Origin: Butyrivibrio sp.
GTDB taxonomy: Bacteria; Bacillota; Clostridia; Lachnospirales; Lachnospiraceae
DNA: 64,000 bases
Reading direction: 5' to 3'
Assembly (NCBI GenBank): GCA_015056565.1
Contig: SVGB01000001.1
Coordinates: 248,001-312,000, forward strand
In this document: piece after piece, positions 1 through 64,000 of the stretch
Layout of the letters: every line of letters starts with the position of its first letter
How positions within the stretch are numbered: position 1 is the first letter of the stretch
Notes under the pieces: generated by a model
Databases searched by the model: none
The model's input: the letters and a program-made list of their open reading frames with translations, nothing else
What the model was told of the DNA's origin: nothing
Made by a program: the position numbers and the translations under genes

Positions 1-1335
1 CTTAACTGCGAATCCAAGGCTAGGTACCTTGTACTCAGGAAGCTCAATGATAAAGAAGCTCTTTCTATACTTCATACCAGTAATAGCCTTGATGAGAAGT
101 GCGCCAAGGAGGATCAGTACGATACCGCCCATGTAGCAGATGAAGCTTACCCATCTTGACTCTGGGAAGAATGCTCCAGCGAAAAGAGCTATTACAGGGA
201 GCTTGGCACCACATGGCATAAAGGTTGCAAGCATTGCTGTAGCGCGTCTTTCTCTCTCGTTTCTGATGGTACGGCAAGCCATGATAGCTGGGATTCCGCA
301 ACCGGTTCCGATGATCATAGGGATAACTGACTTACCTGAAAGACCTACTCTCTTAAAGATAGGATCAAGAACAACAGTAGCTCTTGCCATGTATCCGCAA
401 TCCTCTAACAGAGCGATGAGGAAATACATTACCATAACCAGTGGAAGGAAGCCAACAACCGCACCAACACCACCGATGATACCATCAACAAGCAGCGCGT
501 AGAGAAGTGGATTGGCATCTGCCATTGCATCTCCAACAAATCCCTGGAAAGTCTCGATCCAGCCTGCAAGAATATCTGCAAGCCATGTACCAACTGTTGT
601 CTGAGAAATATAGAATACAAGCCACATGATGGCTGCAAAGATAACAATACCAAGAACAGGATGTGTAACAATGTTATCTATTGTATCGCCGAAGTTCTTG
701 TCCTTTGTAAGGACCTTACGATCCTCAACTTCACTGACGATCTTGTTTACAAATTCAAAACGCTTTCTGTCTGCAGCTTCAACTGCTGCTTTATCTGTAA
801 GATCGATGTTGCCCTGAACGTAGGGCTCACTCTGGCCCTTGCCCTCAAGCTCTGCTGCTGCCTTAACCACTTCCTTAAGACCTGTCTCTGAAGTTGCAAC
901 AGTCTTGATAACAGGACATCCAAGCTTCTCTGAAAGGAGCTTTTCATTGATGCTGTTTCCTTTTTTATCGTTGGCATCATTCTTGTTAAGAGCAACTACT
1001 ACAGGAACGCCAAGCTCAAGAAGCTGTGTTGTAAAGAAAAGGCTTCTGCTGAGGTTAGTTGCATCAACGATGTTGATGATCGCATCCGGATGCTCGTTTT
1101 TAACGTATCCGCTTGTGATGCTCTCTTCTGAAGTGAAAGGAGACATTGAATAAGCACCAGGAAGATCTACTGCAATAAGTTCCTTGTCTCCGTCGTAAAA
1201 ACTTTTTTTGATAACACTTTCTTTCTTGTCAACCGTAACACCTGCCCAGTTACCGATCTTTTCACTGCGACCTGTAAGAGCGTTGTACATGGTTGTTTTG
1301 CCACTGTTGGGGTTACCCGCCATAGCAATTCTCAT
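1..1335 (-). CDS. feoB: Ferrous iron transport protein B (FeoB), 3' end cut by window
   Basis: GTP-dependent inner-membrane Fe(II) permease. The 445 codons in the window cover the N-terminal G domain and the start of the membrane domain; the C-terminus lies beyond position 1. Visible motifs are G1 GNPNSGKTT (residues 7-15), G3 DLPGAYS (57-63) and G4 NKND (117-120). Hydrophobic helices follow, including the Gate segment with GTGCGIPAIM, which carries the conserved Cys expected in the FeoB iron pathway. The ATG at 1333-1335 is preceded by an AGGAGGAAAAAG-type ribosome site. feoA lies 62 bp upstream on the same strand, so the two form a feoAB operon, probably repressed by the divergent DtxR-family gene through the operators at 1647-1682. 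Identification is secure. Confidence 0.97.
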   Translation of the reverse strand, partial: MRIAMAGNPNSGKTTMYNALTGRSEKIGNWAGVTVDKKESVIKKSFYDGDKELIAVDLPGAYSMSPFTSEESITSGYVKNEHPDAIINIVDATNLSRSLFFTTQLLELGVPVVVALNKNDANDKKGNSINEKLLSEKLGCPVIKTVATSETGLKEVVKAAAELEGKGQSEPYVQGNIDLTDKAAVEAADRKRFEFVNKIVSEVEDRKVLTKDKNFGDTIDNIVTHPVLGIVIFAAIMWLVFYISQTTVGTWLADILAGWIETFQGFVGDAMADANPLLYALLVDGIIGGVGAVVGFLPLVMVMYFLIALLEDCGYMARATVVLDPIFKRVGLSGKSVIPMIIGTGCGIPAIMACRTIRNERERRATAMLATFMPCGAKLPVIALFAGAFFPESRWVSFICYMGGIVLILLGALLIKAITGMKYRKSFFIIELPEYKVPSLGFAVK

Positions 1336-1397
1336 CTCTTTTTCCTCCTAAACACTGCTTATTATCATTCAAAATACGTAAGACGTATCTTGCGAAC

Positions 1398-1619
1398 TTA
1401 CTCTACTCTGATAGCCTCAGCTAACTCAGGATCAATATTATATCTTGCATCCTTGATAGCAACTACCAGGTTTTTCTTTTTGTCTACAACTGTGATCTTC
1501 TCTCCACTGTAGCAACCAAGGGAAAAAAGAAAGCTCTCCATCTCCTCATCACCTCCGGTAGAGACCTTGTCAATTGTATATTCTGTGCCAAGAACGGCAT
1601 CATTAAGTGACATAGACAT
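1398..1619 (-). CDS. feoA: Ferrous iron transport protein A (FeoA)
   Basis: Small SH3-like cytoplasmic partner of FeoB, 73 residues, the usual FeoA size. The family pattern is visible: an N-terminal MSLNDAVLGTEYTI stretch, a glycine/acid turn, LFSLGCYSGEKITVV in the middle and a C-terminal region ending DPELAEAIRVE. An upstream in-frame ATG at 1643 exists, but GGAGGTGG sits five bases before the ATG at 1619, so I place the start there. It is the first gene of the feoAB operon and its promoter carries candidate metal-regulator operators. Confidence 0.92.
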   Translation of the reverse strand: MSMSLNDAVLGTEYTIDKVSTGGDEEMESFLFSLGCYSGEKITVVDKKKNLVVAIKDARYNIDPELAEAIRVE

Positions 1620-1646
1620 ATCCACCTCCATCATATTATTCATATA

Positions 1647-1721
1647 GTTAGCTGGTGTTAATATGAATTAGCCTTAGCTAACTCCAATTAGTAGGATATT
1701 CTTATTAAGAATAATTGTCAA
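1647..1721 (-). promoter_or_regulatory. feoAB promoter with two DtxR-type operator candidates
   Basis: Reading the minus strand, TTGACA (1716-1721), 17 bp and TATCCT (1693-1698) form a strong sigma-A promoter, with transcription expected to start near 1686. Just downstream is ATTAGC-ctta-GCTAAC (1667-1682), and 20 bp further (centre to centre) the weaker GTTAGC-tggt-GTTAAT (1647-1662). Both match the inverted repeats at 1846-1886 before the regulator gene. A repressor bound here would sit over the start site and early transcribed region. The sequence pattern is direct; the binding protein is inferred from the adjacent DtxR-family gene. Confidence 0.75.
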
Positions 1722-1780
1722 TAAGAATTTTCAATTTTTTAGATATTTTCTACATCTTTCACTTGTTTTTGGGCAATGGA

Positions 1781-1807
1781 AATGCCGCATTGGCAAGATG
1801 CGGCATT
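1781..1807. other. Perfect 10-bp inverted repeat between divergent promoters
   Basis: AATGCCGCAT (1781-1790), a 7-nt spacer and ATGCGGCATT (1798-1807) form a hairpin midway between the feoAB and regulator promoters, upstream of both start sites. It is not followed by a clear T-tract. It could act as a transcription barrier between divergent units or bind another regulator; its sequence is unrelated to the TTAGC operators. Confidence 0.5.
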
Positions 1808-1845
1808 TTAGGTAGGAGATTTCTTATGACTTGGCTTGTCATTTG

Positions 1846-1970
1846 ATTAGCTTTCGCTAACAATATGTATGTTAGCATCTGCTAACTACTTTGTCAACAC
1901 TAAATTTTAAAAAATTTAAATTGTGTTAAATCTATTTTTGTAGTATGCTTATTATATCTAAGAAAGGGGT
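1846..1970 (+). promoter_or_regulatory. dtxR-family gene promoter with two operator candidates
   Basis: ATTAGC-tttc-GCTAAC (1846-1861) and the perfect GTTAGC-atct-GCTAAC (1871-1886) lie 25 bp apart, centre to centre. Downstream, TTGTGT (1921-1926), 17 bp and TATGCT (1944-1949) make a plausible promoter, followed by the ribosome site AGAAAGGGG (1961-1969) and the ATG at 1979. The operators lie upstream of this promoter rather than over it, so they may serve cooperative binding or a second upstream promoter. Confidence 0.65.
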
Positions 1971-1978
1971 ACTGTATT

Positions 1979-2398
1979 ATGGCGTTACAAGAATCTGGGG
2001 AGATGTATTTAGAGACAATCTACGTTCTTTCACAGGAGCATCCTAATGTCAGAGCGGTAGATATTGGCGAAGAGCTTGGTTACTCAAGACCATCTGTTAG
2101 TCGTGCCATGCATGTGCTCAAGGATGAAGGTCTTGTTAAGACCGATGATTACGGTTTCGTCAAGCTAACAGAAGCAGGCAATGTCCTTGCAAAACGTATT
2201 TATGAGCGTCACACTGTGCTGACTCAGGTACTTCTGGATCTGGGAGTTGAGGAAAAGATAGCCTCCGAGGATGCATGCAGACTTGAGCACTACATAAGTG
2301 ACGAGACCTTTGATGCCATCAAGGCTCATGTGGCTCAGTATGGCAGCAAGAGCAAGAATAAGAGTAAAGCTAAGGGCAAGACTGGCGCTAAAGCTTAA
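1979..2398 (+). CDS. DtxR/MntR-family metal-dependent transcriptional regulator
   Basis: 139 residues. The N-terminal half is the winged helix of the DtxR/MntR/IdeR family: ESGEMYLETIYVL, then AVDIGEELGYSRPSVSRAM as helix-turn-helix, then a wing DDYGFVKLTEAG. It is followed by the dimerisation/metal-binding helices with ERHTVLTQVLLDLGV and CRLEHYISDETF, where the usual Glu, Cys and His metal ligands occur. A C-terminal Lys/Ser/Gly-rich tail (from about residue 122) is not part of the family core, and there is no SH3 domain, so the protein is MntR-like in size. Its divergent position next to feoAB and the shared operators point to Fe(II)- or Mn(II)-responsive repression of iron uptake; which metal cannot be told from sequence. 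Confidence 0.93.
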   Translation: MALQESGEMYLETIYVLSQEHPNVRAVDIGEELGYSRPSVSRAMHVLKDEGLVKTDDYGFVKLTEAGNVLAKRIYERHTVLTQVLLDLGVEEKIASEDACRLEHYISDETFDAIKAHVAQYGSKSKNKSKAKGKTGAKA

Positions 2399-2415
2399 GG
2401 CAGGTCCTAACTTTT

Positions 2416-2441
2416 AAGGCGGGTTCTAACGAACCCGCCTT
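2416..2441. terminator. Bidirectional rho-independent terminator
   Basis: AAGGCGGGTTC (2416-2426), loop TAAC, GAACCCGCCTT (2431-2441): a perfect 11-bp stem. It lies between the convergent regulator gene and the His-rich gene and has T/A-rich flanks on both sides. Confidence 0.88.
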
Positions 2442-2467
2442 AATTATCGCTAATCTATTAACATATA

Positions 2468-2815
2468 TTACTTGTCCAGAGCTTCCAGAGCCTTCTTCAG
2501 CACTTCTGTTCCCTGTGTATAGAGCCCGGCTGCTTCCATGGCAAGATCATAAGCCTTGTCATTACCAGTTTCCCTGATATGCTCCGCAAGATGCTCAAGT
2601 TCAGCAGTGTGATCCGCATTATGTGTAACCATGTAGTTCATAAGAGCATGGAGCTTATCTGCCGGGGCACCATCGTGGTCATGATGATGATGATGATGCT
2701 CATGATCATGATCATGATCGTGGTCGTGATGATGGTGCTCATGCTCATGGTCGTGATCATGCTCATGTGGATGGGAATGTGTGTAAGAATGAGTGTGCTC
2801 GTGTTCGTGTTCCAT
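2468..2815 (-). CDS. Histidine-rich metal-binding protein with small C-terminal helical domain
   Basis: 115 residues. Residues 2-48 are almost entirely His, Asp and Glu in alternating runs, broken only by a few Thr/Ser/Tyr, giving a very large capacity for divalent metals such as Ni, Zn, Co or Cu. After a short DGAPAD linker, residues 53-115 form a predicted two- or three-helix domain (LHALMNYMVTHNADHTAEL, then AYDLAMEAAGLYTQG) that also has conserved-looking His. There is no signal peptide, so it should be cytosolic. The same C-terminal type occurs in small clostridial proteins without assigned function. Likely roles are metal storage, buffering or delivery; neither partner nor metal is shown. 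It is a monocistronic-looking gene beside the Feo locus. Confidence 0.8.
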   Translation of the reverse strand: MEHEHEHTHSYTHSHPHEHDHDHEHEHHHHDHDHDHDHEHHHHHHDHDGAPADKLHALMNYMVTHNADHTAELEHLAEHIRETGNDKAYDLAMEAAGLYTQGTEVLKKALEALDK

Positions 2816-2884
2816 ACCTTGGCTTCTCCAGTTATCATTTCATGACTTGTAGTCATATTTTTAATTACAAATATTCTCTATACT

Positions 2885-4723
2885 TTATTTTGCTACGACA
2901 ACTGACCCTTTGTGGCGGAATATCTTGGCTGCTCCGCCATTTTTGATAGTGTCCTTAACAAAGGCATTCATGATCTCATTGTATCCGCACTTGCCATCCT
3001 TTGTGTAAGAAGGCTCAAGGGCATCAAATTCATTGCCTTCATATGTGATGGTCATTGCACCACCATCTGAGGTCTTCATGATGATAAGAGTGTTGTCACC
3101 ATTCTTAACTACTGTATATTCATAGTTCTCGCTGCTAAGGAAATCTTCGATATCCTCAACTGCGCCTTCCATCGCATCAGATGCTGCATCCATATCCATA
3201 GGTGCAGGAGTCTGCACAGGTTCATTGTCCATAGCAACAGGCTCTTTGATCTCAACTGTTCCGGATGAAGCTGCTTCCTGCTCCGCTGCCATCATTGCTG
3301 CTGCCACAGGGTCAATGTCTGCAGAGGCTTCTGCGCTTCCTTCTGCCGGCTCTGCCTCCGCAGCTGCCATTGCTGCCATAACTGCATCCATGTCTGAAGA
3401 AGTCTCCGGTGCTGGTTCTTCAACTGGCATCTCCGGTACTGGCTCAGCTAGAATTTCAGCCGCCATTTCAGTCACTGGCTCTTCTGCTGGCATCTCTGGC
3501 ATTGGCTCTGGAGCCGGTTCCTCTACAGGCATCTCTGGTGCTGGTTTCTCTCCTGTCAGCGCATCCACCTCTGCATTAAGGATCGCATCAAGATTCTCAG
3601 CAGGAGTCTCATCTGCAGGTGCTGCTTCTGCTGCCATCATCGCATCTATATCTACTGGCGCTTCTGCTGGTGCTTCCCCTACTGGCATCTCTGGAGCTGC
3701 TTCCTCTACTGGAGGCATATCTCCAGCTGCTATCATTGCTGCCATAACGGGATCTATATCTGGAGCTGCTTCTGCTGGCGCCTCTTCTACTGCCACCTCA
3801 GGTGTTGGCTCTACGAGTACTTCCATCTCAGGTGCAGGTTCTGCAGGTACTTCTGGAGCGGCCTCTGCTGGTGCTGCATCCCCTGCTGCCATTGCTGCCA
3901 TCATTGCATCCACATCGGTTGCAGTTTCAGCTGCAGCCATTGCTGCCATCATCGCATCCACATCTACCGGTGCTTCTGCTGGTGCCTCTTCTGCTGGAGC
4001 TGCTTCGCCCGCTGCCATTGCCGCCATCACCGCATCTACATCTACTGGAGCATCAGCTGCTGCAGCCTCAGGAGCTGGTTCTGTAAGTGCACCAAGATCA
4101 GCTGGGGCTTCTGCGCCTGGAATATCAGGAATTGGTTCCATTATCGCATCAAGATTTGCCATAAGGTCATCAGTAGGAGCAGCCTCTGCTGGTGCTTCCT
4201 CAGGTACAGGTTCAGTCAGCGCACCAAGATCAGCCGGAGCCTCCTCTACTGGAGCTGCAGGCATATCTGCAGTCATTGCTGCCATCATTGCATCAAGATC
4301 AACAGCATCTGCTCCTGGTTCATCTGCTACAGGAGCAGTCTCAGCAGCCATTGCTGCCATCATTGCATCTATATCTACCGGAGCGTCCGCAGCAGGTGTC
4401 TCTGCTGCAGGAGCTTCAGCCGCTGGTGCCGCATCAGCCGCAGCCATAGCTTCCATTGCAGCTGCCATAGCGTCAGCCTCTGCCGTCTCAGCAGGACTTG
4501 CTACACTCTCACTGGCAGTTGCTGCCATTATTTCGTCCAGATTTGGAATATCCGGTATAGGCTCAGCTGCAGCTTTTTTACGTCCTCTCTTTGGCTTAGG
4601 CTCCTCTGCGGGTGCCGGCTCAGGCGCCGCCTCCCCCTGAGACATTGCTGCCAAAAGATCATCTACATTGGCTGTAGAAAGGTCCTGTCCATTAAGAATA
4701 TCCTGAGTGCTCATGCCGTCCAT
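2885..4723 (-). CDS. Long Ala/Pro/Glu-rich repeat protein with a conserved C-terminal domain
   Basis: 612 residues; not recognised as a named family. I start at the ATG at 4723 because GAAAGGAG precedes it; an earlier in-frame ATG lacks such a site. Residues 1-30 read STQDILNGQDLSTANVDDLL. From about 30 to 500 the chain is low-complexity Ala/Pro/Glu carrying about 14 copies of a short motif of the form (V/L)D(I/V/L)DAMMAAM, separated by APAEEAP-like spacers. A basic patch KPKRGRKKAAA lies near residue 50. The last 90 residues are of normal complexity (EDFLSSENYEYTVVKNGDN, then KIFRHKGSVVVAK). No signal peptide or membrane segment is visible. It looks like an extended scaffold with a repeated helical docking motif; function unknown. 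Confidence 0.85.
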   Translation of the reverse strand: MDGMSTQDILNGQDLSTANVDDLLAAMSQGEAAPEPAPAEEPKPKRGRKKAAAEPIPDIPNLDEIMAATASESVASPAETAEADAMAAAMEAMAAADAAPAAEAPAAETPAADAPVDIDAMMAAMAAETAPVADEPGADAVDLDAMMAAMTADMPAAPVEEAPADLGALTEPVPEEAPAEAAPTDDLMANLDAIMEPIPDIPGAEAPADLGALTEPAPEAAAADAPVDVDAVMAAMAAGEAAPAEEAPAEAPVDVDAMMAAMAAAETATDVDAMMAAMAAGDAAPAEAAPEVPAEPAPEMEVLVEPTPEVAVEEAPAEAAPDIDPVMAAMIAAGDMPPVEEAAPEMPVGEAPAEAPVDIDAMMAAEAAPADETPAENLDAILNAEVDALTGEKPAPEMPVEEPAPEPMPEMPAEEPVTEMAAEILAEPVPEMPVEEPAPETSSDMDAVMAAMAAAEAEPAEGSAEASADIDPVAAAMMAAEQEAASSGTVEIKEPVAMDNEPVQTPAPMDMDAASDAMEGAVEDIEDFLSSENYEYTVVKNGDNTLIIMKTSDGGAMTITYEGNEFDALEPSYTKDGKCGYNEIMNAFVKDTIKNGGAAKIFRHKGSVVVAK

Positions 4724-4884
4724 GCTGTATCTCCTTTCAAGAGTTATCTTAAAAAGTAATAGCGCCCATAAATCCACATAAGGCGTCTATATACATTATC
4801 GTTTATTTCTTTTAGAATTAACAGTTAATTTTTTATTAATTCTGACTTTTTTCACAATTTTTCTTTCTCTGACCAAAATAAAGA

Positions 4885-4928
4885 AAAGACTACAGAGAAT
4901 ATACATCACAATCTTCTCTGCAGTCTTT
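4885..4928 (-). terminator. Terminator after cyclophilin gene
   Basis: Arms 4885-4899 and 4914-4928 pair over 15 bp with one G-U pair in the minus-strand RNA. The RNA then runs into a T-rich stretch (TCTTTTCTTTATTTTGG). It lies 41 bp beyond the cyclophilin stop. The rest of the 246-bp gap to 4723 is AT-rich and should hold the promoter of the repeat protein's downstream neighbour only in the opposite sense; I see no gene. Confidence 0.8.
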
Positions 4929-4969
4929 ATCATTTAAGCAAAACTCTTTGTACCAAATCCCTTAAATTA

Positions 4970-5491
4970 TCACATTTTCTCAGGTTCTGGATACTCTACT
5001 CCAAAGGTCTCAACTGTTACAGTCTTCATAACCTGAGGATTTACTGGTCTGTCGTTCCAGTCAGTGTCTGTCTCAGCAATCTTGTTAACAACATCCATTC
5101 CCTCAGTAACCTTACCAAATGCAGCATAGTCGCCGTCAAGATGAGGTGCATTCTTGTGCATGATAAAGAACTGTGAACCAGCTGAATCAGGCATCATGGA
5201 TCTTGCCATGGAAAGAACTCCCTCAGTATGCTTAAGGTCATTCTTAAAGCCGTTTGATGAGAACTCGCCCTTGATATCATAGCCAGGGCCGCCCATTCCG
5301 GTTCCTTCAGGATCTCCTCCCTGAAGCATAAAGCCCTTTATGACTCTGTGAAAAATTAAACCGTCGTAGAAATTTCTTTTGATAAGAGAAATAAAGTTGT
5401 TGACGGTGTTAGGTGCAATCTCTGGATAAAGCTCTGCCTTTATAACGTCGCCATTTTCCATTGTGAATGTAACTACTGGATTCTGTGCCAT
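4970..5491 (-). CDS. Peptidyl-prolyl cis-trans isomerase, cyclophilin type
   Basis: 173 residues, cytosolic, catalysing proline isomerisation in protein folding. Cyclophilin signatures are clear: FYDGLIFHRVIKGFMLQGGD with the catalytic Arg in FHRV, the GPGYDIKGEF loop, GVLSMARSMMPDSAGSQFFI and LDGDYAAFGKV. The short form without a signal peptide matches the single-domain bacterial cyclophilins common in Lachnospiraceae. AAGGAG lies upstream of the ATG. The upstream secreted repeat protein ends only 21 bp before this start, so both are probably one transcript ending at 4885-4928. Confidence 0.96.
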   Translation of the reverse strand: MAQNPVVTFTMENGDVIKAELYPEIAPNTVNNFISLIKRNFYDGLIFHRVIKGFMLQGGDPEGTGMGGPGYDIKGEFSSNGFKNDLKHTEGVLSMARSMMPDSAGSQFFIMHKNAPHLDGDYAAFGKVTEGMDVVNKIAETDTDWNDRPVNPQVMKTVTVETFGVEYPEPEKM

Positions 5492-5512
5492 TTCTAAAAC
5501 TCCTTAAATCTA

Positions 5513-6547
5513 TTATTTAGCATTTATTGCAACTGCGTGAAGGTATTCATCTGCACCATGTGCAACTACAACCTCGACCTTCTTGTCAATAAGAAGAACA
5601 GGGCATCTTGAGAAGTTGGTTGATGCATCAAGTCTGATCTGCATTGTTCCACCATCTGTATCAAGGAAAAGAGTGCTCTCCTTGGTATCACCTGATACTG
5701 TACCTGTAACTGTTGTCCTGTCACTGCCAAGAGATGTCTCAGCTGAAGCCTTGGCTGTGTTGTTCACCATCTTTGATGAGTGGTTCCACGCATCGCTTCC
5801 TCTGTAGAAATTAACTGTTACAGACTGGCCTGGGATAAGTGATCTGCACTCGCTGGCATCTGTTGCAAGATCAAGAACAAACTGCATTGTTCCGCCTGAA
5901 GTCTCCAGGTAGAGAACTGATGAAGTTGTGCCCTTCTCTACAGTTCCTGTAACTGAGTTGCCTGAAGCAGTTCCAACAGATGATCCGCCTGAAGAGGTTG
6001 ATCCTCCAACGTCAGAAATTGACATGGCGTGCATGTAAGCATCTGAGCCCCTTGCGCAGGTTACTGAAACTGTCTTGCCTACGATAAGGAATCTGCATCC
6101 GCTTAAATCTGTGTCACTGTCAAGCTTGATCTGCATTGTTCCGTTGTCTACTACAAGATAGAGCAGCTCTTCGCTTGTTCCCTTGGCGATACGTCCCTTA
6201 ACTGTAGCCTTATTGGCTGTATCTACAGAAACCTTTCCAGCAGATGAATTACCTGAAAGCTTGGATGCATGCCAGTATTCATCAGATCCTATATAGCAGT
6301 TCGCTGTGATAGAATTGCCAGGCAAAAGAAATTTCGCATTGGAAAACTCAGTACCACCATCAATCTTGATCTGAACAGTACCACCACTGGTTGAAAGATA
6401 GAGGACTTCAGAGGTTGTCGCCTCTGATACTGTTCCAGAATAGGTAATCTCTGCAGCCTCAACAGTTGTTGGAACATCCAGAACTGCAAGACTTCCAAAA
6501 AACAGCATGACTGTTGCTAAAGCCATCGCACATATTCTTTTTTTCAT
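5513..6547 (-). CDS. Secreted protein with four tandem ~75-residue repeats
   Basis: 344 residues; not a named family I can assign. The start is the ATG at 6547, since AGGGAG precedes it and overlaps the alternative ATG at 6565. Residues 1-32 form a signal peptide (MKKRICAMALATVMLFFGSLAV, cleaved near VEAAE). The mature part has four repeats beginning near residues 34, 112, 193 and 272. Each has the shape (T)V-G-V-x6-LYL-x3-GGTMQIKLD-x10-C-x2-LIPG-(V)V-x5-GSDxYxHA. The alternating pattern suggests four small beta-barrels of OB-like type, as in other secreted DUF domains. Cys recurs in repeats 2-4. It is co-transcribed with cyclophilin, which may hint at an envelope or folding role, but this is only inference. 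Confidence 0.85.
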   Translation of the reverse strand: MKKRICAMALATVMLFFGSLAVLDVPTTVEAAEITYSGTVSEATTSEVLYLSTSGGTVQIKIDGGTEFSNAKFLLPGNSITANCYIGSDEYWHASKLSGNSSAGKVSVDTANKATVKGRIAKGTSEELLYLVVDNGTMQIKLDSDTDLSGCRFLIVGKTVSVTCARGSDAYMHAMSISDVGGSTSSGGSSVGTASGNSVTGTVEKGTTSSVLYLETSGGTMQFVLDLATDASECRSLIPGQSVTVNFYRGSDAWNHSSKMVNNTAKASAETSLGSDRTTVTGTVSGDTKESTLFLDTDGGTMQIRLDASTNFSRCPVLLIDKKVEVVVAHGADEYLHAVAINAK

Positions 6548-6594
6548 AAAAATTACTCCCTTCACAACACTAAATATTCCTCATAGTTAACTTG

Positions 6595-6624
6595 ATTATA
6601 CATCATGTTGTGGTAGGTTGTAAA
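6595..6624 (-). promoter_or_regulatory. Promoter of the four-repeat secreted protein / cyclophilin unit
   Basis: On the minus strand TTTACA (6619-6624), 18 bp, TATAAT (6595-6600). The -10 is perfect and the expected start is about 40 bp before the ATG at 6547. Confidence 0.7.
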
Positions 6625-6644
6625 CTTAACCTAAGGCCGCACAT

Positions 6645-6671
6645 AAAAAACTCCCTGTTTTCACAGGGAGT
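6645..6671 (-). terminator. Terminator overlapping the end of the metalloprotease gene
   Basis: ACTCCCTGT (6663-6671 on the minus strand), loop GAAA, ACAGGGAGT (6650-6658), then six T. The first arm covers the last sense codons and the TGA stop of the 6661-7251 gene, so the terminator is built into the coding end. Confidence 0.88.
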
Positions 6672-7251
6672 CATACATAATCTCACTTTCGTGGTCCTTA
6701 AGCCACTTGCGCCTTTCCTTGTAATCTGGAAGGACTTTTTCAACCTCTGCCCAGAATCTTTCGGAATGATTCATCTCTTTTAAATGGCACAGCTCGTGAA
6801 CCACAACATAGTCCAAAATCGTCTCGGGAGTACGCATAAGAAGACAGTTAAAGTTAAGGTTACCTTTTCCTGAGCAGCTTCCCCAGCGGCTCTTTTGCAT
6901 CCTGATGGTGATCCGCCCATAAGTAACCCCCATAAGGTCTGCATAGTAGCGGACTCTCTGTGGGATTATCCGCTTTGCTCTTGTTACAAGGAGCTTAACC
7001 TCCTGGGGCGAGAGCTCTTTTCGCTGTGACTGCGTTTCCTGTCGCTGTCTCATCTTGTTAAGGCTCTTGTCGATCCAGTCGGCCTTCTCTCCGATGAATC
7101 TGTTGATCTCCGATAGCGGTGCGCGGTTCGGAGCTCTGACGATGACATGGGCATCTGCTGTCACCTCTATTGAAATTGTTTTCCGCCTGCTGCGGATCAG
7201 CCTTATCTCCTGTTTCATAACCTGCAGGTGCACATGTAAAGTATGCGCCAT
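6661..7251 (-). CDS. YgjP-like (DUF45) zinc metalloprotease
   Basis: 196 residues. The zincin motif is HELCH (with Glu as catalytic base) in the stretch DYVVVHELCHLKEMNH, the second His being followed by the family's FW pair in HSERFWAEVEKVLPDY. Upstream, RMQKSRWGSCSGKGNLNFN is the strongly conserved YgjP/DUF45 signature. There is no signal peptide, so the enzyme is cytosolic; its natural substrate is unknown for the family. A weak AAAGG site precedes the ATG at 7251, which lies three bases after the stop of the GGDEF gene, so the two are translationally close. A later ATG at 7215 (MKQEIRLI) is an alternative start. Confidence 0.92.
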   Translation of the reverse strand: MAHTLHVHLQVMKQEIRLIRSRRKTISIEVTADAHVIVRAPNRAPLSEINRFIGEKADWIDKSLNKMRQRQETQSQRKELSPQEVKLLVTRAKRIIPQRVRYYADLMGVTYGRITIRMQKSRWGSCSGKGNLNFNCLLMRTPETILDYVVVHELCHLKEMNHSERFWAEVEKVLPDYKERRKWLKDHESEIMYDSL

Positions 7252-7254
7252 TCC

Positions 7255-8235
7255 TTACCTTTTATGTGGATCTCTTGCTTCCTTCATCTGATACATTTTC
7301 TCGTCAGCGACCTCGATGTATTCATCAAGGCTGTCCATCCCCTCTTTCAGTGGTAAAAAGACATATCCATAACTTGCAGATACTTCGAATGGATTATCGT
7401 GATTTTCGTTATAAGCCTTAAGCTCTGACTCCAGGATAGTTCCAAAGTTTTCATGCTCTTTACTGCCTTTTTCCAGAGGGCAGAAAACCAGGAACTCATC
7501 GCCTCCTGTCCTGATAATACTTGAACCATTAGGGGAAGCCTTTTTAAGGGCAGCCGCTACAGTAGCGATGGCAGTATCTCCTGCGCTATGTCCAAAAGTG
7601 TCGTTCATATATTTAAGGCCATTGAGGTCTAAAACGCAGACAAATATGTCCTTGTTGTTATCTCGGGTATCCTGTAGTGCTATGGTCTCAGAGTATTTCA
7701 GACCTTTCCTGTTGTAGCAACCAGTTTGCGCATCAGTCATATTCTCGATAAAGAGTTTGTTGTACTTATCTTCCAGCGTACTGATAGTTTTAAGAAGTTC
7801 GTTACGATCAGCTAAAAGAACATTCTTCTGAGTATGGATATCCTCTAATAAGATCAGATATTCATGGCCTGTTGGACTATCTTCCACCTTAGCATTACAT
7901 ATCGTTATTCTTGACCAGTAATATCCAAGATCAGTATGCCTGATGCGACATTCACATGAAATATAGACCTTCCGGGAAAGAGCCTCGTGAAGGTCATCGA
8001 TATTACTAAGCAATAGCAGACTATTCCTGTCTTCCGGATGAGTATTCTTATATAACGAGGAAAACAAATCGTCATAGACTCTGACGTTCAAGGCATTAAG
8101 AGTATCAAGTTCTTTGTTACAGTCAACCAAGTGGCATGACAAGCTGCCCTCTTCAACCAAAACAATAAGCTGATAGAGGCTTTTTATAGCATTACCTACA
8201 GAAGCTTTTTTCTGCGCTGTCCAATAGTTATCCAT
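7255..8235 (-). CDS. Diguanylate cyclase with PAS-like sensor (GGDEF)
   Basis: 326 residues, no membrane segment. The N-terminal 140 residues resemble a PAS fold (YKNTHPEDR, then CECRIRHTDLGYYWSRI and YLILLEDIH). A coiled-coil linker (about 138-165) leads to a GGDEF domain with DAQTGCYNRKG, LDLNGLKYMNDTFGHSAGD and RTGGDEF (GGDEF at 244-248), all intact, so c-di-GMP synthesis from GTP is likely. The product-inhibition RxxD site five residues before GGDEF is missing. It is first in a two-gene unit with the YgjP-like protease, only three bases apart. Confidence 0.94.
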   Translation of the reverse strand: MDNYWTAQKKASVGNAIKSLYQLIVLVEEGSLSCHLVDCNKELDTLNALNVRVYDDLFSSLYKNTHPEDRNSLLLLSNIDDLHEALSRKVYISCECRIRHTDLGYYWSRITICNAKVEDSPTGHEYLILLEDIHTQKNVLLADRNELLKTISTLEDKYNKLFIENMTDAQTGCYNRKGLKYSETIALQDTRDNNKDIFVCVLDLNGLKYMNDTFGHSAGDTAIATVAAALKKASPNGSSIIRTGGDEFLVFCPLEKGSKEHENFGTILESELKAYNENHDNPFEVSASYGYVFLPLKEGMDSLDEYIEVADEKMYQMKEARDPHKR

Positions 8236-8311
8236 AGAACCCTCTCAATATGAAAATTATCGATATACCAATTATACCACGCCTGTTTTCTGAAATAAGT
8301 TTTTAGTTTAT

Positions 8312-8569
8312 TTAGCATCCCCCAAGATTCATCTCAACCCTCTTCAATATCTCTGGCAGGATCCTGACAGAGTTTACCTTGTATCTCTCCTTCATGGTTC
8401 CAATTAGCTCTTTTCTTGACTTATCAGGAAGCTCAATTGTACTGCAGTATATGCAAAGGGCAGAATCTGCGACCTGCTTGCTCATTGGACTCATATGAAG
8501 CAGAAGGCTGTCAATCAGCAGCGATATGCTGGAAAAGACATCTGTGCCATATGAAGTAAACGATATCTG
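8312..8569 (-). pseudogene. In-frame C-terminal continuation after a TAG stop of the 8570-9352 gene
   Basis: Beyond the TAG at 8570-8572 the same reading frame stays open for 85 codons to TAA at 8312-8314. The translation looks like real protein: ISFTSYGTDVFSSISLLIDS, then SKQVADSALCIYCST and ELPDKSRKELIGTMKERYKV, mixing helix-forming and charged residues. Distances between the two frames are exact multiples of three. The simplest reading is that one 346-residue gene has a CAG-to-TAG change. Alternatives are stop read-through, a sequencing error, or a separate 60-residue protein starting at the ATG at 8494, for which I see no good ribosome site. Confidence 0.6.
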
Positions 8570-9352
8570 CTAAAGGGAGTAAAAGGGCTCAACCTCCGAA
8601 TAGTCCAGATCTGCCGTATATAGATCCTGCAGGTAGCTATTGGCAGTTTCCACCAATGCTCTCTCAATATCACCAAGCCTCACCCAAAATCCCTCGTCGT
8701 CGCACCGCCTTGCAGATACGCTAATGGGCAGACTTGTCGCTCCTCTTGTTATAAAGAGATTGATATCATACAGATCAGTACCAGAAACGTGCGCGCTGAT
8801 GGTCTCAGGAAATACATATACTTCACCCGTGCTCTTTCTCAACGGTTCTCTTTTGGCAATACCATTTTTATTGTTCTCGTGGAAAGAAATGATCATTTCT
8901 TCTCCGCGTGTAGCATCTGCCTTGATGTACACAGCTATCCTGTAATACTCATCAAGAACACAGATTGCATTGTCGAATTTCTCCTGGCTTTTAACTTCCT
9001 TGATCATAAATGGCTGGATATGCTCAATATATTTTTTGACATACTCCAGTTTATCTACGCCAAGATAGTCAAAGTACTTAGAAAGATGCCGGTTAAGCGC
9101 AGATGTATGTTCCGACTCGTCAAGTCTTATTCTGTCCAGTCTCGCAAGTCTCCGCAATCTCTTACAGAGCATTTTCTTGTTTTTTAGATTGTCATCATAT
9201 TGCTCGCCTGAGTTCTCAGTGGGCCTTTCAATAATATCATGTTCATTTTTAGGCGCCAGATTTCTAACATAGGTCAGAATCATTACTCTCTGAACATCAT
9301 CTGACGCCCTAAACATTTCTATAAGACTCTTTTCATCCTCACTTATAATCAT
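8570..9352 (-). CDS. Uncharacterised protein paired with a receiver-domain protein
   Basis: 260 residues, not recognised. The N-terminus (EDEKSLIEMFRASDDVQRVMIL) is helical and could hold a small DNA-binding or docking fold. A strongly basic stretch CKRLRRLARLDRIRLDE follows near residue 62. The middle and C-terminal part alternates beta-like segments (AICVLDEYYRIAVYIKADA, EEMIISFHENN, LPISVSARRC). The gene starts one base after the stop of the receiver gene (TAA-A-ATG), so it is probably its output partner. It ends at an early TAG, beyond which the frame remains coding-like (8312-8569), so this may be a truncated product. Confidence 0.72.
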   Translation of the reverse strand: MIISEDEKSLIEMFRASDDVQRVMILTYVRNLAPKNEHDIIERPTENSGEQYDDNLKNKKMLCKRLRRLARLDRIRLDESEHTSALNRHLSKYFDYLGVDKLEYVKKYIEHIQPFMIKEVKSQEKFDNAICVLDEYYRIAVYIKADATRGEEMIISFHENNKNGIAKREPLRKSTGEVYVFPETISAHVSGTDLYDINLFITRGATSLPISVSARRCDDEGFWVRLGDIERALVETANSYLQDLYTADLDYSEVEPFYSL

Positions 9353-9353
9353 T

Positions 9354-9743
9354 TTAGCTCTTTTCCTTCTTTATCTGCTCAACATATCCCCGCAGCTGCC
9401 CTTCCCAATCTATATTTTCTGAATAGAACAGCGTTCCCAGGATTTCTGGGTAGTTGTAGTTTTGGTTTGAACACACAAGGATCGGCACATCCCAGTGCTC
9501 CCTGATGGCCATCTCAACCAGCTTGTCGCCGCACCGATCTTCTCCAACGCCCTTCTCGGGTGGGTACCACATGTCTGTGATGAGCAGGTCATAGGGATTG
9601 CCTGCTGCCAGGGCCTCTTTATATCTTGCAACGCCATCTGCAAGGTTGCGTTCGCAATCAATGTCAGTTATCCTGCAGCTCTCAAGCACATCCCTTATGG
9701 CTCTGTGTTTAGTTGGTGTATCTTCGATGTTTAGTACCCTCAT
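9354..9743 (-). CDS. Stand-alone receiver-domain protein (CheY-like, divergent)
   Basis: 129 residues. The N-terminus MRVLNIEDTPTKHRAIRDVL gives a single acidic ED pair, and the expected phosphoacceptor is Asp57 in YDLLITDMWYP. The residue expected after beta-4 is Ser in ILVCSNQ, but the family's conserved Lys near the end of beta-5 is not evident. An insertion (EKGVGEDRCGD) follows the phosphoacceptor loop. It could be a phosphorylatable or pseudo-receiver. No histidine kinase is adjacent. GGGGTAAACAAA precedes the ATG. The partner gene follows with one base between, so the pair is likely one signalling unit. Confidence 0.82.
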   Translation of the reverse strand: MRVLNIEDTPTKHRAIRDVLESCRITDIDCERNLADGVARYKEALAAGNPYDLLITDMWYPPEKGVGEDRCGDKLVEMAIREHWDVPILVCSNQNYNYPEILGTLFYSENIDWEGQLRGYVEQIKKEKS

Positions 9744-9774
9744 TTTGTTTACCCCTCTCTGTTGTTTTCAAGGT

Positions 9775-9873
9775 TCATAAGACAAAGAAACAGGTTGGAC
9801 ATAGTGGTGGCGCATTAAATGCACTCACCTTGTTCAACCTGTTATTACTTCATATATTGTTTCTGTCTTATGA
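9775..9873. repeat. 99-bp imperfect palindrome, possible MITE-like or structured element
   Basis: Outer arms TCATAAGACA (9775-9784) and TGTCTTATGA (9864-9873) pair perfectly. After a 2-nt bulge GAAACA pairs with TGTTTC (9787-9792 with 9858-9863), and inner arms ACAGGTTGGACA and TGTTCAACCTGT (9790-9801, 9831-9842) pair with one mismatch. The centre holds GCATTAAATGC. There is no T-tract on either side, so it is not a standard terminator. It lies between the stop of the nuclease gene and the receiver gene. Confidence 0.6.
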
Positions 9874-9935
9874 GCTAATTATATATTCTTCGGAAGATAG
9901 TACAATAAACCTGCAGTTTAGTCCCTCACCTGAAA

Positions 9936-10853
9936 TCAATCATCATTGTTATGCACAAAATCGTAATCTTCTAAAAGGCTTTCCAGATATTCCGGATCAA
10001 GTGTTGCCCTCTTAACATCCGCCTCACGATTCTGAGAATATAGCCAGGCATAGAGATTGTTTACACTTGTGATTCCCTCCTTTTTGCCTTTATTTTCACC
10101 TTTCTTGAAGTTTGCCCTTGCTATCAATTGTTTTGCATTTAATTCCTGTAATTCTTCTGATAACATATTTGACACCTCCGCCATATGTTCCACGAGAAAT
10201 GGTTTAAGAATGAAGTCGTCTGGCATTACTGTCAGTGCTTTGCCAGTTGCTTCTCCTATATCTTTTAATCTTTTCCTTAATTCTCTGATGGTCTGAATAA
10301 ACCAGGAATACTCATAAAGAGGTCTACAGGCTTCCATCAGTTCCTTGTTACGCCCGTAATTTATATTAATCATCCTGACCTTTACTTCTATGTCTGCATT
10401 CTTTCTTGTACTCTCGGAAAAAGAATCGCTAAGCTTAAGTATCTTTTCATCAGGCTCATCCTTTGTTCCATTATAGAATACAACCAGCTTAGGCGTAGGT
10501 ATTTGAAGTAATTCCTCGCCATATTTATCAAGGTCATTGGATGATATATATCCATCATACACCGCTGATATGTATTGCATCATCCTAAGTGGCATGTTTG
10601 GATTGTAAGTTGATTGGTGCTCATACAAGCTTAAATAACCCACAAATAGGAATGACGTATCATTCTTCATGTGTACATAAAGATATTCCTCGAGAGTATT
10701 AAACTCAATCTCAGTTTCATCTTCATAGGAAGAACCATTTACTGCGTTGTACAGACTAAGCGTCCATTTCTTGTTTTCTGGTCTTCCGAAAATGAAGTTA
10801 AAGAGTCGGTCCTTATGTTCCCGGCTTACGCTTATTACTGGTAATTCTTTCAA
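9936..10853 (-). CDS. PD-(D/E)XK nuclease-family protein (Rpn / transposase-like)
   Basis: 305 residues. The N-terminal 230 residues match the family often annotated as Rpn or PD-(D/E)XK nuclease-family transposase: HKDRLFNFIFGRPENKKW, then YVHMKNDTSFLF, then LYEHQSTYNPNMPLRMMQY, where the Asp and the E-x-Q pair form the nuclease core, followed by PKLVVFYNGT. Rpn proteins promote RecA-independent recombination and act as phage-defence or mobile genes. The C-terminus has a charged helix with NFKKGENKGKKEG. The start is TTG, set by AAAGGAGAAGAAA. The gene stands alone with its own promoter, suggesting horizontal acquisition. Confidence 0.86.
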   Translation of the reverse strand: MKELPVISVSREHKDRLFNFIFGRPENKKWTLSLYNAVNGSSYEDETEIEFNTLEEYLYVHMKNDTSFLFVGYLSLYEHQSTYNPNMPLRMMQYISAVYDGYISSNDLDKYGEELLQIPTPKLVVFYNGTKDEPDEKILKLSDSFSESTRKNADIEVKVRMININYGRNKELMEACRPLYEYSWFIQTIRELRKRLKDIGEATGKALTVMPDDFILKPFLVEHMAEVSNMLSEELQELNAKQLIARANFKKGENKGKKEGITSVNNLYAWLYSQNREADVKRATLDPEYLESLLEDYDFVHNNDD

Positions 10854-10870
10854 TAATTTCTTCTCCTTTA

Positions 10871-10899
10871 ATTATAAAATTTAGCTTTTTCCTTATCAA
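10871..10899 (-). promoter_or_regulatory. Promoter of the Rpn-like gene with a very short leader
   Basis: TTGATA (10894-10899 on the minus strand), 17 bp, TATAAT (10871-10876). The -10 nearly touches the ribosome site, so the transcript leader would be only about 10-15 nt. Confidence 0.7.
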
Positions 10900-11072
10900 G
10901 GGAATTTGCAGTGAAATACTGCGCTTGCCATGAACATGACAAGAACGCTCAGAGCTGAGCATAAAAATGTTAGCATATTTTTGTGTCCGTTATGTGATCA
11001 ATAGAAACATTAGCAAATATGCGAAAAGATCCAATTTGACATGGGTTTTTGTAAGAAATATTAAGCAATATA

Positions 11073-11140
11073 GAAAAAAATATGCTCCTGACATGGGTTT
11101 TGACACAAAATAATGAGTAAAACCCATGCCAGAAGCATAT
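11073..11140 (-). terminator. Terminator of the Bat-like operon
   Basis: On the minus strand the arm at 11119-11140 pairs with 11080-11101 (ATATGCTTCTGGCATGGGTTTT against its near-complement, three mismatches) and is followed by seven T (11074-11080). It lies about 190 bp past the TPR gene stop. A further GACATGGGTTTTT copy occurs at 11037-11048. I see no gene in 10900-11190; a 61-codon frame there runs through this hairpin and is not credible. Confidence 0.78.
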
Positions 11141-11190
11141 AAATGGTCAATTTGCAAAATATTACTCTGCGTCACTAGGGTTTATCCTGC

Positions 11191-11375
11191 CTGCCAGAGC
11201 AAACAATCCCCATCGCCAGGGGTTGACCCGCCTGCCAAGGCACCTCCTGCACCGCCAGGGATTGTCCCGCCTGCCAAGGCGCCTCCTACACCGCCAGGGA
11301 TTACCCCATCTGCCAGCGCAAACAATCCTCTATCACCAGGGATTGACCTGCTTGCCGGAGCCACCTTCGCCATCG
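11191..11375. repeat. Minisatellite of four to five ~40-bp units
   Basis: Units begin with CTGCCA at 11191, 11232, 11271 and 11310, with a degenerate fifth at 11351. Lengths are 41, 39, 39 and 41 bp. The first and fourth units share AAACAATCC, the second and third share a CCTCC-type core, giving an A-B-B-A pattern; each unit contains a (A/C)CGCCAGGG-like core. The array overlaps the last codons of the TPR gene and continues about 140 bp past its stop. Confidence 0.85.
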
Positions 11376-12139
11376 CCAGAGCCGCTGCCGTCTACATCGC
11401 CGTTTCCGCCGCCTTCCTCATCGCCGCCGATAAAGTCGGAGTACTTTTCTAGTGTGCCCTGCTGGTCCTTGCGGTCCTCCATGGCGTCCTTCTTCTTGCC
11501 TTCAAGCTCGCCCTGGACTTTCTTTTCTCTCTCGGAAGGGCCTGAGCCGCCGCCAGAACTGCTATCGCTATCATCAGATGAGCTGTTTTGCTCCTGCTGC
11601 CCATTAGATCCATTCTGATCAGGGTTCTGAAGTTTCTTTATCATCTCATCGATGTCTTCTTTAAGCTGCTGTGCCTCGGGGTCATGGCCCTTCTCCCCTT
11701 CTGCTTCTGCAGCGCACCCCTTTTCTGTCAGCACATCTCTTGCCTTGTACAGTATAAAAAGAGCTGTGTCTATCTTGTCCTGTGAATCCAGGTGATAAAA
11801 GTCTATGGTGTCGCAAAGAGAAAGCGCCAGGTTAACCCTGATGTCGCACTCCTTAGCCTCAGGTGGATACATCTCAAGAGCCTTAGTGTAATAGGCTATG
11901 GCTGAGTTGTAGTCAGCAAGCTTGTAGGACGCATTTCCCAGGTTGTAGAGTGGCACGAAGCTTTCCGGAAAGTTCATGGTCAAAAGAGATTTCTCCTGAT
12001 CCACACGATAGTCTCCCTGCTCATAGGCACTTACAAAGCTGTGGTTTATGATAAGGCGCCTTGCCATCACCACCGTTACGGCCAGCAAAAACAACCCGCA
12101 AACCGCTGCAAATATTACTCTCAGAGGAATCTTTTTCAT
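11333..12139 (-). CDS. TPR protein of Bat-like operon (BatE/BatC type)
   Basis: 268 residues. An N-terminal membrane anchor (about residues 4-25) is followed by TPR-like helices (VPLYNLGNASYKLADYNSAIAYYTKALEM, shown here only as description; core at residues 62-90). The C-terminal third is an acidic, Ser/Gly/Glu/Lys-rich low-complexity region with GEKGHDPEAQQLKEDIDEM and a final Gly/Asp-rich tail. In Bat operons such TPR proteins assemble with the VWA proteins. The ATG at 12139 has GGGAGG eight bases upstream; the GTG at 12145 would be too close. The end of the gene runs into the minisatellite, so the Gly-rich tail may vary in length between strains. Confidence 0.85.
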   Translation of the reverse strand: MKKIPLRVIFAAVCGLFLLAVTVVMARRLIINHSFVSAYEQGDYRVDQEKSLLTMNFPESFVPLYNLGNASYKLADYNSAIAYYTKALEMYPPEAKECDIRVNLALSLCDTIDFYHLDSQDKIDTALFILYKARDVLTEKGCAAEAEGEKGHDPEAQQLKEDIDEMIKKLQNPDQNGSNGQQEQNSSSDDSDSSSGGGSGPSEREKKVQGELEGKKKDAMEDRKDQQGTLEKYSDFIGGDEEGGGNGDVDGSGSGDGEGGSGKQVNPW

Positions 12140-12141
12140 TA

Positions 12142-13107
12142 TCACAGCCTCCCTCTTCTTACAAATAACACGATCTCAAACATCACCATTAAGATCAGAG
12201 GATATGCAAAGAAGAAATAGATATCTCTTTCTATCTCCGCACCATTTCCTGATTCAATGATGGTCTTACTGCTCTCTTTTATTATTTCAACAGCGCCGTC
12301 AAGAGCGGAACTTCCGCTGTTCATATTAAGGTACTGGAGCCCCAGGTCTGTTGCGATCTTGTTGAGGTTCTCTTCGTCGATCTTAGAGATGGCATCCTTG
12401 TGGGTACTATAGTCGTAGATGTACCCATAGCCAAAGTCCTCTTTCATCTTGCCGCCAGTTTCACTTCCATAACCAAGAACAGCTCCAGCGTCAATATACT
12501 GGGCAAGCTCCGAGTAGTCCACAAGCTCTTTTCCATTGGTGATCTCACCGTCGCTTATAAAGAACACGATTGTCTTGCGGTTCTCTTTCCTTGCTGAAGA
12601 ACGAAGCAGGGCGTCAATGTCCTGATAGGGAATTGACAGATCGCTCCCCTTGGCGTAGTCGCTGTCAGGAGACTTAAAGGTGTCAAACAGGTCCTTGATG
12701 TACTGCATATCCTGGGTAAAAGGCGACAATACATGGGCAGTATCGTCAAAGGTCACAAGGCCAAAGTTACTGCCTGCAAGCTCATTGATGATGGAGTTTG
12801 CGTCCTTGATGACGCCTTTCATCCTCTCCCTTTTGCCATTGTAATCCTGGGCCCACATGCTGATGGTATTGTCCACGATAAATAAAACGTCCAGGTTCTT
12901 GGTGGCAAACTCGTACTGAGTCTCAGGGATCACAGGACGAAGGCCAATGACCAGCATCAGGACATAGATAACAGACATCCTGAGGAGTGTCCAGAACTTA
13001 TCCCTGGTATTAAATTTATTTCTGATAATAAGCACTGCCGTGATGCCAAAAAGCGATGCGATCACAAGGAGCAGCACTCCAACTGGAAGTATAGGTTTAA
13101 TGCTCAT
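12142..13107 (-). CDS. Membrane VWA-domain protein (BatB-like)
   Basis: 321 residues. Two N-terminal membrane helices (about 8-28 and 42-62), a VWA domain, and a C-terminal membrane helix (about 295-315). The metal-ion-dependent adhesion site begins at Asp79 as D-N-T-I-S, so Thr replaces the first Ser of DxSxS, and later FFISDGEITNG provides the second Asp loop. The ATG at 13107 overlaps the upstream stop as ATGA, which fixes the start against a longer frame beginning at a GTG. It sits second of two VWA genes in a MoxR operon, probably binding the partner VWA and TPR proteins at the membrane. Substrate unknown. Confidence 0.9.
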   Translation of the reverse strand: MSIKPILPVGVLLLVIASLFGITAVLIIRNKFNTRDKFWTLLRMSVIYVLMLVIGLRPVIPETQYEFATKNLDVLFIVDNTISMWAQDYNGKRERMKGVIKDANSIINELAGSNFGLVTFDDTAHVLSPFTQDMQYIKDLFDTFKSPDSDYAKGSDLSIPYQDIDALLRSSARKENRKTIVFFISDGEITNGKELVDYSELAQYIDAGAVLGYGSETGGKMKEDFGYGYIYDYSTHKDAISKIDEENLNKIATDLGLQYLNMNSGSSALDGAVEIIKESSKTIIESGNGAEIERDIYFFFAYPLILMVMFEIVLFVRRGRL

Positions 13108-14219
13108 TTTTGTAATACCAATCCTGCAAGGCACCCTGCAATGAGGCACCCCAGCATTATAATGAATGGAATCCGAGGAAGGTCTATGGTCTGCCTTGTC
13201 ATAACGACTTTAACAAGCATGGCCTCCTGCTTCTGGATATCCTTGACGATCTCTTCTACAGTCTGGGACCTGGTCCTTATGTAGAACTTGCCCCCGGTAG
13301 TTTCAACTGCCTCCTTAAATCCTGTCAGACAGGATGAATAGTCGTACTCCTCTGGCAGATAGAACTTCTCCTCCGACGGGAAAATACCAAAGACTGTGAC
13401 CTTGTTCTTTTTACAGTAATTTGCTGCCTCTTTGAGATTGAGCACCTCCCTGACAAATGAGTTATTCTCGTTGTCGGTGCTCATGATGATGACCCTGGTC
13501 CTCTCAGAACTACCAAGGTAGGGAAAAGAGTAAAGGGCTGTACCAAGACCTTCTCCGATAAGAGAAGATCCTCTGTACCAGTTTTCGTACAGGGTTCCTG
13601 CCTCAAAGTAATCAAGCTTATCCTGAAGCTCTGCATATCTTGCATACTTGTCATCCGGCATATAATCGAAGCTGTCGTAAACTGTATAGTACTCCTCAAA
13701 GTACTCTTTCTGCATGGCAAAATAGCCATCCAGCTCATCCAGACGATCTAAGATGTAGTCGTAGTCATCAGTCAGGGGAACGTAGGTTACAGACGAGGTA
13801 TTAAAGATATTTATTCCAAACCTGTCCCCGTCAAGACCAGCAACGACGCCCTTGTAGTAGTCAACGATCTCCGCGTTAAGATCATACAGAGAGTAGGACA
13901 CGTCAAGGCACAGGATGATATCTCTTTTCTTGACACCGCTTACCACATCGTCGGTCTTATATGGCCTTGCAGCCAGGAAAAGAGCTGCCACTATCCCAAG
14001 GACCATTCCGGCAAGGAAAATGCCAGAAAGTATCCTATACCTGATATTTAAGGATCTGTACAGTTTGGAATTTCTGATCCTTGCAGTGTTAGCTGCCTTA
14101 AGGCCACCCTCAAAGCTCTCAGTCCTCTTCTTATGAACCAGATAGATTATCAAAAGAGCTGCCAGCAGAGCGCATACCCCCACTATGACAACCTCTTTAT
14201 ACATAAGCGTCAGCTCCAT
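13104..14219 (-). CDS. Membrane VWA-domain protein (BatA-like)
   Basis: 371 residues. Membrane helices near 8-28 and 62-84 flank a short loop, the VWA domain occupies about 98-330, and a final helix ends the chain. The MIDAS is canonical: CLDVSYS with Asp106, Ser108 and Ser110. A Tyr/Asp-rich insertion (about 150-190, KEYFEEYYTVYDSFDY) is larger than in typical BatA. GGGAG lies ahead of the ATG, and the start overlaps the preceding gene by 10 bp. Together with the MoxR ATPase it should form a metal-dependent chaperone-like complex at the membrane. Confidence 0.91.
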   Translation of the reverse strand: MELTLMYKEVVIVGVCALLAALLIIYLVHKKRTESFEGGLKAANTARIRNSKLYRSLNIRYRILSGIFLAGMVLGIVAALFLAARPYKTDDVVSGVKKRDIILCLDVSYSLYDLNAEIVDYYKGVVAGLDGDRFGINIFNTSSVTYVPLTDDYDYILDRLDELDGYFAMQKEYFEEYYTVYDSFDYMPDDKYARYAELQDKLDYFEAGTLYENWYRGSSLIGEGLGTALYSFPYLGSSERTRVIIMSTDNENNSFVREVLNLKEAANYCKKNKVTVFGIFPSEEKFYLPEEYDYSSCLTGFKEAVETTGGKFYIRTRSQTVEEIVKDIQKQEAMLVKVVMTRQTIDLPRIPFIIMLGCLIAGCLAGLVLQK

Positions 14220-14707
14220 GAATTTATCACTCCCATTGCTACTCTGCAGGAAGCAGCAAAATCTTTATTTTCAGCCTTCTCATCCTCAGCGAACTCAGGT
14301 ACGTAGTACTCTTCCATAAGTTCGTCAAGTTTCCTGATGCCCAGTGCCTTAACTTCCTTGACTGTAAAGGATTCTACATTGATGCCTGTGACCTCGTGGA
14401 CAAAACTTCTGATGATACCGCTAAGTTTCTGGTATCCGTCCCTCTTTGTCAGCTTCCCTGACAGATATCCGTTAAGCAGCGCCGATACCCTTCCGATGTA
14501 ATCCTTTTTCATCTTGGCAAGATTTTCCGGTGTAAGATGGACCTTGTGATATCTTGGCCGTTTGGCGGTAGCTTTTTCCCTGAGGTCCAAAAGCTTTTTT
14601 ACCACATAGATAAGTATCACCGCTGCGATGATGCCAAGTATGATGGTGGCCAATGTGACGATCCAGCTATATTCAAATGGCGCCTGAAGTTTAACCGTAG
14701 TAACCAT
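14210..14707 (-). CDS. Membrane protein of MoxR operon (DUF4381-like position)
   Basis: 165 residues. One N-terminal membrane helix (about 15-38, WIVTLATIILGIIAAVILIY) followed by a basic, helical cytoplasmic domain with LLNGYLSGKLTKRDGYQKL and FVHEVTGINVESFTVKEV. In MoxR operons this position is usually taken by a DUF4381-type protein; the resemblance here is by position, topology and size rather than by a motif I can name. The ATG at 14707 has GAAAGG seven bases upstream; a TTG at 14722 is a poorer alternative. It overlaps the DUF58 gene by 17 bp and the VWA gene by 10 bp. Confidence 0.82.
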   Translation of the reverse strand: MVTTVKLQAPFEYSWIVTLATIILGIIAAVILIYVVKKLLDLREKATAKRPRYHKVHLTPENLAKMKKDYIGRVSALLNGYLSGKLTKRDGYQKLSGIIRSFVHEVTGINVESFTVKEVKALGIRKLDELMEEYYVPEFAEDEKAENKDFAASCRVAMGVINSWS

Positions 14708-15575
14708 TTCTATACCTTTCAAGGAGCGTTATAACGCTCTCAATAATATCTTCCTGCTTGGAGATTGTTGTCATGGCTGCCCGAAGCTGCTTACAGGTGT
14801 GGGACACGCCATCTATTATCTCCTGCCTCTGCCTTACCTCTTCCTCATGAAGGGCCTTTGAATGGGATAAAAAGAATCTCTCGTAGACCTTAAGGTCGCT
14901 GTCAAAAACCTGATCCCCAGTAAGAAAGGCATCTTCAATGTTTATGATCATGAGGTCATTATTGTCAGTAATGCTCCTTACAACGCCTGGATCCAGCTGA
15001 CTTAATCCTTCTATATCTGTAAGGATGAAAATGATCATCCTCTTATGGACTGTGTTGAGCACCTCTTTTATCGTATCCGTAAGGGAAACAGTGCTGTCTG
15101 AGTCCACACTCTTTTCATAGTCATAAAGAAGACTCTCAAGGTGGTCAGTTCCTGACTTGAAGATACTGGTGGTGGCGTGGGTGCCTCCTGCATAGGACAG
15201 GGCAAAGTCAGCTCCATTCCTGCCAACGATATAAGCAAGGGTTCCAAAAGTCATCATCATAAGCTCTGCCTTGCTCTCGCCTGCTGTGGTATCTCCCAGC
15301 ATCTTAAGGCCTCTGTCGCAGATGAACATCACGTTATGGCGGCGGGATGTCTCATATCTGCGCACAAGAATAGAACCCATGCGGGATGAGCTCTTCCAGT
15401 CGATATCGTGGACATCATCCCCATAGGTGTATTCCTTAAGGTCATCAAAATCCATGCTGCGGCCCCTGTGGGCAGAGTGGAAATCGCCGTCAAGGATGTT
15501 TGATGTCTTTCTCTTTGTATAAAGAGCTACTGCTCTTCTTATTTTTGACAGATACTCGTAATCGATCTTCATCAT
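14691..15575 (-). CDS. DUF58-domain protein of MoxR operon
   Basis: 294 residues, cytosolic. The DUF58 hallmark is visible: GRSMDFDDLKEYTYGDDV followed by DIDWKSSSRMG and LVRRYETSRRHN. The rest is a VWA-like fold without a complete MIDAS (FICDRGLKM). DUF58 proteins accompany MoxR ATPases and VWA proteins; their direct activity is unknown. Its ATG overlaps the moxR stop as ATGA, so the genes are translationally coupled. Confidence 0.93.
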   Translation of the reverse strand: MMKIDYEYLSKIRRAVALYTKRKTSNILDGDFHSAHRGRSMDFDDLKEYTYGDDVHDIDWKSSSRMGSILVRRYETSRRHNVMFICDRGLKMLGDTTAGESKAELMMMTFGTLAYIVGRNGADFALSYAGGTHATTSIFKSGTDHLESLLYDYEKSVDSDSTVSLTDTIKEVLNTVHKRMIIFILTDIEGLSQLDPGVVRSITDNNDLMIINIEDAFLTGDQVFDSDLKVYERFFLSHSKALHEEEVRQRQEIIDGVSHTCKQLRAAMTTISKQEDIIESVITLLERYRNGYYG

Positions 15576-16576
15576 GGTGCCTTCACTGAATTAACAAGGG
15601 CGTCTATAACAGCCTCTACAGGCACGTTGTCAGCTACTGCAAGATAGTTAAGGCCTATGCGGTGCCTAAGTACCTGGTGGCTGACCTGCTTGACGTCCTC
15701 GGGAGTTACATAGGTCCTGCCCTGGATAAGAGCTGCTGCCTTGGCCATCTTAAGGAAAGCTATGGAAGCTCTTGGACTTGCTCCGATCCTTATGTACTTG
15801 GCAAGTTCAAGGCCCTGGATCTGACTGGCTCTTCTTGAAGCCACAACTATGCTGGAGATGTACCACTTGATGGCGTCATCTACGTAGACTCTCTCAGCGA
15901 TATCCTGAAGCCTGTCAACGTCCTTGATAGAAAGAACTGGAGGATCAACCTTTGAAATCGCTCCGGTCTCGATCCTGTTTAAGATCTCAACTTCATCCCC
16001 TGCTGTAGGGTATGTGATGACTTCCTTAATAAGAAAACGGTCAGTCTGTGCCTCTGAAAGAGGGTATGTTCCCTCCTGCTCTATAGGGTTCTGGGTTGCA
16101 ATTACTATAAAGATATCCTCAGGCATGTGATAGCTCTTTCCACCGATGGTGACCTGCTTCTCCTGCATGGCTTCAAGCATTGCTGACTGAGTCTTGGCAC
16201 TTGACCTGTTGACCTCATCAAGAAGAACGAAGTTTGCAAAAACAGGTCCGAGGATGTTCTCAAACTTGCCTGTGGACTGGTTGTAGATCTGGGTTCCGAT
16301 AATGTCTCCAGGAAGCAGGTCCGGTGTACACTGGATCCTTGCAAACTTACCATCCACAGCATCGGATATTGCCTTGGCTGCTGTGGTCTTGGCAAGGCCA
16401 GGTACTGACTCAATAAGGATGTGTCCGTCAGCCACAATTGCTCCCACCAGTGAGAACTTAAGCTGTCCCTGTCCTACTACCTTTTTCTCAAAATAGTCTG
16501 AAAGCTTTTTTAAAACTTCCTGGGAGTACTGAAATTCCTCCTCAGTGATGTTGTTGTTTGTATTTGTAACTTCCAT
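15572..16576 (-). CDS. MoxR-family AAA+ ATPase
   Basis: 334 residues, the usual MoxR length. The Walker A loop reads SVPGLAKT (57-64), Walker B FVLLDEVNRS (Asp120, Glu121), sensor 1 IATQNPIEQEGTYPL, and the lid domain with the conserved GASPRASIAFLKMAKA. MoxR ATPases remodel or activate client proteins together with VWA partners. As first gene of the six-gene operon (MoxR, DUF58, membrane protein, VWA, VWA, TPR) it probably energises the complex; related loci are linked to envelope and oxidative stress tolerance. TGGAGAGATAAA precedes the ATG and an extended -10 promoter lies upstream at 16614-16622. Confidence 0.96.
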   Translation of the reverse strand: MEVTNTNNNITEEEFQYSQEVLKKLSDYFEKKVVGQGQLKFSLVGAIVADGHILIESVPGLAKTTAAKAISDAVDGKFARIQCTPDLLPGDIIGTQIYNQSTGKFENILGPVFANFVLLDEVNRSSAKTQSAMLEAMQEKQVTIGGKSYHMPEDIFIVIATQNPIEQEGTYPLSEAQTDRFLIKEVITYPTAGDEVEILNRIETGAISKVDPPVLSIKDVDRLQDIAERVYVDDAIKWYISSIVVASRRASQIQGLELAKYIRIGASPRASIAFLKMAKAAALIQGRTYVTPEDVKQVSHQVLRHRIGLNYLAVADNVPVEAVIDALVNSVKAP

Positions 16577-16613
16577 TTTATCTCTCCATTTTTTAAGAGT
16601 CTTTTAATTGTAT

Positions 16614-16622
16614 ATTATAACA
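16614..16622 (-). promoter_or_regulatory. Extended -10 promoter of the moxR operon
   Basis: TGTTATAAT on the minus strand, a perfect -10 with the TGn extension. No good -35 is visible because the metF terminator occupies that position. The start would be about 30 bp before the moxR ATG. Confidence 0.65.
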
Positions 16623-16627
16623 GATTT

Positions 16628-16656
16628 AAAAAAGACTGGAGCCATATATGCTCCAG
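16628..16656 (-). terminator. Terminator after metF
   Basis: CTGGAGC (16650-16656 read on the minus strand), 7-nt loop, GCTCCAG (16636-16642), then TCTTTTTT. It separates purB-metF from the moxR operon. Confidence 0.88.
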
Positions 16657-16664
16657 CCATTCTA

Positions 16665-17528
16665 TTATCTGATGATGGTTGCCAGATTTCTCATGATGCC
16701 TGCAGCGATGTCAGGCTTGTTCATAGAGTAAACGTGGATGTGGCTTACACCGTTACTGATAAGATCGATGATCTGATCGCTGGCGTATATGATGCCTGCT
16801 TCCTTCATCTTCTCAGGATCATCTGCAAATCTGTCCACCATGATCTTCATCTTCTGAGGAATGGTTGAACCTGAAAGTGCAACGCTCCTTGATACCTGCT
16901 TGGCATTGGTAATAGGCATGATGCCTGGAAGAACAGGTACTTCGATGCCCTTTTCTCTTATCCTGTACAGGAACTGATAGAGAGTAGAGTTGTCAAAAAA
17001 CATCTGGGTTGTGAGGAAGTCACATCCTGCATCAACCTTCTCTTTTAAATGCTCAATGTCCTCAGACTGGCGAGCGCACTCAACGTGGCCCTCTGGGTAG
17101 CAGGCTCCGCCGATGCAGAAGTTCTCATCAATTGACTTGATGTCCCTTATCAGCTCTGTGGCATGATCGTAGTCGTAGCAGATGCGGCCTTCCTTGGGGA
17201 TATCTCCCCTTAGAGCCATGATGTTCTCAATCCCTCTGTTCTTGTACTCAGAGATCATGGCCTTTACTGTATCCTTGGTGGAGGATACACAGGTAAGGTG
17301 TGATAAAACAGTTACGCCATATTTATCCTGAAGGTCTGAGGAGATTGCAGCGGTGTTCTTGCTGGTCCCGCCTCCTGCACCGTAGGTTACGCTCATAAAA
17401 TCAGGCTTAAGTGCCGCTATCTCTGCTGCTGCCTTCTCAACTGCAGCGTATCCGGCGTCAGTCTTTGGAGGAAACACCTCAAAGGACAAGGTTACTTCTT
17501 TATTCTTAAATATGTCAGTGATCTTCAT
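16665..17528 (-). CDS. metF: Methylenetetrahydrofolate reductase
   Basis: 287 residues. FAD enzyme reducing 5,10-methylene-THF to 5-methyl-THF for methionine synthesis. Family motifs are clear: LSFEVFPPKTDAGY with the catalytic Glu, FMSVTYGAGG, LTCVSSTKD, IMALRGDIPKEG, GGACYPEGHVE and CDFLTTQMFFDN, ending with LPGIMPITN. It is the short bacterial form without a C-terminal regulatory domain. AGGAGCAACT precedes the ATG, and purB ends 15 bp upstream, so purB-metF is one transcript that finishes at 16628-16656. A link between purine and one-carbon pathways is sensible. Confidence 0.97.
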   Translation of the reverse strand: MKITDIFKNKEVTLSFEVFPPKTDAGYAAVEKAAAEIAALKPDFMSVTYGAGGGTSKNTAAISSDLQDKYGVTVLSHLTCVSSTKDTVKAMISEYKNRGIENIMALRGDIPKEGRICYDYDHATELIRDIKSIDENFCIGGACYPEGHVECARQSEDIEHLKEKVDAGCDFLTTQMFFDNSTLYQFLYRIREKGIEVPVLPGIMPITNAKQVSRSVALSGSTIPQKMKIMVDRFADDPEKMKEAGIIYASDQIIDLISNGVSHIHVYSMNKPDIAAGIMRNLATIIR

Positions 17529-17543
17529 AGTTGCTCCTATATC

Positions 17544-18977
17544 TTACACATTGATCTCAGCTGTAAGACCAAGGTCATCTTTGTTAGCATCAAGGATAGG
17601 TCCCACCACTTCTGAAAGGAACTTCTCTACCTGGTGAGCAGAGCATCCAACGTACTTCTTAGGATCCATTGATGCCTTGAGTTCCTCAAGAGTAAGTGGA
17701 AATGCCGGGTCAGCTGCAATAAGCTCAAGAAGGTTGTTATCCTTACCTTCAACCTTAACAGTCTTACCTGCTTCCATGGAAAGCTCTCTTATCTTCTCAT
17801 GGAGTTCCTGTCTGTCTCCGCCTGCCTTAACTGCATCCATCATGATGTTCTCAGTTGCCATGAATGGAAGCTCAGAGAGCATGTGCTTTTCAATAACCTT
17901 AGGGTAAACTACAAGGCCGTCTACAACGTTGAGGCAAAGATCCAAAACACCGTCGGTTGCAAGGAATCCCTCGGGGATTGAAAGACGCTTGTTAGCTGAA
18001 TCATCAAGGGTTCTCTCAAACCACTGTGAAACCTCAGTGATAGCAGGGTTAAGTGTATCTATGATAACGTATCTTGAAAGTGAGCAGATCCTCTCACTTC
18101 TCATAGGATTTCTCTTGTAAGCCATGGCTGATGAACCGATCTGGCTCTTTTCAAATGGCTCCTCAACCTCTTTAAGGTGCTGAAGAAGTCTGATGTCCTG
18201 TGCCATCTTGGTTGCTGATGAACAGATACCTGCAAGGACATTGATAACCTTCATGTCCACCTTGCGGCTGTAGGTCTGGCCTGAAACTGCCATGCATCCC
18301 TTAAAGCCCATCTTGTCTGCAAGCATTGGATCAAGCTTGTCAACCTTGGAAAGGTCTCCGTCAAAGAGTTCAAGGAAAGAAGCCTGGGTTCCTGTTGTTC
18401 CCTTAGATCCAAGAAGCTTCATGTTATCAAGGACATAGTCAAGATCCTCCAGGTCAATTGTAAAGTCCTGAAGCCACAGACACGCTCTTTTTCCTACTGT
18501 TGTAGGCTGGGCAGGCTGGAAATGGGTAAATCCAAGAGTTGGCTGATCCTTGTACTCTTCAGCAAATTTAGAAAGAGAAGCGATGACATTGATGAGCTTT
18601 TTGCGAACAAGCTTAAGAGCCTCAGTCATCACGATGATATCAGTATTGTCACCAACATAGCAGCTTGTTGCTCCAAGATGGATGATTCCCTTAGCCTTAG
18701 GGCACTGGGTTCCATAAGCATAAACATGGCTCATTACATCGTGGCGAACTTCCTTCTCCCTTGCCTTGGCAACGTCGTAGTTGATGTCGTCCTTGTGGGC
18801 CTTGAGTTCTTCAATCTGCTCATCTGTAATAGGAAGTCCAAGTTCCTGCTCTATCTCAGCAAGTGCTATCCAGAGTCTTCTCCAGGTTCTGAATTTCATG
18901 TCAGGTGAAAAGATATACTGCATCTCCTTACTTGCATAACGCTCTGACAATGGGCTTACATAGCGGTCTGTACTCAT
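17544..18977 (-). CDS. purB: Adenylosuccinate lyase
   Basis: 477 residues. Splits SAICAR to AICAR and adenylosuccinate to AMP, both releasing fumarate. The fumarase/aspartase superfamily signature [14 protein letters not shown] is intact, with the catalytic Ser in that loop. Other conserved segments are [26 protein letters not shown] and [16 protein letters not shown] with the catalytic His. GAGGAGAG lies before the ATG. It leads a two-gene unit with metF. A divergent PurA homologue occurs 11 kb away at 29802-31013, but this purB is canonical. Confidence 0.97.
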
Positions 18978-19059
18978 TTTTTCATACTCTCCTCTTTTTT
19001 TGAATAATATTATAAATGAATGCTATACGGATTGCTACGCTAAAAAGCAGCTTTCGCGA

Positions 19060-20247
19060 TCATTCATACTTATCCTCATACTTTGATACCATATCCAGGA
19101 TTTCCTGAGTGTACTTGGGATACTGCCTTGCCATATCTTCAATCTCAAGCTTGGCATTTCCAGCAACCACATCCCTGTTGTACTCCATGCGCTTTCTAAG
19201 GGACTGTCTGCGGACATTGAGGCTGTGCCTTATCTCTACCTCTTCGTTGTGATCAAGAAGCGCCTCAACCTGGTGGATCCAGATATCCGGGTCTTTTACT
19301 CTGTAGTGGCGGAGCATATAGATAAGGTCTTTTTCATTGGAATCAAGGAGCTTTCTTGCATCCTCGAATTTCGCTCTCTCTTTTACTTCCTGCTCGTAGC
19401 GATCATAGAGATCTGTCAGTTCTCTTGAAGAGTTTACACCGTATTTGATACACAGATAGTCGATAAGGTTGGTGTTGTTTACGTATCTTATCTTAACCTG
19501 GTTTTGAAGCATTATAAGCCTTGAGATGGACTTTGTCACTGTTTTAAGTTCAACTGCTGCATTGGAATTTTGAACATACAAAACCGTGATAGCAACTGCC
19601 GACAAAAGGATAGTCAGCATGTAGCCATATACTACGTTAAGCCCAAGAGCAAACTGAAGCGACAAAAGAAATATCAGTATCACCACAAGTGCTACCCCAA
19701 TTGCAATGATGAGCCTCTTGGTGTTTTCTATGGTGTTAAGCAGCTCCTCTTCCTGAAACATGTAGGCTTCATGCTCGCTGTCAAGGCGCTTAAGATCGTT
19801 TCTGATCTTCTTCTGGTAACTCTCAGCCTCAGCCAGTTTCCCAGCCCCTGACCTGGCATCCTTCTGAAGCCTTTCCATGCGCTCGAATTCATCATCGGTC
19901 ATCTTGCTTTTTCTTTTGCCAAACTTCTCCTTGGCGACCTGAGAATCCACAATCTTCTGAGCGCACTCGTCAATCTCAGCCCTCTGCTCAGGTGGCAGTG
20001 CATCGATCTCCTCCATGTCACGAAGATGGCTCGTGACATCGTTGTACTCAAACTCCAGGGCATCAAGTTCTCTTGACGCCTCCTGCATCTGAAGAAGGCA
20101 GCTTCCAATATACTCACGCCTCTGGACCGGGTCATCCATGTCCACGTCTTTTCTGGTGTAGACAATGTCATTCCAGTCCTGGAGCCTTGTCTGCTCCTCC
20201 CAGTCCTCGTCTCTGTGATTGTTTGAAAAGATGTCTAAAAAGCCCAT
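19060..20247 (-). CDS. Coiled-coil membrane protein, last gene of the DUF5717 operon
   Basis: 395 residues, not recognised. The N-terminal half is highly charged with long predicted coiled coils (about 45-175; QKIVDSQVAKEKFGKRKSK). Two closely spaced membrane helices follow (about 180-202, LIIAIGVALVVILIFLLSLQ, and 208-226). The C-terminal half is again charged and helical (DLYDRYEQEVKERAKFEDA, LDHNEEVEIRHSLNVRRQS). With a short loop between helices, both large domains should face the cytosol. The ATG follows the upstream stop without a gap. It probably anchors the operon's products to the membrane. Confidence 0.82.
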   Translation of the reverse strand: MGFLDIFSNNHRDEDWEEQTRLQDWNDIVYTRKDVDMDDPVQRREYIGSCLLQMQEASRELDALEFEYNDVTSHLRDMEEIDALPPEQRAEIDECAQKIVDSQVAKEKFGKRKSKMTDDEFERMERLQKDARSGAGKLAEAESYQKKIRNDLKRLDSEHEAYMFQEEELLNTIENTKRLIIAIGVALVVILIFLLSLQFALGLNVVYGYMLTILLSAVAITVLYVQNSNAAVELKTVTKSISRLIMLQNQVKIRYVNNTNLIDYLCIKYGVNSSRELTDLYDRYEQEVKERAKFEDARKLLDSNEKDLIYMLRHYRVKDPDIWIHQVEALLDHNEEVEIRHSLNVRRQSLRKRMEYNRDVVAGNAKLEIEDMARQYPKYTQEILDMVSKYEDKYE

Positions 20248-21090
20248 TTATTTCACCCTGTCTTTTACCAGTTCTCTGTAAGTAAGCTTCATCTTGTCAG
20301 TTATCTCGCCCACCTGATCATAGTACTCGTGCATCTTGCCCTCTGCCTTGTAGACAGAAAGTGTGCCCAGTCTGTGGTTATCCTCGCTGGAAGCATACAG
20401 ATCCTCAGCTTCCTTCATTCTCTTTTCTATTTCCATGGAAGCCTCATAGGCCTCGTCGTTATCAGCAATAAAAGAAACGTATTCCTTGTTTGAAAGATCC
20501 ATCCTGACTGCAGATAAGTACTGGTAATAAGACTCTTTATCTCCCCCGTCCTCATATGCCTTAAGGAACATTTTTGCCGCCTTGTCAAATAAAAAGAGCC
20601 TTGCGTACATAACACCTTCATTGTGCTCGATCCTGGCCCGAAGATGTATGTCGATGGACGGAGTATTGGCAAGCAAAAACTCATACTCCCTGAATGCCAT
20701 GGCATACCTTCCGTTCTTAAGAAGGAAGTTTGCCCTTGCCATCTTTTTATGGTAGACATCCATGCCAGCATTGCCACGCAGGATCTCCTCAGTCTTGTCC
20801 ACTTCCTTCCTGGTGTTGTAACCAACATAATCAAGGATGGTTCCTGCAAGAGCAGCCATGGAACACCTCTTGGCGTACATGCTCCTAAGCTCGTCAGCGA
20901 GCTTTACAAGGCTGCACTCCTCCTCGATCCAGTCGAAAAGAGAACTTCCAAAGCTCTCCTCATCAAGAAGAAATGCGTTTTTGACAATACAGTAACACAG
21001 CTCCTCAATGCAGTAGACATTTCTGCCAATCTTCTCTATGTGATATGGATTTTCTGCATAGCTTCCTATGCATAAGATCGGTTTACTCAT
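20248..21090 (-). CDS. TPR-like helical protein of the DUF5717 operon
   Basis: 280 residues, cytosolic. The first 75 residues include a Cys-rich segment (NVYCIEELCYCIVKNAFLL). From about 115 the chain is TPR-like: KMARANFLLKNGRYAMAFRE, then IEHNEGVMYARLFLFDKAAK and MFLKAYEDGGDKESYYQYLS. The C-terminus is a charged helix ending TYRELVKDRVK. It starts four bases after the DUF5716 stop and ends directly against the next start, so translation is coupled. A scaffold joining the ATPase and the membrane protein is the natural inference. A similar gene order occurs in other Lachnospiraceae to my knowledge, but no function is established. Confidence 0.82.
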   Translation of the reverse strand: MSKPILCIGSYAENPYHIEKIGRNVYCIEELCYCIVKNAFLLDEESFGSSLFDWIEEECSLVKLADELRSMYAKRCSMAALAGTILDYVGYNTRKEVDKTEEILRGNAGMDVYHKKMARANFLLKNGRYAMAFREYEFLLANTPSIDIHLRARIEHNEGVMYARLFLFDKAAKMFLKAYEDGGDKESYYQYLSAVRMDLSNKEYVSFIADNDEAYEASMEIEKRMKEAEDLYASSEDNHRLGTLSVYKAEGKMHEYYDQVGEITDKMKLTYRELVKDRVK

Positions 21091-21094
21091 TGGT

Positions 21095-22393
21095 CTATAC
21101 CTCTATGGTCTGCTCCCAAACCTTGCCTGTTGCAGGGAACAGTTCGCCAAAGCCCTTGTCCGTAACCTTGACGTTTACTGTATTTACACTGCTCATGCTC
21201 ATGGATATGTGAAGCCTTGTGGTGCCAGCAGGTCTTTTCACAAGGCCGTCAAGATAGAGCTGTACCACCTTGGGGCGACCGCCGGTAAGGGGCGTAACCT
21301 CTATGTTAAGTATCCCGCTGGGGTCCATGATGATATCAAGGGAAGTCTCAGCCTCGTACCAGTTGACACCTGCATCCAGCAGCGCATGGTAAACTTCTGT
21401 TCCGCATTTAAGCAGCCTGATCCCAAGGTTGGCTTTAAGCTTGTCCTCCCCAAGGAATACAAACCTGCTGCCATTTCCGGTGGGTGCCACCCTCTCTCTT
21501 GCGGCTATGCTGGCGCCCTTGCTAAAGAGATTGTTCCCCTGGAACACGCGCCTTGTCCTGCACAAAAATTCCAGAGACCTCTTGGTCCACTTCTCGTGGA
21601 AACCATCTCCCAGAAGGAACACTGTGGAGATTATCCTCTCCTCACAGACCTTCTGCATGATGGTCAAAAACTCATCGTCCAGCCTCTCACAGGTCTTGTG
21701 GAAAAGAGCTGCATCCTTGGGAAAGCCCGTGGGCAGCATAAGGTCGTCATAATTCTCTACATCTATTGTGGCAACAACTGGCTTGGTGTTGGTGTTAAGG
21801 GTCATCTTAAAAACAGAGAGCTCCTCAAGGTCATAGTCACAGGCAAGAACCGTGTGTCTGGCCAGGTCATCCGGCTGATAGAGCATGTAGTTGTAAAAGC
21901 TCTCCTCATGGCTCTGATAGAAGATATTTGAAGTCTTAAGCTCAAGAGCTGCTGTCACAGCGTTAAGTACCTGCACCATGCGGTGGTCAAGACTTCTTGT
22001 GGTAAACATGATGGCGTCCACGTTGTCCATGGAAACATCCAGTGACAGGAGGGATAAGCTTCTTTTTACAAAAAGAGTAAGGAGCGCTATCGGGTCATAC
22101 TCTGCCTCACCCACCATAACAGGCTTACCTTCCTTGGCGGCAGCAATAAGGCCATCCACCCTGCTTCCGTCGCCATCCTCAATGTGCCTTACGGCCTCTT
22201 TGCCATAGAACCACTGATTGACGTCCTTTCTTTTGCACAGGACAGTGGGGATATTATAAAGTTCGCTCCCTGCCAGAACCGACAGAGTTTCAGGCATATC
22301 TGCATCTGACGCCAGGTAGCTGATCTGGGATACCTTATCCCCCAGATCATACCCCAGGACAAATCGCCTTGAGTCAGAATTACCAAAAAGCAT
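21095..22393 (-). CDS. DUF5716-family protein, Hsp70/actin-like ATPase fold
   Basis: 432 residues. Segments line up in order with the Hsp70/actin fold: LGYDLGDKVSQISY (11-24) as phosphate-1; YNIPTVLCKR and WFYGKEAV as the PS-V/VGxxA region; VDAIMFTTRSLDHRMVQVLN as the VPA-x-F region; VLACDYDLEELSVFKM as a degenerate phosphate-2; STVFLLGDGFHEKW as the adenosine loop; and LFSKGASIAARER as the GAA helix. The C-terminal 110 residues are a beta-rich domain, as in the peptide-binding part of Hsp70. This corresponds to what is annotated as DUF5716 in Lachnospiraceae. The phosphate-2 motif lacks the usual glycines, so ATP hydrolysis is uncertain. Confidence 0.82.
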   Translation of the reverse strand: MLFGNSDSRRFVLGYDLGDKVSQISYLASDADMPETLSVLAGSELYNIPTVLCKRKDVNQWFYGKEAVRHIEDGDGSRVDGLIAAAKEGKPVMVGEAEYDPIALLTLFVKRSLSLLSLDVSMDNVDAIMFTTRSLDHRMVQVLNAVTAALELKTSNIFYQSHEESFYNYMLYQPDDLARHTVLACDYDLEELSVFKMTLNTNTKPVVATIDVENYDDLMLPTGFPKDAALFHKTCERLDDEFLTIMQKVCEERIISTVFLLGDGFHEKWTKRSLEFLCRTRRVFQGNNLFSKGASIAARERVAPTGNGSRFVFLGEDKLKANLGIRLLKCGTEVYHALLDAGVNWYEAETSLDIIMDPSGILNIEVTPLTGGRPKVVQLYLDGLVKRPAGTTRLHISMSMSSVNTVNVKVTDKGFGELFPATGKVWEQTIEV

Positions 22394-22399
22394 CGTCTA

Positions 22400-25300
22400 T
22401 CATCCTTCCTTGCTATCTTCCATATCCATCTCGGAAAAGAGCTTGTCACAAATAAACTTTTTCTTGAAATACTCTCCAATAAGGTTGTCCACAGTATCGT
22501 AGTCCTGCAGAGTCTCACCGATCATGATGTCATTGATAAGGCTAAATCTTCCAGGGAGCTGTCCTCCAATGATGTCACTCTTTTGGATGGTTCCGCTCTC
22601 AGTAAGGATCTCCTCCTCACCATTTTGCTCAGTGATGTAGTACTGCATCTGCTCTCCAAAGAACAGGACAAAATCTGAAACATAAATGCCATCATACATC
22701 TGGCGCATAGGCACCACCTTGTACTCATTGTCAGAGTCGTTATCAAGCCTGTAGTGCACCTTGCAGACTGCATCGGGGCGGGTCCTGTATTCCAGCATGG
22801 TCTTGTCGATAAACTGCACCATATCCGGCAGGATCCCTGAATATTCCTGGAAGAAAGAAAAGTAAACATCCTTGGAAAGAAGGCGGCGAAGGAATCTTGC
22901 TGCAACCTCCTCGTTCACCTCTTCCTCCGACTTCCTGTCTGTTGCATAGTAGCGAAGGTATGCAAGTTCGCACACCTCTGAAAGCGGCATATTCTCAAGG
23001 GCTAGTTTCTCTATCCTGTCAAAGACAAATCTGTCTGTCACTGTACCCTTTACAAAACTGTCGTAAGAACACTGGGACAGGAACGCCATCTCAACATCAG
23101 CGACTCCGCCACTCTTTACGTAGTTCTTGAAGATCTCCATCTTCTCCCCAATGTAAGAGCCGCTGTACAGTCCCTGAATGATGATCCTCTCTGAAAGAGC
23201 ATAGGTATCAAGCCCAAAGGACTCTGCTGCCCTCCAGATGTCCCTCATCTCCTTAAGGGTTCCGTTGTAATGAGCTATAAGGAAATTGAGAAGCTGTTCA
23301 TCATACTTGCCTGATCTGAAAGCGTAGTTTGCTATCTCAAGCTCTTTTTCCCCTGGCTCCAAAGTGCCCTTGTCAAGAAGGCGCACGCACAGCTTAAGTA
23401 TTACCTTTGCATCTATTGAGAAGCATCCAAAGGTCTTGACCCACTCCATAGCCTTGTCATAGAGCCCTGACATTACCATGATCTCTAAGACTTCTGCCCT
23501 CTTCTGACTGTCGAGGTCTGTGGGGTCTATGTTAAAAACATACTCAGCAAGCTGCCTTGTAAAGTCGTTGTCGTAATAGTACCTTATGAGATTTCCTGAA
23601 ATATCGTTCCTGAAGCTCTTTCTGACAAGGTCAGAAGCTGCAAGATCTCTGTATCTGCCCACGTTGTCCATGTCGATGGTGTAGGCATTTTTTCCCAGGT
23701 CACAAAGGAACAGATCCAGGTTCTCTTTTCCCTTCTGGATATAAGGGATCGCATAGGCAGCAAGTCTCCCTGGCAGCATCAGCTTGGTATTGGTGTAAGG
23801 GATACTGCCTGCATACCTGTTGTCTTCGTGATCAGTCAAAAGAACTGTGTAATCACTGCCATAAAGTGGCACATAGCATACTCCGTCCACCACTGGATAT
23901 CTCATGGCGCCCTCACACTTGTCATAGACAACGCAAACGCCGTTTATCCTGTTGTCACTCACCTTGATCTCAGAGGTGTAAAGAACTGACAGCACCTTGG
24001 AAGCATTGGCAGCATCTACCATCTGTCTTGTGAGCATGTTCTTGTAGAGGTACCCAAGGTCCCTGGTAACCCTTCCCTTGTCAAGCTGAGCCATAAGGAA
24101 CTTCTCTATCTGTGGAACATAGGAATCATAGAGCTCAGGGTAATCCTCCTTGTGCTCATGGATGTATCTATAAAGTATTGCATTTTTGTCGTATTCAAGG
24201 TCGCTCTGATAGGAGAAGTACATAAGGACCATCTTGTTGATGTCGCAAGGCAAAAGCCCATTCTCATCGGTGTAGATGCTCATCATGTAGTACTCGTAGA
24301 GCCTTGTTATTCGAAGCTCATTCTCAACGCCCTTCTGATACCACTCAAAGGCAAAGGGTGCAGTCTTGCCTCCCTTGATAAGGAGGGATACGATAGCCTC
24401 TAAGACATCGCTGTTTTCCCTTATCTCATAGCAGGCCTTTAATATCCTAAAGAGCCTCATGTCAAAGTTTCTGACTCTCATGGACAGATATACTATCTGG
24501 TCGATGAGATTTAAGGATATGATCTGTTTTTTTGCCCCATATTCAAGGACAAAGAGCTCATAGTTATCAAGTCGGGTAAGTATCGAAGGGGAATCATTTA
24601 AAAGATTCATTGCCTCCAGGTACAGGATAGGACTCCTGCAGCCGTAGGAGAACTGCTCTTCAAGCATCATCCACTTGCGGGACGTGCTTGTGGTGTACTC
24701 CTCTGAAATATATAAAAGGAGCCATGCAATACGCCAGTTATCAGGGTTTCTCCTGAATATCCCCTCCAGCCTTTCAGAGATGTCGTTGATGTAGGCGTCC
24801 TCTCTGCTGCAAAGTGTGGACAGGTACAGGAAATAGCTGTAAAGAGTATCCCCGTCGGTATCCAGGACCTCTTTTTCAGCCTGATCAAGTATCCACTTGC
24901 CCTCATTGACCCTGCCTGCAGTTATGTAGTACTGGGCGGTGTAAAGTCTTACCTCCAGGTTCTTGTCGTCGATGGCGTTCATCTTGGAGATGATCTTGCC
25001 AGTTTCAGAGAGCCATGCTCTTGAAGTTATCTTCTTGCAGCTGAAGTTCTCATAGGTCCTCACCAGGTCCACAGTGAGTCTCTTCATCTCCTGATAGTCC
25101 CCTGTCAGATGATTATCTGACAAGTGGACAGCCACGGTTACCGGGAAGATCACCTCAGTAAAGTTATTGTAGAATCTAATGCGACCGTAATTGTTGCCCT
25201 CATGTAGTTTCTCATAAATAAGGTGCATCCTGACTCTTGCTGTTGTTCCAGTAAAGTCATCCTCACCGATCTCGTATTTGTCAAGGCTAATAAAATCACC

Positions 25301-25990
25301 GTCAACATCAGCAAACAGGTGTGTATAGCCCCATCCGTTCTTGGTTATGATAATGCCGTGGTCGCCATTAAGGCCGGTAAAATCTATCTGCAGGGACTCC
25401 TGATCTATAACAAAAGAAACAGGCTGTTTCTTGTTGATGGAGATAAGGAACTCCTCAACATTCTGCTCATTGTCAGGATTCTCAGAAAGGCCCCTGTAAA
25501 GGCTCTCATACTGAGCGTCATTGCCCTTAAGTACCGATATGAAGTCAGCAGAATAAAAGAGGCTGACTGCCTCATCCCAATCTGTCTTTGCTAAATTTGC
25601 AAAATGAAATAGATTCTTGATATCACCAAGGCTACTTGCAACAACCTGCGCCCTTACAGTGACAACGAAGGGAAGAACGTACTCTCCCTGATTAGATATT
25701 ATACGAAAATCTCCCTTTATAACGTCCCCATGGGACATTCCAAGGGCATTGAACCTATAGGATACTTCGTAGGGAGAACCTGAAACATCAGGGGTAATGA
25801 CCTCCATCCTTAGATCTGATGAGGTCACCTTACCCTCTAAAAAGGCATTCTCAGATCCGAAGATAGTAAAAGAGCCACTAGACGCCTCACCGGGTCCAAG
25901 GCTTATCTCTATACGAGCAGTTGAGAAATCCAGATTCCTCTGCGTATAAACATATTTTCCCTGTAGAAGCTGATCTATAATCTCTCTCAC
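22400..25990 (-). CDS. DUF5717-family giant protein (Ig-like N-terminus, helical solenoid)
   Basis: 1196 residues, no signal peptide or membrane helix. Residues 1-290 are beta-rich and look like two Ig-like domains, each introduced by a segment of the type NLDFSTARIEISLGPGE or SLQIDFTGLNGDHG. Residues about 300-700 are a helical TPR-like solenoid (LEVRLYTAQYYITAGRVNEG, WRIAWLLLYISEEYTTSTS). A beta insert near 710-800 (INGVCVVYDKCEGAMRYPV) is followed by a second solenoid and a final beta domain near 1085-1180. It matches what is annotated as DUF5717 and always travels with DUF5716. GTG start with GGGGTGAG upstream; first gene of the operon. Function unknown. Confidence 0.85.
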   Translation of the reverse strand: MREIIDQLLQGKYVYTQRNLDFSTARIEISLGPGEASSGSFTIFGSENAFLEGKVTSSDLRMEVITPDVSGSPYEVSYRFNALGMSHGDVIKGDFRIISNQGEYVLPFVVTVRAQVVASSLGDIKNLFHFANLAKTDWDEAVSLFYSADFISVLKGNDAQYESLYRGLSENPDNEQNVEEFLISINKKQPVSFVIDQESLQIDFTGLNGDHGIIITKNGWGYTHLFADVDGDFISLDKYEIGEDDFTGTTARVRMHLIYEKLHEGNNYGRIRFYNNFTEVIFPVTVAVHLSDNHLTGDYQEMKRLTVDLVRTYENFSCKKITSRAWLSETGKIISKMNAIDDKNLEVRLYTAQYYITAGRVNEGKWILDQAEKEVLDTDGDTLYSYFLYLSTLCSREDAYINDISERLEGIFRRNPDNWRIAWLLLYISEEYTTSTSRKWMMLEEQFSYGCRSPILYLEAMNLLNDSPSILTRLDNYELFVLEYGAKKQIISLNLIDQIVYLSMRVRNFDMRLFRILKACYEIRENSDVLEAIVSLLIKGGKTAPFAFEWYQKGVENELRITRLYEYYMMSIYTDENGLLPCDINKMVLMYFSYQSDLEYDKNAILYRYIHEHKEDYPELYDSYVPQIEKFLMAQLDKGRVTRDLGYLYKNMLTRQMVDAANASKVLSVLYTSEIKVSDNRINGVCVVYDKCEGAMRYPVVDGVCYVPLYGSDYTVLLTDHEDNRYAGSIPYTNTKLMLPGRLAAYAIPYIQKGKENLDLFLCDLGKNAYTIDMDNVGRYRDLAASDLVRKSFRNDISGNLIRYYYDNDFTRQLAEYVFNIDPTDLDSQKRAEVLEIMVMSGLYDKAMEWVKTFGCFSIDAKVILKLCVRLLDKGTLEPGEKELEIANYAFRSGKYDEQLLNFLIAHYNGTLKEMRDIWRAAESFGLDTYALSERIIIQGLYSGSYIGEKMEIFKNYVKSGGVADVEMAFLSQCSYDSFVKGTVTDRFVFDRIEKLALENMPLSEVCELAYLRYYATDRKSEEEVNEEVAARFLRRLLSKDVYFSFFQEYSGILPDMVQFIDKTMLEYRTRPDAVCKVHYRLDNDSDNEYKVVPMRQMYDGIYVSDFVLFFGEQMQYYITEQNGEEEILTESGTIQKSDIIGGQLPGRFSLINDIMIGETLQDYDTVDNLIGEYFKKKFICDKLFSEMDMEDSKEG

Positions 25991-26021
25991 GTCTCACCCC
26001 AAAAAACAATTAATCTACAAT

Positions 26022-26030
26022 ATTATACCA
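26022..26030 (-). promoter_or_regulatory. Extended -10 promoter of the DUF5717 operon
   Basis: TGGTATAAT on the minus strand, a perfect -10 with TGn. No convincing -35. The start lies about 25 bp before the GTG start codon. Confidence 0.6.
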
Positions 26031-26090
26031 CACAATAGTCACCATTCACAGCGCTCAGTAATGTCTCAGAAAGCTGTAAATGGCGTGGCA

Positions 26091-27299
26091 TTATAGTCTC
26101 AGGGCGTCGATTGGTTTCATGAGGGCTGCTTTTCTGGCAGGGTAGATTCCAAAAAACAGACCTATCAGGATTGAGAAAAGAGCTGCACCTGCAACCGAGG
26201 AGGGCGTGATGATAACGTCGAATCCAATTGCCGAGCAGATAATATACGCAAGGATGATCCCAAGGATTATCCCAACAATTCCTCCAAGAAGAGTAAGGAT
26301 AGCTGACTCTGCCAAAAACTGGGTCAGAATAGCACCGGTACTGGCTCCTATGGATTTTCTGATACCGATCTCTCTTGTTCTCTCAGTAACAGATACCAGC
26401 ATGATGTTCATAACACCGATACCACCAACCACCAGAGAGATTATTGATACAAGTAAAAGAAAGTCCTGAGCGTAGCCAAGGATCTTATCAAGCTGATCTG
26501 AAAAATCCGCCATACTGTAGCCTGAAATAGCTGTGGTACCACGAAGCCCGTGTTTATTGGTCAGGATCTCTTTTGCCTTGTTAACTGACTCATTAAGTGT
26601 TGACTGATCATCAAAGAGGATGACCTGGGAAAACTCATCGGTCTTCATATCAAAATCAGAGCCCATTGCCGTGTAGGGCATTTCTATCTGAGCGTAGTAA
26701 TCCTGCCCCTCCATAATGAACTGATACATATCATTCATGTGATCACGAAGTCCGATTATGGTGTAGGTAGCGGTCTTACCGTTCACGGTGATGTCAACTT
26801 CTCTTCCAACCGCATCCTCTGTGCCAAAAAGCTTTTTTGCGTCATCAAGGAGCATTACACATACTCTTGCTCCTGTTTCTACCTGCTGCGACGTAAAATA
26901 GCTGCCCTTGGCAATTCCGTTGCTGAAAGCATGCTCAAAAGCCTGGGTTCCACCATTTACATAGCACTCGAAGGTATCTTTTTTACCCTTTACCTTGCCT
27001 AAGCCCTCTACATCTGGAGACATTCCCTTGATGTCAGGAAGATATTCCATAACAAGGTCAATGTCATCCTGGGTAAAGCGTTCAGAAGTCTTGCTTGTAT
27101 CCATGGTAAAAATACCGTAATTACCTGCAAGGTCATTCAGGGAATTGGTAACGTATGCACTCATTCCATTACCAAGAGCCACAACCGCGATAACCGCCGC
27201 TATTCCAATGACTATTCCAAGCATGGTCATGGCAGTTCTGTAGCCATTACCAATTATCTGTTTAATTGCGCTTTTTAAATACTCGCCAAATTTTCCCAT
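26091..27299 (-). CDS. MacB/FtsX-type ABC transporter permease
   Basis: 402 residues with the MacB/FtsX architecture: one N-terminal membrane helix (about 18-42, with MLGIVIGIAAVIAVVALGNG), an extracytoplasmic MacB core domain (about 45-270), and three C-terminal helices (LLLVSIISLVVGGIGVMNIM, then TEREIGIRKSIGAS-type coupling segment, then two more). Such permeases use ATP energy for mechanotransmission, exporting peptides, antibiotics or lipids. The ATG starts one base after the adaptor gene stop. It is the last gene of ATPase-adaptor-permease. No terminator is obvious downstream. Confidence 0.95.
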   Translation of the reverse strand: MGKFGEYLKSAIKQIIGNGYRTAMTMLGIVIGIAAVIAVVALGNGMSAYVTNSLNDLAGNYGIFTMDTSKTSERFTQDDIDLVMEYLPDIKGMSPDVEGLGKVKGKKDTFECYVNGGTQAFEHAFSNGIAKGSYFTSQQVETGARVCVMLLDDAKKLFGTEDAVGREVDITVNGKTATYTIIGLRDHMNDMYQFIMEGQDYYAQIEMPYTAMGSDFDMKTDEFSQVILFDDQSTLNESVNKAKEILTNKHGLRGTTAISGYSMADFSDQLDKILGYAQDFLLLVSIISLVVGGIGVMNIMLVSVTERTREIGIRKSIGASTGAILTQFLAESAILTLLGGIVGIILGIILAYIICSAIGFDVIITPSSVAGAALFSILIGLFFGIYPARKAALMKPIDALRL

Positions 27300-27300
27300 T

Positions 27301-28956
27301 TTACTGTGCCACTACTACTGCCATTCCCTCTGTAAGGAGAGATACATCTGATGAAATAACCTGATCTCCAACTGACAGTCCCTCAGTGATCTGAGCATCT
27401 GTACTTGTTGAGATGCCAATTGTGACGTCTTTTCTTGTTACAACGCCATTCTCAAGCACATAAACGAAGTCTCCGGTAGAATCTGTCTGGATCAGCTCAT
27501 AAGGAAGAACTATTGTGTCATCAGCCTTCTGAGCGTGGATCTTGTTGTTTGCCTCAACTCCGAGAATAATATCTGAATCAGGATTGGTAACCTTGATGAT
27601 GGTTGCAACTACAGCAACGCCATTGGCATTCTTGGTTGCAGTTCCGGAAACCTTGGTAACCTCTCCCTGATACTGTTTGCCGTTTATTGTGATATCAACC
27701 TTCTCACCAACTGAAACCTTTGGAAGGTCACTCTTTGATACTGAGATTGAAACCTGCACGTCATCAAGGTTTGCTATAGTAAAGAGCTGTGAGCCATTTG
27801 CCACTGTAGCTCCCTCAACAACTGTAGCAGGCATAGCTGTGATAACGCCGTTAAAATCAGCCTTGATGCCTTCCTTTGCAGCCTCTATCTTACCAAGAGT
27901 ATCCTCCTGGGTAAGCTCTGTAGCCTCCATTGAAGCCTTGGTTGCTGAAGCTGAACCAGGGTTAACCTGAGAAGCCTTGGCACTTGAAAGATGAGACTGT
28001 TCTTCCTTAAGGGCAGTTATCTGATTGTTCCATGCCTGGATCTGTGGATCGTTCTGGATAGCATAGGAAACATCAGAAATTGAATCCTGGACAGCCAGAG
28101 CCATCTGCTTGTTGTATTCAGTTGGTTCTGTATACTCCCCATTTTCCTTGGTATCTTCTGTATTCCTGTATATATAGTTAGTATTACCGCTTTCAAAATA
28201 ACCTTCCTGGCTGTCAGATATACCATTCTGGTTGATATCCCTTGCCACCTTCTGAAGGTCAGTAAGTGTCTGGTTCATACGGCTTGTCTTTTCAGTGATC
28301 TGTCTGTTTAGGGAATCGATCTCTGCTGTTATAGCATCAATCCTGTCGTTGATCTGCTGTGCAGTCATACCCTCTGCATACTTTCTGTCAGCTGCTCCCA
28401 CAGGGCTGTAAAGTGCACTGTAGTTACCCTTGGCCTGCTGGATTGCAAGCTCAGCGCTCTTTTGCTGAAGTTCAAGAGCATCTGCATCGTAAGTACAAAG
28501 AACATCTCCGGCCTTGACCTTATCACCAACCTTGACATTGACGGTTTCAAGGGGAGCTGACACCTCTGTAAAGTAATTTTTGTTCTCAGCACTCTCAACT
28601 GTACCGGAGATTGAAAGGATATTTTCAATACTTCCAAGTGCAACTTCCTGAGTTTCAACAGTCACAATTGAATTCTTGGCTGCATTGATCCTGCCAATGA
28701 TAAATCCGATAACTCCAAGAGCTAACACTCCAAAAAGAATGTATCTCTTCTTGAATTTTCTTTTCTTCTTTTTTGTTGAATCTGAAAGATCAATGCTGTC
28801 GTCCTCATCGTAGATTTCTACAGACGCTCCAGTAGTTTCCTTGATCACGTTCTGATCTGTAGCAATATTTACTGTGGCAGTATCTTTTGACTCAGCCTCT
28901 TTAGTATCTACAGCTGTATCTACTACCTTCTCCTCTAAGTTCTTATTCTCTTCCAT
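27301..28956 (-). CDS. HlyD/MacA-type efflux adaptor protein
   Basis: 551 residues, long for the family. An acidic cytosolic N-terminus (about 1-65) ends in the basic KKKKRKFKKR, then a membrane helix (about 74-92). The biotinyl-lipoyl halves are visible (APLETVNVKVGDKVKAGDVL and IKADFNGVITAMPATVVEGA), flanking a long coiled-coil hairpin (about 150-345). Inside the hairpin the segment DINQNGISDSQEG looks like a calcium-binding loop. Beta-barrel and membrane-proximal domains follow. The start at 28956 is chosen because GGAGGATATT precedes it. It links the ATPase and permease in this Gram-positive MacAB-like system. Confidence 0.92.
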   Translation of the reverse strand: MEENKNLEEKVVDTAVDTKEAESKDTATVNIATDQNVIKETTGASVEIYDEDDSIDLSDSTKKKKRKFKKRYILFGVLALGVIGFIIGRINAAKNSIVTVETQEVALGSIENILSISGTVESAENKNYFTEVSAPLETVNVKVGDKVKAGDVLCTYDADALELQQKSAELAIQQAKGNYSALYSPVGAADRKYAEGMTAQQINDRIDAITAEIDSLNRQITEKTSRMNQTLTDLQKVARDINQNGISDSQEGYFESGNTNYIYRNTEDTKENGEYTEPTEYNKQMALAVQDSISDVSYAIQNDPQIQAWNNQITALKEEQSHLSSAKASQVNPGSASATKASMEATELTQEDTLGKIEAAKEGIKADFNGVITAMPATVVEGATVANGSQLFTIANLDDVQVSISVSKSDLPKVSVGEKVDITINGKQYQGEVTKVSGTATKNANGVAVVATIIKVTNPDSDIILGVEANNKIHAQKADDTIVLPYELIQTDSTGDFVYVLENGVVTRKDVTIGISTSTDAQITEGLSVGDQVISSDVSLLTEGMAVVVAQ

Positions 28957-28995
28957 AATATCCTCCATACTTCAGGCCCATGGCCCTTACATCCC

Positions 28996-29700
28996 TTAAA
29001 TTTCTTCCTTATAATCAGGGTTCATAATGTCACTGGTTATCTTTCCATCTGATATGGTAATGATCCTCTTGGCCTGTGCTGCAATGCCAGGATCATGGGT
29101 AATTATGATAACAGTTCTGCCCTCAAAGTAGAGCCTTTTGATAATCCTTATGATCTCCTTTGTAGAGGCAGTATCAAGGTTACCTGTAGGCTCATCTGCC
29201 AGAAGAATTGGCGGAGCCTGGGCTATAGCCCTTGCTATGGCAACTCTCTGCTGCTGACCTCCGGACATCTCGTTGGGCTTGTGGGTCTTACGCTTTTCAA
29301 GACCTACGCTGTTAAGAGCGGCATTTGCAAGCCTCTCCCTCTCCTTTTTTCCAACCCCTCTATATATAAGAGGAAGCTCAACGTTCTCAAGAGCTGTCAG
29401 TGACGGTATTAAGTTAAAGCCCTGGAAAATAAAGCCAATTTCTCTGTTTCTGACTTCAGACTGCTCATCATCTGTCATATGTGATACGTCCTGTCCATGC
29501 AGATAGTATTTGCCGCTGGTTGGCGTATCAAGACAGCCAAGCATATTCATAAGAGTAGACTTACCGGAACCAGACTGTCCGATAATTGCTACAAATTCTC
29601 CTTCTCCGATGGTCAGGGAAACATGATTAAGCGCTCTGACCTCGTTCTCCCCAGGATTGTAGACTTTGCTAACATCCTTTATTTCTACCAATTTTTTCAT
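28996..29700 (-). CDS. MacB/LolD-type ABC transporter ATP-binding protein
   Basis: 234 residues. Walker A GQSGSGKST, Q-loop FIFQGFNLIPSLTALENVELP (typical of the MacB/LolD class), signature MSGGQQQRVAIARA, Walker B PPILLADEPTGNLD and H-loop IIITHDPGIA are all intact. The ATG at 29700 has GAGGA five bases upstream; longer in-frame starts lack this. First gene of an ATPase-adaptor-permease operon for export or envelope stress resistance. It begins 101 bp past the PurA-like gene, whose operon may or may not continue into it. Confidence 0.96.
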   Translation of the reverse strand: MKKLVEIKDVSKVYNPGENEVRALNHVSLTIGEGEFVAIIGQSGSGKSTLMNMLGCLDTPTSGKYYLHGQDVSHMTDDEQSEVRNREIGFIFQGFNLIPSLTALENVELPLIYRGVGKKERERLANAALNSVGLEKRKTHKPNEMSGGQQQRVAIARAIAQAPPILLADEPTGNLDTASTKEIIRIIKRLYFEGRTVIIITHDPGIAAQAKRIITISDGKITSDIMNPDYKEEI

Positions 29701-29801
29701 AACATTCCTCATATGGCCTGTTGCCATAAAACATTGCACACAACTTCTCTATATTCTATGCCATTTTGTGTACAAAATCAAAGAAACTTTTTGTGAACTC
29801 A

Positions 29802-31013
29802 TTAAGGCAATTCCCAAAACCCATCGATTACCATGGAAACTTCCCTGATATTGCCAAGCTCTGCTACAGTCAGATCACTTTCTCTGTCCTGAAAAACAAT
29901 CCTGCCTTTAGTTTCTGAAAGGTGGGTGACAGCGCAGGTGACTTTGGGTCTGTAGCTAAGCGTTTTAAGATCCATGATCATCGGATCGATAAAGTCATAT
30001 ACCGATGTGTGAGGTGCATATCTTATGGTTCCCTGCCAGGGATTTTCCACATTTGTAGTATCAGTTTCCAGATCACCGAGAGCTTTTTTCTCACATTCAA
30101 ATGGAAGCTCCCCTGCTCCATGCCTTGTGACATAGCTTCTTGTCACATAAATGACCTCATCTATTTTTAATCCATACCTGTCAAGAAAGGCCGCAGGGTT
30201 AGTAAGACCTGTCCTTGACCCGGTCACATGGGGCGCATATCTGGTGTTTTCTGCATCCAACAGCAGCCCCTGACCGCTTTCAAAGATAACATTTTCATAT
30301 CTGTTAAGAAAAGAAACTGGATCAGTCTCGATAACATCCACATAATCTGCGTTTCTCTTCATCTCATAGGCTGCATTTTTAAGGACAACGTTATTTAAGA
30401 TATCCTTTAAATACTGAGAATCACCGGTTCCGCCAAAAATCTCACCAATCCTTGGTCTGTAATAATAATCTCTTATATGGATAAGCTCTTTATACAGCTC
30501 ATCATCACTTAAAGCCTTGACCTTTGCTACCGACAGGCCAAAACCGTTCCTTACGCGAAGGAAAGCCTCATAGATCCCCATGCCGCAGCTTCCGTGGCGA
30601 TTCGTTCCTCTTATTGTTTCCAGCGCCATGTTAAAAAGCACGTCACAGACTATGGTCACGTTTGTATCAGGAAGGGAGTATATCTTTGGGACAATACCCG
30701 AAACTTCTATAAAAGAGTCAACCTCTTCCCTTAACTTAAAAAGATCCGGGAAAAAGGTATCTATCCACAACGTGTCTGCACCACAAAAACTGCCAGATCC
30801 GACCTCATGAAAGATGAATCTCTTTTCATGAGCGCCGGCATGTGGCAGTTTATCATCATCTGAAGCTATGACTACGGTGTGGCCTGACTGAGCGCCGCCG
30901 TTGTGGCGGATCACGAGGCTCTTTCCAAGTCTGTCTGCGAGGATATCAGTCACTCTCCCCTTACCCTCATCACCGAAGTTTTTACCAATAACCACGAAAA
31001 ATTTAGTGGACAT
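29802..31013 (-). CDS. Divergent adenylosuccinate-synthetase (PurA) homologue
   Basis: 403 residues against about 430 in PurA. The GTP/IMP P-loop GDEGKG (14-19), with the catalytic Asp, and GHT (44-46), with the catalytic His, are kept, as are ESGQGLLLDAE and TRHGAGELPFE. Other PurA landmarks are changed: TTGRGIGP is replaced by TNRHGSCGMG, the Arg-rich aspartate-binding loop TGRRRRTG by NPWQGTIRYAP, and the guanine-specifying TKLD by THLSETKG. So the chemistry (GTP-driven phosphorylation of an oxo group and amine addition) may persist on another substrate. It starts in TAATG overlap with the VWA gene inside the NHLP exporter operon, not with purine genes. Calling it purA would be premature. 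Confidence 0.8.
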   Translation of the reverse strand: MSTKFFVVIGKNFGDEGKGRVTDILADRLGKSLVIRHNGGAQSGHTVVIASDDDKLPHAGAHEKRFIFHEVGSGSFCGADTLWIDTFFPDLFKLREEVDSFIEVSGIVPKIYSLPDTNVTIVCDVLFNMALETIRGTNRHGSCGMGIYEAFLRVRNGFGLSVAKVKALSDDELYKELIHIRDYYYRPRIGEIFGGTGDSQYLKDILNNVVLKNAAYEMKRNADYVDVIETDPVSFLNRYENVIFESGQGLLLDAENTRYAPHVTGSRTGLTNPAAFLDRYGLKIDEVIYVTRSYVTRHGAGELPFECEKKALGDLETDTTNVENPWQGTIRYAPHTSVYDFIDPMIMDLKTLSYRPKVTCAVTHLSETKGRIVFQDRESDLTVAELGNIREVSMVIDGFWELP

Positions 31014-31906
31014 TAAAAGAAAAATCCTTTTTTACGTGTCTTGAGAACAAGACCCTCTACTGCGTTTCTGACAATAGGCTGTGCGTAGCTGCTCCACTGC
31101 GCAATAGCATCTTCAAGGCTCATGCCACCCGCCATCTGCATTACAGTAATGATAACCTCAGGAATTGCAGTTACATTCTGTTTTCCAAGAGTAATGATCC
31201 TTCCCGGAATAGCACTGTTAAAGTGTAATGGCTTTGTAAAGTTGCCTGAAAGATCGATATGGAAGACCTCGTACTTCTCCCCTGCCATCTCTGCAAGCTT
31301 TTTTGATGTAAATCTCTCCGGGTCATCCCCAAAGATATTTGCTATATCTGCACCTCTTACCTCAGGATGGCAGTCCGCATCTCCAATGGTGAAAATAAAT
31401 CCCTTTTTGCCTCTCTTTTCATAGGCATCAATCTTGGTATGCTTTGCAGCAAAGTACCACAAAAGTTCAAAGTCCTCCGGTGAATCGCCGCCTCTTCCCT
31501 CAAGCCACAGATCAAGGAGCTGCTCAGCTATACGGATATCTGATTCAAACTGGGTAACCTGGAGAGGCGCCCTGTCAGATACATCGCCGATCGCTGCAAA
31601 AAGAAGCTGTGGATCATCCACTGGCTTGGTTGAATAGAGCTTCATCATAGTCTCATGAAGAGAGTTCTTGGCAATCTCCTCAGAAAGATATCCCATGGAT
31701 CCTGTAACATCAAGTCCGATGATGATAGGTGTTGAATTTGGGTGATCCTCAGAATCCATTGCTTCACGCATATTTACAAACTTAGGGTTGAACTTCTCCT
31801 CCATTCCCACTTTCTTAAATATCTGGGAAGCAGTTGATCTTTCAGAAATTCCTGCTGAGTCCCTAAGCTTAGACCAGTCCGCACTTGTATAACTTCCGTA
31901 TCCCAT
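31013..31906 (-). CDS. Soluble VWA-domain protein in NHLP exporter operon
   Basis: 297 residues, no signal or membrane segment. The VWA domain starts near residue 60 with PIIIGLDVTGSMG, giving MIDAS residues Asp66, Thr68 and Ser70. The second metal loop appears as GDVSDR and the third as GDADCHPE. A Gly/Asp-rich stretch GRGGDSPEDFELLWYF is conserved-looking. The C-terminal QMAGGMSLEDAIAQW is helical. VWA proteins act as metal-dependent scaffolds; a VWA next to a protein kinase recalls TerY-P-type signalling modules. It ends overlapping the PurA-like start (TAATG). Confidence 0.88.
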   Translation of the reverse strand: MGYGSYTSADWSKLRDSAGISERSTASQIFKKVGMEEKFNPKFVNMREAMDSEDHPNSTPIIIGLDVTGSMGYLSEEIAKNSLHETMMKLYSTKPVDDPQLLFAAIGDVSDRAPLQVTQFESDIRIAEQLLDLWLEGRGGDSPEDFELLWYFAAKHTKIDAYEKRGKKGFIFTIGDADCHPEVRGADIANIFGDDPERFTSKKLAEMAGEKYEVFHIDLSGNFTKPLHFNSAIPGRIITLGKQNVTAIPEVIITVMQMAGGMSLEDAIAQWSSYAQPIVRNAVEGLVLKTRKKGFFF

Positions 31907-31929
31907 TTTGTAATTACTCCTCCATAAAC

Positions 31930-32874
31930 TTAATAATTCATTTTAGTAAAACGTCTTCCCCCAAAGGCGTCTTCTATCACTTTATCCCAATTCTCAAAAT
32001 CCTTGTAGGCATCATGAGTTGGTTTTTCAGAAAGGAACCTCTCAAAGCTGTCCTTTTTAAGATCTGCGTTGTATCCAAGGATCATCCTGGCAGTTTTCCT
32101 AAGATCCACCAGGTCCTTATTTGCTTCTGGCAAAAGAGATTTCTTTTTATCAGAAATATCCCACCAGGCTCCAAATAGCATTGCCTCGTGAGTCCTTGGA
32201 TTGATGCAGATATTGTCCGCAGTTATGTCTCCATGGACAATGCCGCTGTATTCAAGAACGCAGCAGATATTTTCAAGACGGGATATTATCCACGCCACAT
32301 GCTCTTTTGAAAGAGCCCCAAATAGCTCAAGAGGATAGAATTCCTCAGGTTTCTTGAATATCAGAAGAAGGCTTCCGTCGTCAAGGATTATGGTTCCCTG
32401 GTACTGCGGGAAGCACTTTTCAAGGTGCCTTAGGTCCGCCTGAGGGTAGTTGAGCTTTGAAAGCCCGCCTATAGCCTTGGATGTCAGGTTTCCGTGAAGT
32501 GCCCCTGCATCCATTATATCTGTGTGGTTATTGTAGCTCTTCGGGAAGTGGTAAATAACATTATACCTGGTAAAGTAAGATGTCACCTGTCCCTCTTTTG
32601 CCCTGTAGATGTAACTTATGACCACCTCTTCGCCATCTTTGGATTTCAGGCTCAGATGCTCTGCCCTGTCCCACATCCTGTCTGTCTTATCAGGGTCCGG
32701 ATCTGCATCAGCACAGGCTTTTAAGTACTCCAGCATGTGGATCCTGAAAGCCTTGTACCCAGCAAGTTCTGCGTCGGAGAAATTCTCTTTTGCTCCGCAG
32801 TAGGGACAAACCAGGTCCCCGGATGAATGCACCACCATCTCGGCGCTGCAGTTTGGACATTTATAACTTATCAT
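31930..32874 (-). CDS. Zinc-ribbon protein with degenerate protein-kinase domain
   Basis: 314 residues. A zinc ribbon opens the chain (CPNC at 6-9, CPYC at 23-26). From about 85 a kinase-like fold follows. The catalytic loop is HGDITADN (214-221), which keeps the Asp and Asn, but the DFG motif reads LFG (233-235), so the metal-binding Asp is lost. No clear Gly-rich loop is visible in the N-lobe. The likely reading is a pseudokinase or an atypical kinase. Zinc-ribbon kinases beside VWA proteins are known from TerY-P-like modules. Four bases separate it from the exporter gene upstream. Confidence 0.82.
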   Translation of the reverse strand: MISYKCPNCSAEMVVHSSGDLVCPYCGAKENFSDAELAGYKAFRIHMLEYLKACADADPDPDKTDRMWDRAEHLSLKSKDGEEVVISYIYRAKEGQVTSYFTRYNVIYHFPKSYNNHTDIMDAGALHGNLTSKAIGGLSKLNYPQADLRHLEKCFPQYQGTIILDDGSLLLIFKKPEEFYPLELFGALSKEHVAWIISRLENICCVLEYSGIVHGDITADNICINPRTHEAMLFGAWWDISDKKKSLLPEANKDLVDLRKTARMILGYNADLKKDSFERFLSEKPTHDAYKDFENWDKVIEDAFGGRRFTKMNY

Positions 32875-32878
32875 GTTC

Positions 32879-35050
32879 TTACAGTTGCTGCCTTTCTACT
32901 AATTCGCTAAAATATCCCTTCTTGGCTATAAGGGCATCGTAAGTGCCTTCTTCAACTATCTTACCGCCGTCCATTACAAGGATTCTGTCGCAGTTTTTGA
33001 TAGTTGAGAGTCTGTGGGCAATAACGATCCTTGTGCACTTAAGGCCGTCAAGGGCTTCAGAGATCTGCCTCTGGGTTATATTATCAAGAGCACTGGTGGC
33101 TTCATCAAATATCAGGATCTTGGGCTTGCTTGCAACAGCCCTTGCAATGAGGATTCTCTGCTTCTGACCGCCGGAAATTCCGCCCTGACCTTCAGCAATA
33201 ATGGTGTGCATTCCCATTGGCATTGCCCTTATGTCGTCAGCGATACCTGCCAGCTCTGCAGCTTCCCAGGCCTCATCCGGAGTAAGCTTTTCAGAGGCGA
33301 TCGCAATGTTGTGGAATATGTCTCCGTAAAAGAGCTTTCCATCCTGGATAACTGAACCGATCTTGCGGCGAAGCGACTTAAGATCGATCCTCTCAAGGTC
33401 TTTTCCATCATAGAAAACTGCACCCTTTTCAGGCTTCTCAAAACCAAGAAGGAGCCTTACCAAAGTGGATTTGCCACATCCTGTCTTACCTACAATGGCG
33501 ACGTACTCGCCGGACTTTATTTTAACAGAAAAGTTCTCAAGAATATAGGGTGTCTGCTCGTTGTACCTGAAGTAGACGCCGTTCATTTCAATACCGCCAC
33601 TTATCCTGGTTGCGATATCCTTCCTCAAGGTCTTTTCAGGCTCTGCCTTAAGGATGGGTTCTGCCATATCAAGAACCGGCTTGATCTTGGCAACTGAAAG
33701 CGAAGCCATGGAAAGAGCTGAGAATGCCGCAAACATGGTTGCATAAGCGATGTTAAAAGCAAAGTACTCAGAGGTGGAAACGCCTGAGCTGATCGCCATT
33801 CCGTAGAGCACTACTGTTCCTATAAGAGAGATGGCAGTGTTGATAACTCCGCTTATCTTAAGGAAGAACGGAGGATTGTACTGGAGGGCTGCCCCTTCAG
33901 CATACTGATTTGCCCACTTTGCAAAGATTCTTTTCTCCGCTCCTGCAAGCTTGATCTTCTGAATGCCGCCTATTATGGCAAAGGTAAGGCCACTCTCTTT
34001 GGCAAGGAGCTCCATGCGTCTTTTGGAGATCCCAACCTGCATCAGTACCGATATGGTTGAAAACAGCACCGTAAGAAGCATGATGATAAGAGACGGAACT
34101 ACCAGCTTTGGCGCAAACCCAAAGATCTGGATTATATACACCAGCGAAAACAGGGACGAAAATCCCAGTGAGAAAAAGTCCTCTATAATGATCTCGCAGA
34201 TCTCATTGACGCTGCTGGACCTGCTGGAGAGTTCACCGGCTGAAAACTTCCGAAAGAACGGAGCTGGCAGAGTAAGTATTCTCTGCATTACAGCCTGCTC
34301 AACAGGTATTGTAACCTTCCACTTGATCCTTGCAATGACTGCATTATTAACAGCATCAAAGGCACTGGTAAAGAAGATCGTCACTATAATTGTGACAACA
34401 AGGGCCCAGAAAAGCCCGTAGTCCTTGGTGTCAAGGACTGTGCCAGTCAGGATCTGTGACGCATATGGAAGTATCATTGTCACCAGCACAAGTGCCAGGG
34501 AAAGAAACGCAACTGACAGGTAGTCCGTAACAGCAAGGCGCCTTTTCATAAAGCCAATAAGATCCGGAATCCCCAGCGGCTTAAGAGGAAGGGGCTCATA
34601 GAACGCCACTGCATCTTCCTTAAAGAGCTGAGCCTGTTTTTTTCCAACCCTGGTCTTTTTCCCGGTATCAGGGTCATAGTAGTAATACTTGCCAAACCCC
34701 TGCGGGAAAAGAGCTATAGGCATATTGTCCTCTTCAAAGAAGCAGATGATAGGTCCAAAGCAGTCAGTAAACCACTTGCCCTCAAGCTTGATATTGGCCT
34801 TCATCATACCAACGCTGTTTGCCGCATACTCAATCTGATCCAGAGGCTCAGAAATGCTGTGTGGCACCTCTACCCTTGGGTAATTGTAGTAGTAAAAGAC
34901 TTCGTCTATGGCATTTTTGATGTTGGTCTTTAAGTCTTTTCTCTTAACAGGCTCTCCCAGGACCCTATGAGCAATATTGTCATAGGAATCCCTGAAAAGC
35001 TCGTCGTCCATTCTTTTTCTTTGTCTTATTTGTTCGTCAAACCAGCCCAA
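32879..35050 (-). CDS. NHLP-family bacteriocin export ABC transporter (no peptidase)
   Basis: 723 residues. The first 165 residues are the non-peptidase N-terminal domain of this exporter class (PRVEVPHSISEPLDQ, PIALFPQGFGKYYYYDPDTG). Membrane helices follow (about 180-450), then an ATPase with Walker A GKTGCGKST, signature ISGGQKQRI, Walker B ILIFDEATSA and H-loop IVIAHRLST. This matches the second subunit of NHLP leader-peptide exporters, which works with the C39-peptidase subunit encoded 23 bp upstream. The ABC activity is certain; the peptide cargo is not encoded nearby. Confidence 0.92.
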   Translation of the reverse strand: MGWFDEQIRQRKRMDDELFRDSYDNIAHRVLGEPVKRKDLKTNIKNAIDEVFYYYNYPRVEVPHSISEPLDQIEYAANSVGMMKANIKLEGKWFTDCFGPIICFFEEDNMPIALFPQGFGKYYYYDPDTGKKTRVGKKQAQLFKEDAVAFYEPLPLKPLGIPDLIGFMKRRLAVTDYLSVAFLSLALVLVTMILPYASQILTGTVLDTKDYGLFWALVVTIIVTIFFTSAFDAVNNAVIARIKWKVTIPVEQAVMQRILTLPAPFFRKFSAGELSSRSSSVNEICEIIIEDFFSLGFSSLFSLVYIIQIFGFAPKLVVPSLIIMLLTVLFSTISVLMQVGISKRRMELLAKESGLTFAIIGGIQKIKLAGAEKRIFAKWANQYAEGAALQYNPPFFLKISGVINTAISLIGTVVLYGMAISSGVSTSEYFAFNIAYATMFAAFSALSMASLSVAKIKPVLDMAEPILKAEPEKTLRKDIATRISGGIEMNGVYFRYNEQTPYILENFSVKIKSGEYVAIVGKTGCGKSTLVRLLLGFEKPEKGAVFYDGKDLERIDLKSLRRKIGSVIQDGKLFYGDIFHNIAIASEKLTPDEAWEAAELAGIADDIRAMPMGMHTIIAEGQGGISGGQKQRILIARAVASKPKILIFDEATSALDNITQRQISEALDGLKCTRIVIAHRLSTIKNCDRILVMDGGKIVEEGTYDALIAKKGYFSELVERQQL

Positions 35051-35073
35051 TTGTAAACTCCTAAGTATAGTAG

Positions 35074-37236
35074 TCAGTCATTTGTTACCAGTGCACTGTA
35101 ATATCCGCCCCGCTCAAGGAGCTGTTCGTGGGTTCCTCTCTCCACGATCTGTCCCTTGTCAAGAACAATGATCTCATCGCTGTCTCTTATGGTTGAGAGC
35201 CTGTGAGCGATGATGATAAGAGTGATTCCTCTGTCCTTGATGGCCTTTACAACTTCGTACTCTGTCTTGGCATCAAGAGCACTGGTAGCCTCATCCAGAA
35301 TGATGATAGAAGGATCCATCGCAAGGACTCTTGCTATCTCAAGTCGCTGTCTTTGGCCGCCAGATAGGTCTTTTCCACCTTCAGATAATCTGTACTGATA
35401 GCCTGAAGGCTTGGAGATGATGTCGTCGTGGATCTGGGCATCTCTTGCCGCCAGTATCATTTCAAAGTCCTCGATGGACTCATCCCACATCTTGATATTG
35501 TTCTCTATTGTATCCTCAAAGAGGATGATATCCTGGTCAACAACTGCAACTGAACCAGTGAAGGTACTTCTGTCAATCTCGGAAATGCTCTTTCCATCAA
35601 AGAGGATCTCTCCGCTCCAGGGCTTATAAAGTCCGGAGATGAGCTTACTCATTGTAGATTTTCCACATCCACTTCCGCCTACTATGGCGACTCTTTTGCC
35701 AGTTGTCAGATTCATGGAGAAGTCCTTGATAAATGGCTCATCAAGGATCGAATAGCCGAAGGTGACATTCTTTACTTCCACATTTCCGGAGAGTTTCTTG
35801 AACTCGTGGCTGTCGTCATCCTCTCTGTCGGCGTACTCATCAGTCGGATACTCCATTACATCCTCAACTCGCTCCATCTCGGTGCGCATCTCAAGAAGCG
35901 TCTGCCCTGCGTTAGTCAGTGTTGCTGCAGGTTCCATGAAGGATGTGAGGATTCCCTGGAAGGCTGTGATCATACCGACGGTGAAGTGTCCATTCATTGC
36001 AAGGAACACGCCGGCGAAGGTGATACCGTAGTTGGCAAGCTTGGTGATCATGTTTGGCAAAGCGCCCAGGTAGGTGTTTTCCCTCATGAACTGGACTTCT
36101 TTTTCATCAACCCTTGCTTTTAGCTCAACCCAGTTTTCATAAAAGCCGTTCTCAGCGCCGCTAGCCTTGATAGTCTCTATCATGCTGATTCCTGAAAGAG
36201 TGGTGGTCTGAAGCTTACCGCTGTCTATCAAAAGGCCTCGGGAAATATTTATCCTGTGGTCGGAAATTATCTTGGACAAAATAAGGTTTATGAGAACTGT
36301 GGTTACACCAAGGACCGTAAGCGGAATTGAATACCTGATAAGAACCACCAGGTAAAACAGCATCATTGCTGTATTCAGGCACAGAGGTGCAAAGGTGTTA
36401 ACGATGGCGCTGGCGATCTCCTCATTGGTGGTCTGTCTCATCATAAGATCACCAGACATTCTCTGGGAAAAGAACTCCATAGGAAGCCTTAGTACTTTCC
36501 ACATAAATGAAGTACTACCGTTGATAGCCAGTTTTCCGTCAATTCGAAGTGAATGGACTGCAGATATCCAGGACACAATGATCTGGACAAGTGCAAGGAT
36601 ACCTAAAAGGATCAGGAAAGGCTGTGCGCTTTCGCTGGCCTTTTTCGTAAGAAGATTATCCATAAAGTACTCAGACATAAATGGATTAACCACACTAAAT
36701 ACATATGAAAAGATTGTCATGGCTACAGTGAAGATAACTGCAGTCCTGGCATCCTTAAGTCTCTTTCCGGCAAACTCAAATACACTCTTTCTCTTGCCAC
36801 CCTGCTGAAATTCTTCAGTGGTGTCAAACATCAGAGCAATCCCGGTAAAGCCCTTGGCAAAGTCCTCTATTGGCATTGCCACGTTGCCCCTTGAAGGGTC
36901 ATTGACATAGGCCTTATTGCCCTTAAATCCGCACAGTACAATAAAGTGATTATAGTCCCAGTGGATTATGCAGGGAAACATGCCCTTTTCCCTCAGGGCA
37001 TCCAGTTCAAGCCTGTATCCATTTGCTGTAAGGCCATACTTTCTTGCTGCCTTTAAGATATTCCTGGCATTGGAGCCATCTCTTGAAACGCCGCAATCAA
37101 GCCTCATCTGCTCAAGGGCAACCCACCTTCCATAATAAGCAAGGATCATGGAAAGGCATGCAGCCCCGCACTCCAAGGCCTCCATCTGCATCACTACCGG
37201 CACTTTAGCAACACCATTAGAAACCACTTTATTCAT
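35074..37236 (-). CDS. NHLP-family ABC exporter with C39 leader peptidase
   Basis: 720 residues. The N-terminal C39 peptidase is intact: QMEALECGAACLSMI with catalytic Cys23, His97 in NHFIVLCGF and Asp113 in VNDPSRG. Six membrane helices occupy about 165-440. The ATPase has GGSGCGKST, signature LSGGQRQRL, IIILDEATSA and IIIAHRLST. Such transporters cut double-glycine leaders while exporting bacteriocin-like peptides; the NHLP class handles nitrile-hydratase- or Nif11-type leaders. First gene of the operon, with a promoter at 37274-37303. AGGGGA lies rather far (about 11 bases) from the ATG. Confidence 0.94.
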   Translation of the reverse strand: MNKVVSNGVAKVPVVMQMEALECGAACLSMILAYYGRWVALEQMRLDCGVSRDGSNARNILKAARKYGLTANGYRLELDALREKGMFPCIIHWDYNHFIVLCGFKGNKAYVNDPSRGNVAMPIEDFAKGFTGIALMFDTTEEFQQGGKRKSVFEFAGKRLKDARTAVIFTVAMTIFSYVFSVVNPFMSEYFMDNLLTKKASESAQPFLILLGILALVQIIVSWISAVHSLRIDGKLAINGSTSFMWKVLRLPMEFFSQRMSGDLMMRQTTNEEIASAIVNTFAPLCLNTAMMLFYLVVLIRYSIPLTVLGVTTVLINLILSKIISDHRINISRGLLIDSGKLQTTTLSGISMIETIKASGAENGFYENWVELKARVDEKEVQFMRENTYLGALPNMITKLANYGITFAGVFLAMNGHFTVGMITAFQGILTSFMEPAATLTNAGQTLLEMRTEMERVEDVMEYPTDEYADREDDDSHEFKKLSGNVEVKNVTFGYSILDEPFIKDFSMNLTTGKRVAIVGGSGCGKSTMSKLISGLYKPWSGEILFDGKSISEIDRSTFTGSVAVVDQDIILFEDTIENNIKMWDESIEDFEMILAARDAQIHDDIISKPSGYQYRLSEGGKDLSGGQRQRLEIARVLAMDPSIIILDEATSALDAKTEYEVVKAIKDRGITLIIIAHRLSTIRDSDEIIVLDKGQIVERGTHEQLLERGGYYSALVTND

Positions 37237-37273
37237 ATGATCAATAGTCCCCTGTTTTCATGACTTTTATTCA

Positions 37274-37303
37274 ATTATACATTAAATGTTAACGCAATAG
37301 CAA
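37274..37303 (-). promoter_or_regulatory. Promoter of the NHLP exporter operon
   Basis: TTGCTA (37298-37303, minus strand), 18 bp, TATAAT (37274-37279). The leader would be about 30 nt. It is back to back with the focA promoter. Confidence 0.6.
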
Positions 37304-37313
37304 AAACTATATC

Positions 37314-37342
37314 TTGTGTTTTGAAATAGTATGGGATACTAT
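37314..37342 (+). promoter_or_regulatory. focA promoter with inverted repeat over the -10
   Basis: TTGTGT (37314-37319), 17 bp, TACTAT (37337-37342). ATAGTAT-ggg-ATACTAT (37326-37342) is a perfect inverted repeat covering the spacer end and the -10, a likely operator. The binding protein is not evident. Confidence 0.55.
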
Positions 37343-37387
37343 ATTATGTATATGGGCTATGATTTATTATCAGGAGGGGGTATAGGT

Positions 37388-38170
37388 ATGAAATCACCAG
37401 CACAGATCGCAGCAGCCTATGAAACGGCAGGTACAGCCAAAACCAGGCTTTCTTTTGGCAAGACTTTTATTCTTGGGATCATGGCAGGAGCCTTTATTGC
37501 TCTTGGAGGCCTTGGAAGCCAGATAGCTTCTGTCTGTGCGCCTGATCCGTCCACTGGAAGGCTCATTAGCTCCATAGTTTTTCCCATCGGACTTTTCATG
37601 GTGATCATTGGCGGCGCTGAGCTTTTTACAGGGAACTGCCTCATCATTGTTCCTGTTCTGTCAGGAAAGGCTACCATAAAAGGAATGGCTCGCAATCTTG
37701 GCATCGTCTACCTTGGAAATATGGTGGGCGGGATCATCATCGCCCTTCTTGCCAACTTCTCCCACACCTACGCCTTTGCAGATGGAAAACTTGCCCAGGC
37801 AGTGGTAGCCACCGCAGCCGCCAAGTCAAACATCTCCTTTATGGATGGCCTTTTAAAGGGAATCCTGTGCAATATCCTTGTGTGCATGGCTGTCTGGTGC
37901 TCCTTCGCAGCTGAAGAAGCCGCCGGCAAGGTTCTGACCCTGTGGTTTCCTGTAATGCTCTTTATCATCGGCGGATTTGAACACTGCGTTGCCAACATGT
38001 ATTTCATCCCTGCAGGCATGATAGCTTCTTCTGTTTATGGCATTTCAGCGCAAGGCCTTTCAGTCTTCGGATTTCTTGTGACCAACCTCATTCCTGTAAC
38101 TATAGGCAATATAATAGGCGGCAGCCTGTGTGTCGGCGCCACCTATTTCGCAGCATATCTGAAGGACTAA
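37388..38170 (+). CDS. Formate/nitrite transporter (FocA/NirC family)
   Basis: 260 residues with six membrane helices. Family features: KSPAQIAAAYETAGTAKTRL at the start, GAFIALGGLGSQIA, GAELFTGNCLII (the conserved GAELFTGN segment) and NILVCMAVWCS; GGFEHCVANMYFIPAGM carries the central His of the pore. I start at the ATG at 37388 because CAGGAGGGGGTATAGGT precedes it; a longer frame from 37331 is inside the promoter region. Formate export during fermentation is the probable role, though nitrite or hydrosulfide cannot be excluded. It ends directly at the large hairpin. Confidence 0.94.
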   Translation: MKSPAQIAAAYETAGTAKTRLSFGKTFILGIMAGAFIALGGLGSQIASVCAPDPSTGRLISSIVFPIGLFMVIIGGAELFTGNCLIIVPVLSGKATIKGMARNLGIVYLGNMVGGIIIALLANFSHTYAFADGKLAQAVVATAAAKSNISFMDGLLKGILCNILVCMAVWCSFAAEEAAGKVLTLWFPVMLFIIGGFEHCVANMYFIPAGMIASSVYGISAQGLSVFGFLVTNLIPVTIGNIIGGSLCVGATYFAAYLKD

Positions 38171-38315
38171 ACAAGCCACGGGGACGGTTCTGTTGCTGGC
38201 AGGGGTGGACCATGGGGACGGGGTTAGTGGATCATTGGGATGACTCCCAATGATCCACTAACCCCGTCCCCATGGTCCACCCCTGCCAGCAACAGAACCG
38301 CCCCCCGTGGCTTGT
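38171..38315. repeat. 145-bp near-perfect inverted repeat between convergent stop codons
   Basis: Arms of about 70 bp (38171-38240 and 38245-38315) with a TGAC loop pair over their whole length, with one substitution and one extra C near the outer end. The left arm begins one base after the focA stop and the right arm ends two bases before the GH13 stop; a T-rich run follows on the plus side, so it can act as a bidirectional terminator. It contains CACGGGGACGGTTCT, also present in the 72-bp palindrome at 56702-56773, so this is a dispersed palindrome family resembling REP elements. Confidence 0.9.
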
Positions 38316-38317
38316 TT

Positions 38318-39973
38318 TTATTTTATCTCATAGCTATAGTCTGAGAAGTCGGCCCTTAGCGTAGCTTCGTGGCCGTCTTTTTTCCATGTGAAAGTCATAA
38401 CACTTCCTTCAGATGAAATGTTAAGTTCACTATCAAACCCAAAGGCCGGATTGGTGTTTCTGAATCTCAGGAGCTCAAGCTGCTTTTTAACAACATCTTT
38501 TTTAAGGGCCTCCATTATCTGCTCTTTGGAAAGATTGGTCCTGTTGATCTCCTTGTGTCCGCCTGCACCAGCTCTTTTCACTGCCTCGTGATCATTCTTC
38601 CCGGCGAAAAGGTCAAGGTACCAGACCTGAGGCTTACCTGGCATGAACATCTGGATTGCCCTTGCAAAGAGCATCTTCCTGTCATCATCCCCAAGAGCAC
38701 TGTAATATGTTGCATTTACCTGATAGTACATGTTCTTGGCACCGTGAAGGTCCTTTACAAAACCGCCTCTGCCGACAATGGTGTCTATCATGCCCTTAAT
38801 GTCTTCCTCTTTGAGGATTCCCTTGAGGTCAAGAAGCGGAATACCGTCGTGGCAGCCCAGCATGTTTACTACTCTTATCTTCTTTTCCTGGATCTCCATA
38901 GCCCAGTCTTTCAGCACCTGTCCATTTTTATTTTCAATGGCATAGATAAGAAGTCCTGGCAGGAAGAAGTCGTAGGTCATGTAGCCTTTTTCGGCCACAG
39001 TCTCATAGATCTTTTCATTATAGCTTGCATGGATCTCAGGAAGGAGTGATACCCCATACTCATCAGCAAGCTTCTTAACCTTTTCAAGAACATCCCAGGT
39101 ATCAGGTTCATTAAGGAAATTCTTTTTTCCTGGCTCCTTGGGAGCATAGGCAAAGGCATCCAGTCTTACGATCTTGGCTCCATAGCCAGAAAGAGTCTTA
39201 AGAGTGTTCCTGTAATGTTCCCACACAAGATCAGATTTAATGTTAAGATCCATCTGTCCAAGGTAGCGCCTCTTTGACTCCAAAAGCTCCACTACCTGAT
39301 CCTTGTACTTTTCAAATCTTCCAAATTCAATCTCGGAAGGCTTTTTCCCCTCATCAAGCCCCGCACGCACGATCTCAGATAGTCTCTGGGCAGCCAGATA
39401 CTGAATCTCCATATTTTCCATCAGATCCTGGGCATCAAACCTTGGATACTGAACTTCCTGATAAAAAGTGTTCCAGTAAGGAACGTCCCTGCCATCTGGC
39501 ATCCTCACCATAAGGATTGGAAGCCCCGGCTTTCTAAAGAACATGTCCTTTATATATTTCTGCTCCGGCTCAATGTAACCATCAGGATTCATCTTTCCAT
39601 AACCTTCCCAGAACTTGTTCCAGTTTATAAAGAAATCCTTGTACTTGGAATTCTCACCATTTTTCAAAAGATCCTGGAACTGGGGAGAAAGAACTGATGC
39701 ATGATTTAAGATAAAATCAAGCTTTAAGTCGATCCCAAGCTCTGACAGTTTGTCTATATCCTCTTTATCTGCCATTTCTTCATTGATGTTGTAGTCAATT
39801 ACCGAAAATCCTCTGTCCAGATCAGTATTAAAGATACTTGGAAGAATATAAAAAGACTGAAACACATCCTTAAACTCATTCAAAGACAGCACGCTTACTA
39901 TATCAGAGAGCCTTCCTCCGCAGCTGTCAGGATAAGCATTGAGCATAGGACCGTTGTCTACAAATTTACTCAT
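38318..39973 (-). CDS. GH13 sucrose-phosphorylase-family enzyme
   Basis: 551 residues, cytosolic. The GH13 catalytic set is visible: KIVRLDAFAYAPKEPG with the nucleophile Asp, SLLPEIHASY with the acid/base Glu, and NMLGCHDGIPLLDLKG with the third Asp. The order and wording match subfamily 18, which includes sucrose phosphorylase and glucosylglycerate phosphorylase, so the reaction is phosphorolysis of an alpha-glucoside to glucose-1-phosphate. Which aglycone is used is not shown. A P-loop kinase gene lies 15 bp upstream and a LacI regulator and sugar importer are next to it, so this is the catabolic core of an uptake locus. Confidence 0.9.
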   Translation of the reverse strand: MSKFVDNGPMLNAYPDSCGGRLSDIVSVLSLNEFKDVFQSFYILPSIFNTDLDRGFSVIDYNINEEMADKEDIDKLSELGIDLKLDFILNHASVLSPQFQDLLKNGENSKYKDFFINWNKFWEGYGKMNPDGYIEPEQKYIKDMFFRKPGLPILMVRMPDGRDVPYWNTFYQEVQYPRFDAQDLMENMEIQYLAAQRLSEIVRAGLDEGKKPSEIEFGRFEKYKDQVVELLESKRRYLGQMDLNIKSDLVWEHYRNTLKTLSGYGAKIVRLDAFAYAPKEPGKKNFLNEPDTWDVLEKVKKLADEYGVSLLPEIHASYNEKIYETVAEKGYMTYDFFLPGLLIYAIENKNGQVLKDWAMEIQEKKIRVVNMLGCHDGIPLLDLKGILKEEDIKGMIDTIVGRGGFVKDLHGAKNMYYQVNATYYSALGDDDRKMLFARAIQMFMPGKPQVWYLDLFAGKNDHEAVKRAGAGGHKEINRTNLSKEQIMEALKKDVVKKQLELLRFRNTNPAFGFDSELNISSEGSVMTFTWKKDGHEATLRADFSDYSYEIK

Positions 39974-39988
39974 CTTAAGACCTCCGTT

Positions 39989-40963
39989 TTAGCCCATGAG
40001 TTTCTGAAACTGTTCAAATGTTAAAATTTCACCAGATTTTGAAATGATGATCTTAGCCTTGTGAGCCTGATCCACCAGTTTTTTCTGTTCAAGCTCAAGC
40101 ACCAGCATCGTAAATGGGCTATCGAGCTTACCATCGCGGTTTCTGGATCTTCTGTGCTCTAAAGTCTCCTCTGGAGTACTATTTAAAAGAACTGGAATAT
40201 CTACCTGACTCATATAGTCACTATTGCCATGGGTCCACTCAACTATAAGGACCTGCTTGTCACTCATGTCTACCTGGTCGTACCAAAGGGAAGCTTCATC
40301 CCTTCCCATCCTCTTAAGATAGAGCTTGTCAGCTCCGTCCTTGAAAGCTTTCATGATCTGATCTACTTCTTCAAAGTTTGTTTCCTTTGGAGTTCCAAGA
40401 TAATCATTAAGTCCATCTTTGCCTGCTTCAAAATAACTTCTGAACCATGTGTCAGTCTCAAGATGTGCCTTATTTGCGTCATCTTCAGCCTTCTGAAGCT
40501 CTCTTATCTTATCTGCATTTTCAGGATTCATGACACCTGCGTCAACCATACCTCTTATTCCACATACCCTGAATGTATGAAGTCTTTCAGCATCATTGTA
40601 CATTGGAATCCTGTGTGGATAGTTGTCGCCAGACATGGTATAGCTGCCTATTCCAGCAGTCTGAAGCATATATGACAGAAGTGACGCAATTTCAGATTTT
40701 CCTACACCTGATCCGCCGCAAACTGCTACTACAGCCCTGTTATAAGGATTAGCTGACATTTTTTCCACAAGTTCTTTTACTAATAAAGGAAAGATCGTCT
40801 TAGCCTTTGAAATGTGAACCTCTTCGATCTCCACCTTATCCCCTGGCATATCGCCGTGAGGAATGTCCTTGGGGATCACTATGTTCTGAATACTCTCAGG
40901 AGCTTTTTTAAGCTTATCGAGCACTCCATCCAAAACAGTGATTTTGTTATATTTTGTATTCAT
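39989..40963 (-). CDS. P-loop kinase (uridine kinase/PRK-like fold) paired with GH13 phosphorylase
   Basis: 324 residues, cytosolic. Walker A VCGGSGVGKSE, with a later IVEWTHGNSDY that may serve as Walker B, and a basic lid HRRSRNRDGK. An HRIPMYNDAERLHTF segment between them is likely to bind substrate. The fold fits uridine-kinase/phosphoribulokinase-like kinases, which include P-loop glycerate kinases. Its place beside a GH13 phosphorylase suggests it phosphorylates the aglycone released by phosphorolysis. AGAGGAGAAAT sets the ATG at 40963. Specific substrate unknown. Confidence 0.8.
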   Translation of the reverse strand: MNTKYNKITVLDGVLDKLKKAPESIQNIVIPKDIPHGDMPGDKVEIEEVHISKAKTIFPLLVKELVEKMSANPYNRAVVAVCGGSGVGKSEIASLLSYMLQTAGIGSYTMSGDNYPHRIPMYNDAERLHTFRVCGIRGMVDAGVMNPENADKIRELQKAEDDANKAHLETDTWFRSYFEAGKDGLNDYLGTPKETNFEEVDQIMKAFKDGADKLYLKRMGRDEASLWYDQVDMSDKQVLIVEWTHGNSDYMSQVDIPVLLNSTPEETLEHRRSRNRDGKLDSPFTMLVLELEQKKLVDQAHKAKIIISKSGEILTFEQFQKLMG

Positions 40964-40984
40964 ATTTCTCCTCTTACATAAGTT

Positions 40985-41052
40985 TTGACAAAAAGATAAC
41001 CGCCGTGTTATTTTTGTGAACAAACCATACACTAACTTTTTTTCTTTGTCAA
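40985..41052. promoter_or_regulatory. Overlapping, face-to-face promoters of lacI-type and kinase genes
   Basis: Plus strand: TTGACA (40985-40990), 17 bp, TTATTT (41008-41013), for the LacI gene. Minus strand: TTGACA (41047-41052), 17 bp, TATGGT (41024-41029), for the kinase-GH13 unit. The two -35 elements sit in inverted copies of TTTTGACAAA. The promoters point toward each other and their start sites nearly coincide, so each transcript crosses the other's promoter. Confidence 0.65.
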
Positions 41053-41078
41053 AACCCAAGGAAAAAGAACGGAAAAAC

Positions 41079-42095
41079 ATGATAACTATCAAAGAAATCG
41101 CAAAACAACTGAATATGAGCACCACCACAGTATCAAATGTCATCCACGGAAAAGCCGGGGAAGTATCAGAGGATACAAGGGAAAAGGTGGAGAGATTTTT
41201 AAAAAAAGTTGATTATGTTCCAAACATAAACGCTCGTAATCTTGCTCAGAATGAATCTAAGATCATCGGCTTTGCACTTAAGGCAAGAGCCGACAAATAT
41301 GAAAACCTCATCATGGACCCCTTCGTAGCTGAGCTCATAGGTGGCGTCGAGGAAACCATACGAAACGCCGGGTACTTCATGATGCTGTACATATCAAGTG
41401 ACACTGTTGAGATCATGAGACATGTATCAACCTGGAATGTAGATGGTCTGATACTGTTTGGTATGCTGGACGACGACGGCATAAGAGTCAGCGAGAGATA
41501 TAAAAAACCTATCGTATGCCTTGACACCTACTCACTGGAGGGGCTTAAGCACTTCACCAATGTGGGACTTGACGATGAACAGGGCACCTTTGAGATCACC
41601 AAATATCTTATAGACAACGGCCATAGGAAAATTGCTTTCCTGTCTGATAACACCAAAGGCGTTGACCTGGCAAGACTTACAGGCTACAAAAAAGCTCTGC
41701 AGGCAGCAGGAATCACTTTTAAGGAATCTGACTTTTTGAAGATCAGGCCAAGAACCGATGAACTTGAAGGCAGTCTTAATGAGATCTGCGAAAGATTAAA
41801 GGAGTTCACCGCTATCGTATGTGTATCAGACCTTTATGCAGTAACACTAATGGCAGCCCTGCAGGACAGAGGCGTTTCGGTCCCAAATGACATATCCATT
41901 GTGGGATTTGACGATAACATGCTGGCACAGCTCCACAGACCAGCCCTTACCACTGTCCATCAGGATGTAAAAGAAAAGGGAATAACCGCTGCTGATACTC
42001 TTCTTAAACAGCTTCGAGGGGAAAAAACTCCCAACCAGATAAAGCTCCCTACTCACTTAGTTGTTCGTGATACTGTAAAAAATATAAACAAGTAA
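41079..42095 (+). CDS. LacI-family transcriptional regulator
   Basis: 338 residues. The N-terminal DNA-binding domain has TIKEIAKQLNMSTTTVSNVIHG and hinge NARNLAQNESKIIGF. The periplasmic-binding-like core contains VDGLILFGM, AFLSDNTKGVDLA and VCVSDLYAVTLMAAL and ends ISIVGFDDNMLAQL, RPALTTVHQD, as usual. The start at 41079 matches the family N-terminus. It lies between the GH13/kinase unit and the sugar importer and should control both, sensing an alpha-glucoside or its phosphorolysis product. Operator candidates with AAACGTTT core lie at 42221-42228. Confidence 0.95.
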   Translation: MITIKEIAKQLNMSTTTVSNVIHGKAGEVSEDTREKVERFLKKVDYVPNINARNLAQNESKIIGFALKARADKYENLIMDPFVAELIGGVEETIRNAGYFMMLYISSDTVEIMRHVSTWNVDGLILFGMLDDDGIRVSERYKKPIVCLDTYSLEGLKHFTNVGLDDEQGTFEITKYLIDNGHRKIAFLSDNTKGVDLARLTGYKKALQAAGITFKESDFLKIRPRTDELEGSLNEICERLKEFTAIVCVSDLYAVTLMAALQDRGVSVPNDISIVGFDDNMLAQLHRPALTTVHQDVKEKGITAADTLLKQLRGEKTPNQIKLPTHLVVRDTVKNINK

Positions 42096-42112
42096 ACAGC
42101 ATGACCTTTATG

Positions 42113-42151
42113 CACCTGCCTTGAACATCACAACAAGGCAGGTGTTTTTTT
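42113..42151 (+). terminator. Terminator after lacI-type gene
   Basis: CACCTGCCTT (42113-42122), 12-nt loop, AAGGCAGGTG (42135-42144), then seven T. Strong. Confidence 0.92.
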
Positions 42152-42220
42152 GTGCAAGCTGAACAAATCCAGCTTACGCGCATAAGGTTGGATTTTTGTA
42201 TGCTTTAATATGATTTTTAT

Positions 42221-42435
42221 AAACGTTTTATTGATTTTTTATTTTTTAGCGAATACGTTTAAGTTCGCTCCATGTGCGGTTTCTCTAGCAAAGCCGACAT
42301 TTTGCACCGGACTTTTTGGTCATAACATCTTGTTTTTTGACCTTTCATGTGCTATTTTGAATTTAACGTACAACTTATGCGCAAAAGTAACCGCCAGAAA
42401 AGAAATAAGTTATGGCAACTTGCACAAAAGTGCAA
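42221..42435 (+). promoter_or_regulatory. Control region of the sugar ABC transporter
   Basis: The 300-bp gap before the binding-protein gene holds AAACGTTT (42221-42228) in an ATAAACGTTTTAT context, a second related ACGTTTAA at 42255-42262, a -35-like TTGACC at 42337-42342 with a poor -10 at 42360, and the hairpin or operator TTGCAC-aaaa-GTGCAA (42420-42435) just before the ribosome site AAAGGAGG. The CG-centred palindrome fits LacI/CcpA-type operators. No further gene is visible here. Confidence 0.5.
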
Positions 42436-42451
42436 ACAAAGGAGGAAAAAA

Positions 42452-43801
42452 ATGAGAAAGAAACTATTGTCAGCCCTGCTGGCAAGCACAATGGTACTGT
42501 CCCTGGCTGCTTGCGGAACAACAGGCACAACCGGCACTACAGATGCTACACCATCTGACAACGCAGAGACACAGACAGAAGCAGCTCCTGCTGATACTGC
42601 TACTGCTGAAGCTCCTGCTGCTGAGGCTCCTGCTGGAGATCTTGGAGAGGTTCGTCTTCTCAATGGTAAGCCAGAGATCAACGACCAGATGCAGGCTCTT
42701 GCTGCTAAGTACAACGAAGAGACAGGTAACACTCTCGTAGTTGAGACAATCGGTGGCGACACAAACGCATCTGACGAGCTTAAGAAAATGTACCAGGCAG
42801 ACAACATGCCTGACATCTTCGTTATTGAAGCTAACCAGGCAGCTAACTGGGACGGCATGCTTGCTGACCTTGCTGGTGAGGAATGGACAGACAAGACTGG
42901 ATTCGAGCTTGTTGACGCTAACATGGGAACAATCGGATTCCCTTACACAGTAGAGGCTACTGCTCTTGGTTACAATGCTGACCTTCTTAAGGCAGCTGGT
43001 GTAGATCCTGCATCTCTTACAACTCCTGCAGCTTGGCAGGCAGCTTGCGAGACACTTGATTCCAAGAAGGATGAGCTTGGCATCACAGCAGTATTTGGCT
43101 GGTGCGCAGAGCCTACAAACCTTGGATGGTCTTCAGGAACACACGTATTTGGTCAGTACCTTGACGCTGGTCTTAAGGCTGATGACACAACATACATCGA
43201 CCTTCTTAACGACGGTGGTAAGATCGATGAAGCAAGAATGAAGAACTTCGCTGAGTTCATTGGCATGATGAACAAGTACTCAGATCCTGCTCTTCTTATC
43301 GATGGAACATATGACAACCAGGTTGCTGGATTCAAGGAAGGCAAGTATGTATTCATCACACAGGGTAACTGGTGTGTAACATCACCTGACGATGTAAGCT
43401 TCGAGTGCGGATTTGCTCCTTATGCATTTGAGGATGGCATCAACACAATCATCGCTGGACCACCTTCATACTGGGTAGCTTACGGCGAGGGTAACGTTGA
43501 CGGCGCTAAGGCATTCTTCAACTGGTGTGCAGGCGACTCAGCTCAGAACATCCTTGTTAACGATGCTGGTCTTGTATCTCCTTTCGATGATTGCCAGTAC
43601 GAGGCAGTTAACCCATTCTACAAGAGCATGAACAGCTACATCACAGCTGGTAACTACTCAGGATGGCACACAATGCTCAAGAAGGACGGACTTCAGAACG
43701 AGACATGTAACGTATTTGCTGACTATGCAAAGGGCAAGCTCGATGCTGACGGATTCGTTTCAACAATGGCTAAGGTAATCGCTGGTTACTACGCTCAGTA
43801 A
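42452..43801 (+). CDS. Sugar ABC transporter solute-binding lipoprotein (family 1)
   Basis: 449 residues. Lipoprotein signal MRKKLLSALLASTMVLSLAAC with the lipid-bearing Cys21, then a Thr/Ala/Glu/Pro-rich linker (about 22-68) and a family-1 solute-binding domain. DMPDIFVIEANQAANWDGM and FITQGNWCVTSPDD are typical. GAGGAAAAAA precedes the ATG at 42452. Codon use is strongly biased (GCT, CTT, AAC, AAG), as in highly expressed genes. A terminator follows before the permeases, giving excess binding protein, as in other CUT1 operons. The substrate is probably the glucoside processed by the adjacent GH13 phosphorylase. Confidence 0.95.
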   Translation: MRKKLLSALLASTMVLSLAACGTTGTTGTTDATPSDNAETQTEAAPADTATAEAPAAEAPAGDLGEVRLLNGKPEINDQMQALAAKYNEETGNTLVVETIGGDTNASDELKKMYQADNMPDIFVIEANQAANWDGMLADLAGEEWTDKTGFELVDANMGTIGFPYTVEATALGYNADLLKAAGVDPASLTTPAAWQAACETLDSKKDELGITAVFGWCAEPTNLGWSSGTHVFGQYLDAGLKADDTTYIDLLNDGGKIDEARMKNFAEFIGMMNKYSDPALLIDGTYDNQVAGFKEGKYVFITQGNWCVTSPDDVSFECGFAPYAFEDGINTIIAGPPSYWVAYGEGNVDGAKAFFNWCAGDSAQNILVNDAGLVSPFDDCQYEAVNPFYKSMNSYITAGNYSGWHTMLKKDGLQNETCNVFADYAKGKLDADGFVSTMAKVIAGYYAQ

Positions 43802-43813
43802 TAGGTTTTAATG

Positions 43814-43845
43814 CGGGCAGGGCAATCGTGCTCTGCCCGTTTTTT
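43814..43845 (+). terminator. Intra-operon terminator/attenuator after binding-protein gene
   Basis: CGGGCAGGGCA (43814-43824), ATCG loop, TGCTCTGCCCG (43829-43839), then six T. Partial read-through to the permeases is expected. Confidence 0.88.
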
Positions 43846-43898
43846 AAACAAAAACTATATAATTCACACCATTCCATTTTTGAAAGGGGGATTACAAA

Positions 43899-44996
43899 AT
43901 GGGTACATTTTCTACCGGTAGAAAGGTTGCATCATTTGGCAGCCTCATCTTGGGACTTGTGCTTACGATTGCCGGACTTGGACTATCCATCACCGGCGCA
44001 GGCGACCTTATCTTAGGTTACATGCCCATTAACGGCACGAATACGCCTATCATATTAGGCAGAGGTGCTATGTTCGTGTGTGGTATAATCCTGTTTTTCG
44101 TTGGCCTTTATCTTTTCCCAACTCTTAAGCACCACAGAGCAATAGTTAATATCATCTTCCTGTTCCCGCTTCTTTTTGCATTTGCGGTAACAGTCATCAT
44201 TCCGCTTTTCCTTGGTATCGGATATTCCTTTACTGACTGGAACGGAATCAAGCTGACAGGATTTGTTGGTCTTGCCAACTATGCAAGAATGTTCAAACAG
44301 CCATCTTTCCTTTGGTCAATACTTCTTACATTCCTGTTCGTTGTATTTAATATGATCCTGGTTAACCTGGTTGCATTTTTACTTGCTCTTCTTTGCACCT
44401 CAAGGATCAAAGGTCTTGGATTTTTCAGAGCTTCATATTTCCTTCCAAACCTTATTGGAGGAATCGTTCTTGGTTACATTTGGCAGTTCATTTTCAGTAA
44501 CGTTGTCACCAAATTTACCGGAACCTACTCAATGCTTTCGGACACAAAGACAGCTTTCATCGCAGTCATCATCGTATACATCTGGCAGTACGCAGGTTAT
44601 ATCATGCTCATCTACATAACCGGTCTTAACACAATTCCCGGAGACGTACTTGAGGCATCTGCCATCGATGGAGCAAGTCCCTCGCAGACTCTTTTCAATA
44701 TCAAGATTCCAATGATTGCTCCTACTATTACAATATGTACATTCCTTACACTTACATCTGCATTCAAGCAGTTCGACGTAAACCTTGCTCTTACAAATGG
44801 TAAGGGCTCCATCGACTTCCTTGGCAACTACATCGCCAACGGTACAGAGATGCTTGCACTTAATATCTACACCACAGCGGTTGTTAATAACGACTACGCT
44901 CTTGGCCAGGCTAAAGCCGTTCTGTTCTTTATCATCCTGGCTGCAGTTTCTATCATGCAGGTACGTATTTCTAATAAGAAGGAGGTGGAACTGTAA
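43899..44996 (+). CDS. Sugar ABC transporter permease (MalF-type)
   Basis: 365 residues. Extra N-terminal helices (about 12-35 and 52-70) precede the six-helix core beginning at about 84. The cytoplasmic coupling loop EASAIDGASPSQTLFNIKIP is the EAA motif of CUT1 permeases. GAAAGGGGG precedes the ATG. Its stop overlaps the next start (TAATG). Works with the partner MalG-type permease and an ATPase not present here; many Lachnospiraceae share one MsmK-type ATPase among importers. Confidence 0.95.
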   Translation: MGTFSTGRKVASFGSLILGLVLTIAGLGLSITGAGDLILGYMPINGTNTPIILGRGAMFVCGIILFFVGLYLFPTLKHHRAIVNIIFLFPLLFAFAVTVIIPLFLGIGYSFTDWNGIKLTGFVGLANYARMFKQPSFLWSILLTFLFVVFNMILVNLVAFLLALLCTSRIKGLGFFRASYFLPNLIGGIVLGYIWQFIFSNVVTKFTGTYSMLSDTKTAFIAVIIVYIWQYAGYIMLIYITGLNTIPGDVLEASAIDGASPSQTLFNIKIPMIAPTITICTFLTLTSAFKQFDVNLALTNGKGSIDFLGNYIANGTEMLALNIYTTAVVNNDYALGQAKAVLFFIILAAVSIMQVRISNKKEVEL

Positions 44997-45865
44997 TGCA
45001 TACAAAAGAAAAGACATCATCCGTAGTAGTAAGAATGATAATAGCTGTGATCGTTGCAGCATACGTTTTATTCCCATTTATCCTTCTTCTTATCAACTCA
45101 GGAAAGGTAACAGCTGACATTACATCCAACCCTGTAAGCCTTTCTGGCGCCAGCTTTTCTCAGCTGCTTGCCAATATAAATGCTGTTATCAATGATCCAA
45201 ACTTTATGTTCTGGACATCCTTTGGAAGTTCAGCGCTGATAACTGTCATATCCCTTGTGCTTCTGTCCCTGTTTGGAGCAATGGCTGCATGGGTTATCTG
45301 CCGTAACAAGACCGTCTGGTCAGCAGTTATCTACTTTACATTTATTGCTTCCATGATCATTCCTTTCCAGGTAGTTATGCTTCCTCTTATTTCTACCTTC
45401 AGAGATGTAGGAAAGTTCATCGGAATCCAGATGCTTCAGTCATTCCCAGGACTTATCTTTGCTTACCTTGGATTTGGCGGAGCTATGACAGTGTTCATCT
45501 TAAATGGTTTCATCAAAGGCGTTCCATACACATTGGAAGAGGCCGCAGCCATCGACGGATGTTCACCAGAGCAGACATTTTTCCAGATCATCTTCCCTCT
45601 GCTCACACCTGTTATCACAACAGTTACGATCCTTAACGGTATGTGGATCTGGAACGACTACCTTCTTCCTTCAATGATGCTTGGACAGAACGGCAAGGTA
45701 ATGACTATTCCTATCGCTATTCAGAAGTTCGTTGGCTCCTATGTAAAGAGCTGGGACAGGATCCTTCCAGCAGCGCTTCTTGCAATCATTCCTATGATCA
45801 TCATATTCCTGATCGCCCAGAGACAGATCATGGAAGGAATGATCGAGGGTGCGGTGAAGGGCTAA
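44996..45865 (+). CDS. Sugar ABC transporter permease (MalG-type)
   Basis: 289 residues with six membrane helices. The EAA loop reads EEAAAIDGCSPEQTFFQIIFP and the C-terminus RQIMEGMIEGAVKG is the usual MalG ending. Coupled to the upstream permease by TAATG and followed by a strong terminator at 45895-45933. No ATPase gene follows, so the importer must borrow one. Confidence 0.95.
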   Translation: MHTKEKTSSVVVRMIIAVIVAAYVLFPFILLLINSGKVTADITSNPVSLSGASFSQLLANINAVINDPNFMFWTSFGSSALITVISLVLLSLFGAMAAWVICRNKTVWSAVIYFTFIASMIIPFQVVMLPLISTFRDVGKFIGIQMLQSFPGLIFAYLGFGGAMTVFILNGFIKGVPYTLEEAAAIDGCSPEQTFFQIIFPLLTPVITTVTILNGMWIWNDYLLPSMMLGQNGKVMTIPIAIQKFVGSYVKSWDRILPAALLAIIPMIIIFLIAQRQIMEGMIEGAVKG

Positions 45866-45894
45866 GCTCTTTATTTCATATGTACACATTTCAA

Positions 45895-45933
45895 AAAGGC
45901 CCCTGCCGGATCGACCACCCGGCAAGGGCCTTT
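45895..45933. terminator. Bidirectional terminator
   Basis: Arms 45895-45909 and 45919-45933 pair over 15 bp with one mismatch (AAAGGCCCCTGCCGG). It serves the sugar importer and the convergent secreted protein gene. Confidence 0.9.
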
Positions 45934-45959
45934 GAATGTTTGTTACAATATTTTATTTA

Positions 45960-46619
45960 TCAGTTTGTTATTGCTGCAACCGCTGGAACTCTGACGAATG
46001 CCAGATCACCATGTTTTGTCATGTTTACAACTACATGATCCTGACGAACCTCAGTAACTGGAAGCTGAACCCAACTGCCGCCCTGGTTCTGATATACCGC
46101 AATGGTATCACCATTCTGAACTCCGGCTACATAGAAGTTAACCTTTGCTGTCTTAAAGCCAACACCAGGAGAACTTGTTGTGATGCAGGAAACTAAAGAT
46201 CCACCAACCTTGCCTGCAAGAGTAGCTGCAGATGAAACAACTGCTGAGCTGGGAGCTGTGATTGTAAAGGTAGCATTGCTTTTGCCGCCATTGATCTCAA
46301 TCTTTCCACCCTGATAAGTTACTGTTCCACCAAAGTTTACATAGTTTCCAGAGCTTGACGCAGAAGGAGCAGATGATCTTCCGCCACCGCCACCACCGCC
46401 GCCGCTACTCTTTTCAACGACAACTGTCTGTTTAGCCTTAACCAGCTCTGTAAGAGCCTCAATCTGTTTTCTCAACTCTTCATTCTGTTTCTTGATCTCT
46501 TCAATATCTTCTTTTTCTACACTGGAAGATCCCCCTGTTGAAGGGTCGGCTGCGCATACGCAGATAGATGAAGAAAACAGCATCACTGAGCAGAGAGCAA
46601 TTGCAATTATCCTTTTCAT
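45960..46619 (-). CDS. Secreted coiled-coil protein with Gly-rich linker and beta domain
   Basis: 219 residues, not a named family. Signal peptide (MKRIIAIALCSVMLFSSSIC, cleaved near CAAD), then a coiled coil (about 36-70, EDIEEIKKQNEELRKQIEAL), then an eight-Gly run with SSAPSASSS, and a beta-rich C-terminal domain (about 95-219) containing VNFYVAGVQNGDTIAVYQNQ and a final KHGDLAFVRV. GGAGG lies seven bases before the ATG. Its position just after the exopolysaccharide operon, on the same strand, suggests a cell-surface role. Confidence 0.82.
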   Translation of the reverse strand: MKRIIAIALCSVMLFSSSICVCAADPSTGGSSSVEKEDIEEIKKQNEELRKQIEALTELVKAKQTVVVEKSSGGGGGGGGRSSAPSASSSGNYVNFGGTVTYQGGKIEINGGKSNATFTITAPSSAVVSSAATLAGKVGGSLVSCITTSSPGVGFKTAKVNFYVAGVQNGDTIAVYQNQGGSWVQLPVTEVRQDHVVVNMTKHGDLAFVRVPAVAAITN

Positions 46620-46700
46620 ATTCACGCCTCCATACTTTCAAATAATTTGTATTGTCTATATGGTTGTATATATGATGCCCCACACATCTCTGCAGGCCAA

Positions 46701-47489
46701 TCACCAGTCTTCACCGGGCTCGGAATAATCCACAACCCTGTCAATGGTTCCTCTTGCATCTCCCACAAGACATCCCACAACAACGGTCTGTTTTGAAGGA
46801 TCGTCTGTATTTCTCGTCGAAAGAGTGATAATAAAGTTGTCGGGTTTTACAGCACCTTCCCAACCTGTCCTGAGCATCTTGTCCATGCTCTTATTGTGGT
46901 CTATCTCGTCCAAAAACGCCTGACAGCCGCTTGCATAGGTAAAGTCATAAACCTCCAAAAGCCTTGTATCCGGTCTTGAAAATGCTGCATACACATAATA
47001 TACAAGAGCATTGCCGTCCAGGTATACATATATATATTCGTGGTCGTCGAAATATTTTTTGTCCAAAAACTTCTGAAGATCCGCAAACATGGTACCGTCC
47101 GAGGGCGATGAGCCATGGAGCACTTCATTAAAGTCACACATGTTAGTGAGATTAGCACTTTCTGTGTAAATTGCTCCCTTGGGATCATCCTGCCTCATGG
47201 CATTGTGAGTCATGTAAAAAGAATCATCTCCATCAAGATTCTGACACACCGGATAATCAATATTTGTATCCGGAACATAGATCCAGGCGAAAATATCACT
47301 GTTATCGCTCTTTAGTTTGTCAAAATCCACATGTGAATCAGAAGCATTTTCATTTCTGCCATCAATCCCTGAAGCATCTTCCCCGGTAGCAGCTTTTCCG
47401 CATCCGTTAAGCAGCACCATTAAAGCTACCATCATGATCAGTTTAAGTGCAATCTTCTCTATGTAGTTATCTCGGCATAAACTGTTCAT
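46701..47489 (-). CDS. Sortase-B-like lipoprotein lacking catalytic residues
   Basis: 262 residues from the ATG at 47489, four bases after the LCP stop, with GAAGG upstream. An N-terminal segment ends in the lipobox LLNGC (Cys30). The SrtB fold is recognisable from IFAWIYVPDTNIDYPVCQ, GAIYTES and VLHGSSPSDGTMFADLQKF through ITLSTRNTDD to QTVVVGCL. Aligned with SrtB, the catalytic His of YGHHM is Ser (127/128), the Cys of TLSTC is Arg226, and the Arg before VVVG is Gln234. All three triad residues are therefore gone. It may be a structural or binding pseudoenzyme in polysaccharide assembly. Confidence 0.85.
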   Translation of the reverse strand: MNSLCRDNYIEKIALKLIMMVALMVLLNGCGKAATGEDASGIDGRNENASDSHVDFDKLKSDNSDIFAWIYVPDTNIDYPVCQNLDGDDSFYMTHNAMRQDDPKGAIYTESANLTNMCDFNEVLHGSSPSDGTMFADLQKFLDKKYFDDHEYIYVYLDGNALVYYVYAAFSRPDTRLLEVYDFTYASGCQAFLDEIDHNKSMDKMLRTGWEGAVKPDNFIITLSTRNTDDPSKQTVVVGCLVGDARGTIDRVVDYSEPGEDW

Positions 47490-47493
47490 TTGT

Positions 47494-48555
47494 TTAGCCT
47501 TCGTAGTCAACTTTTTCATAAAAAACATCGATTATGGTCTGGTACAGACTGTCCTCATCCACTATAAACTCTTCGTACTTGCCTGTTTTCTGAGTTTTGC
47601 CGTCTATTGTCCTAAGATCCGAAGGATCAAAACTGTAGCTTGTAATATATGGTGCCAGATAGCTTATCTCATCAACAGAAATATTGGTGACCATCATATC
47701 ACTTATAGCCTTGAACATCTCCACAGCAAATCCCGGGTCTTCAGAACTCTTTTCCCTAAGTGCACTGATGAAGCCGTTAAGGTACTGCTTCTGCCTCTCA
47801 AGTCTGTCATCGTTGGATCCGTAGATAGTAATGTCCCTGCTCTTAACATAGTGAAAAGCCTGATCCCCCTCAAGGTGGACATGTGCCCCCTTCTTAAGAG
47901 TCTTGTCAAACTTGGTCAGATCCTCAAGTACGGTAACATCCACTCCTCCAACCTTGTCATTGATCGTGGGAATTGCGCTCATATTGATCGCTGCATAACC
48001 GTGGATGGGCAGCTGATAAAACATGTTTGAAACAGCCTTGACCTCAAATTCACAGCTCTTTTCCATGCCATCACCGAAGGCATGAGCAACTGCGATCTGC
48101 GAGATCATAGTAGTCTGATATCTGCCGTAATCATCATAGATATCCACGTCTGTCATGGAATTTCGATTGATGCCTATTACCTTGATGGCGCTCTGGTGGG
48201 GATCTAATACTACTAAAAAGAGCGAATCCGCCTGGCCTGCATCTGCCCCTTCCGGAACAGAGGTAACAACTTTATCATCCTTGTCGATTCCCATGATAAG
48301 GAAGGTTGTTATATCTTCATTATAATCGTATACTTCTCCGTTGTATCTGACCCAGTCTGACTGCCAGGTGGTGTTTGGTGTCTCCATCTGAATATCGTAG
48401 TCGCTTTGCGCCATCATAGGCGTGCTGGTAGCGGATTTAGCGCTTAGATTCGATTTTCCAAACATCCTCACCATCTCAAATCCCACAAGTCCAAGAACAA
48501 TAAGCGTCATTAGGCTTGCCCAGACAATGAGGAAAACGCTTCCTTTTCCCCGCAT
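47494..48555 (-). CDS. LytR-CpsA-Psr (LCP) family glycopolymer ligase
   Basis: 353 residues. One N-terminal membrane helix (about 5-28), then an extracellular LCP domain: TFLIMGIDKDD, SLFLVVLDPHQSAIKVIGINR, and AVAHAFGDG, then KVGGVDVTVLEDLTKFD, GDQAFHYVKSRD and NDDRLERQKQYLNGF. LCP enzymes transfer lipid-linked polysaccharide to peptidoglycan or protein. AAGGAG precedes the ATG. It sits between an Ig-like protein and the dead sortase in the exopolysaccharide operon. Confidence 0.95.
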   Translation of the reverse strand: MRGKGSVFLIVWASLMTLIVLGLVGFEMVRMFGKSNLSAKSATSTPMMAQSDYDIQMETPNTTWQSDWVRYNGEVYDYNEDITTFLIMGIDKDDKVVTSVPEGADAGQADSLFLVVLDPHQSAIKVIGINRNSMTDVDIYDDYGRYQTTMISQIAVAHAFGDGMEKSCEFEVKAVSNMFYQLPIHGYAAINMSAIPTINDKVGGVDVTVLEDLTKFDKTLKKGAHVHLEGDQAFHYVKSRDITIYGSNDDRLERQKQYLNGFISALREKSSEDPGFAVEMFKAISDMMVTNISVDEISYLAPYITSYSFDPSDLRTIDGKTQKTGKYEEFIVDEDSLYQTIIDVFYEKVDYEG

Positions 48556-48564
48556 ATTAACTCC

Positions 48565-49095
48565 TTAGTTACCTGTTGTATTATTCTGTGCTTCTGCTGT
48601 ACTGGTTTCAGAAGCTGCAGCGTCCTCACTGGTAGAGCCCTCTGTTTCAGCACCTGGAAACAGCGATGGCACTTCCTCGCCATTTTCACCATCCATGGCT
48701 CCGGTCATGTCTGGAAACATGCCATCTTCCATGGTTTCTGACGAATCGCCATTGTTATCTATATCTGCAATGTCAGCAGGGAAAACTCTTGACTGCTTGG
48801 TCACGTTACCTGAAAGGTCCGCAACAGCATAGTATACAACCGCCGTCTCTTTTTCCCTGTTGAGAACAACCTTCTCCACTACGATCCTGCGGGTAAGATC
48901 CCCGTCCTTGGCATCGTAGGCCGCAACCCCAGCCTTAAGATCATTGTCAGTGGTCTCTGAATCATAGATCATGTCCACTGAAGAAAAGCGAAACTCCGGG
49001 GCAATACGATCACTTCTGCCATAGGCAACAACGATCAGAAAGATCAAAACACCACTAAGTATTGAAAAGAATATTCCAAGAATATTACCTCTCAT
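48565..49095 (-). CDS. Membrane-anchored Ig-like protein of exopolysaccharide operon
   Basis: 176 residues. A membrane helix (about 5-25) is followed by a small beta domain (about 35-105; GVAAYDAKDGDLTRRIVVEK and VYYAVADLSGNVTKQSRVF), which has the DGD-x-T and DxxGN pattern of DUF5011/HYR-type Ig domains that can bind carbohydrates or calcium. The rest is an acidic Ser/Thr/Glu-rich tail that is likely to be disordered. Nine bases separate it from the LCP gene and twelve from the kinase gene. No enzyme activity expected. Confidence 0.85.
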   Translation of the reverse strand: MRGNILGIFFSILSGVLIFLIVVAYGRSDRIAPEFRFSSVDMIYDSETTDNDLKAGVAAYDAKDGDLTRRIVVEKVVLNREKETAVVYYAVADLSGNVTKQSRVFPADIADIDNNGDSSETMEDGMFPDMTGAMDGENGEEVPSLFPGAETEGSTSEDAAASETSTAEAQNNTTGN

Positions 49096-49107
49096 CAGTC
49101 TCTCCCA

Positions 49108-49941
49108 TTAGTCCTTCCTTGTGACGCCTGCCAGATAATTGAGCTCATCCAGATCATCGTCATCAGGTTCTATATCTGCTACGGCGGCGTTTGGCCTTGG
49201 AGATGATGGTACGTCAGCACCATCATCTCCATTTCCGTAGTACTTACCATAGTACTTGCCGTAGTACTTGCCATAGTAGCTGCCGTAATGGCCATAATAG
49301 CCCTTACCGGAGATATCTACTTTGTTAAGTACAACTCCAAGCATCTTGGCTCCAGCCTTATCAAGCTGATCCTTTACCCTCTGGGCAAAGCGATAGCTTA
49401 TGGCATTGCTCTCTATTACCATAACTGTGCCATCACACTGCTTGGCTACAACCGCTGCATCAATAACGCTTCCAAGAGGCGGTGTATCAATGATGACATA
49501 GTCAAAAACCTGCTTCATGTTCTCAAGAACTTTTCCGAATATCCTGCCTCCCAAAAGCTCACTGGGGTTAGGAGGAACAGGTCCTGCAAATACCACGTAA
49601 AGGTTTGGTGTATCGGTTTCGCAGATAACACTGGAGAGCCTCTCTCTTCCAACAAGGCAGTGTGTAAGGCCTAGCCTTACAGAGCCCGTTCTGTATCTGC
49701 CCACAAGCACTGATTTACGCATATCTGCATCCACCAGAACGGTCTTTTTCCCTGCCTCTGCAAAGGCCCTTGCAAGAGCCATGGCAACTGTAGTCTTGCC
49801 TTCACCCGGAGTACAGCTGGTCACAGAGATGACCCTGACGTTCTGTCCTGAGAATTCGATATTGCTTCGAAGGGTCTTATATGCTTCTTTTATCTGATAG
49901 TTGTTTTCAGCCTGGCTGAAATGGAGTTTCGCGCTCTGCAT
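49108..49941 (-). CDS. CpsD/CapB-type tyrosine autokinase
   Basis: 277 residues. BY-kinase motifs: Walker A CTPGEGKTT (43-51), Walker A' VLVDADMR (68-75) and Walker B DYVIIDTPPLGS. The C-terminal tyrosine cluster is a repeat of YYGK units (GHYGSYYGKYYGKYYGKYYG, about 220-240), the autophosphorylation tail. After it comes an acidic region. It controls exopolysaccharide chain length with the Wzz-like partner encoded nine bases upstream; dephosphorylation falls to the PHP phosphatase at the operon start. AAGGAGATCAC precedes the ATG. Confidence 0.96.
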   Translation of the reverse strand: MQSAKLHFSQAENNYQIKEAYKTLRSNIEFSGQNVRVISVTSCTPGEGKTTVAMALARAFAEAGKKTVLVDADMRKSVLVGRYRTGSVRLGLTHCLVGRERLSSVICETDTPNLYVVFAGPVPPNPSELLGGRIFGKVLENMKQVFDYVIIDTPPLGSVIDAAVVAKQCDGTVMVIESNAISYRFAQRVKDQLDKAGAKMLGVVLNKVDISGKGYYGHYGSYYGKYYGKYYGKYYGNGDDGADVPSSPRPNAAVADIEPDDDDLDELNYLAGVTRKD

Positions 49942-49950
49942 GTGATCTCC

Positions 49951-50682
49951 TTACTTCTTTTTCTTATCAGACTTCTTGGATTTCTTTTTATCAGTATCTT
50001 CAGTAGTTAAAGGAACCAGAGCCAGCGTGCTAAGGCCAAGGTACCTCTCTACATCATCATTGCTCTTAATTGTGTCATCGAGAAGGTATCCCAGGATAAC
50101 AAAGAATGCCACCACAACTGCCCCAAGGAAACCTGCAATAACTGTCCATCTTGCAACGGAAGGTCCCGCCTTCTGGGTGGGAACATTGGCTGTCTCTGCC
50201 ACGTTGATGGCGTCGATATCCATAACGTTAGTGATGTGTTCACTGGCAACTTCTCTGATACAGTTGGCTATCTGCATGGCCATCAGAGGATCCTCATCCC
50301 TTGCTGTTATCGCAACGATACGGGTGTCTGATGGAGTGTCCACCTTAAGGACATCTGAAAGGTCCTCATAGTCCACGTCCACCAGGTTAAGCCTCTGTAT
50401 AACCTCCTCCAGAACGTACCTGCTCTTGATGAGCTCAGCGTAGTCCTGGGTCAGCTGCGTTGAAATCTGCACGTCAGAATAGGTAACTGTCTGGTTTTCC
50501 TCTTTATTCAAAATGTAGATCTTGGTGGTTGAGTCATACACCGGATGGAGTACGAACTTGCTGACAAACAGTCCTGCCAGGGCAAAAAAGATACCGGCGC
50601 TGATTATCAGAAACGCCCGTCCCAAAAGCACTGCAAAAAGTTCCCCAAGATTAATTTCAATGATGTCGTCCCTATTACCCAT
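49951..50682 (-). CDS. Wzz/CapA-type polysaccharide chain-length protein
   Basis: 243 residues. Two membrane helices (about 20-42 and 170-195) flank an extracellular loop; the second is followed by a cytoplasmic tail that ends in a Lys-rich stretch DKKKSKKSDKKKK. DSTTKIYILNKEENQTVTYSD and VTARDEDPLMAMQIAN segments match the Wzz family. In Gram-positive bacteria this protein activates the separate BY-kinase encoded downstream. GGGAG precedes the ATG. Confidence 0.94.
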   Translation of the reverse strand: MGNRDDIIEINLGELFAVLLGRAFLIISAGIFFALAGLFVSKFVLHPVYDSTTKIYILNKEENQTVTYSDVQISTQLTQDYAELIKSRYVLEEVIQRLNLVDVDYEDLSDVLKVDTPSDTRIVAITARDEDPLMAMQIANCIREVASEHITNVMDIDAINVAETANVPTQKAGPSVARWTVIAGFLGAVVVAFFVILGYLLDDTIKSNDDVERYLGLSTLALVPLTTEDTDKKKSKKSDKKKK

Positions 50683-50728
50683 AGGTAGCTCCCATTATTA
50701 GTGTCAGACCATAGTCCCTGCCATGGCT

Positions 50729-51454
50729 CTATATCTGTTCATTGCGAATGACATTTGCTGCATTAAGGAAAAAGAGCCTGTCAGCATAGTCACTTCCAAA
50801 TTTTCTCTCAACATATTTCCTGCAATCAGAAAGCTTAGGCGCTCTCTTTTTTGCATCGTGAGCATCAGATGCCACAAAGTGCACCAGCTCATCCTTTAAT
50901 ATCTTTTTACAAAAATGCCCGATCCCAAAGCCATAATCTCCCATGATACTGGAGGCATTGACCTGAATGTAGCACCCAAGGTTTATAAGATCTGATACTC
51001 TTGCAGGGTGGGAAACTATATCGCTGTATCTCTCAACATGGGCAATTATTGGAATGTACCCTGCTCCCTGAACCTTGTAAGCGGCATTTTGTATGGACTT
51101 CCATGTGGCTGTAGGGTGGAACTCCACAAGTACATAGTCAGAACCTGCAAGTGAACAGATCTGACCACCTATCAGCTCATCCATGGTCTCATCGCTATAG
51201 TATATCTCATTTCCGGAAAAGAGCTTTACCTTGATACCTTCTGCCAGCGCTGCCTCTTTAAGTTTCTTCCTGTAGGCCACGTTGTGCTCAGGGCTTACAT
51301 TGTGGTGCATAGGCTTGTGGTGGGGCGTAAGTATCATATGGGTGATGCCCTCTTTTTCAGCAATCTTTAGCATCTCCAGACTGCTTGCCATATCAGGGGA
51401 ACCATCATCAACCCCAGGCATTACATGGCAATGTATATCTATTGTAGGCTGCAT
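50729..51454 (-). CDS. PHP-family tyrosine-protein phosphatase (CpsB/YwqE type)
   Basis: 241 residues. Polymerase/histidinol phosphatase-like fold: IDIHCHVMPGVDDGSPDM, LTPHHKPMHHN, YVLVEFHP, IPIIAHVERYSDI and HFVASDAHDAKKRAP provide the manganese ligands. It dephosphorylates the tyrosine kinase and so completes the usual phosphatase-Wzz-kinase module. AGGAGCACT sets the start at 51454 instead of the longer frame at 51508. First gene of the operon, with a promoter at 51531-51559. Confidence 0.95.
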   Translation of the reverse strand: MQPTIDIHCHVMPGVDDGSPDMASSLEMLKIAEKEGITHMILTPHHKPMHHNVSPEHNVAYRKKLKEAALAEGIKVKLFSGNEIYYSDETMDELIGGQICSLAGSDYVLVEFHPTATWKSIQNAAYKVQGAGYIPIIAHVERYSDIVSHPARVSDLINLGCYIQVNASSIMGDYGFGIGHFCKKILKDELVHFVASDAHDAKKRAPKLSDCRKYVERKFGSDYADRLFFLNAANVIRNEQI

Positions 51455-51530
51455 AGTGCTCCTAAAATACCTTAAATTATTGAAGCCTCCGGATCTTTGG
51501 CTTCCCAAAAGAATACAAAATTACACAATA

Positions 51531-51559
51531 ATTATACACCATAATATGCAGTATTCCAA
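51531..51559 (-). promoter_or_regulatory. Promoter of the exopolysaccharide operon
   Basis: TTGGAA (51554-51559, minus strand), 17 bp, TATAAT (51531-51536). Leader about 70 nt. Confidence 0.7.
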
Positions 51560-51650
51560 TATCGTGTGGTTATTTAGAAAAAAAAGTACCATATGTAGAT
51601 TTGATGATGTTTACGGGCAAAAAACTTATAAACTCATGTGTTTTTTAGTG

Positions 51651-51676
51651 TAAAATCATGCACATTTTATCGATAG
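51651..51676 (+). promoter_or_regulatory. SigD/FliA-like promoter of the chemoreceptor gene
   Basis: TAAA (51651-51654), 14 bp, ATCGATAG (51669-51676), close to the flagellar-sigma pattern TAAA-N15-GCCGATAA. The start would be about 45 bp before the ATG. Spacing is one base short, so this is a candidate. Confidence 0.5.
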
Positions 51677-51731
51677 TACGCTATTATATTTATATATTTA
51701 TTCAGGGCTTAAAGAGAGGAGACACAAAGTA

Positions 51732-53438
51732 ATGAAGGTACGCAAGATCAGTATTATCACCAAACTTATCATGGGGGTGATGGCTCTTTTCATGATATCA
51801 GATATCATTCTTGCCATCATTATCTACAACAAGGCCACTGACATCTTAAATCAGGAGATCAGACAGAACACTGAAGGTATCGCAGCTTCTACTGCAGCAC
51901 TTATAGACGGCAATATTGTAGCAGCCGTGCAACCAGGAGAAGAAGATACAGAAAGCTACCTTGAAGTAAGCAATCTCCTCACAACCGTACTTAACGAAAC
52001 AGGTCTTGAGTATCTGTACACCTTAAGAAAATCCGGAAGCGGTATGGAATACGCCATCGATGCACAGATTGAGGACTACTCAGCTATAGGCGATGTCTTC
52101 GAGGATCAGGAAGCAGCACCAGCTCTAAATGGACAGATTGTATCCAATAAAGAGCCTTACACCGACGAATGGGGCACCCACATCTCCTCCTACGCTCCCA
52201 TCAAAGTTGACGGAAAGGTTGTAGGAGCCGTTGGCGCTGATGTAAGCATGGACTGGGTTAAAGAACAAACCTCTGCCCTTATGAAGTCCATCATTATCAC
52301 TTGCATTATTGTTCTTATCGTAAGTGGAATCATCTGCTTTATCATCAGCAGGCTCCTGGCAGCAAAATTCAATATGCTTAATGACAAGATCGTTGAGCTC
52401 ACAGAAGGCGACGGCGATCTTACGAGAAATATCGAAGTTGATTCCGGCGATGAATTTGAAGTTATCGGAAACAATGTCAATTCCCTTATTCAGTTTATAA
52501 GAGAAATGCTCCTTTCCATCAATTCAGATTCCAACAGACTCAGTACGGCATCTGGAAACATCGCCGTTAATATCAAAGATGCCCGAAACAACTCCGAGGC
52601 CATCTCTTCAACTATTACAGATATGAGCTCAATGATGCAGAATACATCAAGTTCTCTTAACGAGATGACAGAGCTTATGACCGATATCACCAACTCCTTC
52701 AAGGATATCGTTGAGGAAATCGACAGCGGACGAAACTTCTCAAGAGATGTTAAAGAGTCTGCATCTGAGACTGGTAAAAAAGCCTCTTCAGAACGAAACA
52801 GCACAGAAGAAAAGGTTGCCCAGATGGCTGAGTCAGTATCTGATAAGATCGAGCGTTCCAAGGCCGTTTCAAGGATTGAAGATCTTACAGGAAACATCAT
52901 CGCCATTGCAAGCCAGACAAACCTCCTTGCCCTCAACGCTTCCATCGAGGCAGCAAGAGCCGGCGATGCAGGAAAAGGATTTGCAGTTGTTGCTACTGAG
53001 ATTGGACAACTTGCAAGCAATTCACAGAACGCTGCCAGCGAGATCCAGACTGTTTCTTCTGAAGTTATTACCGCAGTTAACGAGTTGTCCGCAGAAGCAG
53101 AAAACCTTCTGGCCTTCGTTAAGGACACTACCATTGACGGATATGATAAGCTTGTAAATATAAGTGAGGATTACCTTAACTCTGCTGTAAGGATCGATGA
53201 GATGATGGGACGCTTTGCTGAAGCTTCAGAGCAGATTCAGAAGAACGTCAACCTCATCCAGGAATCCACTGGCGCTATCAATTCTGCAGTTGAAGATGCA
53301 ACCCAGAATGTTCTCACCACAGCTGAGAAGTCAGTTGAGATGAGCGAGAACATGCTCAAGATCGACGAGGATGCTTCTGCAAGTAGCGAGCTTTCAAGTA
53401 AGCTCCAGAACGAGGTTGGTAAGTTTAAGCTTGAATAA
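51732..53438 (+). CDS. Methyl-accepting chemotaxis protein
   Basis: 568 residues. Membrane helices near 8-32 and 186-212 flank an extracellular Cache-like sensor ([20 protein letters not shown]). A HAMP region follows ([20 protein letters not shown]), then a signalling coiled coil. The tip [20 protein letters not shown] in its variant ([11 protein letters not shown], then [16 protein letters not shown]) is intact and would contact CheA/CheW. A charged stretch of about 335-380 ([18 protein letters not shown]) departs from normal heptads. GAGAGGAG precedes the ATG. Ligand unknown. Confidence 0.93.
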
Positions 53439-53463
53439 ATCAATTGTTTTGGAGGAAAAAGAG

Positions 53464-53646
53464 ATGATACCTCAGGATCCTGTTATGCTGCTAAGTTACG
53501 TGAACACGCAGCTTAGAGATAACTACAAAGGACTGGACGCTCTGGCAGACGGCCTGGACATATCAAAAGATGATCTGAATGTCATTATTTCAAAACTGAA
53601 TGGCATCGGATACAAGTTCGACAACGAAGCAAATCAGTTTAAGTAA
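53464..53646 (+). CDS. DUF4250-family small protein
   Basis: 60 residues: MIPQDPVMLLSYVNTQLRDN, then a short helical body with LDISKDDLNVIISKLNGIGY and a terminal NQF, matching DUF4250, a small family common in Clostridia and of unknown function. GGAGGAAAAAGAG lies ahead of this ATG; a longer frame from 53371 only runs into the chemoreceptor gene. It lies 25 bp after the chemoreceptor stop and ends at a strong terminator, so both share a transcript. Confidence 0.9.
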   Translation: MIPQDPVMLLSYVNTQLRDNYKGLDALADGLDISKDDLNVIISKLNGIGYKFDNEANQFK

Positions 53647-53650
53647 AGTT

Positions 53651-53678
53651 AAGGGAAGTCACTATGGTGACTTCCCTT
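53651..53678 (+). terminator. Terminator after DUF4250 gene
   Basis: AAGGGAAGTCAC, TATG loop, GTGACTTCCCTT followed by TTC. Perfect 12-bp stem. Confidence 0.9.
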
Positions 53679-53765
53679 TCATAGTTGCCTGGTCAGGCTT
53701 ACACTTTTATTAGCAGCAATTGATCAAAGTATGCTCTTTCCCTGAATCAAGGAAAGACTAATTTT

Positions 53766-54356
53766 TCACTTCTTCTTTTTCTTACTCATAGCAGGCTTCT
53801 TGGCCACGCTGTAGCCAAACTTGCCAAGCTTATTTCCAAGCTCAAAATATTCCCCATGGGAATAGGCCACAAGGTCAGTTGCCCCAAGATCAAAGCGTCC
53901 CTTGTCGTCCATGTATTTATCGTCAACCGTAACGCACAGCACGTCTGCAATGATCATGTCGTGGCTTCCAAGTTCCAGAATCTTGTTAACCCTGCATTCA
54001 ATGTTTACAGGGCTCTCCGCGATACCAGGACATGAAACCTTCCGGGATTCCTGGGGCGTAAGATGCATCTCTTTAAACTTGTCGAAGTCTCTTCCACTTC
54101 TTACTCCGCACCAGTCTGCAGCCTTCACCAAATCTTTTCCAACAAGGTTAACTACAAACTCACCTGTTTCCTTGATGATGGCATGTGAAAAGCGCTCTTT
54201 CCTTACGGATATAGAAAGCATAGGCGGGTTAGTGCACACATTTCCAGCCCAGGCAACAGTTATTATGTTAGGAGTCTCTCCTTCTCTTCCGCAGCTCACC
54301 ATAACAGCCGGCAAAGGGTATAGCATATTTCCTGGCTTCCACTCTTGTTTTGACAT
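53766..54356 (-). CDS. Flavin reductase-like FMN-binding split-barrel protein
   Basis: 196 residues. The flavoredoxin/flavin reductase fold is seen in YPLPAVMVSCGREGETPNII, TVAWAGNVCTNPPMLSISVR and FVVNLVGKDLVKAADWCG, followed by VNIECRVNKILELGSHDMII. The C-terminus has a Lys-rich end KKKKK. These proteins bind FMN and reduce flavins or act in electron transfer; the physiological partner is not shown. The gene appears monocistronic. Confidence 0.93.
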   Translation of the reverse strand: MSKQEWKPGNMLYPLPAVMVSCGREGETPNIITVAWAGNVCTNPPMLSISVRKERFSHAIIKETGEFVVNLVGKDLVKAADWCGVRSGRDFDKFKEMHLTPQESRKVSCPGIAESPVNIECRVNKILELGSHDMIIADVLCVTVDDKYMDDKGRFDLGATDLVAYSHGEYFELGNKLGKFGYSVAKKPAMSKKKKK

Positions 54357-54418
54357 ATAAGTTCATCTTCTCCTTAAAAAATCCTACTGTAATTCTAACA
54401 TGCTAATGCGCAAACAAA

Positions 54419-54464
54419 AACGCGCAATTATTGTGATTCTTTTAACCACAAATCATTGCGCGTT
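54419..54464 (-). terminator. Terminator after htpG
   Basis: AACGCGCAAT (54419-54428) pairs with ATTGCGCGTT (54455-54464), with further pairing ATTGTG/ACAAaT inside. On the minus strand the stem is followed by TTTTTGTTTG. Confidence 0.82.
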
Positions 54465-54483
54465 CTTATCACTTATATCAGTA

Positions 54484-56583
54484 TTATTTTGCAAGAACCA
54501 TCATGATCTCGTTGCTGCGGGCGATGAATTTGCTCATTGCCTCGCCTTCAAGAGGTGCATTCTGGATGCGGGCAAGATCGTAGAGCTGCTCTGCGATCAT
54601 CTTGGAGTTGTCTCCATCCTTATGCTCCATAATGTACTCAACAAGAGGATGATTTGCATTAAGGATAAGAGTCTGACCTTCGTTGCCAAAGTCTCCCATG
54701 CTCATTCCGTTCATGGCATACATCTTCATCATCTCTGCCATACGTCTTGATTCCTCAGATACTGTAAGCATTGAAGCAACCTTCTTGTCTTTGAGCTTCT
54801 CAAGCTTAACAGTGAGCTTGTCATTCTTAAGAGTCTTCTTTATCATCTCAGCAAGATCTTTGCCCTTTTCTTCAAGCTCTGCAGCTGCCTTCTTGGAAGT
54901 CCTGCTCTTAAATGTATCTGTCAGGTCAGCATCGATCCTTGCAAAGCGAATGCCTTCATTCTTGCGCTCAAGCTGCTCCATGAAAGGTACATCGATGTTG
55001 TGGTTCATGATGAAAGCTTCCATCTTCTGTGCCTTGAACATCTTGATGTACTGGCTCTGCTGCTGTTCGTCTGTTACGTAGTAGATAGTGCGAGGTTCCT
55101 TGTCCTTGGCATCATCTGCCTTAGCTGCATCGCCTTCAGTTTTCTGGTTCGCTGACTTATTGTCACCATCAACAACCTCAGCCTCTACCTTATTGCCATT
55201 CTCATCTACAGCATCAGCCTTCTTGGCTTCCTCTTCAGCTTCCTTGTTGATCTGAAGTGCCTCAGGAGTTGTGAGGTACTTACCATCAAGGTTCTTAAAG
55301 AGGATGAAGTCTGTCATCTTCTCGCAGAACTTGTCATCTCTAAGGCAACCATACTTGATGAATGGGCTGATATCATCCCAGTACTTGTCGTAGCTTTCCT
55401 TATCTGTCTTGCAAAGACCTGCAAGCTTCTCTGCAACCTTCTTGCTGATGTACTCAGAGATCTTCTTAACAAAGCCGTCGTTCTGAAGGGCTGATCTTGA
55501 AACGTTAAGAGGAAGATCAGGACAATCAATTACACCCTTAAGGAGCATCAGATACTCAGGGATAACTTCCTTGATGTTATCTGCAATAAACACCTGGTTG
55601 TTGTAGAGCTTGATGGTTCCCTCAATAGATTCAAATTCCATGTTGATCTTAGGGAAGTACAGGATACCCTTTAAGTTGAAAGGATAATCCATGTTGAGGT
55701 GGATCCAGAAAAGTGGCTCCTTGTAATCTCTGAAGACCTTTCTGTAAAACTCCTTGTACTCCTCATCTGTGCAGTCCTTAGGAGTCTTAGCCCAAAGAGG
55801 ATGAATGTCGTTAAGAAGCTGAGGACGTCTCTTGATCTTGTACTGAAGCTCTGGCTCCTTGTCCTCGCCCTCTTTCTTCTCAGGCTTAACTTCCTCGATC
55901 ACTGTATCCGAATCAAGCTTCTCGCTTGCCTTGATAGTCTCTGTGCCCTCTTCGTTCTCTCTTGAAAGATAGATCTCGTAAGGCATGAATGAGCAGTACT
56001 TCTCAATAACTTCTCTTGCTTTGTACTCGTTGCAGAACTCAAGGCAATCCTCAGAAAGGTGAAGAGTTACAGTTGTACCAACCTCTGTCTTGGTGCCGTC
56101 CTCCATCTCAAAGTCTGAGCCGCCATCGCAGGTCCAGTGAACTGCTGTGCCGCCCTTATATGAAAGGGTATCGATATCAACTGAATCAGATACCATGAAT
56201 GTTGAGTAGAAACCAAGTCCGAAATGACCGATGATCTGGTCTGCGTTAGCCTTGTCCTTGTACTTGTTAAGGAAGTCTGTAGCACCAGAAAAAGCTACCT
56301 GGTTAATGTACTCCTCAACCTCCTCTGCTGTCATACCAATACCGTTATCAGTGATCTTGATGGTCTTGTCCTTGTCGTTCAAAACAACATCCACACGTGG
56401 CTTATAACCGTCTGGAAGCTGGTACTCGCCCATCATGTCCATCTTCTTTAATTTGGTAATAGCATCGCAGGCATTAGAAATTACTTCTCTGTAAAAAATA
56501 TCATGGTCCGAATAGAGCCATTTCTTGATGATCGGAAACATGTTCTCGCTGTTGATTGAAAGATTACCCTTTTTTGAAGCCAT
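54484..56583 (-). CDS. htpG: Hsp90-family molecular chaperone HtpG
   Basis: 699 residues, longer than E. coli HtpG (624). N-terminal ATPase: FYREVISNACDAITKLK with the catalytic Glu region, ITDNGIGMTAEEV and IGHFGLGFYSTFMVSD. Middle domain: PLFWIHLNMDYPFNLKGILY and DLPLNVSRSALQ. The extra length comes mainly from a charged insertion around residues 450-500 (EEEAKKADAVDENGNKVEAE) between the middle-domain halves and the C-terminal region. AAAGGAGTGAGAACT sets the ATG at 56583. The CIRCE element upstream indicates HrcA control, so it is heat-shock inducible. Confidence 0.97.
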   Translation of the reverse strand: MASKKGNLSINSENMFPIIKKWLYSDHDIFYREVISNACDAITKLKKMDMMGEYQLPDGYKPRVDVVLNDKDKTIKITDNGIGMTAEEVEEYINQVAFSGATDFLNKYKDKANADQIIGHFGLGFYSTFMVSDSVDIDTLSYKGGTAVHWTCDGGSDFEMEDGTKTEVGTTVTLHLSEDCLEFCNEYKAREVIEKYCSFMPYEIYLSRENEEGTETIKASEKLDSDTVIEEVKPEKKEGEDKEPELQYKIKRRPQLLNDIHPLWAKTPKDCTDEEYKEFYRKVFRDYKEPLFWIHLNMDYPFNLKGILYFPKINMEFESIEGTIKLYNNQVFIADNIKEVIPEYLMLLKGVIDCPDLPLNVSRSALQNDGFVKKISEYISKKVAEKLAGLCKTDKESYDKYWDDISPFIKYGCLRDDKFCEKMTDFILFKNLDGKYLTTPEALQINKEAEEEAKKADAVDENGNKVEAEVVDGDNKSANQKTEGDAAKADDAKDKEPRTIYYVTDEQQQSQYIKMFKAQKMEAFIMNHNIDVPFMEQLERKNEGIRFARIDADLTDTFKSRTSKKAAAELEEKGKDLAEMIKKTLKNDKLTVKLEKLKDKKVASMLTVSEESRRMAEMMKMYAMNGMSMGDFGNEGQTLILNANHPLVEYIMEHKDGDNSKMIAEQLYDLARIQNAPLEGEAMSKFIARSNEIMMVLAK

Positions 56584-56637
56584 AGTTCTCACTCCTTTTT
56601 AAAACATATAGTTAGGCTATCCTTAAGCCCAAAAATA

Positions 56638-56700
56638 AGTTTAAGTCCCCTCATTCCAAAAGTCAACAAAAATTTAGCACTCACCACAACAGAGTGCTAA
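56638..56700 (-). promoter_or_regulatory. CIRCE operator and candidate htpG promoter
   Basis: TTAGCACTC (56674-56682), 9 bp, GAGTGCTAA (56692-56700) is a perfect CIRCE element, the HrcA operator. Downstream in the minus-strand sense, TTGACT (56661-56666), 17 bp, TAAACT (56638-56643) is a candidate promoter. Here CIRCE is upstream of the -35, whereas it normally lies near or after the start site; an additional upstream promoter is possible. Confidence 0.88.
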
Positions 56701-56701
56701 C

Positions 56702-56773
56702 AACAAGACACGGGGACGGTTCTACTGTCTTATTGCGCGCAATAAGACAGTAGAACCGTCCCCGTGTCTTGTT
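56702..56773. repeat. 72-bp perfect palindrome, terminator-like, shared family with 38171-38315
   Basis: Each base from 56702 to 56737 pairs with 56738 to 56773; the centre is GCGCGC. It begins immediately after the stop codon of the GGDEF gene on the minus strand and contains CACGGGGACGGTTCT, identical to part of the 145-bp hairpin. On the far side it touches the CIRCE element. It can serve as the GGDEF gene terminator. Confidence 0.92.
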
Positions 56774-58735
56774 TTATCGTACGTCGCCGCCTTTTAGCCA
56801 GCGCTTGTTTTCGTACATGGCTTCGTCGGCCCGTTCAAATACGTCGTTGACGTTAGAGTCAGTGTCCTTGTTGTAATCGGCAGTTCCTATGGCAATGACA
56901 GGTCCCTTGCCGCTCTTTTGGTTGTTCAGGACTGTCTGTTTAAGGTCAGCTATAAGTTTTCTGCGGTTAATGTAGTCGTCGCTCCTTAGGAAGATGACAA
57001 ATTCATCGCCGCCGATACGAAATACCGGACTGTGGACAAAGGTGTCGCAAAGGAGCTTGGCTGAAGCCTTGATATATTCATCTCCTGCCTTATGTCCCTG
57101 TGTGTCGTTGACCTTTTTAAGGTCATTGATATCGCAGACTGCAAAGCTAAATGGAAGATAATCAAGTCCTCCTTCAATGTTACCCTGGATTGACTTTTCA
57201 AGCTCAGCAAAAGCTGTCTTGTTCTTGGTTCCTGTAAGTTCGTCTCTTCTTGCAAGCTCCTTCTCGGTCTGAAGCTCCTTAAGGTGCTCCTTTTCTTTCT
57301 CAACTTCCTTTTCAATATTCTCGACACATATAATGATATGCTCACCGTCACTGGTATTTCTGGCGATAAGTCTCATGTGTTCAACCTTGTCATCTACGAT
57401 GAGCCTGTATTCAAGCACAATTCTCTTCATGCCCTCAAGAGAAGACAAAAGTCTGTCTTTGTCCAGAGAATCAAGCATATATTCCCTGTCCTGAGGATGA
57501 ACGATCATCATGATATTGTTCAGGGTCTCTGTAAAGAAATCTTCTCCGGATCTTGCAACCTGAAGGTCTCCGTAGAGTTTATCTGCAGTAAAGCCATAAT
57601 AATTCCCGGTCTTTACCTCAACATAGTAGATAGCATCGTAGTTGGAGGCCAGTGTCTCAGCAATCCTGGTAAAAGTGATCTGACTCTTGCTCTTATCTAT
57701 TTCCTGGGTCTGAGCTGTCATAGTATCTTCTACATCAATGTCTCCCAGCACAAAATGCTTCTTGTCATCAGAGAGCCTTACAACAAAGTCCAGGTTTTTG
57801 AGCATCTTGTTCTTAAAATACATGCTCTCAGCAAAAGTTCTGTCGTCGGGGTGCGCATATTTTCTGGCATTGGCCCGGGTCTCAGTATAGAAATCCACTC
57901 CCTCATACGGAACGTTCATTGTATCGTAGCGATCACTGGTAGATACCTCAATATATCTTCCTGATTCAATATCGATGTAATAAATAGCCTCATAATCCTT
58001 TGCAAGGCCAGTTGCTATCTGAGTATATCTCTCTTTTTCCTTCTGGGTAGTTGCTTTAAACTCACTTAAAGCTCTTTTCTCGTCTTCCTCAATAAACACG
58101 TGAACAAGGCAGTTTGTCAAAAAACAGCCAAATGTATAGAAGGGAACATATGCAGTAAACATCTGAAGGGATACAAAGACTGCCATCACAAGGCCAGACA
58201 TACAGATTGCTCTGTAATGCACAACATCGCTGTCTGTAGCTCTTTTTAAGGCAACAAAAGAGCGAAAAGAAATTGCAACAAACATCAAAAACTGTATACC
58301 TAAAAGGAAAAATCTCCCCCAATAGGTGGTATAAGTCATATCTTTTTCAAGAGCAAAAACCACGGGTCTAAAAAGGTTAAAGAAAAGACTACAGATAACA
58401 AAGGCGCAGATGCCCCATCCCAGCCCTAAAAGTATCCTGGATCTGGGACCGTTTTTCCCAAGATAAGCCACTACAAACCTGGTCCAGAATAAAACAGATA
58501 CCGCCATGGCAGCAAAATAAACCATGGTATCAAAATAGGCAAGATGCCATACTTTAAGATCAAGAAGGAACACCCAAAGAAGATCCCCAACGTAAAAAAA
58601 CATCAGGGAAATAAGGAACTGTGTGTACTTATAATAAGCTCCCTCTTTTGGCAAATTCCTGCGATTTTTTACAATATCATGATTGATGATAAGATGATGG
58701 ATTGCTGCAAGGATGCTGGCACTGGCATAGTACAT
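56774..58735 (-). CDS. Membrane diguanylate cyclase (GGDEF) of sugar-responsive operon
   Basis: 653 residues. The first about 215 residues hold six or seven membrane helices, then two PAS-like repeats (YEAIYYIDIESGRYIEVSTS near 240 and YDAIYYVEVKTGNYYGFTA near 365) with matching LVVRLSDD/IVLEYRLIVDD parts. The GGDEF domain contains DELTGTKNKTAF, NDLKKVNDTQGHKAGDEY and RIGGDEF (575-579), all intact; RxxD is absent. Its ATG overlaps the response-regulator stop (TAATG), so c-di-GMP synthesis is tied to the sensor kinase pair. It is the last gene of the operon. Confidence 0.93.
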   Translation of the reverse strand: MYYASASILAAIHHLIINHDIVKNRRNLPKEGAYYKYTQFLISLMFFYVGDLLWVFLLDLKVWHLAYFDTMVYFAAMAVSVLFWTRFVVAYLGKNGPRSRILLGLGWGICAFVICSLFFNLFRPVVFALEKDMTYTTYWGRFFLLGIQFLMFVAISFRSFVALKRATDSDVVHYRAICMSGLVMAVFVSLQMFTAYVPFYTFGCFLTNCLVHVFIEEDEKRALSEFKATTQKEKERYTQIATGLAKDYEAIYYIDIESGRYIEVSTSDRYDTMNVPYEGVDFYTETRANARKYAHPDDRTFAESMYFKNKMLKNLDFVVRLSDDKKHFVLGDIDVEDTMTAQTQEIDKSKSQITFTRIAETLASNYDAIYYVEVKTGNYYGFTADKLYGDLQVARSGEDFFTETLNNIMMIVHPQDREYMLDSLDKDRLLSSLEGMKRIVLEYRLIVDDKVEHMRLIARNTSDGEHIIICVENIEKEVEKEKEHLKELQTEKELARRDELTGTKNKTAFAELEKSIQGNIEGGLDYLPFSFAVCDINDLKKVNDTQGHKAGDEYIKASAKLLCDTFVHSPVFRIGGDEFVIFLRSDDYINRRKLIADLKQTVLNNQKSGKGPVIAIGTADYNKDTDSNVNDVFERADEAMYENKRWLKGGDVR

Positions 58736-59490
58736 TATTGCTGCCCTCCCGCCATATAGTCTGAGTAGCTCACCCCGGCATATTTTTTAAAGCATCTGCT
58801 AAAGTAGTTTGGGTCAGGAATTCCCACTTCAGATGCTGTGCAATACATCTTGGTACCTTTTTTCGCAAGCTGCTGGGCTTTTTTCATGCGAAGGTCATTT
58901 AAATATTCAACAAACTTGATGCCTGTGTCCTGTTTGAATTTTCTGGATAAATAGCTTGGAGAAAAGCCAAACTCCTGGGCAACATATGCAAGGTTAAGTT
59001 TTGAGTCAGTAAAATTGTCATCAAGGAATTTCTTGATGCTGTCTGTGGAACCAGCTTCTGAGGAATTGTCAGCCTTAGCCTCCAGCTCTTCCCAGTAGTC
59101 AGGAGCATCCTTAAGCTTAACAACAACTCTTTTAAGGACCTTGGTGATCTCATCCCTGACCATAGGCTTTAGCATATAGTCAAACACAGGCATGCTCACG
59201 CATTTTCTGGCATATTCGAACTTATCAATTGCAGTCATGATGATGATCACAAGGTTTGGATATCTGCTTGTGGCAATTTCCGTAAACTCAATACCGTCCA
59301 TGAAGGGCATGGAAATATCTACAAAAGCGATGTCAGGCTTAAGATCATCGATTATGTTTATGGCCTCAACGCCGCTGGCTGCCTCACCAACAACTTCCAT
59401 CCCCAGCTCATCCCACTTGATAGCAACTCTCATGAGCTTGCGGGCAGATTCTTCATCATCTATTATCATAACCCTAAACGGTCTGTTCAT
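58735..59490 (-). CDS. Response regulator with AraC-type output domain (YesN-like)
   Basis: 251 residues. Receiver domain (1-120) with acidic pair in MIIDDEESARKLM and phosphoacceptor Asp in IAFVDISMPFMDG; conserved Lys in YMLKPM. AraC helix-turn-helix domain (about 150-251): LAYVAQEFGFSPSYLSRKFK and ASEVGIPDPNYFSRCFKKYA. The start overlaps the sensor kinase by 17 bp, and its stop overlaps the GGDEF start. It should activate the CUT1 sugar operon upstream or related catabolic genes. Confidence 0.96.
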   Translation of the reverse strand: MNRPFRVMIIDDEESARKLMRVAIKWDELGMEVVGEAASGVEAINIIDDLKPDIAFVDISMPFMDGIEFTEIATSRYPNLVIIIMTAIDKFEYARKCVSMPVFDYMLKPMVRDEITKVLKRVVVKLKDAPDYWEELEAKADNSSEAGSTDSIKKFLDDNFTDSKLNLAYVAQEFGFSPSYLSRKFKQDTGIKFVEYLNDLRMKKAQQLAKKGTKMYCTASEVGIPDPNYFSRCFKKYAGVSYSDYMAGGQQ

Positions 59491-61255
59491 CAGTTGTTAA
59501 AGCTCCTCTTTGATCTATTCCAGGAATAATGATCTCTATTTCAGTAAATTCCCCTACTTCACTTCGTATCCTTACGGCATCCTGGTAGCCGGTGTATATC
59601 CTGATCCTCTCGATGGTTCCCCATAGGCCAAAGCTCTCATCAGCCTCAGCCGGGCGATCTTTCTTTTCAAAAGAAAGGATCTTGTCAATCTGCTCCTGTC
59701 TCATGCCGACACCGGTATCTCTGACTATAATATGCAGGTCAGTTTCTGATCTGAAACTCTTGATGCTGATAAGTCCCTTTTCGCCCTTGAGCCTTATGCC
59801 ATGGTAAATACTGTTTTCAACAAGAGGCTGAAGTATCAGTTTGGGAACAATACAATTTTCCGTATCCGGTGTAACGTCATATTCATCGTCTATTATATCG
59901 CCATATCGAAGTTTTTGCAGAGATAAATAGTCTTTTACAATCTTAACTTCTCTGGAGAGCGGGATATCTCTTCCGCCTTTACTTAAGAAGTTTCTGTAAA
60001 AAGAGCCCATGGTTTCCAGCGCTTCGTGGACATTATCCGCACCTGCATCCAGCGCCAGAAATCCTATGGTTTCAATTGAATTATACAAAAAGTGAGGCTT
60101 TATCTGTTCCTGCAAAACCCTCATTTCAGCTTTTTGCAAAGTTTTTTCATTTTCCATGAGTCTTTCAATAAGCTCATTAACATGGTCGATCATGTTATTG
60201 TAGTCGTTCTCAAGAAGCTCAAGCTCACTACTTGATACCTCAACATCGATCTTATCAAGCTGTCCCAAAGCCCTGTTCTTTTCCATGGCTGAAGACAGTT
60301 CAAAAACCGGATCAGTAATATGCCTTCTGATAACACCACCTGAGTAAACGGCCAGTATCACAAGGATTGCCAGCAGGAAAAGAAGTACATATATAACCCT
60401 GAAGGGAATACCCTCTTTTCCAAAGTTTGATACCCTGATGATCACTATGGGCGTGTTGCTGACCTGGCAGCCTGACACCAGAACACCTCTGCCGTCTACT
60501 ACCTTGGTTTTATGGACAATCTCTTTTGACAAAAAGCTCTCATTGAAATACTCTGCATAGTTCTGATTGCCTGCAAGGAACGTGCCATCATCCCCCATTA
60601 TACAGATGTCGTTGTAGCGAAGCCCAAAGAGCATGTTGTCAAAGATGACCGGCTTGATGTTCATGAGCATGATCCCGCTTCTCTCCTGGGAATCTATGTC
60701 ATAGATAGCTCTTCCAATGGTTATGACCTGTCTGCCGCCGGCCTTTCTTGCTATGCCATTTGAGTTTAAGGACACTACAGCTGCGCCCTTTCCATTATAA
60801 ATATCCGATCTCCACTCCATATCTCCGATGGCATCCGAGTCGTAGGTGTAGGTAAATCTGTTGGTACCAAGCATTATCATATCTTCACGCATGACAATAA
60901 CGGTGTCCACACCCTCTGTTACATTGAGGATGTCCATGATTCCGTATCTGGCATCGTTGATCATACTGATGTCCACGTTATTTACATCAGCTCTCAGAAA
61001 CGAAACAAGACGACTCTCCGTCATGATAAGTCTTGAGAGTTCCTTGAAATTGTCTATGTCTGTGCTGACATTGCTTGAAAGCGTCCTTAAGATGCTCTCA
61101 GACTCTCGCACAGCGTAGTCCCTTCTCTCCCTCTGAGTCAGGATGTACATGGCTATCAGGAAAGAAATCGTGACCATGAGGACAATACCAAGTATTACTC
61201 TCTGAAGTCTTAATGATAGAGAAATCGTCTTTTTGTTTTTCGTAAATTTATTCAT
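59474..61255 (-). CDS. Sensor histidine kinase of LytS/YesM type
   Basis: 593 residues. Membrane helices near 18-40 and 290-312 flank an extracellular Cache-like sensor, then a HAMP-like segment, then LQEQIKPHFLYNSIETIGFL with the phosphorylated His of the His_kinase family and an HATPase domain (VENSIYHGIRLKGEKG, VRDTGVGMRQEQID, SFGLWGTIERIRIY). Partner of the AraC-type regulator encoded next. It lies 31 bp after the permease gene. The signal is probably a sugar sensed by the extracellular domain or via the adjacent binding protein. Confidence 0.95.
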   Translation of the reverse strand: MNKFTKNKKTISLSLRLQRVILGIVLMVTISFLIAMYILTQRERRDYAVRESESILRTLSSNVSTDIDNFKELSRLIMTESRLVSFLRADVNNVDISMINDARYGIMDILNVTEGVDTVIVMREDMIMLGTNRFTYTYDSDAIGDMEWRSDIYNGKGAAVVSLNSNGIARKAGGRQVITIGRAIYDIDSQERSGIMLMNIKPVIFDNMLFGLRYNDICIMGDDGTFLAGNQNYAEYFNESFLSKEIVHKTKVVDGRGVLVSGCQVSNTPIVIIRVSNFGKEGIPFRVIYVLLFLLAILVILAVYSGGVIRRHITDPVFELSSAMEKNRALGQLDKIDVEVSSSELELLENDYNNMIDHVNELIERLMENEKTLQKAEMRVLQEQIKPHFLYNSIETIGFLALDAGADNVHEALETMGSFYRNFLSKGGRDIPLSREVKIVKDYLSLQKLRYGDIIDDEYDVTPDTENCIVPKLILQPLVENSIYHGIRLKGEKGLISIKSFRSETDLHIIVRDTGVGMRQEQIDKILSFEKKDRPAEADESFGLWGTIERIRIYTGYQDAVRIRSEVGEFTEIEIIIPGIDQRGALTTDEQTV

Positions 61256-61286
61256 AGGATAAAGATATCACTTTTTCCGAGGGGTT

Positions 61287-62147
61287 TCACCCCTTTACAG
61301 CTCCTGCAATGAAACTTTCCTGTATCCTTCTGCTAAGGAAAATGTAGAAGATCAGGGTTGGGAATGTGGCAATTACAAGGGCTGCTCCTATCGGGCCCCA
61401 GTCAGTGGTATAAGCTCCGGAGAGAGCTTTGATACCAACTGGAAGAGTTCTGTGTGCAGAGTCTGAAATAAAGACGTTAGCAAACATGAACTCATTCCAG
61501 CACTGGAGATATGAGTAGACACCAACCGTTGACACAGCAGGCTTCATCAAAGGGAGGATTATTCTGAAGAAGGTTCCTGTAAGTGAACATCCATCGATCC
61601 TGGCAGCCTCATCCAGAGCATATGGTATCTCAACCATGAAACCTGTGCAGATCAGGATTGACATGGAAAGAGCAAATGCTGAATAAGGAACAATAAGTGT
61701 TGAGTACTTATTGAGCCAGTGAAGTTTTGAAAGTACTACATAAACCGGAACAATCGAAGCCTGAATCGGTATGGTGAGTCCCAGCATAAAGAATGCGTTG
61801 GTCAGCTTGGACAGTTTCCACCTGATCCTTGTTATAGCGTAGGTTGCCATCATAGCGGCGAAAAGAGATATGCCGATAGCAAGTGTTGTTACTAAAAGGC
61901 TGTTTACAAAGTAAAGCCCCATGTTACCAGTGCCCATGGCACGTGAGTAGTTGGACCAGAGCCAGTCTTTAGGAAGACCTATGATGTTTGCTCCGAAAAT
62001 CTCTTCGTTGGACTTAAGCGAAAACGTAAACATGAAGTAGATAGGGAAGAGATTGACCAGGGCCCAAAATGCCAAAAAGATATACATCAGTACTTTGGCA
62101 GCCGGATTTGTTTTTTTGATTGAATCTATAGTATTAGTGTTCCCCAT
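61287..62147 (-). CDS. Sugar ABC transporter permease (MalG/LplC-type)
   Basis: 286 residues, six membrane helices. EAA loop DEAARIDGCSLTGTFFRIILP and the C-terminal RRIQESFIAGAVKG. The start overlaps the upstream permease stop (TAATG). The stop lies in a small GC hairpin (61280-61294, AGGGGT-gaa-ACCCCT) which may attenuate transcription into the sensor kinase gene. Confidence 0.95.
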   Translation of the reverse strand: MGNTNTIDSIKKTNPAAKVLMYIFLAFWALVNLFPIYFMFTFSLKSNEEIFGANIIGLPKDWLWSNYSRAMGTGNMGLYFVNSLLVTTLAIGISLFAAMMATYAITRIRWKLSKLTNAFFMLGLTIPIQASIVPVYVVLSKLHWLNKYSTLIVPYSAFALSMSILICTGFMVEIPYALDEAARIDGCSLTGTFFRIILPLMKPAVSTVGVYSYLQCWNEFMFANVFISDSAHRTLPVGIKALSGAYTTDWGPIGAALVIATFPTLIFYIFLSRRIQESFIAGAVKG

Positions 62148-63037
62148 TATTCATCCTTCTCCCTAAATATCGCTGTAATAGCAAGTGCAAATGCAAAGCA
62201 GAGCAAAATAAGCATTACAGAAATCGTACTTCCCATTCCGTATCTGTTCCTAAGGAACAGCATGTTTTCAAGAAGTGTACTAGGTACTTCCGTAGTCTGG
62301 AAAGGACCACCTTCTGTCAGGATCCTTACAAGGTCGTATGTCTTTAAGGAACCTGTTACTGCAAAGATAACGCTTACCCTGATGATAGGCTTGATGATAG
62401 GAATGACAATGTATTTATCGATCTGCCATGGAGAAGCGCCATCAAGCATTGCTGCCTCTCTTAGATCTGTTGATACGCCCTTTACTCCGGCATACATAAG
62501 GAGCATGTGATATCCAATATACTGCCAGATTGTAGGAACCAGAATGGCTCCCAGAGCTGTCTTTACATCACCAACCCATACGTGTTTCCAGCTTCCAAGA
62601 TTGACTGCGTCAAGGAATCTGTTGAGTACACCGTAGTCAGGGTTGTATATTTTAAGCCATAATTGACCAATAACCACAGTTGAAATAAGAACTGGCATAA
62701 AGAAAACTGATAAGAAAAATCTCTCTTTCTTAGGACGTCTTCCAAGAAGAAGAGCCAGGAAAAGAGAAAATGGCAACTGAACAAATACTGAAAAGAAAGC
62801 CAGTATCATTGAGTTCTTAAGAGCTGTCATGAACTTAATCGAGCCATTGGTGAAAAGCTCTATATAGTTGTCAAAACCTATGAATGTACCTTCTGAAAAT
62901 CCATTCCAGTCAAAGGTACTTCTGTAAAGTGAAACCGCAATAGGTGCGATCAGAATGCTGACAAAGAGCAGAAGTCCTGGGAGCAGAAATAAGAATATCG
63001 TAATCCCCTTTTGAATTTGAGCAGTTTTTTTATTCAT
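62147..63037 (-). CDS. Sugar ABC transporter permease (MalF/LplB-type)
   Basis: 296 residues, six membrane helices. The coupling loop reads REAAMLDGASPWQIDKYIVIP. GGAAGG seven bases before the ATG at 63037 sets the start; a longer frame from 63079 lies inside the terminator. Complex with the permease encoded next; no ATPase gene in the window. Confidence 0.94.
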   Translation of the reverse strand: MNKKTAQIQKGITIFLFLLPGLLLFVSILIAPIAVSLYRSTFDWNGFSEGTFIGFDNYIELFTNGSIKFMTALKNSMILAFFSVFVQLPFSLFLALLLGRRPKKERFFLSVFFMPVLISTVVIGQLWLKIYNPDYGVLNRFLDAVNLGSWKHVWVGDVKTALGAILVPTIWQYIGYHMLLMYAGVKGVSTDLREAAMLDGASPWQIDKYIVIPIIKPIIRVSVIFAVTGSLKTYDLVRILTEGGPFQTTEVPSTLLENMLFLRNRYGMGSTISVMLILLCFAFALAITAIFREKDE

Positions 63038-63056
63038 ACCGTAACCTTCCAAAAAA

Positions 63057-63100
63057 ATCGGTCCTTTCTGTATTCCCAAAGAAACGCAGGAAGGACCGAT
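63057..63100 (-). terminator. Intra-operon terminator/attenuator after binding-protein gene
   Basis: ATCGGTCCTT (63091-63100, read on the minus strand) pairs with AAGGACCGAT (63057-63066) across a 24-nt loop, then T7. As in the other CUT1 operon, it should lower permease expression relative to the binding protein. Confidence 0.85.
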
Positions 63101-63113
63101 GTGTAGTTAAAAA

Positions 63114-64000
63114 TTATCTGATGTCTTTAGCAAGACCGTCAGTAAATGCCTGTCCATCAACCTGGCATCCATAAACCTGATCTACATATGAAAGATATGT
63201 GTTAGCATCGTCAGCGTTCATAGCTGTATCTCCGAAGAGTACGAAGTTGTCAGCCTTTGAAACGATCTCAGATACTGTCTGTGTAAGCTCGTTAACTGAA
63301 CTTGTGTCGCCGTATGGTGTCCATGCAGGAAGTCCGCATCCATCAAGGTATCCATAGTGGCAGATGAGCTTACCAAGCTCGAATGCATAGTCAGCAGCCT
63401 TCTCAGCGTTAGGTGAAGATGCTGCAACTGCAAGTGTATCTGAAGGTCCACCGATGAGCTGTCCGAGTTTAGCCTTGTCAGCATTGATAACTGGGAACTC
63501 ACCAACTTTTACCTTAGGGAAGAACTCTTCGTTAGCTGCGAAATCTGCGCAGTTCCATGTACCATTCATGTAGAATGCATACTTGCCAGCCATGAAGTTG
63601 TTCTTAACTTCGTCATTTGTAAGGCCGATTCCTGAAGGATCGAAGTAACCATTTGTTACAAGACCCTGGAATGTGTTAACAGCATCTGTTACATCCTGGT
63701 TAGCCCATGTAGCTCTTCCAAGGAAGATGTCGTTAAGTGTGTCAGCGCCTGCGCTCTTCTCGATTACAGACTCAAGATACTCTGTTACGCACCATGTCTC
63801 TTTTCCAGCACATCCGAAAGGAATGATGCCTGCTGCCTTAAGCTTGTCGCAGCACTCGATGAACTCATCATAAGTTCCAGGGATTTCGGTGTAGCCAACC
63901 TGTCCAAGAAGGTCCATGTTAGCGAAAAGACCAACGATGTTCATTGTTGTAGGAACGCCGTAGTGCTTTCCATCATAAGTTGTATTACCAAGCATGTTCT
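63114..64000 (-). CDS. Sugar ABC transporter solute-binding protein, 5' end cut by window
   Basis: About 295 C-terminal residues of a family-1 solute-binding protein: GKHYGVPTTMNIVGLFANMD, YDEFIECCDKLKAAGIIPFG, NNFMAGKYAFYMNGTWNCAD and a C-terminal DADDANTYLSYVDQVYGCQ. The N-terminus with its lipoprotein signal lies beyond position 64000; an internal ATG at 63995 is not the start. It heads an operon of two permeases, sensor kinase, AraC-type regulator and GGDEF protein. Codon use is strongly biased, as in highly expressed genes. Confidence 0.93.
   Translation of the reverse strand, partial: NMLGNTTYDGKHYGVPTTMNIVGLFANMDLLGQVGYTEIPGTYDEFIECCDKLKAAGIIPFGCAGKETWCVTEYLESVIEKSAGADTLNDIFLGRATWANQDVTDAVNTFQGLVTNGYFDPSGIGLTNDEVKNNFMAGKYAFYMNGTWNCADFAANEEFFPKVKVGEFPVINADKAKLGQLIGGPSDTLAVAASSPNAEKAADYAFELGKLICHYGYLDGCGLPAWTPYGDTSSVNELTQTVSEIVSKADNFVLFGDTAMNADDANTYLSYVDQVYGCQVDGQAFTDGLAKDIR

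Follow-up and report, generated by a model that had tools for sequence, protein, structure and literature searches.

A phage-shared three-gene module of a kinase-like protein, a VWA protein and a PurA-like enzyme beside a lineage-specific NHLP exporter pair in Butyrivibrio

We find that a three-gene module, encoding a kinase-like protein, a VWA protein and a PurA-like enzyme (PurAL), is common to large phages and some bacteria, and that the bacteriocin-type exporters next to it in Butyrivibrio are neighbours of one lineage. Our starting point was a window of 64,000 nucleotides from Butyrivibrio sp. (contig SVGB01000001.1, positions 248,001 to 312,000), in which five open reading frames, all on the minus strand, occupy positions 29802-37236. 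These encode an NHLP exporter with a C39 peptidase (exporter 1, 35074-37236), an NHLP exporter without the peptidase (exporter 2, 32879-35050), the kinase-like protein (314 aa, 31930-32874), the VWA protein (297 aa, 31013-31906) and PurAL (403 aa, 29802-31013). The coordinates confirm the gaps of 23, 4 and 23 bp given by the first-pass annotation of this DNA, as well as its TAATG overlap, in which one base is common to the VWA stop and the PurAL start. Profile matches and motifs likewise uphold the identities that it assigned (an exporter pair, a zinc-ribbon kinase-like protein, a VWA protein and a PurA homologue). It was also right to call the combination of a VWA protein, a kinase-like protein and a PurA-type enzyme unusual; a literature search for the trio found no paper describing such a system, and the VWA gene is a "hypothetical protein" in all five annotated records inspected. 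Vi01-like phages are reported to have, among their genes, one for an adenylosuccinate synthase and one for a VWA protein, a correspondence by name only (PMC10892097).

The VWA protein and PurAL are tightly linked. PurAL is present at 155 of the 160 VWA-scan loci kept from gut bacteria and viral contigs, that is, at 78 of the best 80 bacterial loci and 77 of the best 80 viral ones. At these same loci the kinase-like gene occurs in 73/80 bacterial cases and in 28/80 viral cases, being absent from the other 52. Reciprocal scans, run on contigs partly those of the VWA scan, place the VWA gene next to PurAL at 75 of the best 80 loci and beside 16 of 17 kinase-like genes; the VWA-first and PurAL-first viral scans have contigs in common and are not independent. 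PurAL lies downstream of the VWA gene in 77/77 and 76/77 cases, and the two proteins co-vary, with identity-matrix correlations of 0.51 and 0.58, where permutations gave at most 0.17 and 0.105.

Mycobacteriophages carry the complete trio, as do megaplasmids of other phyla, and Rhizobium and Vibrio phages have the VWA and PurAL pair. A PurAL match is found in 225 phage records, 11 of which (from Listeria, Salmonella, Acinetobacter and Staphylococcus phages) lie outside the inspected set. The module reaches from lytic phages of Actinobacteria and of Alpha- and Gammaproteobacteria to megaplasmids and gut Clostridia. The clostridial-type PurALs form a single clade, one viral member included, that is nested within viral diversity, and gut Clostridia probably acquired the trio from phages; the direction of this transfer is read from a quickly built tree whose outgroup is a single long branch and whose 101 rows remained once sequences had been thinned at 55% identity. 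Judged by the families of flanking proteins (119 of 133 neighbouring proteins scanned, 25 of 112 families displayed), most bacterial copies have ordinary chromosomal surroundings. In gut bacteria a phage-related operon has settled amid such ordinary genes. We considered a prophage remnant and dropped it, no phage family being prominent among the 25 of 112 flanking families displayed.

PurAL belongs to the adenylosuccinate synthetase superfamily, passing Pfam PF00709 at 102.3 bits (cut-off 27, E 3.4e-29) and matching phrog_1211 at 1.3e-42, and yet it falls far below every NCBIfam PurA equivalog cut-off (best 83 versus 402 bits). The window's own genome encodes a separate canonical PurA. In an active-site comparison with adenylosuccinate synthetase, the equivalents of D13, K16, H41 and Q224 are conserved in 58/58 PurALs and that of T239 in 55/58. 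Among the 149 of 155 PurALs with at least 340 aa, 139 carry the GD[EAC]GKG pattern; of the ten others, six have the GD and K in a varied motif and four were called without their N-terminus. The TTGRxR aspartate loop of PurA, by contrast, is found in none of these 149 proteins. R305 of that loop nonetheless seems to be kept, and the enzyme may therefore still use an amino acid, either one that is not aspartate or aspartate in a different binding mode. Changes extend to the purine pocket, with N38 replaced by Q in 56/58 PurALs, T129 by C in 57/58 and no in-register equivalent of R143, so that the nucleotide may not be IMP.

The VWA protein has no Pfam or NCBIfam match at E 0.1; it matches phrog_2971 at 1e-38. 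Its fold is supported by an hhalign comparison with 23 VWA domains, chosen by their DxSxS motif, which gave an E value of 3.5e-05 and a probability of 71.6%, whereas two control families gave 0.49 and 0.29. Comparisons of the VWA profile with single sequences by hhalign were not significant, and a PDB sequence search with VWA profiles, whose best E values were 0.25 and 0.2, did not retrieve any VWA protein. The DxTxS motif and a later aspartate, which we take to be the metal site, are fixed, with D66, T68, S70 and D176 present in 99-100% of 171 rows. Almost equally fixed is a Met-Gly start: Gly2 occurs in 170 of 171 VWA proteins and in 46 of 978 other ORFs. Because alignment A4 (77 rows) had been trimmed to begin at Met-Gly, the VWA proteins were counted on an uncut set, from which ORFs at contig ends were omitted. 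When the longest ORFs are taken, the count is 150/173. This glycine may be structural.

The kinase-like protein comes in two forms, the bacterial one with a zinc ribbon and the viral one with a putative J domain. The window's copy has an N-terminal zinc ribbon ahead of a degenerate kinase-like domain and matches phrog_3043 ("kinase") at 4.2e-05; its zinc-ribbon Pfam matches lie below their cut-offs (best 6.1e-06). Catalytic motifs are mostly lost, H.D....N and DFG each surviving in 4 of 99 proteins, and a PDB search with the profile retrieved zinc ribbons of RNA polymerase (0.0012) and, weakly, the kinases STK33 (0.039) and VRK3 (0.29). TerY-P modules combine a VWA protein of the TerY type with a kinase and a phosphatase, and the trio resembles them in that a VWA protein adjoins a kinase-like protein. 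It differs in including a PurA-type enzyme and in having a VWA protein with no Pfam or NCBIfam VWA match. We considered a TerY-P module and dropped it, with 25 of the 112 families of flanking proteins displayed.

We propose with moderate confidence that the three proteins most likely act as one complex. Judging by the residues that it has kept and lost, PurAL would draw on an NTP to place a phosphate on the oxo group of a purine-type nucleotide, the step known from adenylosuccinate synthetase, after which the activated carbon would be joined to an amine, though not to that of free aspartate. It would fall to the VWA protein (metal site, near-invariant N-terminal glycine) and to the pseudokinase (putative J domain or zinc ribbon) to present or select the acceptor. 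A more specific version, which is quite improbable as it stands, would have PurAL activate a purine nucleotide at C6 and link it to the glycine at the free N-terminus of its VWA partner once the methionine is removed. The protein would then begin with an N6-substituted adenylate, a new modification produced by purine-ligase chemistry; the acceptor could alternatively be the N-terminus of another protein presented by the VWA protein. Coupling to the VWA glycine would account for Gly2 being as invariant as the metal-site aspartate, for the joint occurrence of the VWA protein and PurAL, and for the loss of the aspartate loop alongside a retained phosphoryl-transfer site. The trio pairs an enzyme of a textbook pathway, its amino-acid site rebuilt, with a protein that has a fixed N-terminal glycine. 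Should PurAL use the amine of a protein or peptide, this would be a new kind of protein modification; should it use another small amine, the product would be a new nucleotide.

A possible but rather unlikely alternative is that the product of PurAL is a modified free nucleotide, destined for phage DNA or serving as a signal, by analogy with PurZ in the 2-aminoadenine pathway; the VWA and kinase-like proteins would be accessory or regulatory partners. Its PurA chemistry, its spread among large phages, its altered purine pocket and the filing of phrog_1211 under nucleotide metabolism all fit such a role. PurZ of Z-genome phages is a phage-borne PurA relative, and the solved PurZ structure 7odx matches PurAL weakly (6.8e-04). 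PurAL nevertheless scores only 28.6 bits against the 300-bit cut-off of the PurZ model NF038379, and for this reason we dropped the Z-genome pathway itself; PurZ also retains the threonine tip of the aspartate loop, according to the portion of its description consulted, unlike PurAL (PMC8342488). A free-nucleotide enzyme would, furthermore, leave the tight pairing with the VWA protein and the fixed Gly2 unexplained, and the ordinary surroundings of most bacterial copies speak against it.

There is a small chance that the trio is instead a chaperone or assembly system. The pseudokinase and the VWA protein would then serve as co-chaperones, and PurAL, driven by nucleotide, would act as a switch without ligating anything. 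The HPD motif is present in 24 of 26 viral kinase-like proteins, and of the two tried against the DnaJ profile one (L171) reached 27.6 bits, just below the 27.8-bit cut-off, and the other 17.9. MoxR-VWA pairs and J-domain proteins have been proposed, in the section of the source consulted, as helpers of virion assembly in jumbo phages (PMC7824862). The phosphoryl-transfer residues of PurAL are kept throughout, however, and no AAA ATPase recurs among the inspected neighbour clusters, both of which speak against this reading.

A defence or counter-defence system against phages, captured from phages by bacteria, is very unlikely. The trio is scattered, being present in 8 of 391 genomes from the class and in 16 of 145 relatives, and it occurs in bacteria and phages alike, which would suit such a role, but PADLOC-DB models (library of 2023) found nothing recurrent in the trio and 119 flanking proteins, with no convincing match to the trio (best E 0.023) and the commonest family, mad3, matching 2 of the 119, one of them the NHLP exporter of locus L090.

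The least probable reading is the one first put forward for this DNA, an NHLP peptide-export operon in which an unseen peptide is modified or regulated by the products of the other three genes. In its favour, exporter 2 and the kinase-like gene lie 3-4 bp apart in four species, but relatives have either part alone. The exporters are what they seem, with exporter 1 above the TIGR03796 cut-off (887.8 versus 853.3 bits) and carrying the C39 peptidase (PF03412, 1.9e-35), and exporter 2 bordering on TIGR03797, 7.5 bits short of its cut-off (701.9 versus 709.4). Gene order including the exporters is conserved in the window and three close species (L019-L021), and elsewhere the trio mostly stands without them. 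They adjoin the trio in 3 of 12 stretches having room upstream; the trio is absent from nine stretches with an orthologous exporter pair and from eleven with more distant exporters. Full-length exporters occur at one of the best 80 trio loci in the genome scan (L090), on a contig that agrees in length and VWA identity with that of G028, already counted among the three close species. Of what the first-pass annotation said would count against its reading, half is seen: in relatives the three genes part from the exporters, yet they keep together, and phages show the same linkage. The NHLP exporters, as neighbours found in one lineage, lie outside the conserved unit, with which they probably share a transcript in that lineage only. 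The operon gaps have no space for the gene of a precursor, and NHLP and Nif11 leader profiles matched nothing in the window's own genome (87% complete); this negative is weak, because the NHLP-leader search matched in none of 14 control genomes. Downstream of PurAL lies a Mac operon on the same strand, consisting, from its first gene on, of a MacB-type ABC ATPase (28996-29739; PF00005, 2.3e-36), a MacA/HlyD-type adaptor (27301-28968; TIGR01730, 126.9 bits, over the cut-off) and a MacB-type permease (26091-27299; PF12704 and PF02687), and a MacB-type ATPase gene likewise follows the trio-less exporter pair in four of the nine relatives' stretches.

The kinase-like, VWA, and PurA-like genes of the window (31930-32874, 31013-31906, and 29802-31013; the trio, its last product termed PurAL) are a conserved unit common to bacteria and phages, and we found no description of this combination in the open-licence papers searched. 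As the first-pass annotation had read, the trio and the two NHLP exporter genes before it (exporter 1, with a C39 peptidase, 35074-37236; exporter 2, without one, 32879-35050) all lie on a single strand (minus), with gaps that we confirmed from the coordinates; the VWA and PurA-like genes overlap in TAATG. The exporter pair matched TIGR03796 and, just below the cut-off, TIGR03797. Residues 7-314 of PurAL match PF00709, at a score far under every listed PurA equivalog model, the kinase-like protein has an N-terminal zinc ribbon scoring under Pfam cut-offs, and the VWA protein has no match in Pfam or NCBIfam. Downstream on the same strand are a MacB/MacA-type operon (26091-29739) and a DUF5717 protein. 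Elsewhere in the window, a cluster at 11333-16576 resembles MoxR, DUF58, VWA, and TPR genes (named by eye), with one VWA confirmed (PF00092, 2.2e-07).

The annotation had also taken the five genes to be a single NHLP peptide-export operon without a precursor, a reading that is unlikely because exporters and trio occur apart in relatives. Among 145 related genomes, 16 (the window's own counted) encode the VWA protein. The other 15 yielded 16 stretches; PurAL follows VWA in all of them, and the kinase-like gene precedes VWA in 13; a contig edge cuts off this region in two (L031, L033), and one (L022) has no kinase-like gene within the 0.6 kb between VWA and the contig edge. One genome (G039) holds VWA-PurAL pairs on two separate contigs (L022, L033). 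Of the 12 stretches that extend far enough upstream to show it, 3 have the exporter pair next to the trio, all from close species in which the five proteins share 70-98% identity with those of the window. Orthologues of the exporter pair occur without the trio in nine stretches, where exporter 1 is 75-83% identical; six of the nine keep one or more of the genes found upstream in the window (transporter, amylase, ATPase, LacI). Nor was the trio seen in eleven stretches whose exporter pairs are more distant. The Mac operon follows the exporters in four of the nine, directly in L071 (with a 107-aa opposite-strand ORF between) and L074 and with a single intervening gene (250-254 aa) in L072 and L073; in G076 (L029), a divergent trio precedes the same Mac operon, and exporters are absent. 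Since exporters occur without the trio, the trio without exporters, and the Mac operon behind either, these are separable blocks that the window brings together. In the window's lineage, co-transcription of exporter 2 with the kinase-like gene is probable, since four species keep the 3-4 bp gap between them. The window's own genome, 87% complete, holds a second NHLP exporter pair (L083:4741-9131, G000:C2; identities of 58% and 51%); the small gene upstream of it weakly resembles the NHLP HlyD partner.

Profile scans with VWA, restricted to the best 80 of at least 435 relatives in genomes and the best 80 of 200 in viral contigs, found PurAL in 78/80 bacterial and 77/80 viral loci and the kinase-like gene in 73/80 and 28/80, respectively. 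VWA starts at most 610 bp from the contig start in five of the seven bacterial loci without a kinase-like gene. Where PurAL was missing, the stretch ends within the VWA gene (L111, L234), the same contig holds PurAL further away (L174, with PurAL at L279), or no PurAL occurs anywhere in the stretch (L136, L173). PurAL lies downstream of VWA in 77/77 bacterial and 76/77 viral loci, at a median gap of -4 and +13 bp, and the identity matrices of the two proteins correlate at 0.51 and 0.58 (maxima over 500 permutations, 0.17 and 0.105). Scans covering partly the same contigs found VWA near 75 of the best 80 PurALs among the matches listed and, starting from the kinase-like protein, VWA in 16/17 loci and both partners in 15/17. 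Metagenome assemblies and uncultivated viral contigs supply many of the loci, and odd taxon labels stem from them, e.g., Myxococcales (L129) and Deltaproteobacteria (L136); we do not rely on these labels. Fourteen bacterial loci have two tandem VWA genes between the kinase-like gene and PurAL (L130, L135, L140, L143, L144, L145, L149, L150, L154, L160, L164, L166, L167, and L168). The kinase-like gene's position is taken in many phages by a gene for a protein whose C-terminus is Met-rich (e.g., L194:4192-4923, L216:4387-4989, and L086:5207-5920), in two clusters of 14 and 5 loci that seem similar by eye; two members scanned gave no Pfam or PHROG family at E 0.001. In 22 viral loci (e.g., L206:4588-4974), another small protein family precedes VWA, the scanned member matching nothing in Pfam or PHROG.

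PHROG profiles match all three trio proteins, and tblastn against 50,697 phage records gave hits to the VWA protein in 206 and to PurAL in 225 (11 of the latter, from phages of Listeria, Salmonella, Acinetobacter, and Staphylococcus, were left out of examination), chiefly in Mycobacterium phages and next in Rhizobium and Vibrio phages. Mycobacteriophage NoodleTree has the order kinase, VWA, 90-aa gene, PurA-like; Vibrio phage pv27 and Rhizobium phage TM30 carry VWA and PurA-like genes together, separated in TM30 by a small gene, behind a different gene whose family also occurs in two further phages examined, with no VWA-PurAL pair within 5 kb. The whole trio is found on megaplasmids of Acetobacter and Allorhizobium, those of Rhodococcus and Variovorax have it with a weak kinase-like match (37-41 bits), and VWA and PurAL were seen in Methylorubrum. 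On the Allorhizobium plasmid (L352:7479-13077), an AAA ATPase, a DUF5682 protein, and a DUF4132 protein follow the trio. Within the class, the trio is rare (8/391 genomes, 2/222 genera). Flanks of bacterial trios are varied: across 119 flanking proteins, each Pfam family occurs in at most 4 and each PADLOC family in at most 2, which gives no sign of a defence island.

We built a PurAL tree of 101 rows (62 viral; 38 bacterial, from the window and genome-scan loci, megaplasmid rows being left out; and the own canonical PurA as root). All 38 bacterial PurALs fall in one clade (support 98) together with L187, a phage-like contig of densely packed small genes that bears the zinc-ribbon form; the clade has contig L183 as sister and, with this root, nests in viral diversity. 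The tree fits a capture of the bacterial trio from phages, a direction that we only infer because the tree is a quick one with a single very long outgroup branch.

We compared PurAL residues with the own canonical PurA, reading E. coli numbering from the alignment. D13, K16, H41, and Q224 are kept in 58/58 PurALs and T239 in 55/58; the N38 position is Q in 56/58, the T129 position is C in 57/58, and R143 has no in-register equivalent in the 58, an invariant Arg lying four residues earlier. In a larger set searched by motif, GD[EAC]GKG occurs in 139/149 (of the other ten, four are N-terminally short and six varied, with GD and K kept). PurAL thus keeps the phosphoryl-transfer residues of canonical PurA but has lost its aspartate loop, TTGRxR being present in 0/149 and a TN..N..Q-type motif occupying the region in 134/149. 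In the HMM alignment, T301 corresponds to Q and R305 to Arg, and the residue aligned with R303 varies; R303 of PurA contacts aspartate, according to PMC8342488. With phosphoryl-transfer residues kept and the aspartate loop lost, PurAL seems equipped to activate a purine-type oxo group and fitted to another amine. The PF00709 match notwithstanding, we rejected a canonical PurA on the equivalog models and the missing loop. A PurZ was rejected on a missed model test; PurZ enzymes retain the threonine tip of the loop (PMC8342488).

We propose that the three proteins would act as one complex, in which PurAL would activate a nucleotide and couple it to a non-aspartate amine, and VWA and the pseudokinase would present or select the acceptor. 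With the purine pocket altered, the nucleotide may be other than IMP; any substrate named for PurAL is a candidate only. In the boldest form of the proposal, the acceptor amine would be the N-terminal glycine of VWA itself. Gly2 occurs in 170/171 VWA rows, residue 3 being free and residue 4 mostly Gly (149/171), against 46/978 unlabelled neighbouring ORFs, 7/155 PurALs, and 6/100 kinase-like proteins. Profile comparison supports a VWA fold, and D66, T68, S70, and D176 are 99-100% conserved (171 rows).

The kinase-like protein carries a zinc ribbon in 69/73 bacterial members and a J-domain HPD in 24/26 viral ones; its kinase motifs are degenerate, with DFG and H.D....N each in 4/99. Its putative kinship to kinases rests on the match of the window's protein to phrog_3043 (4.2e-05) and on phrog_3043's mycobacteriophage member, for which a serine-threonine kinase family gave a match (9.5e-09). 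Next to VWA, it recalls TerY-P modules, membership in which is a possible reading. In four related loci (L093, L094, L095, and L096), the trio lies behind genes resembling dnaK, dnaJ, and a MATE transporter, a neighbourhood that is likely one shared inheritance and is curious given the viral form's J domain.
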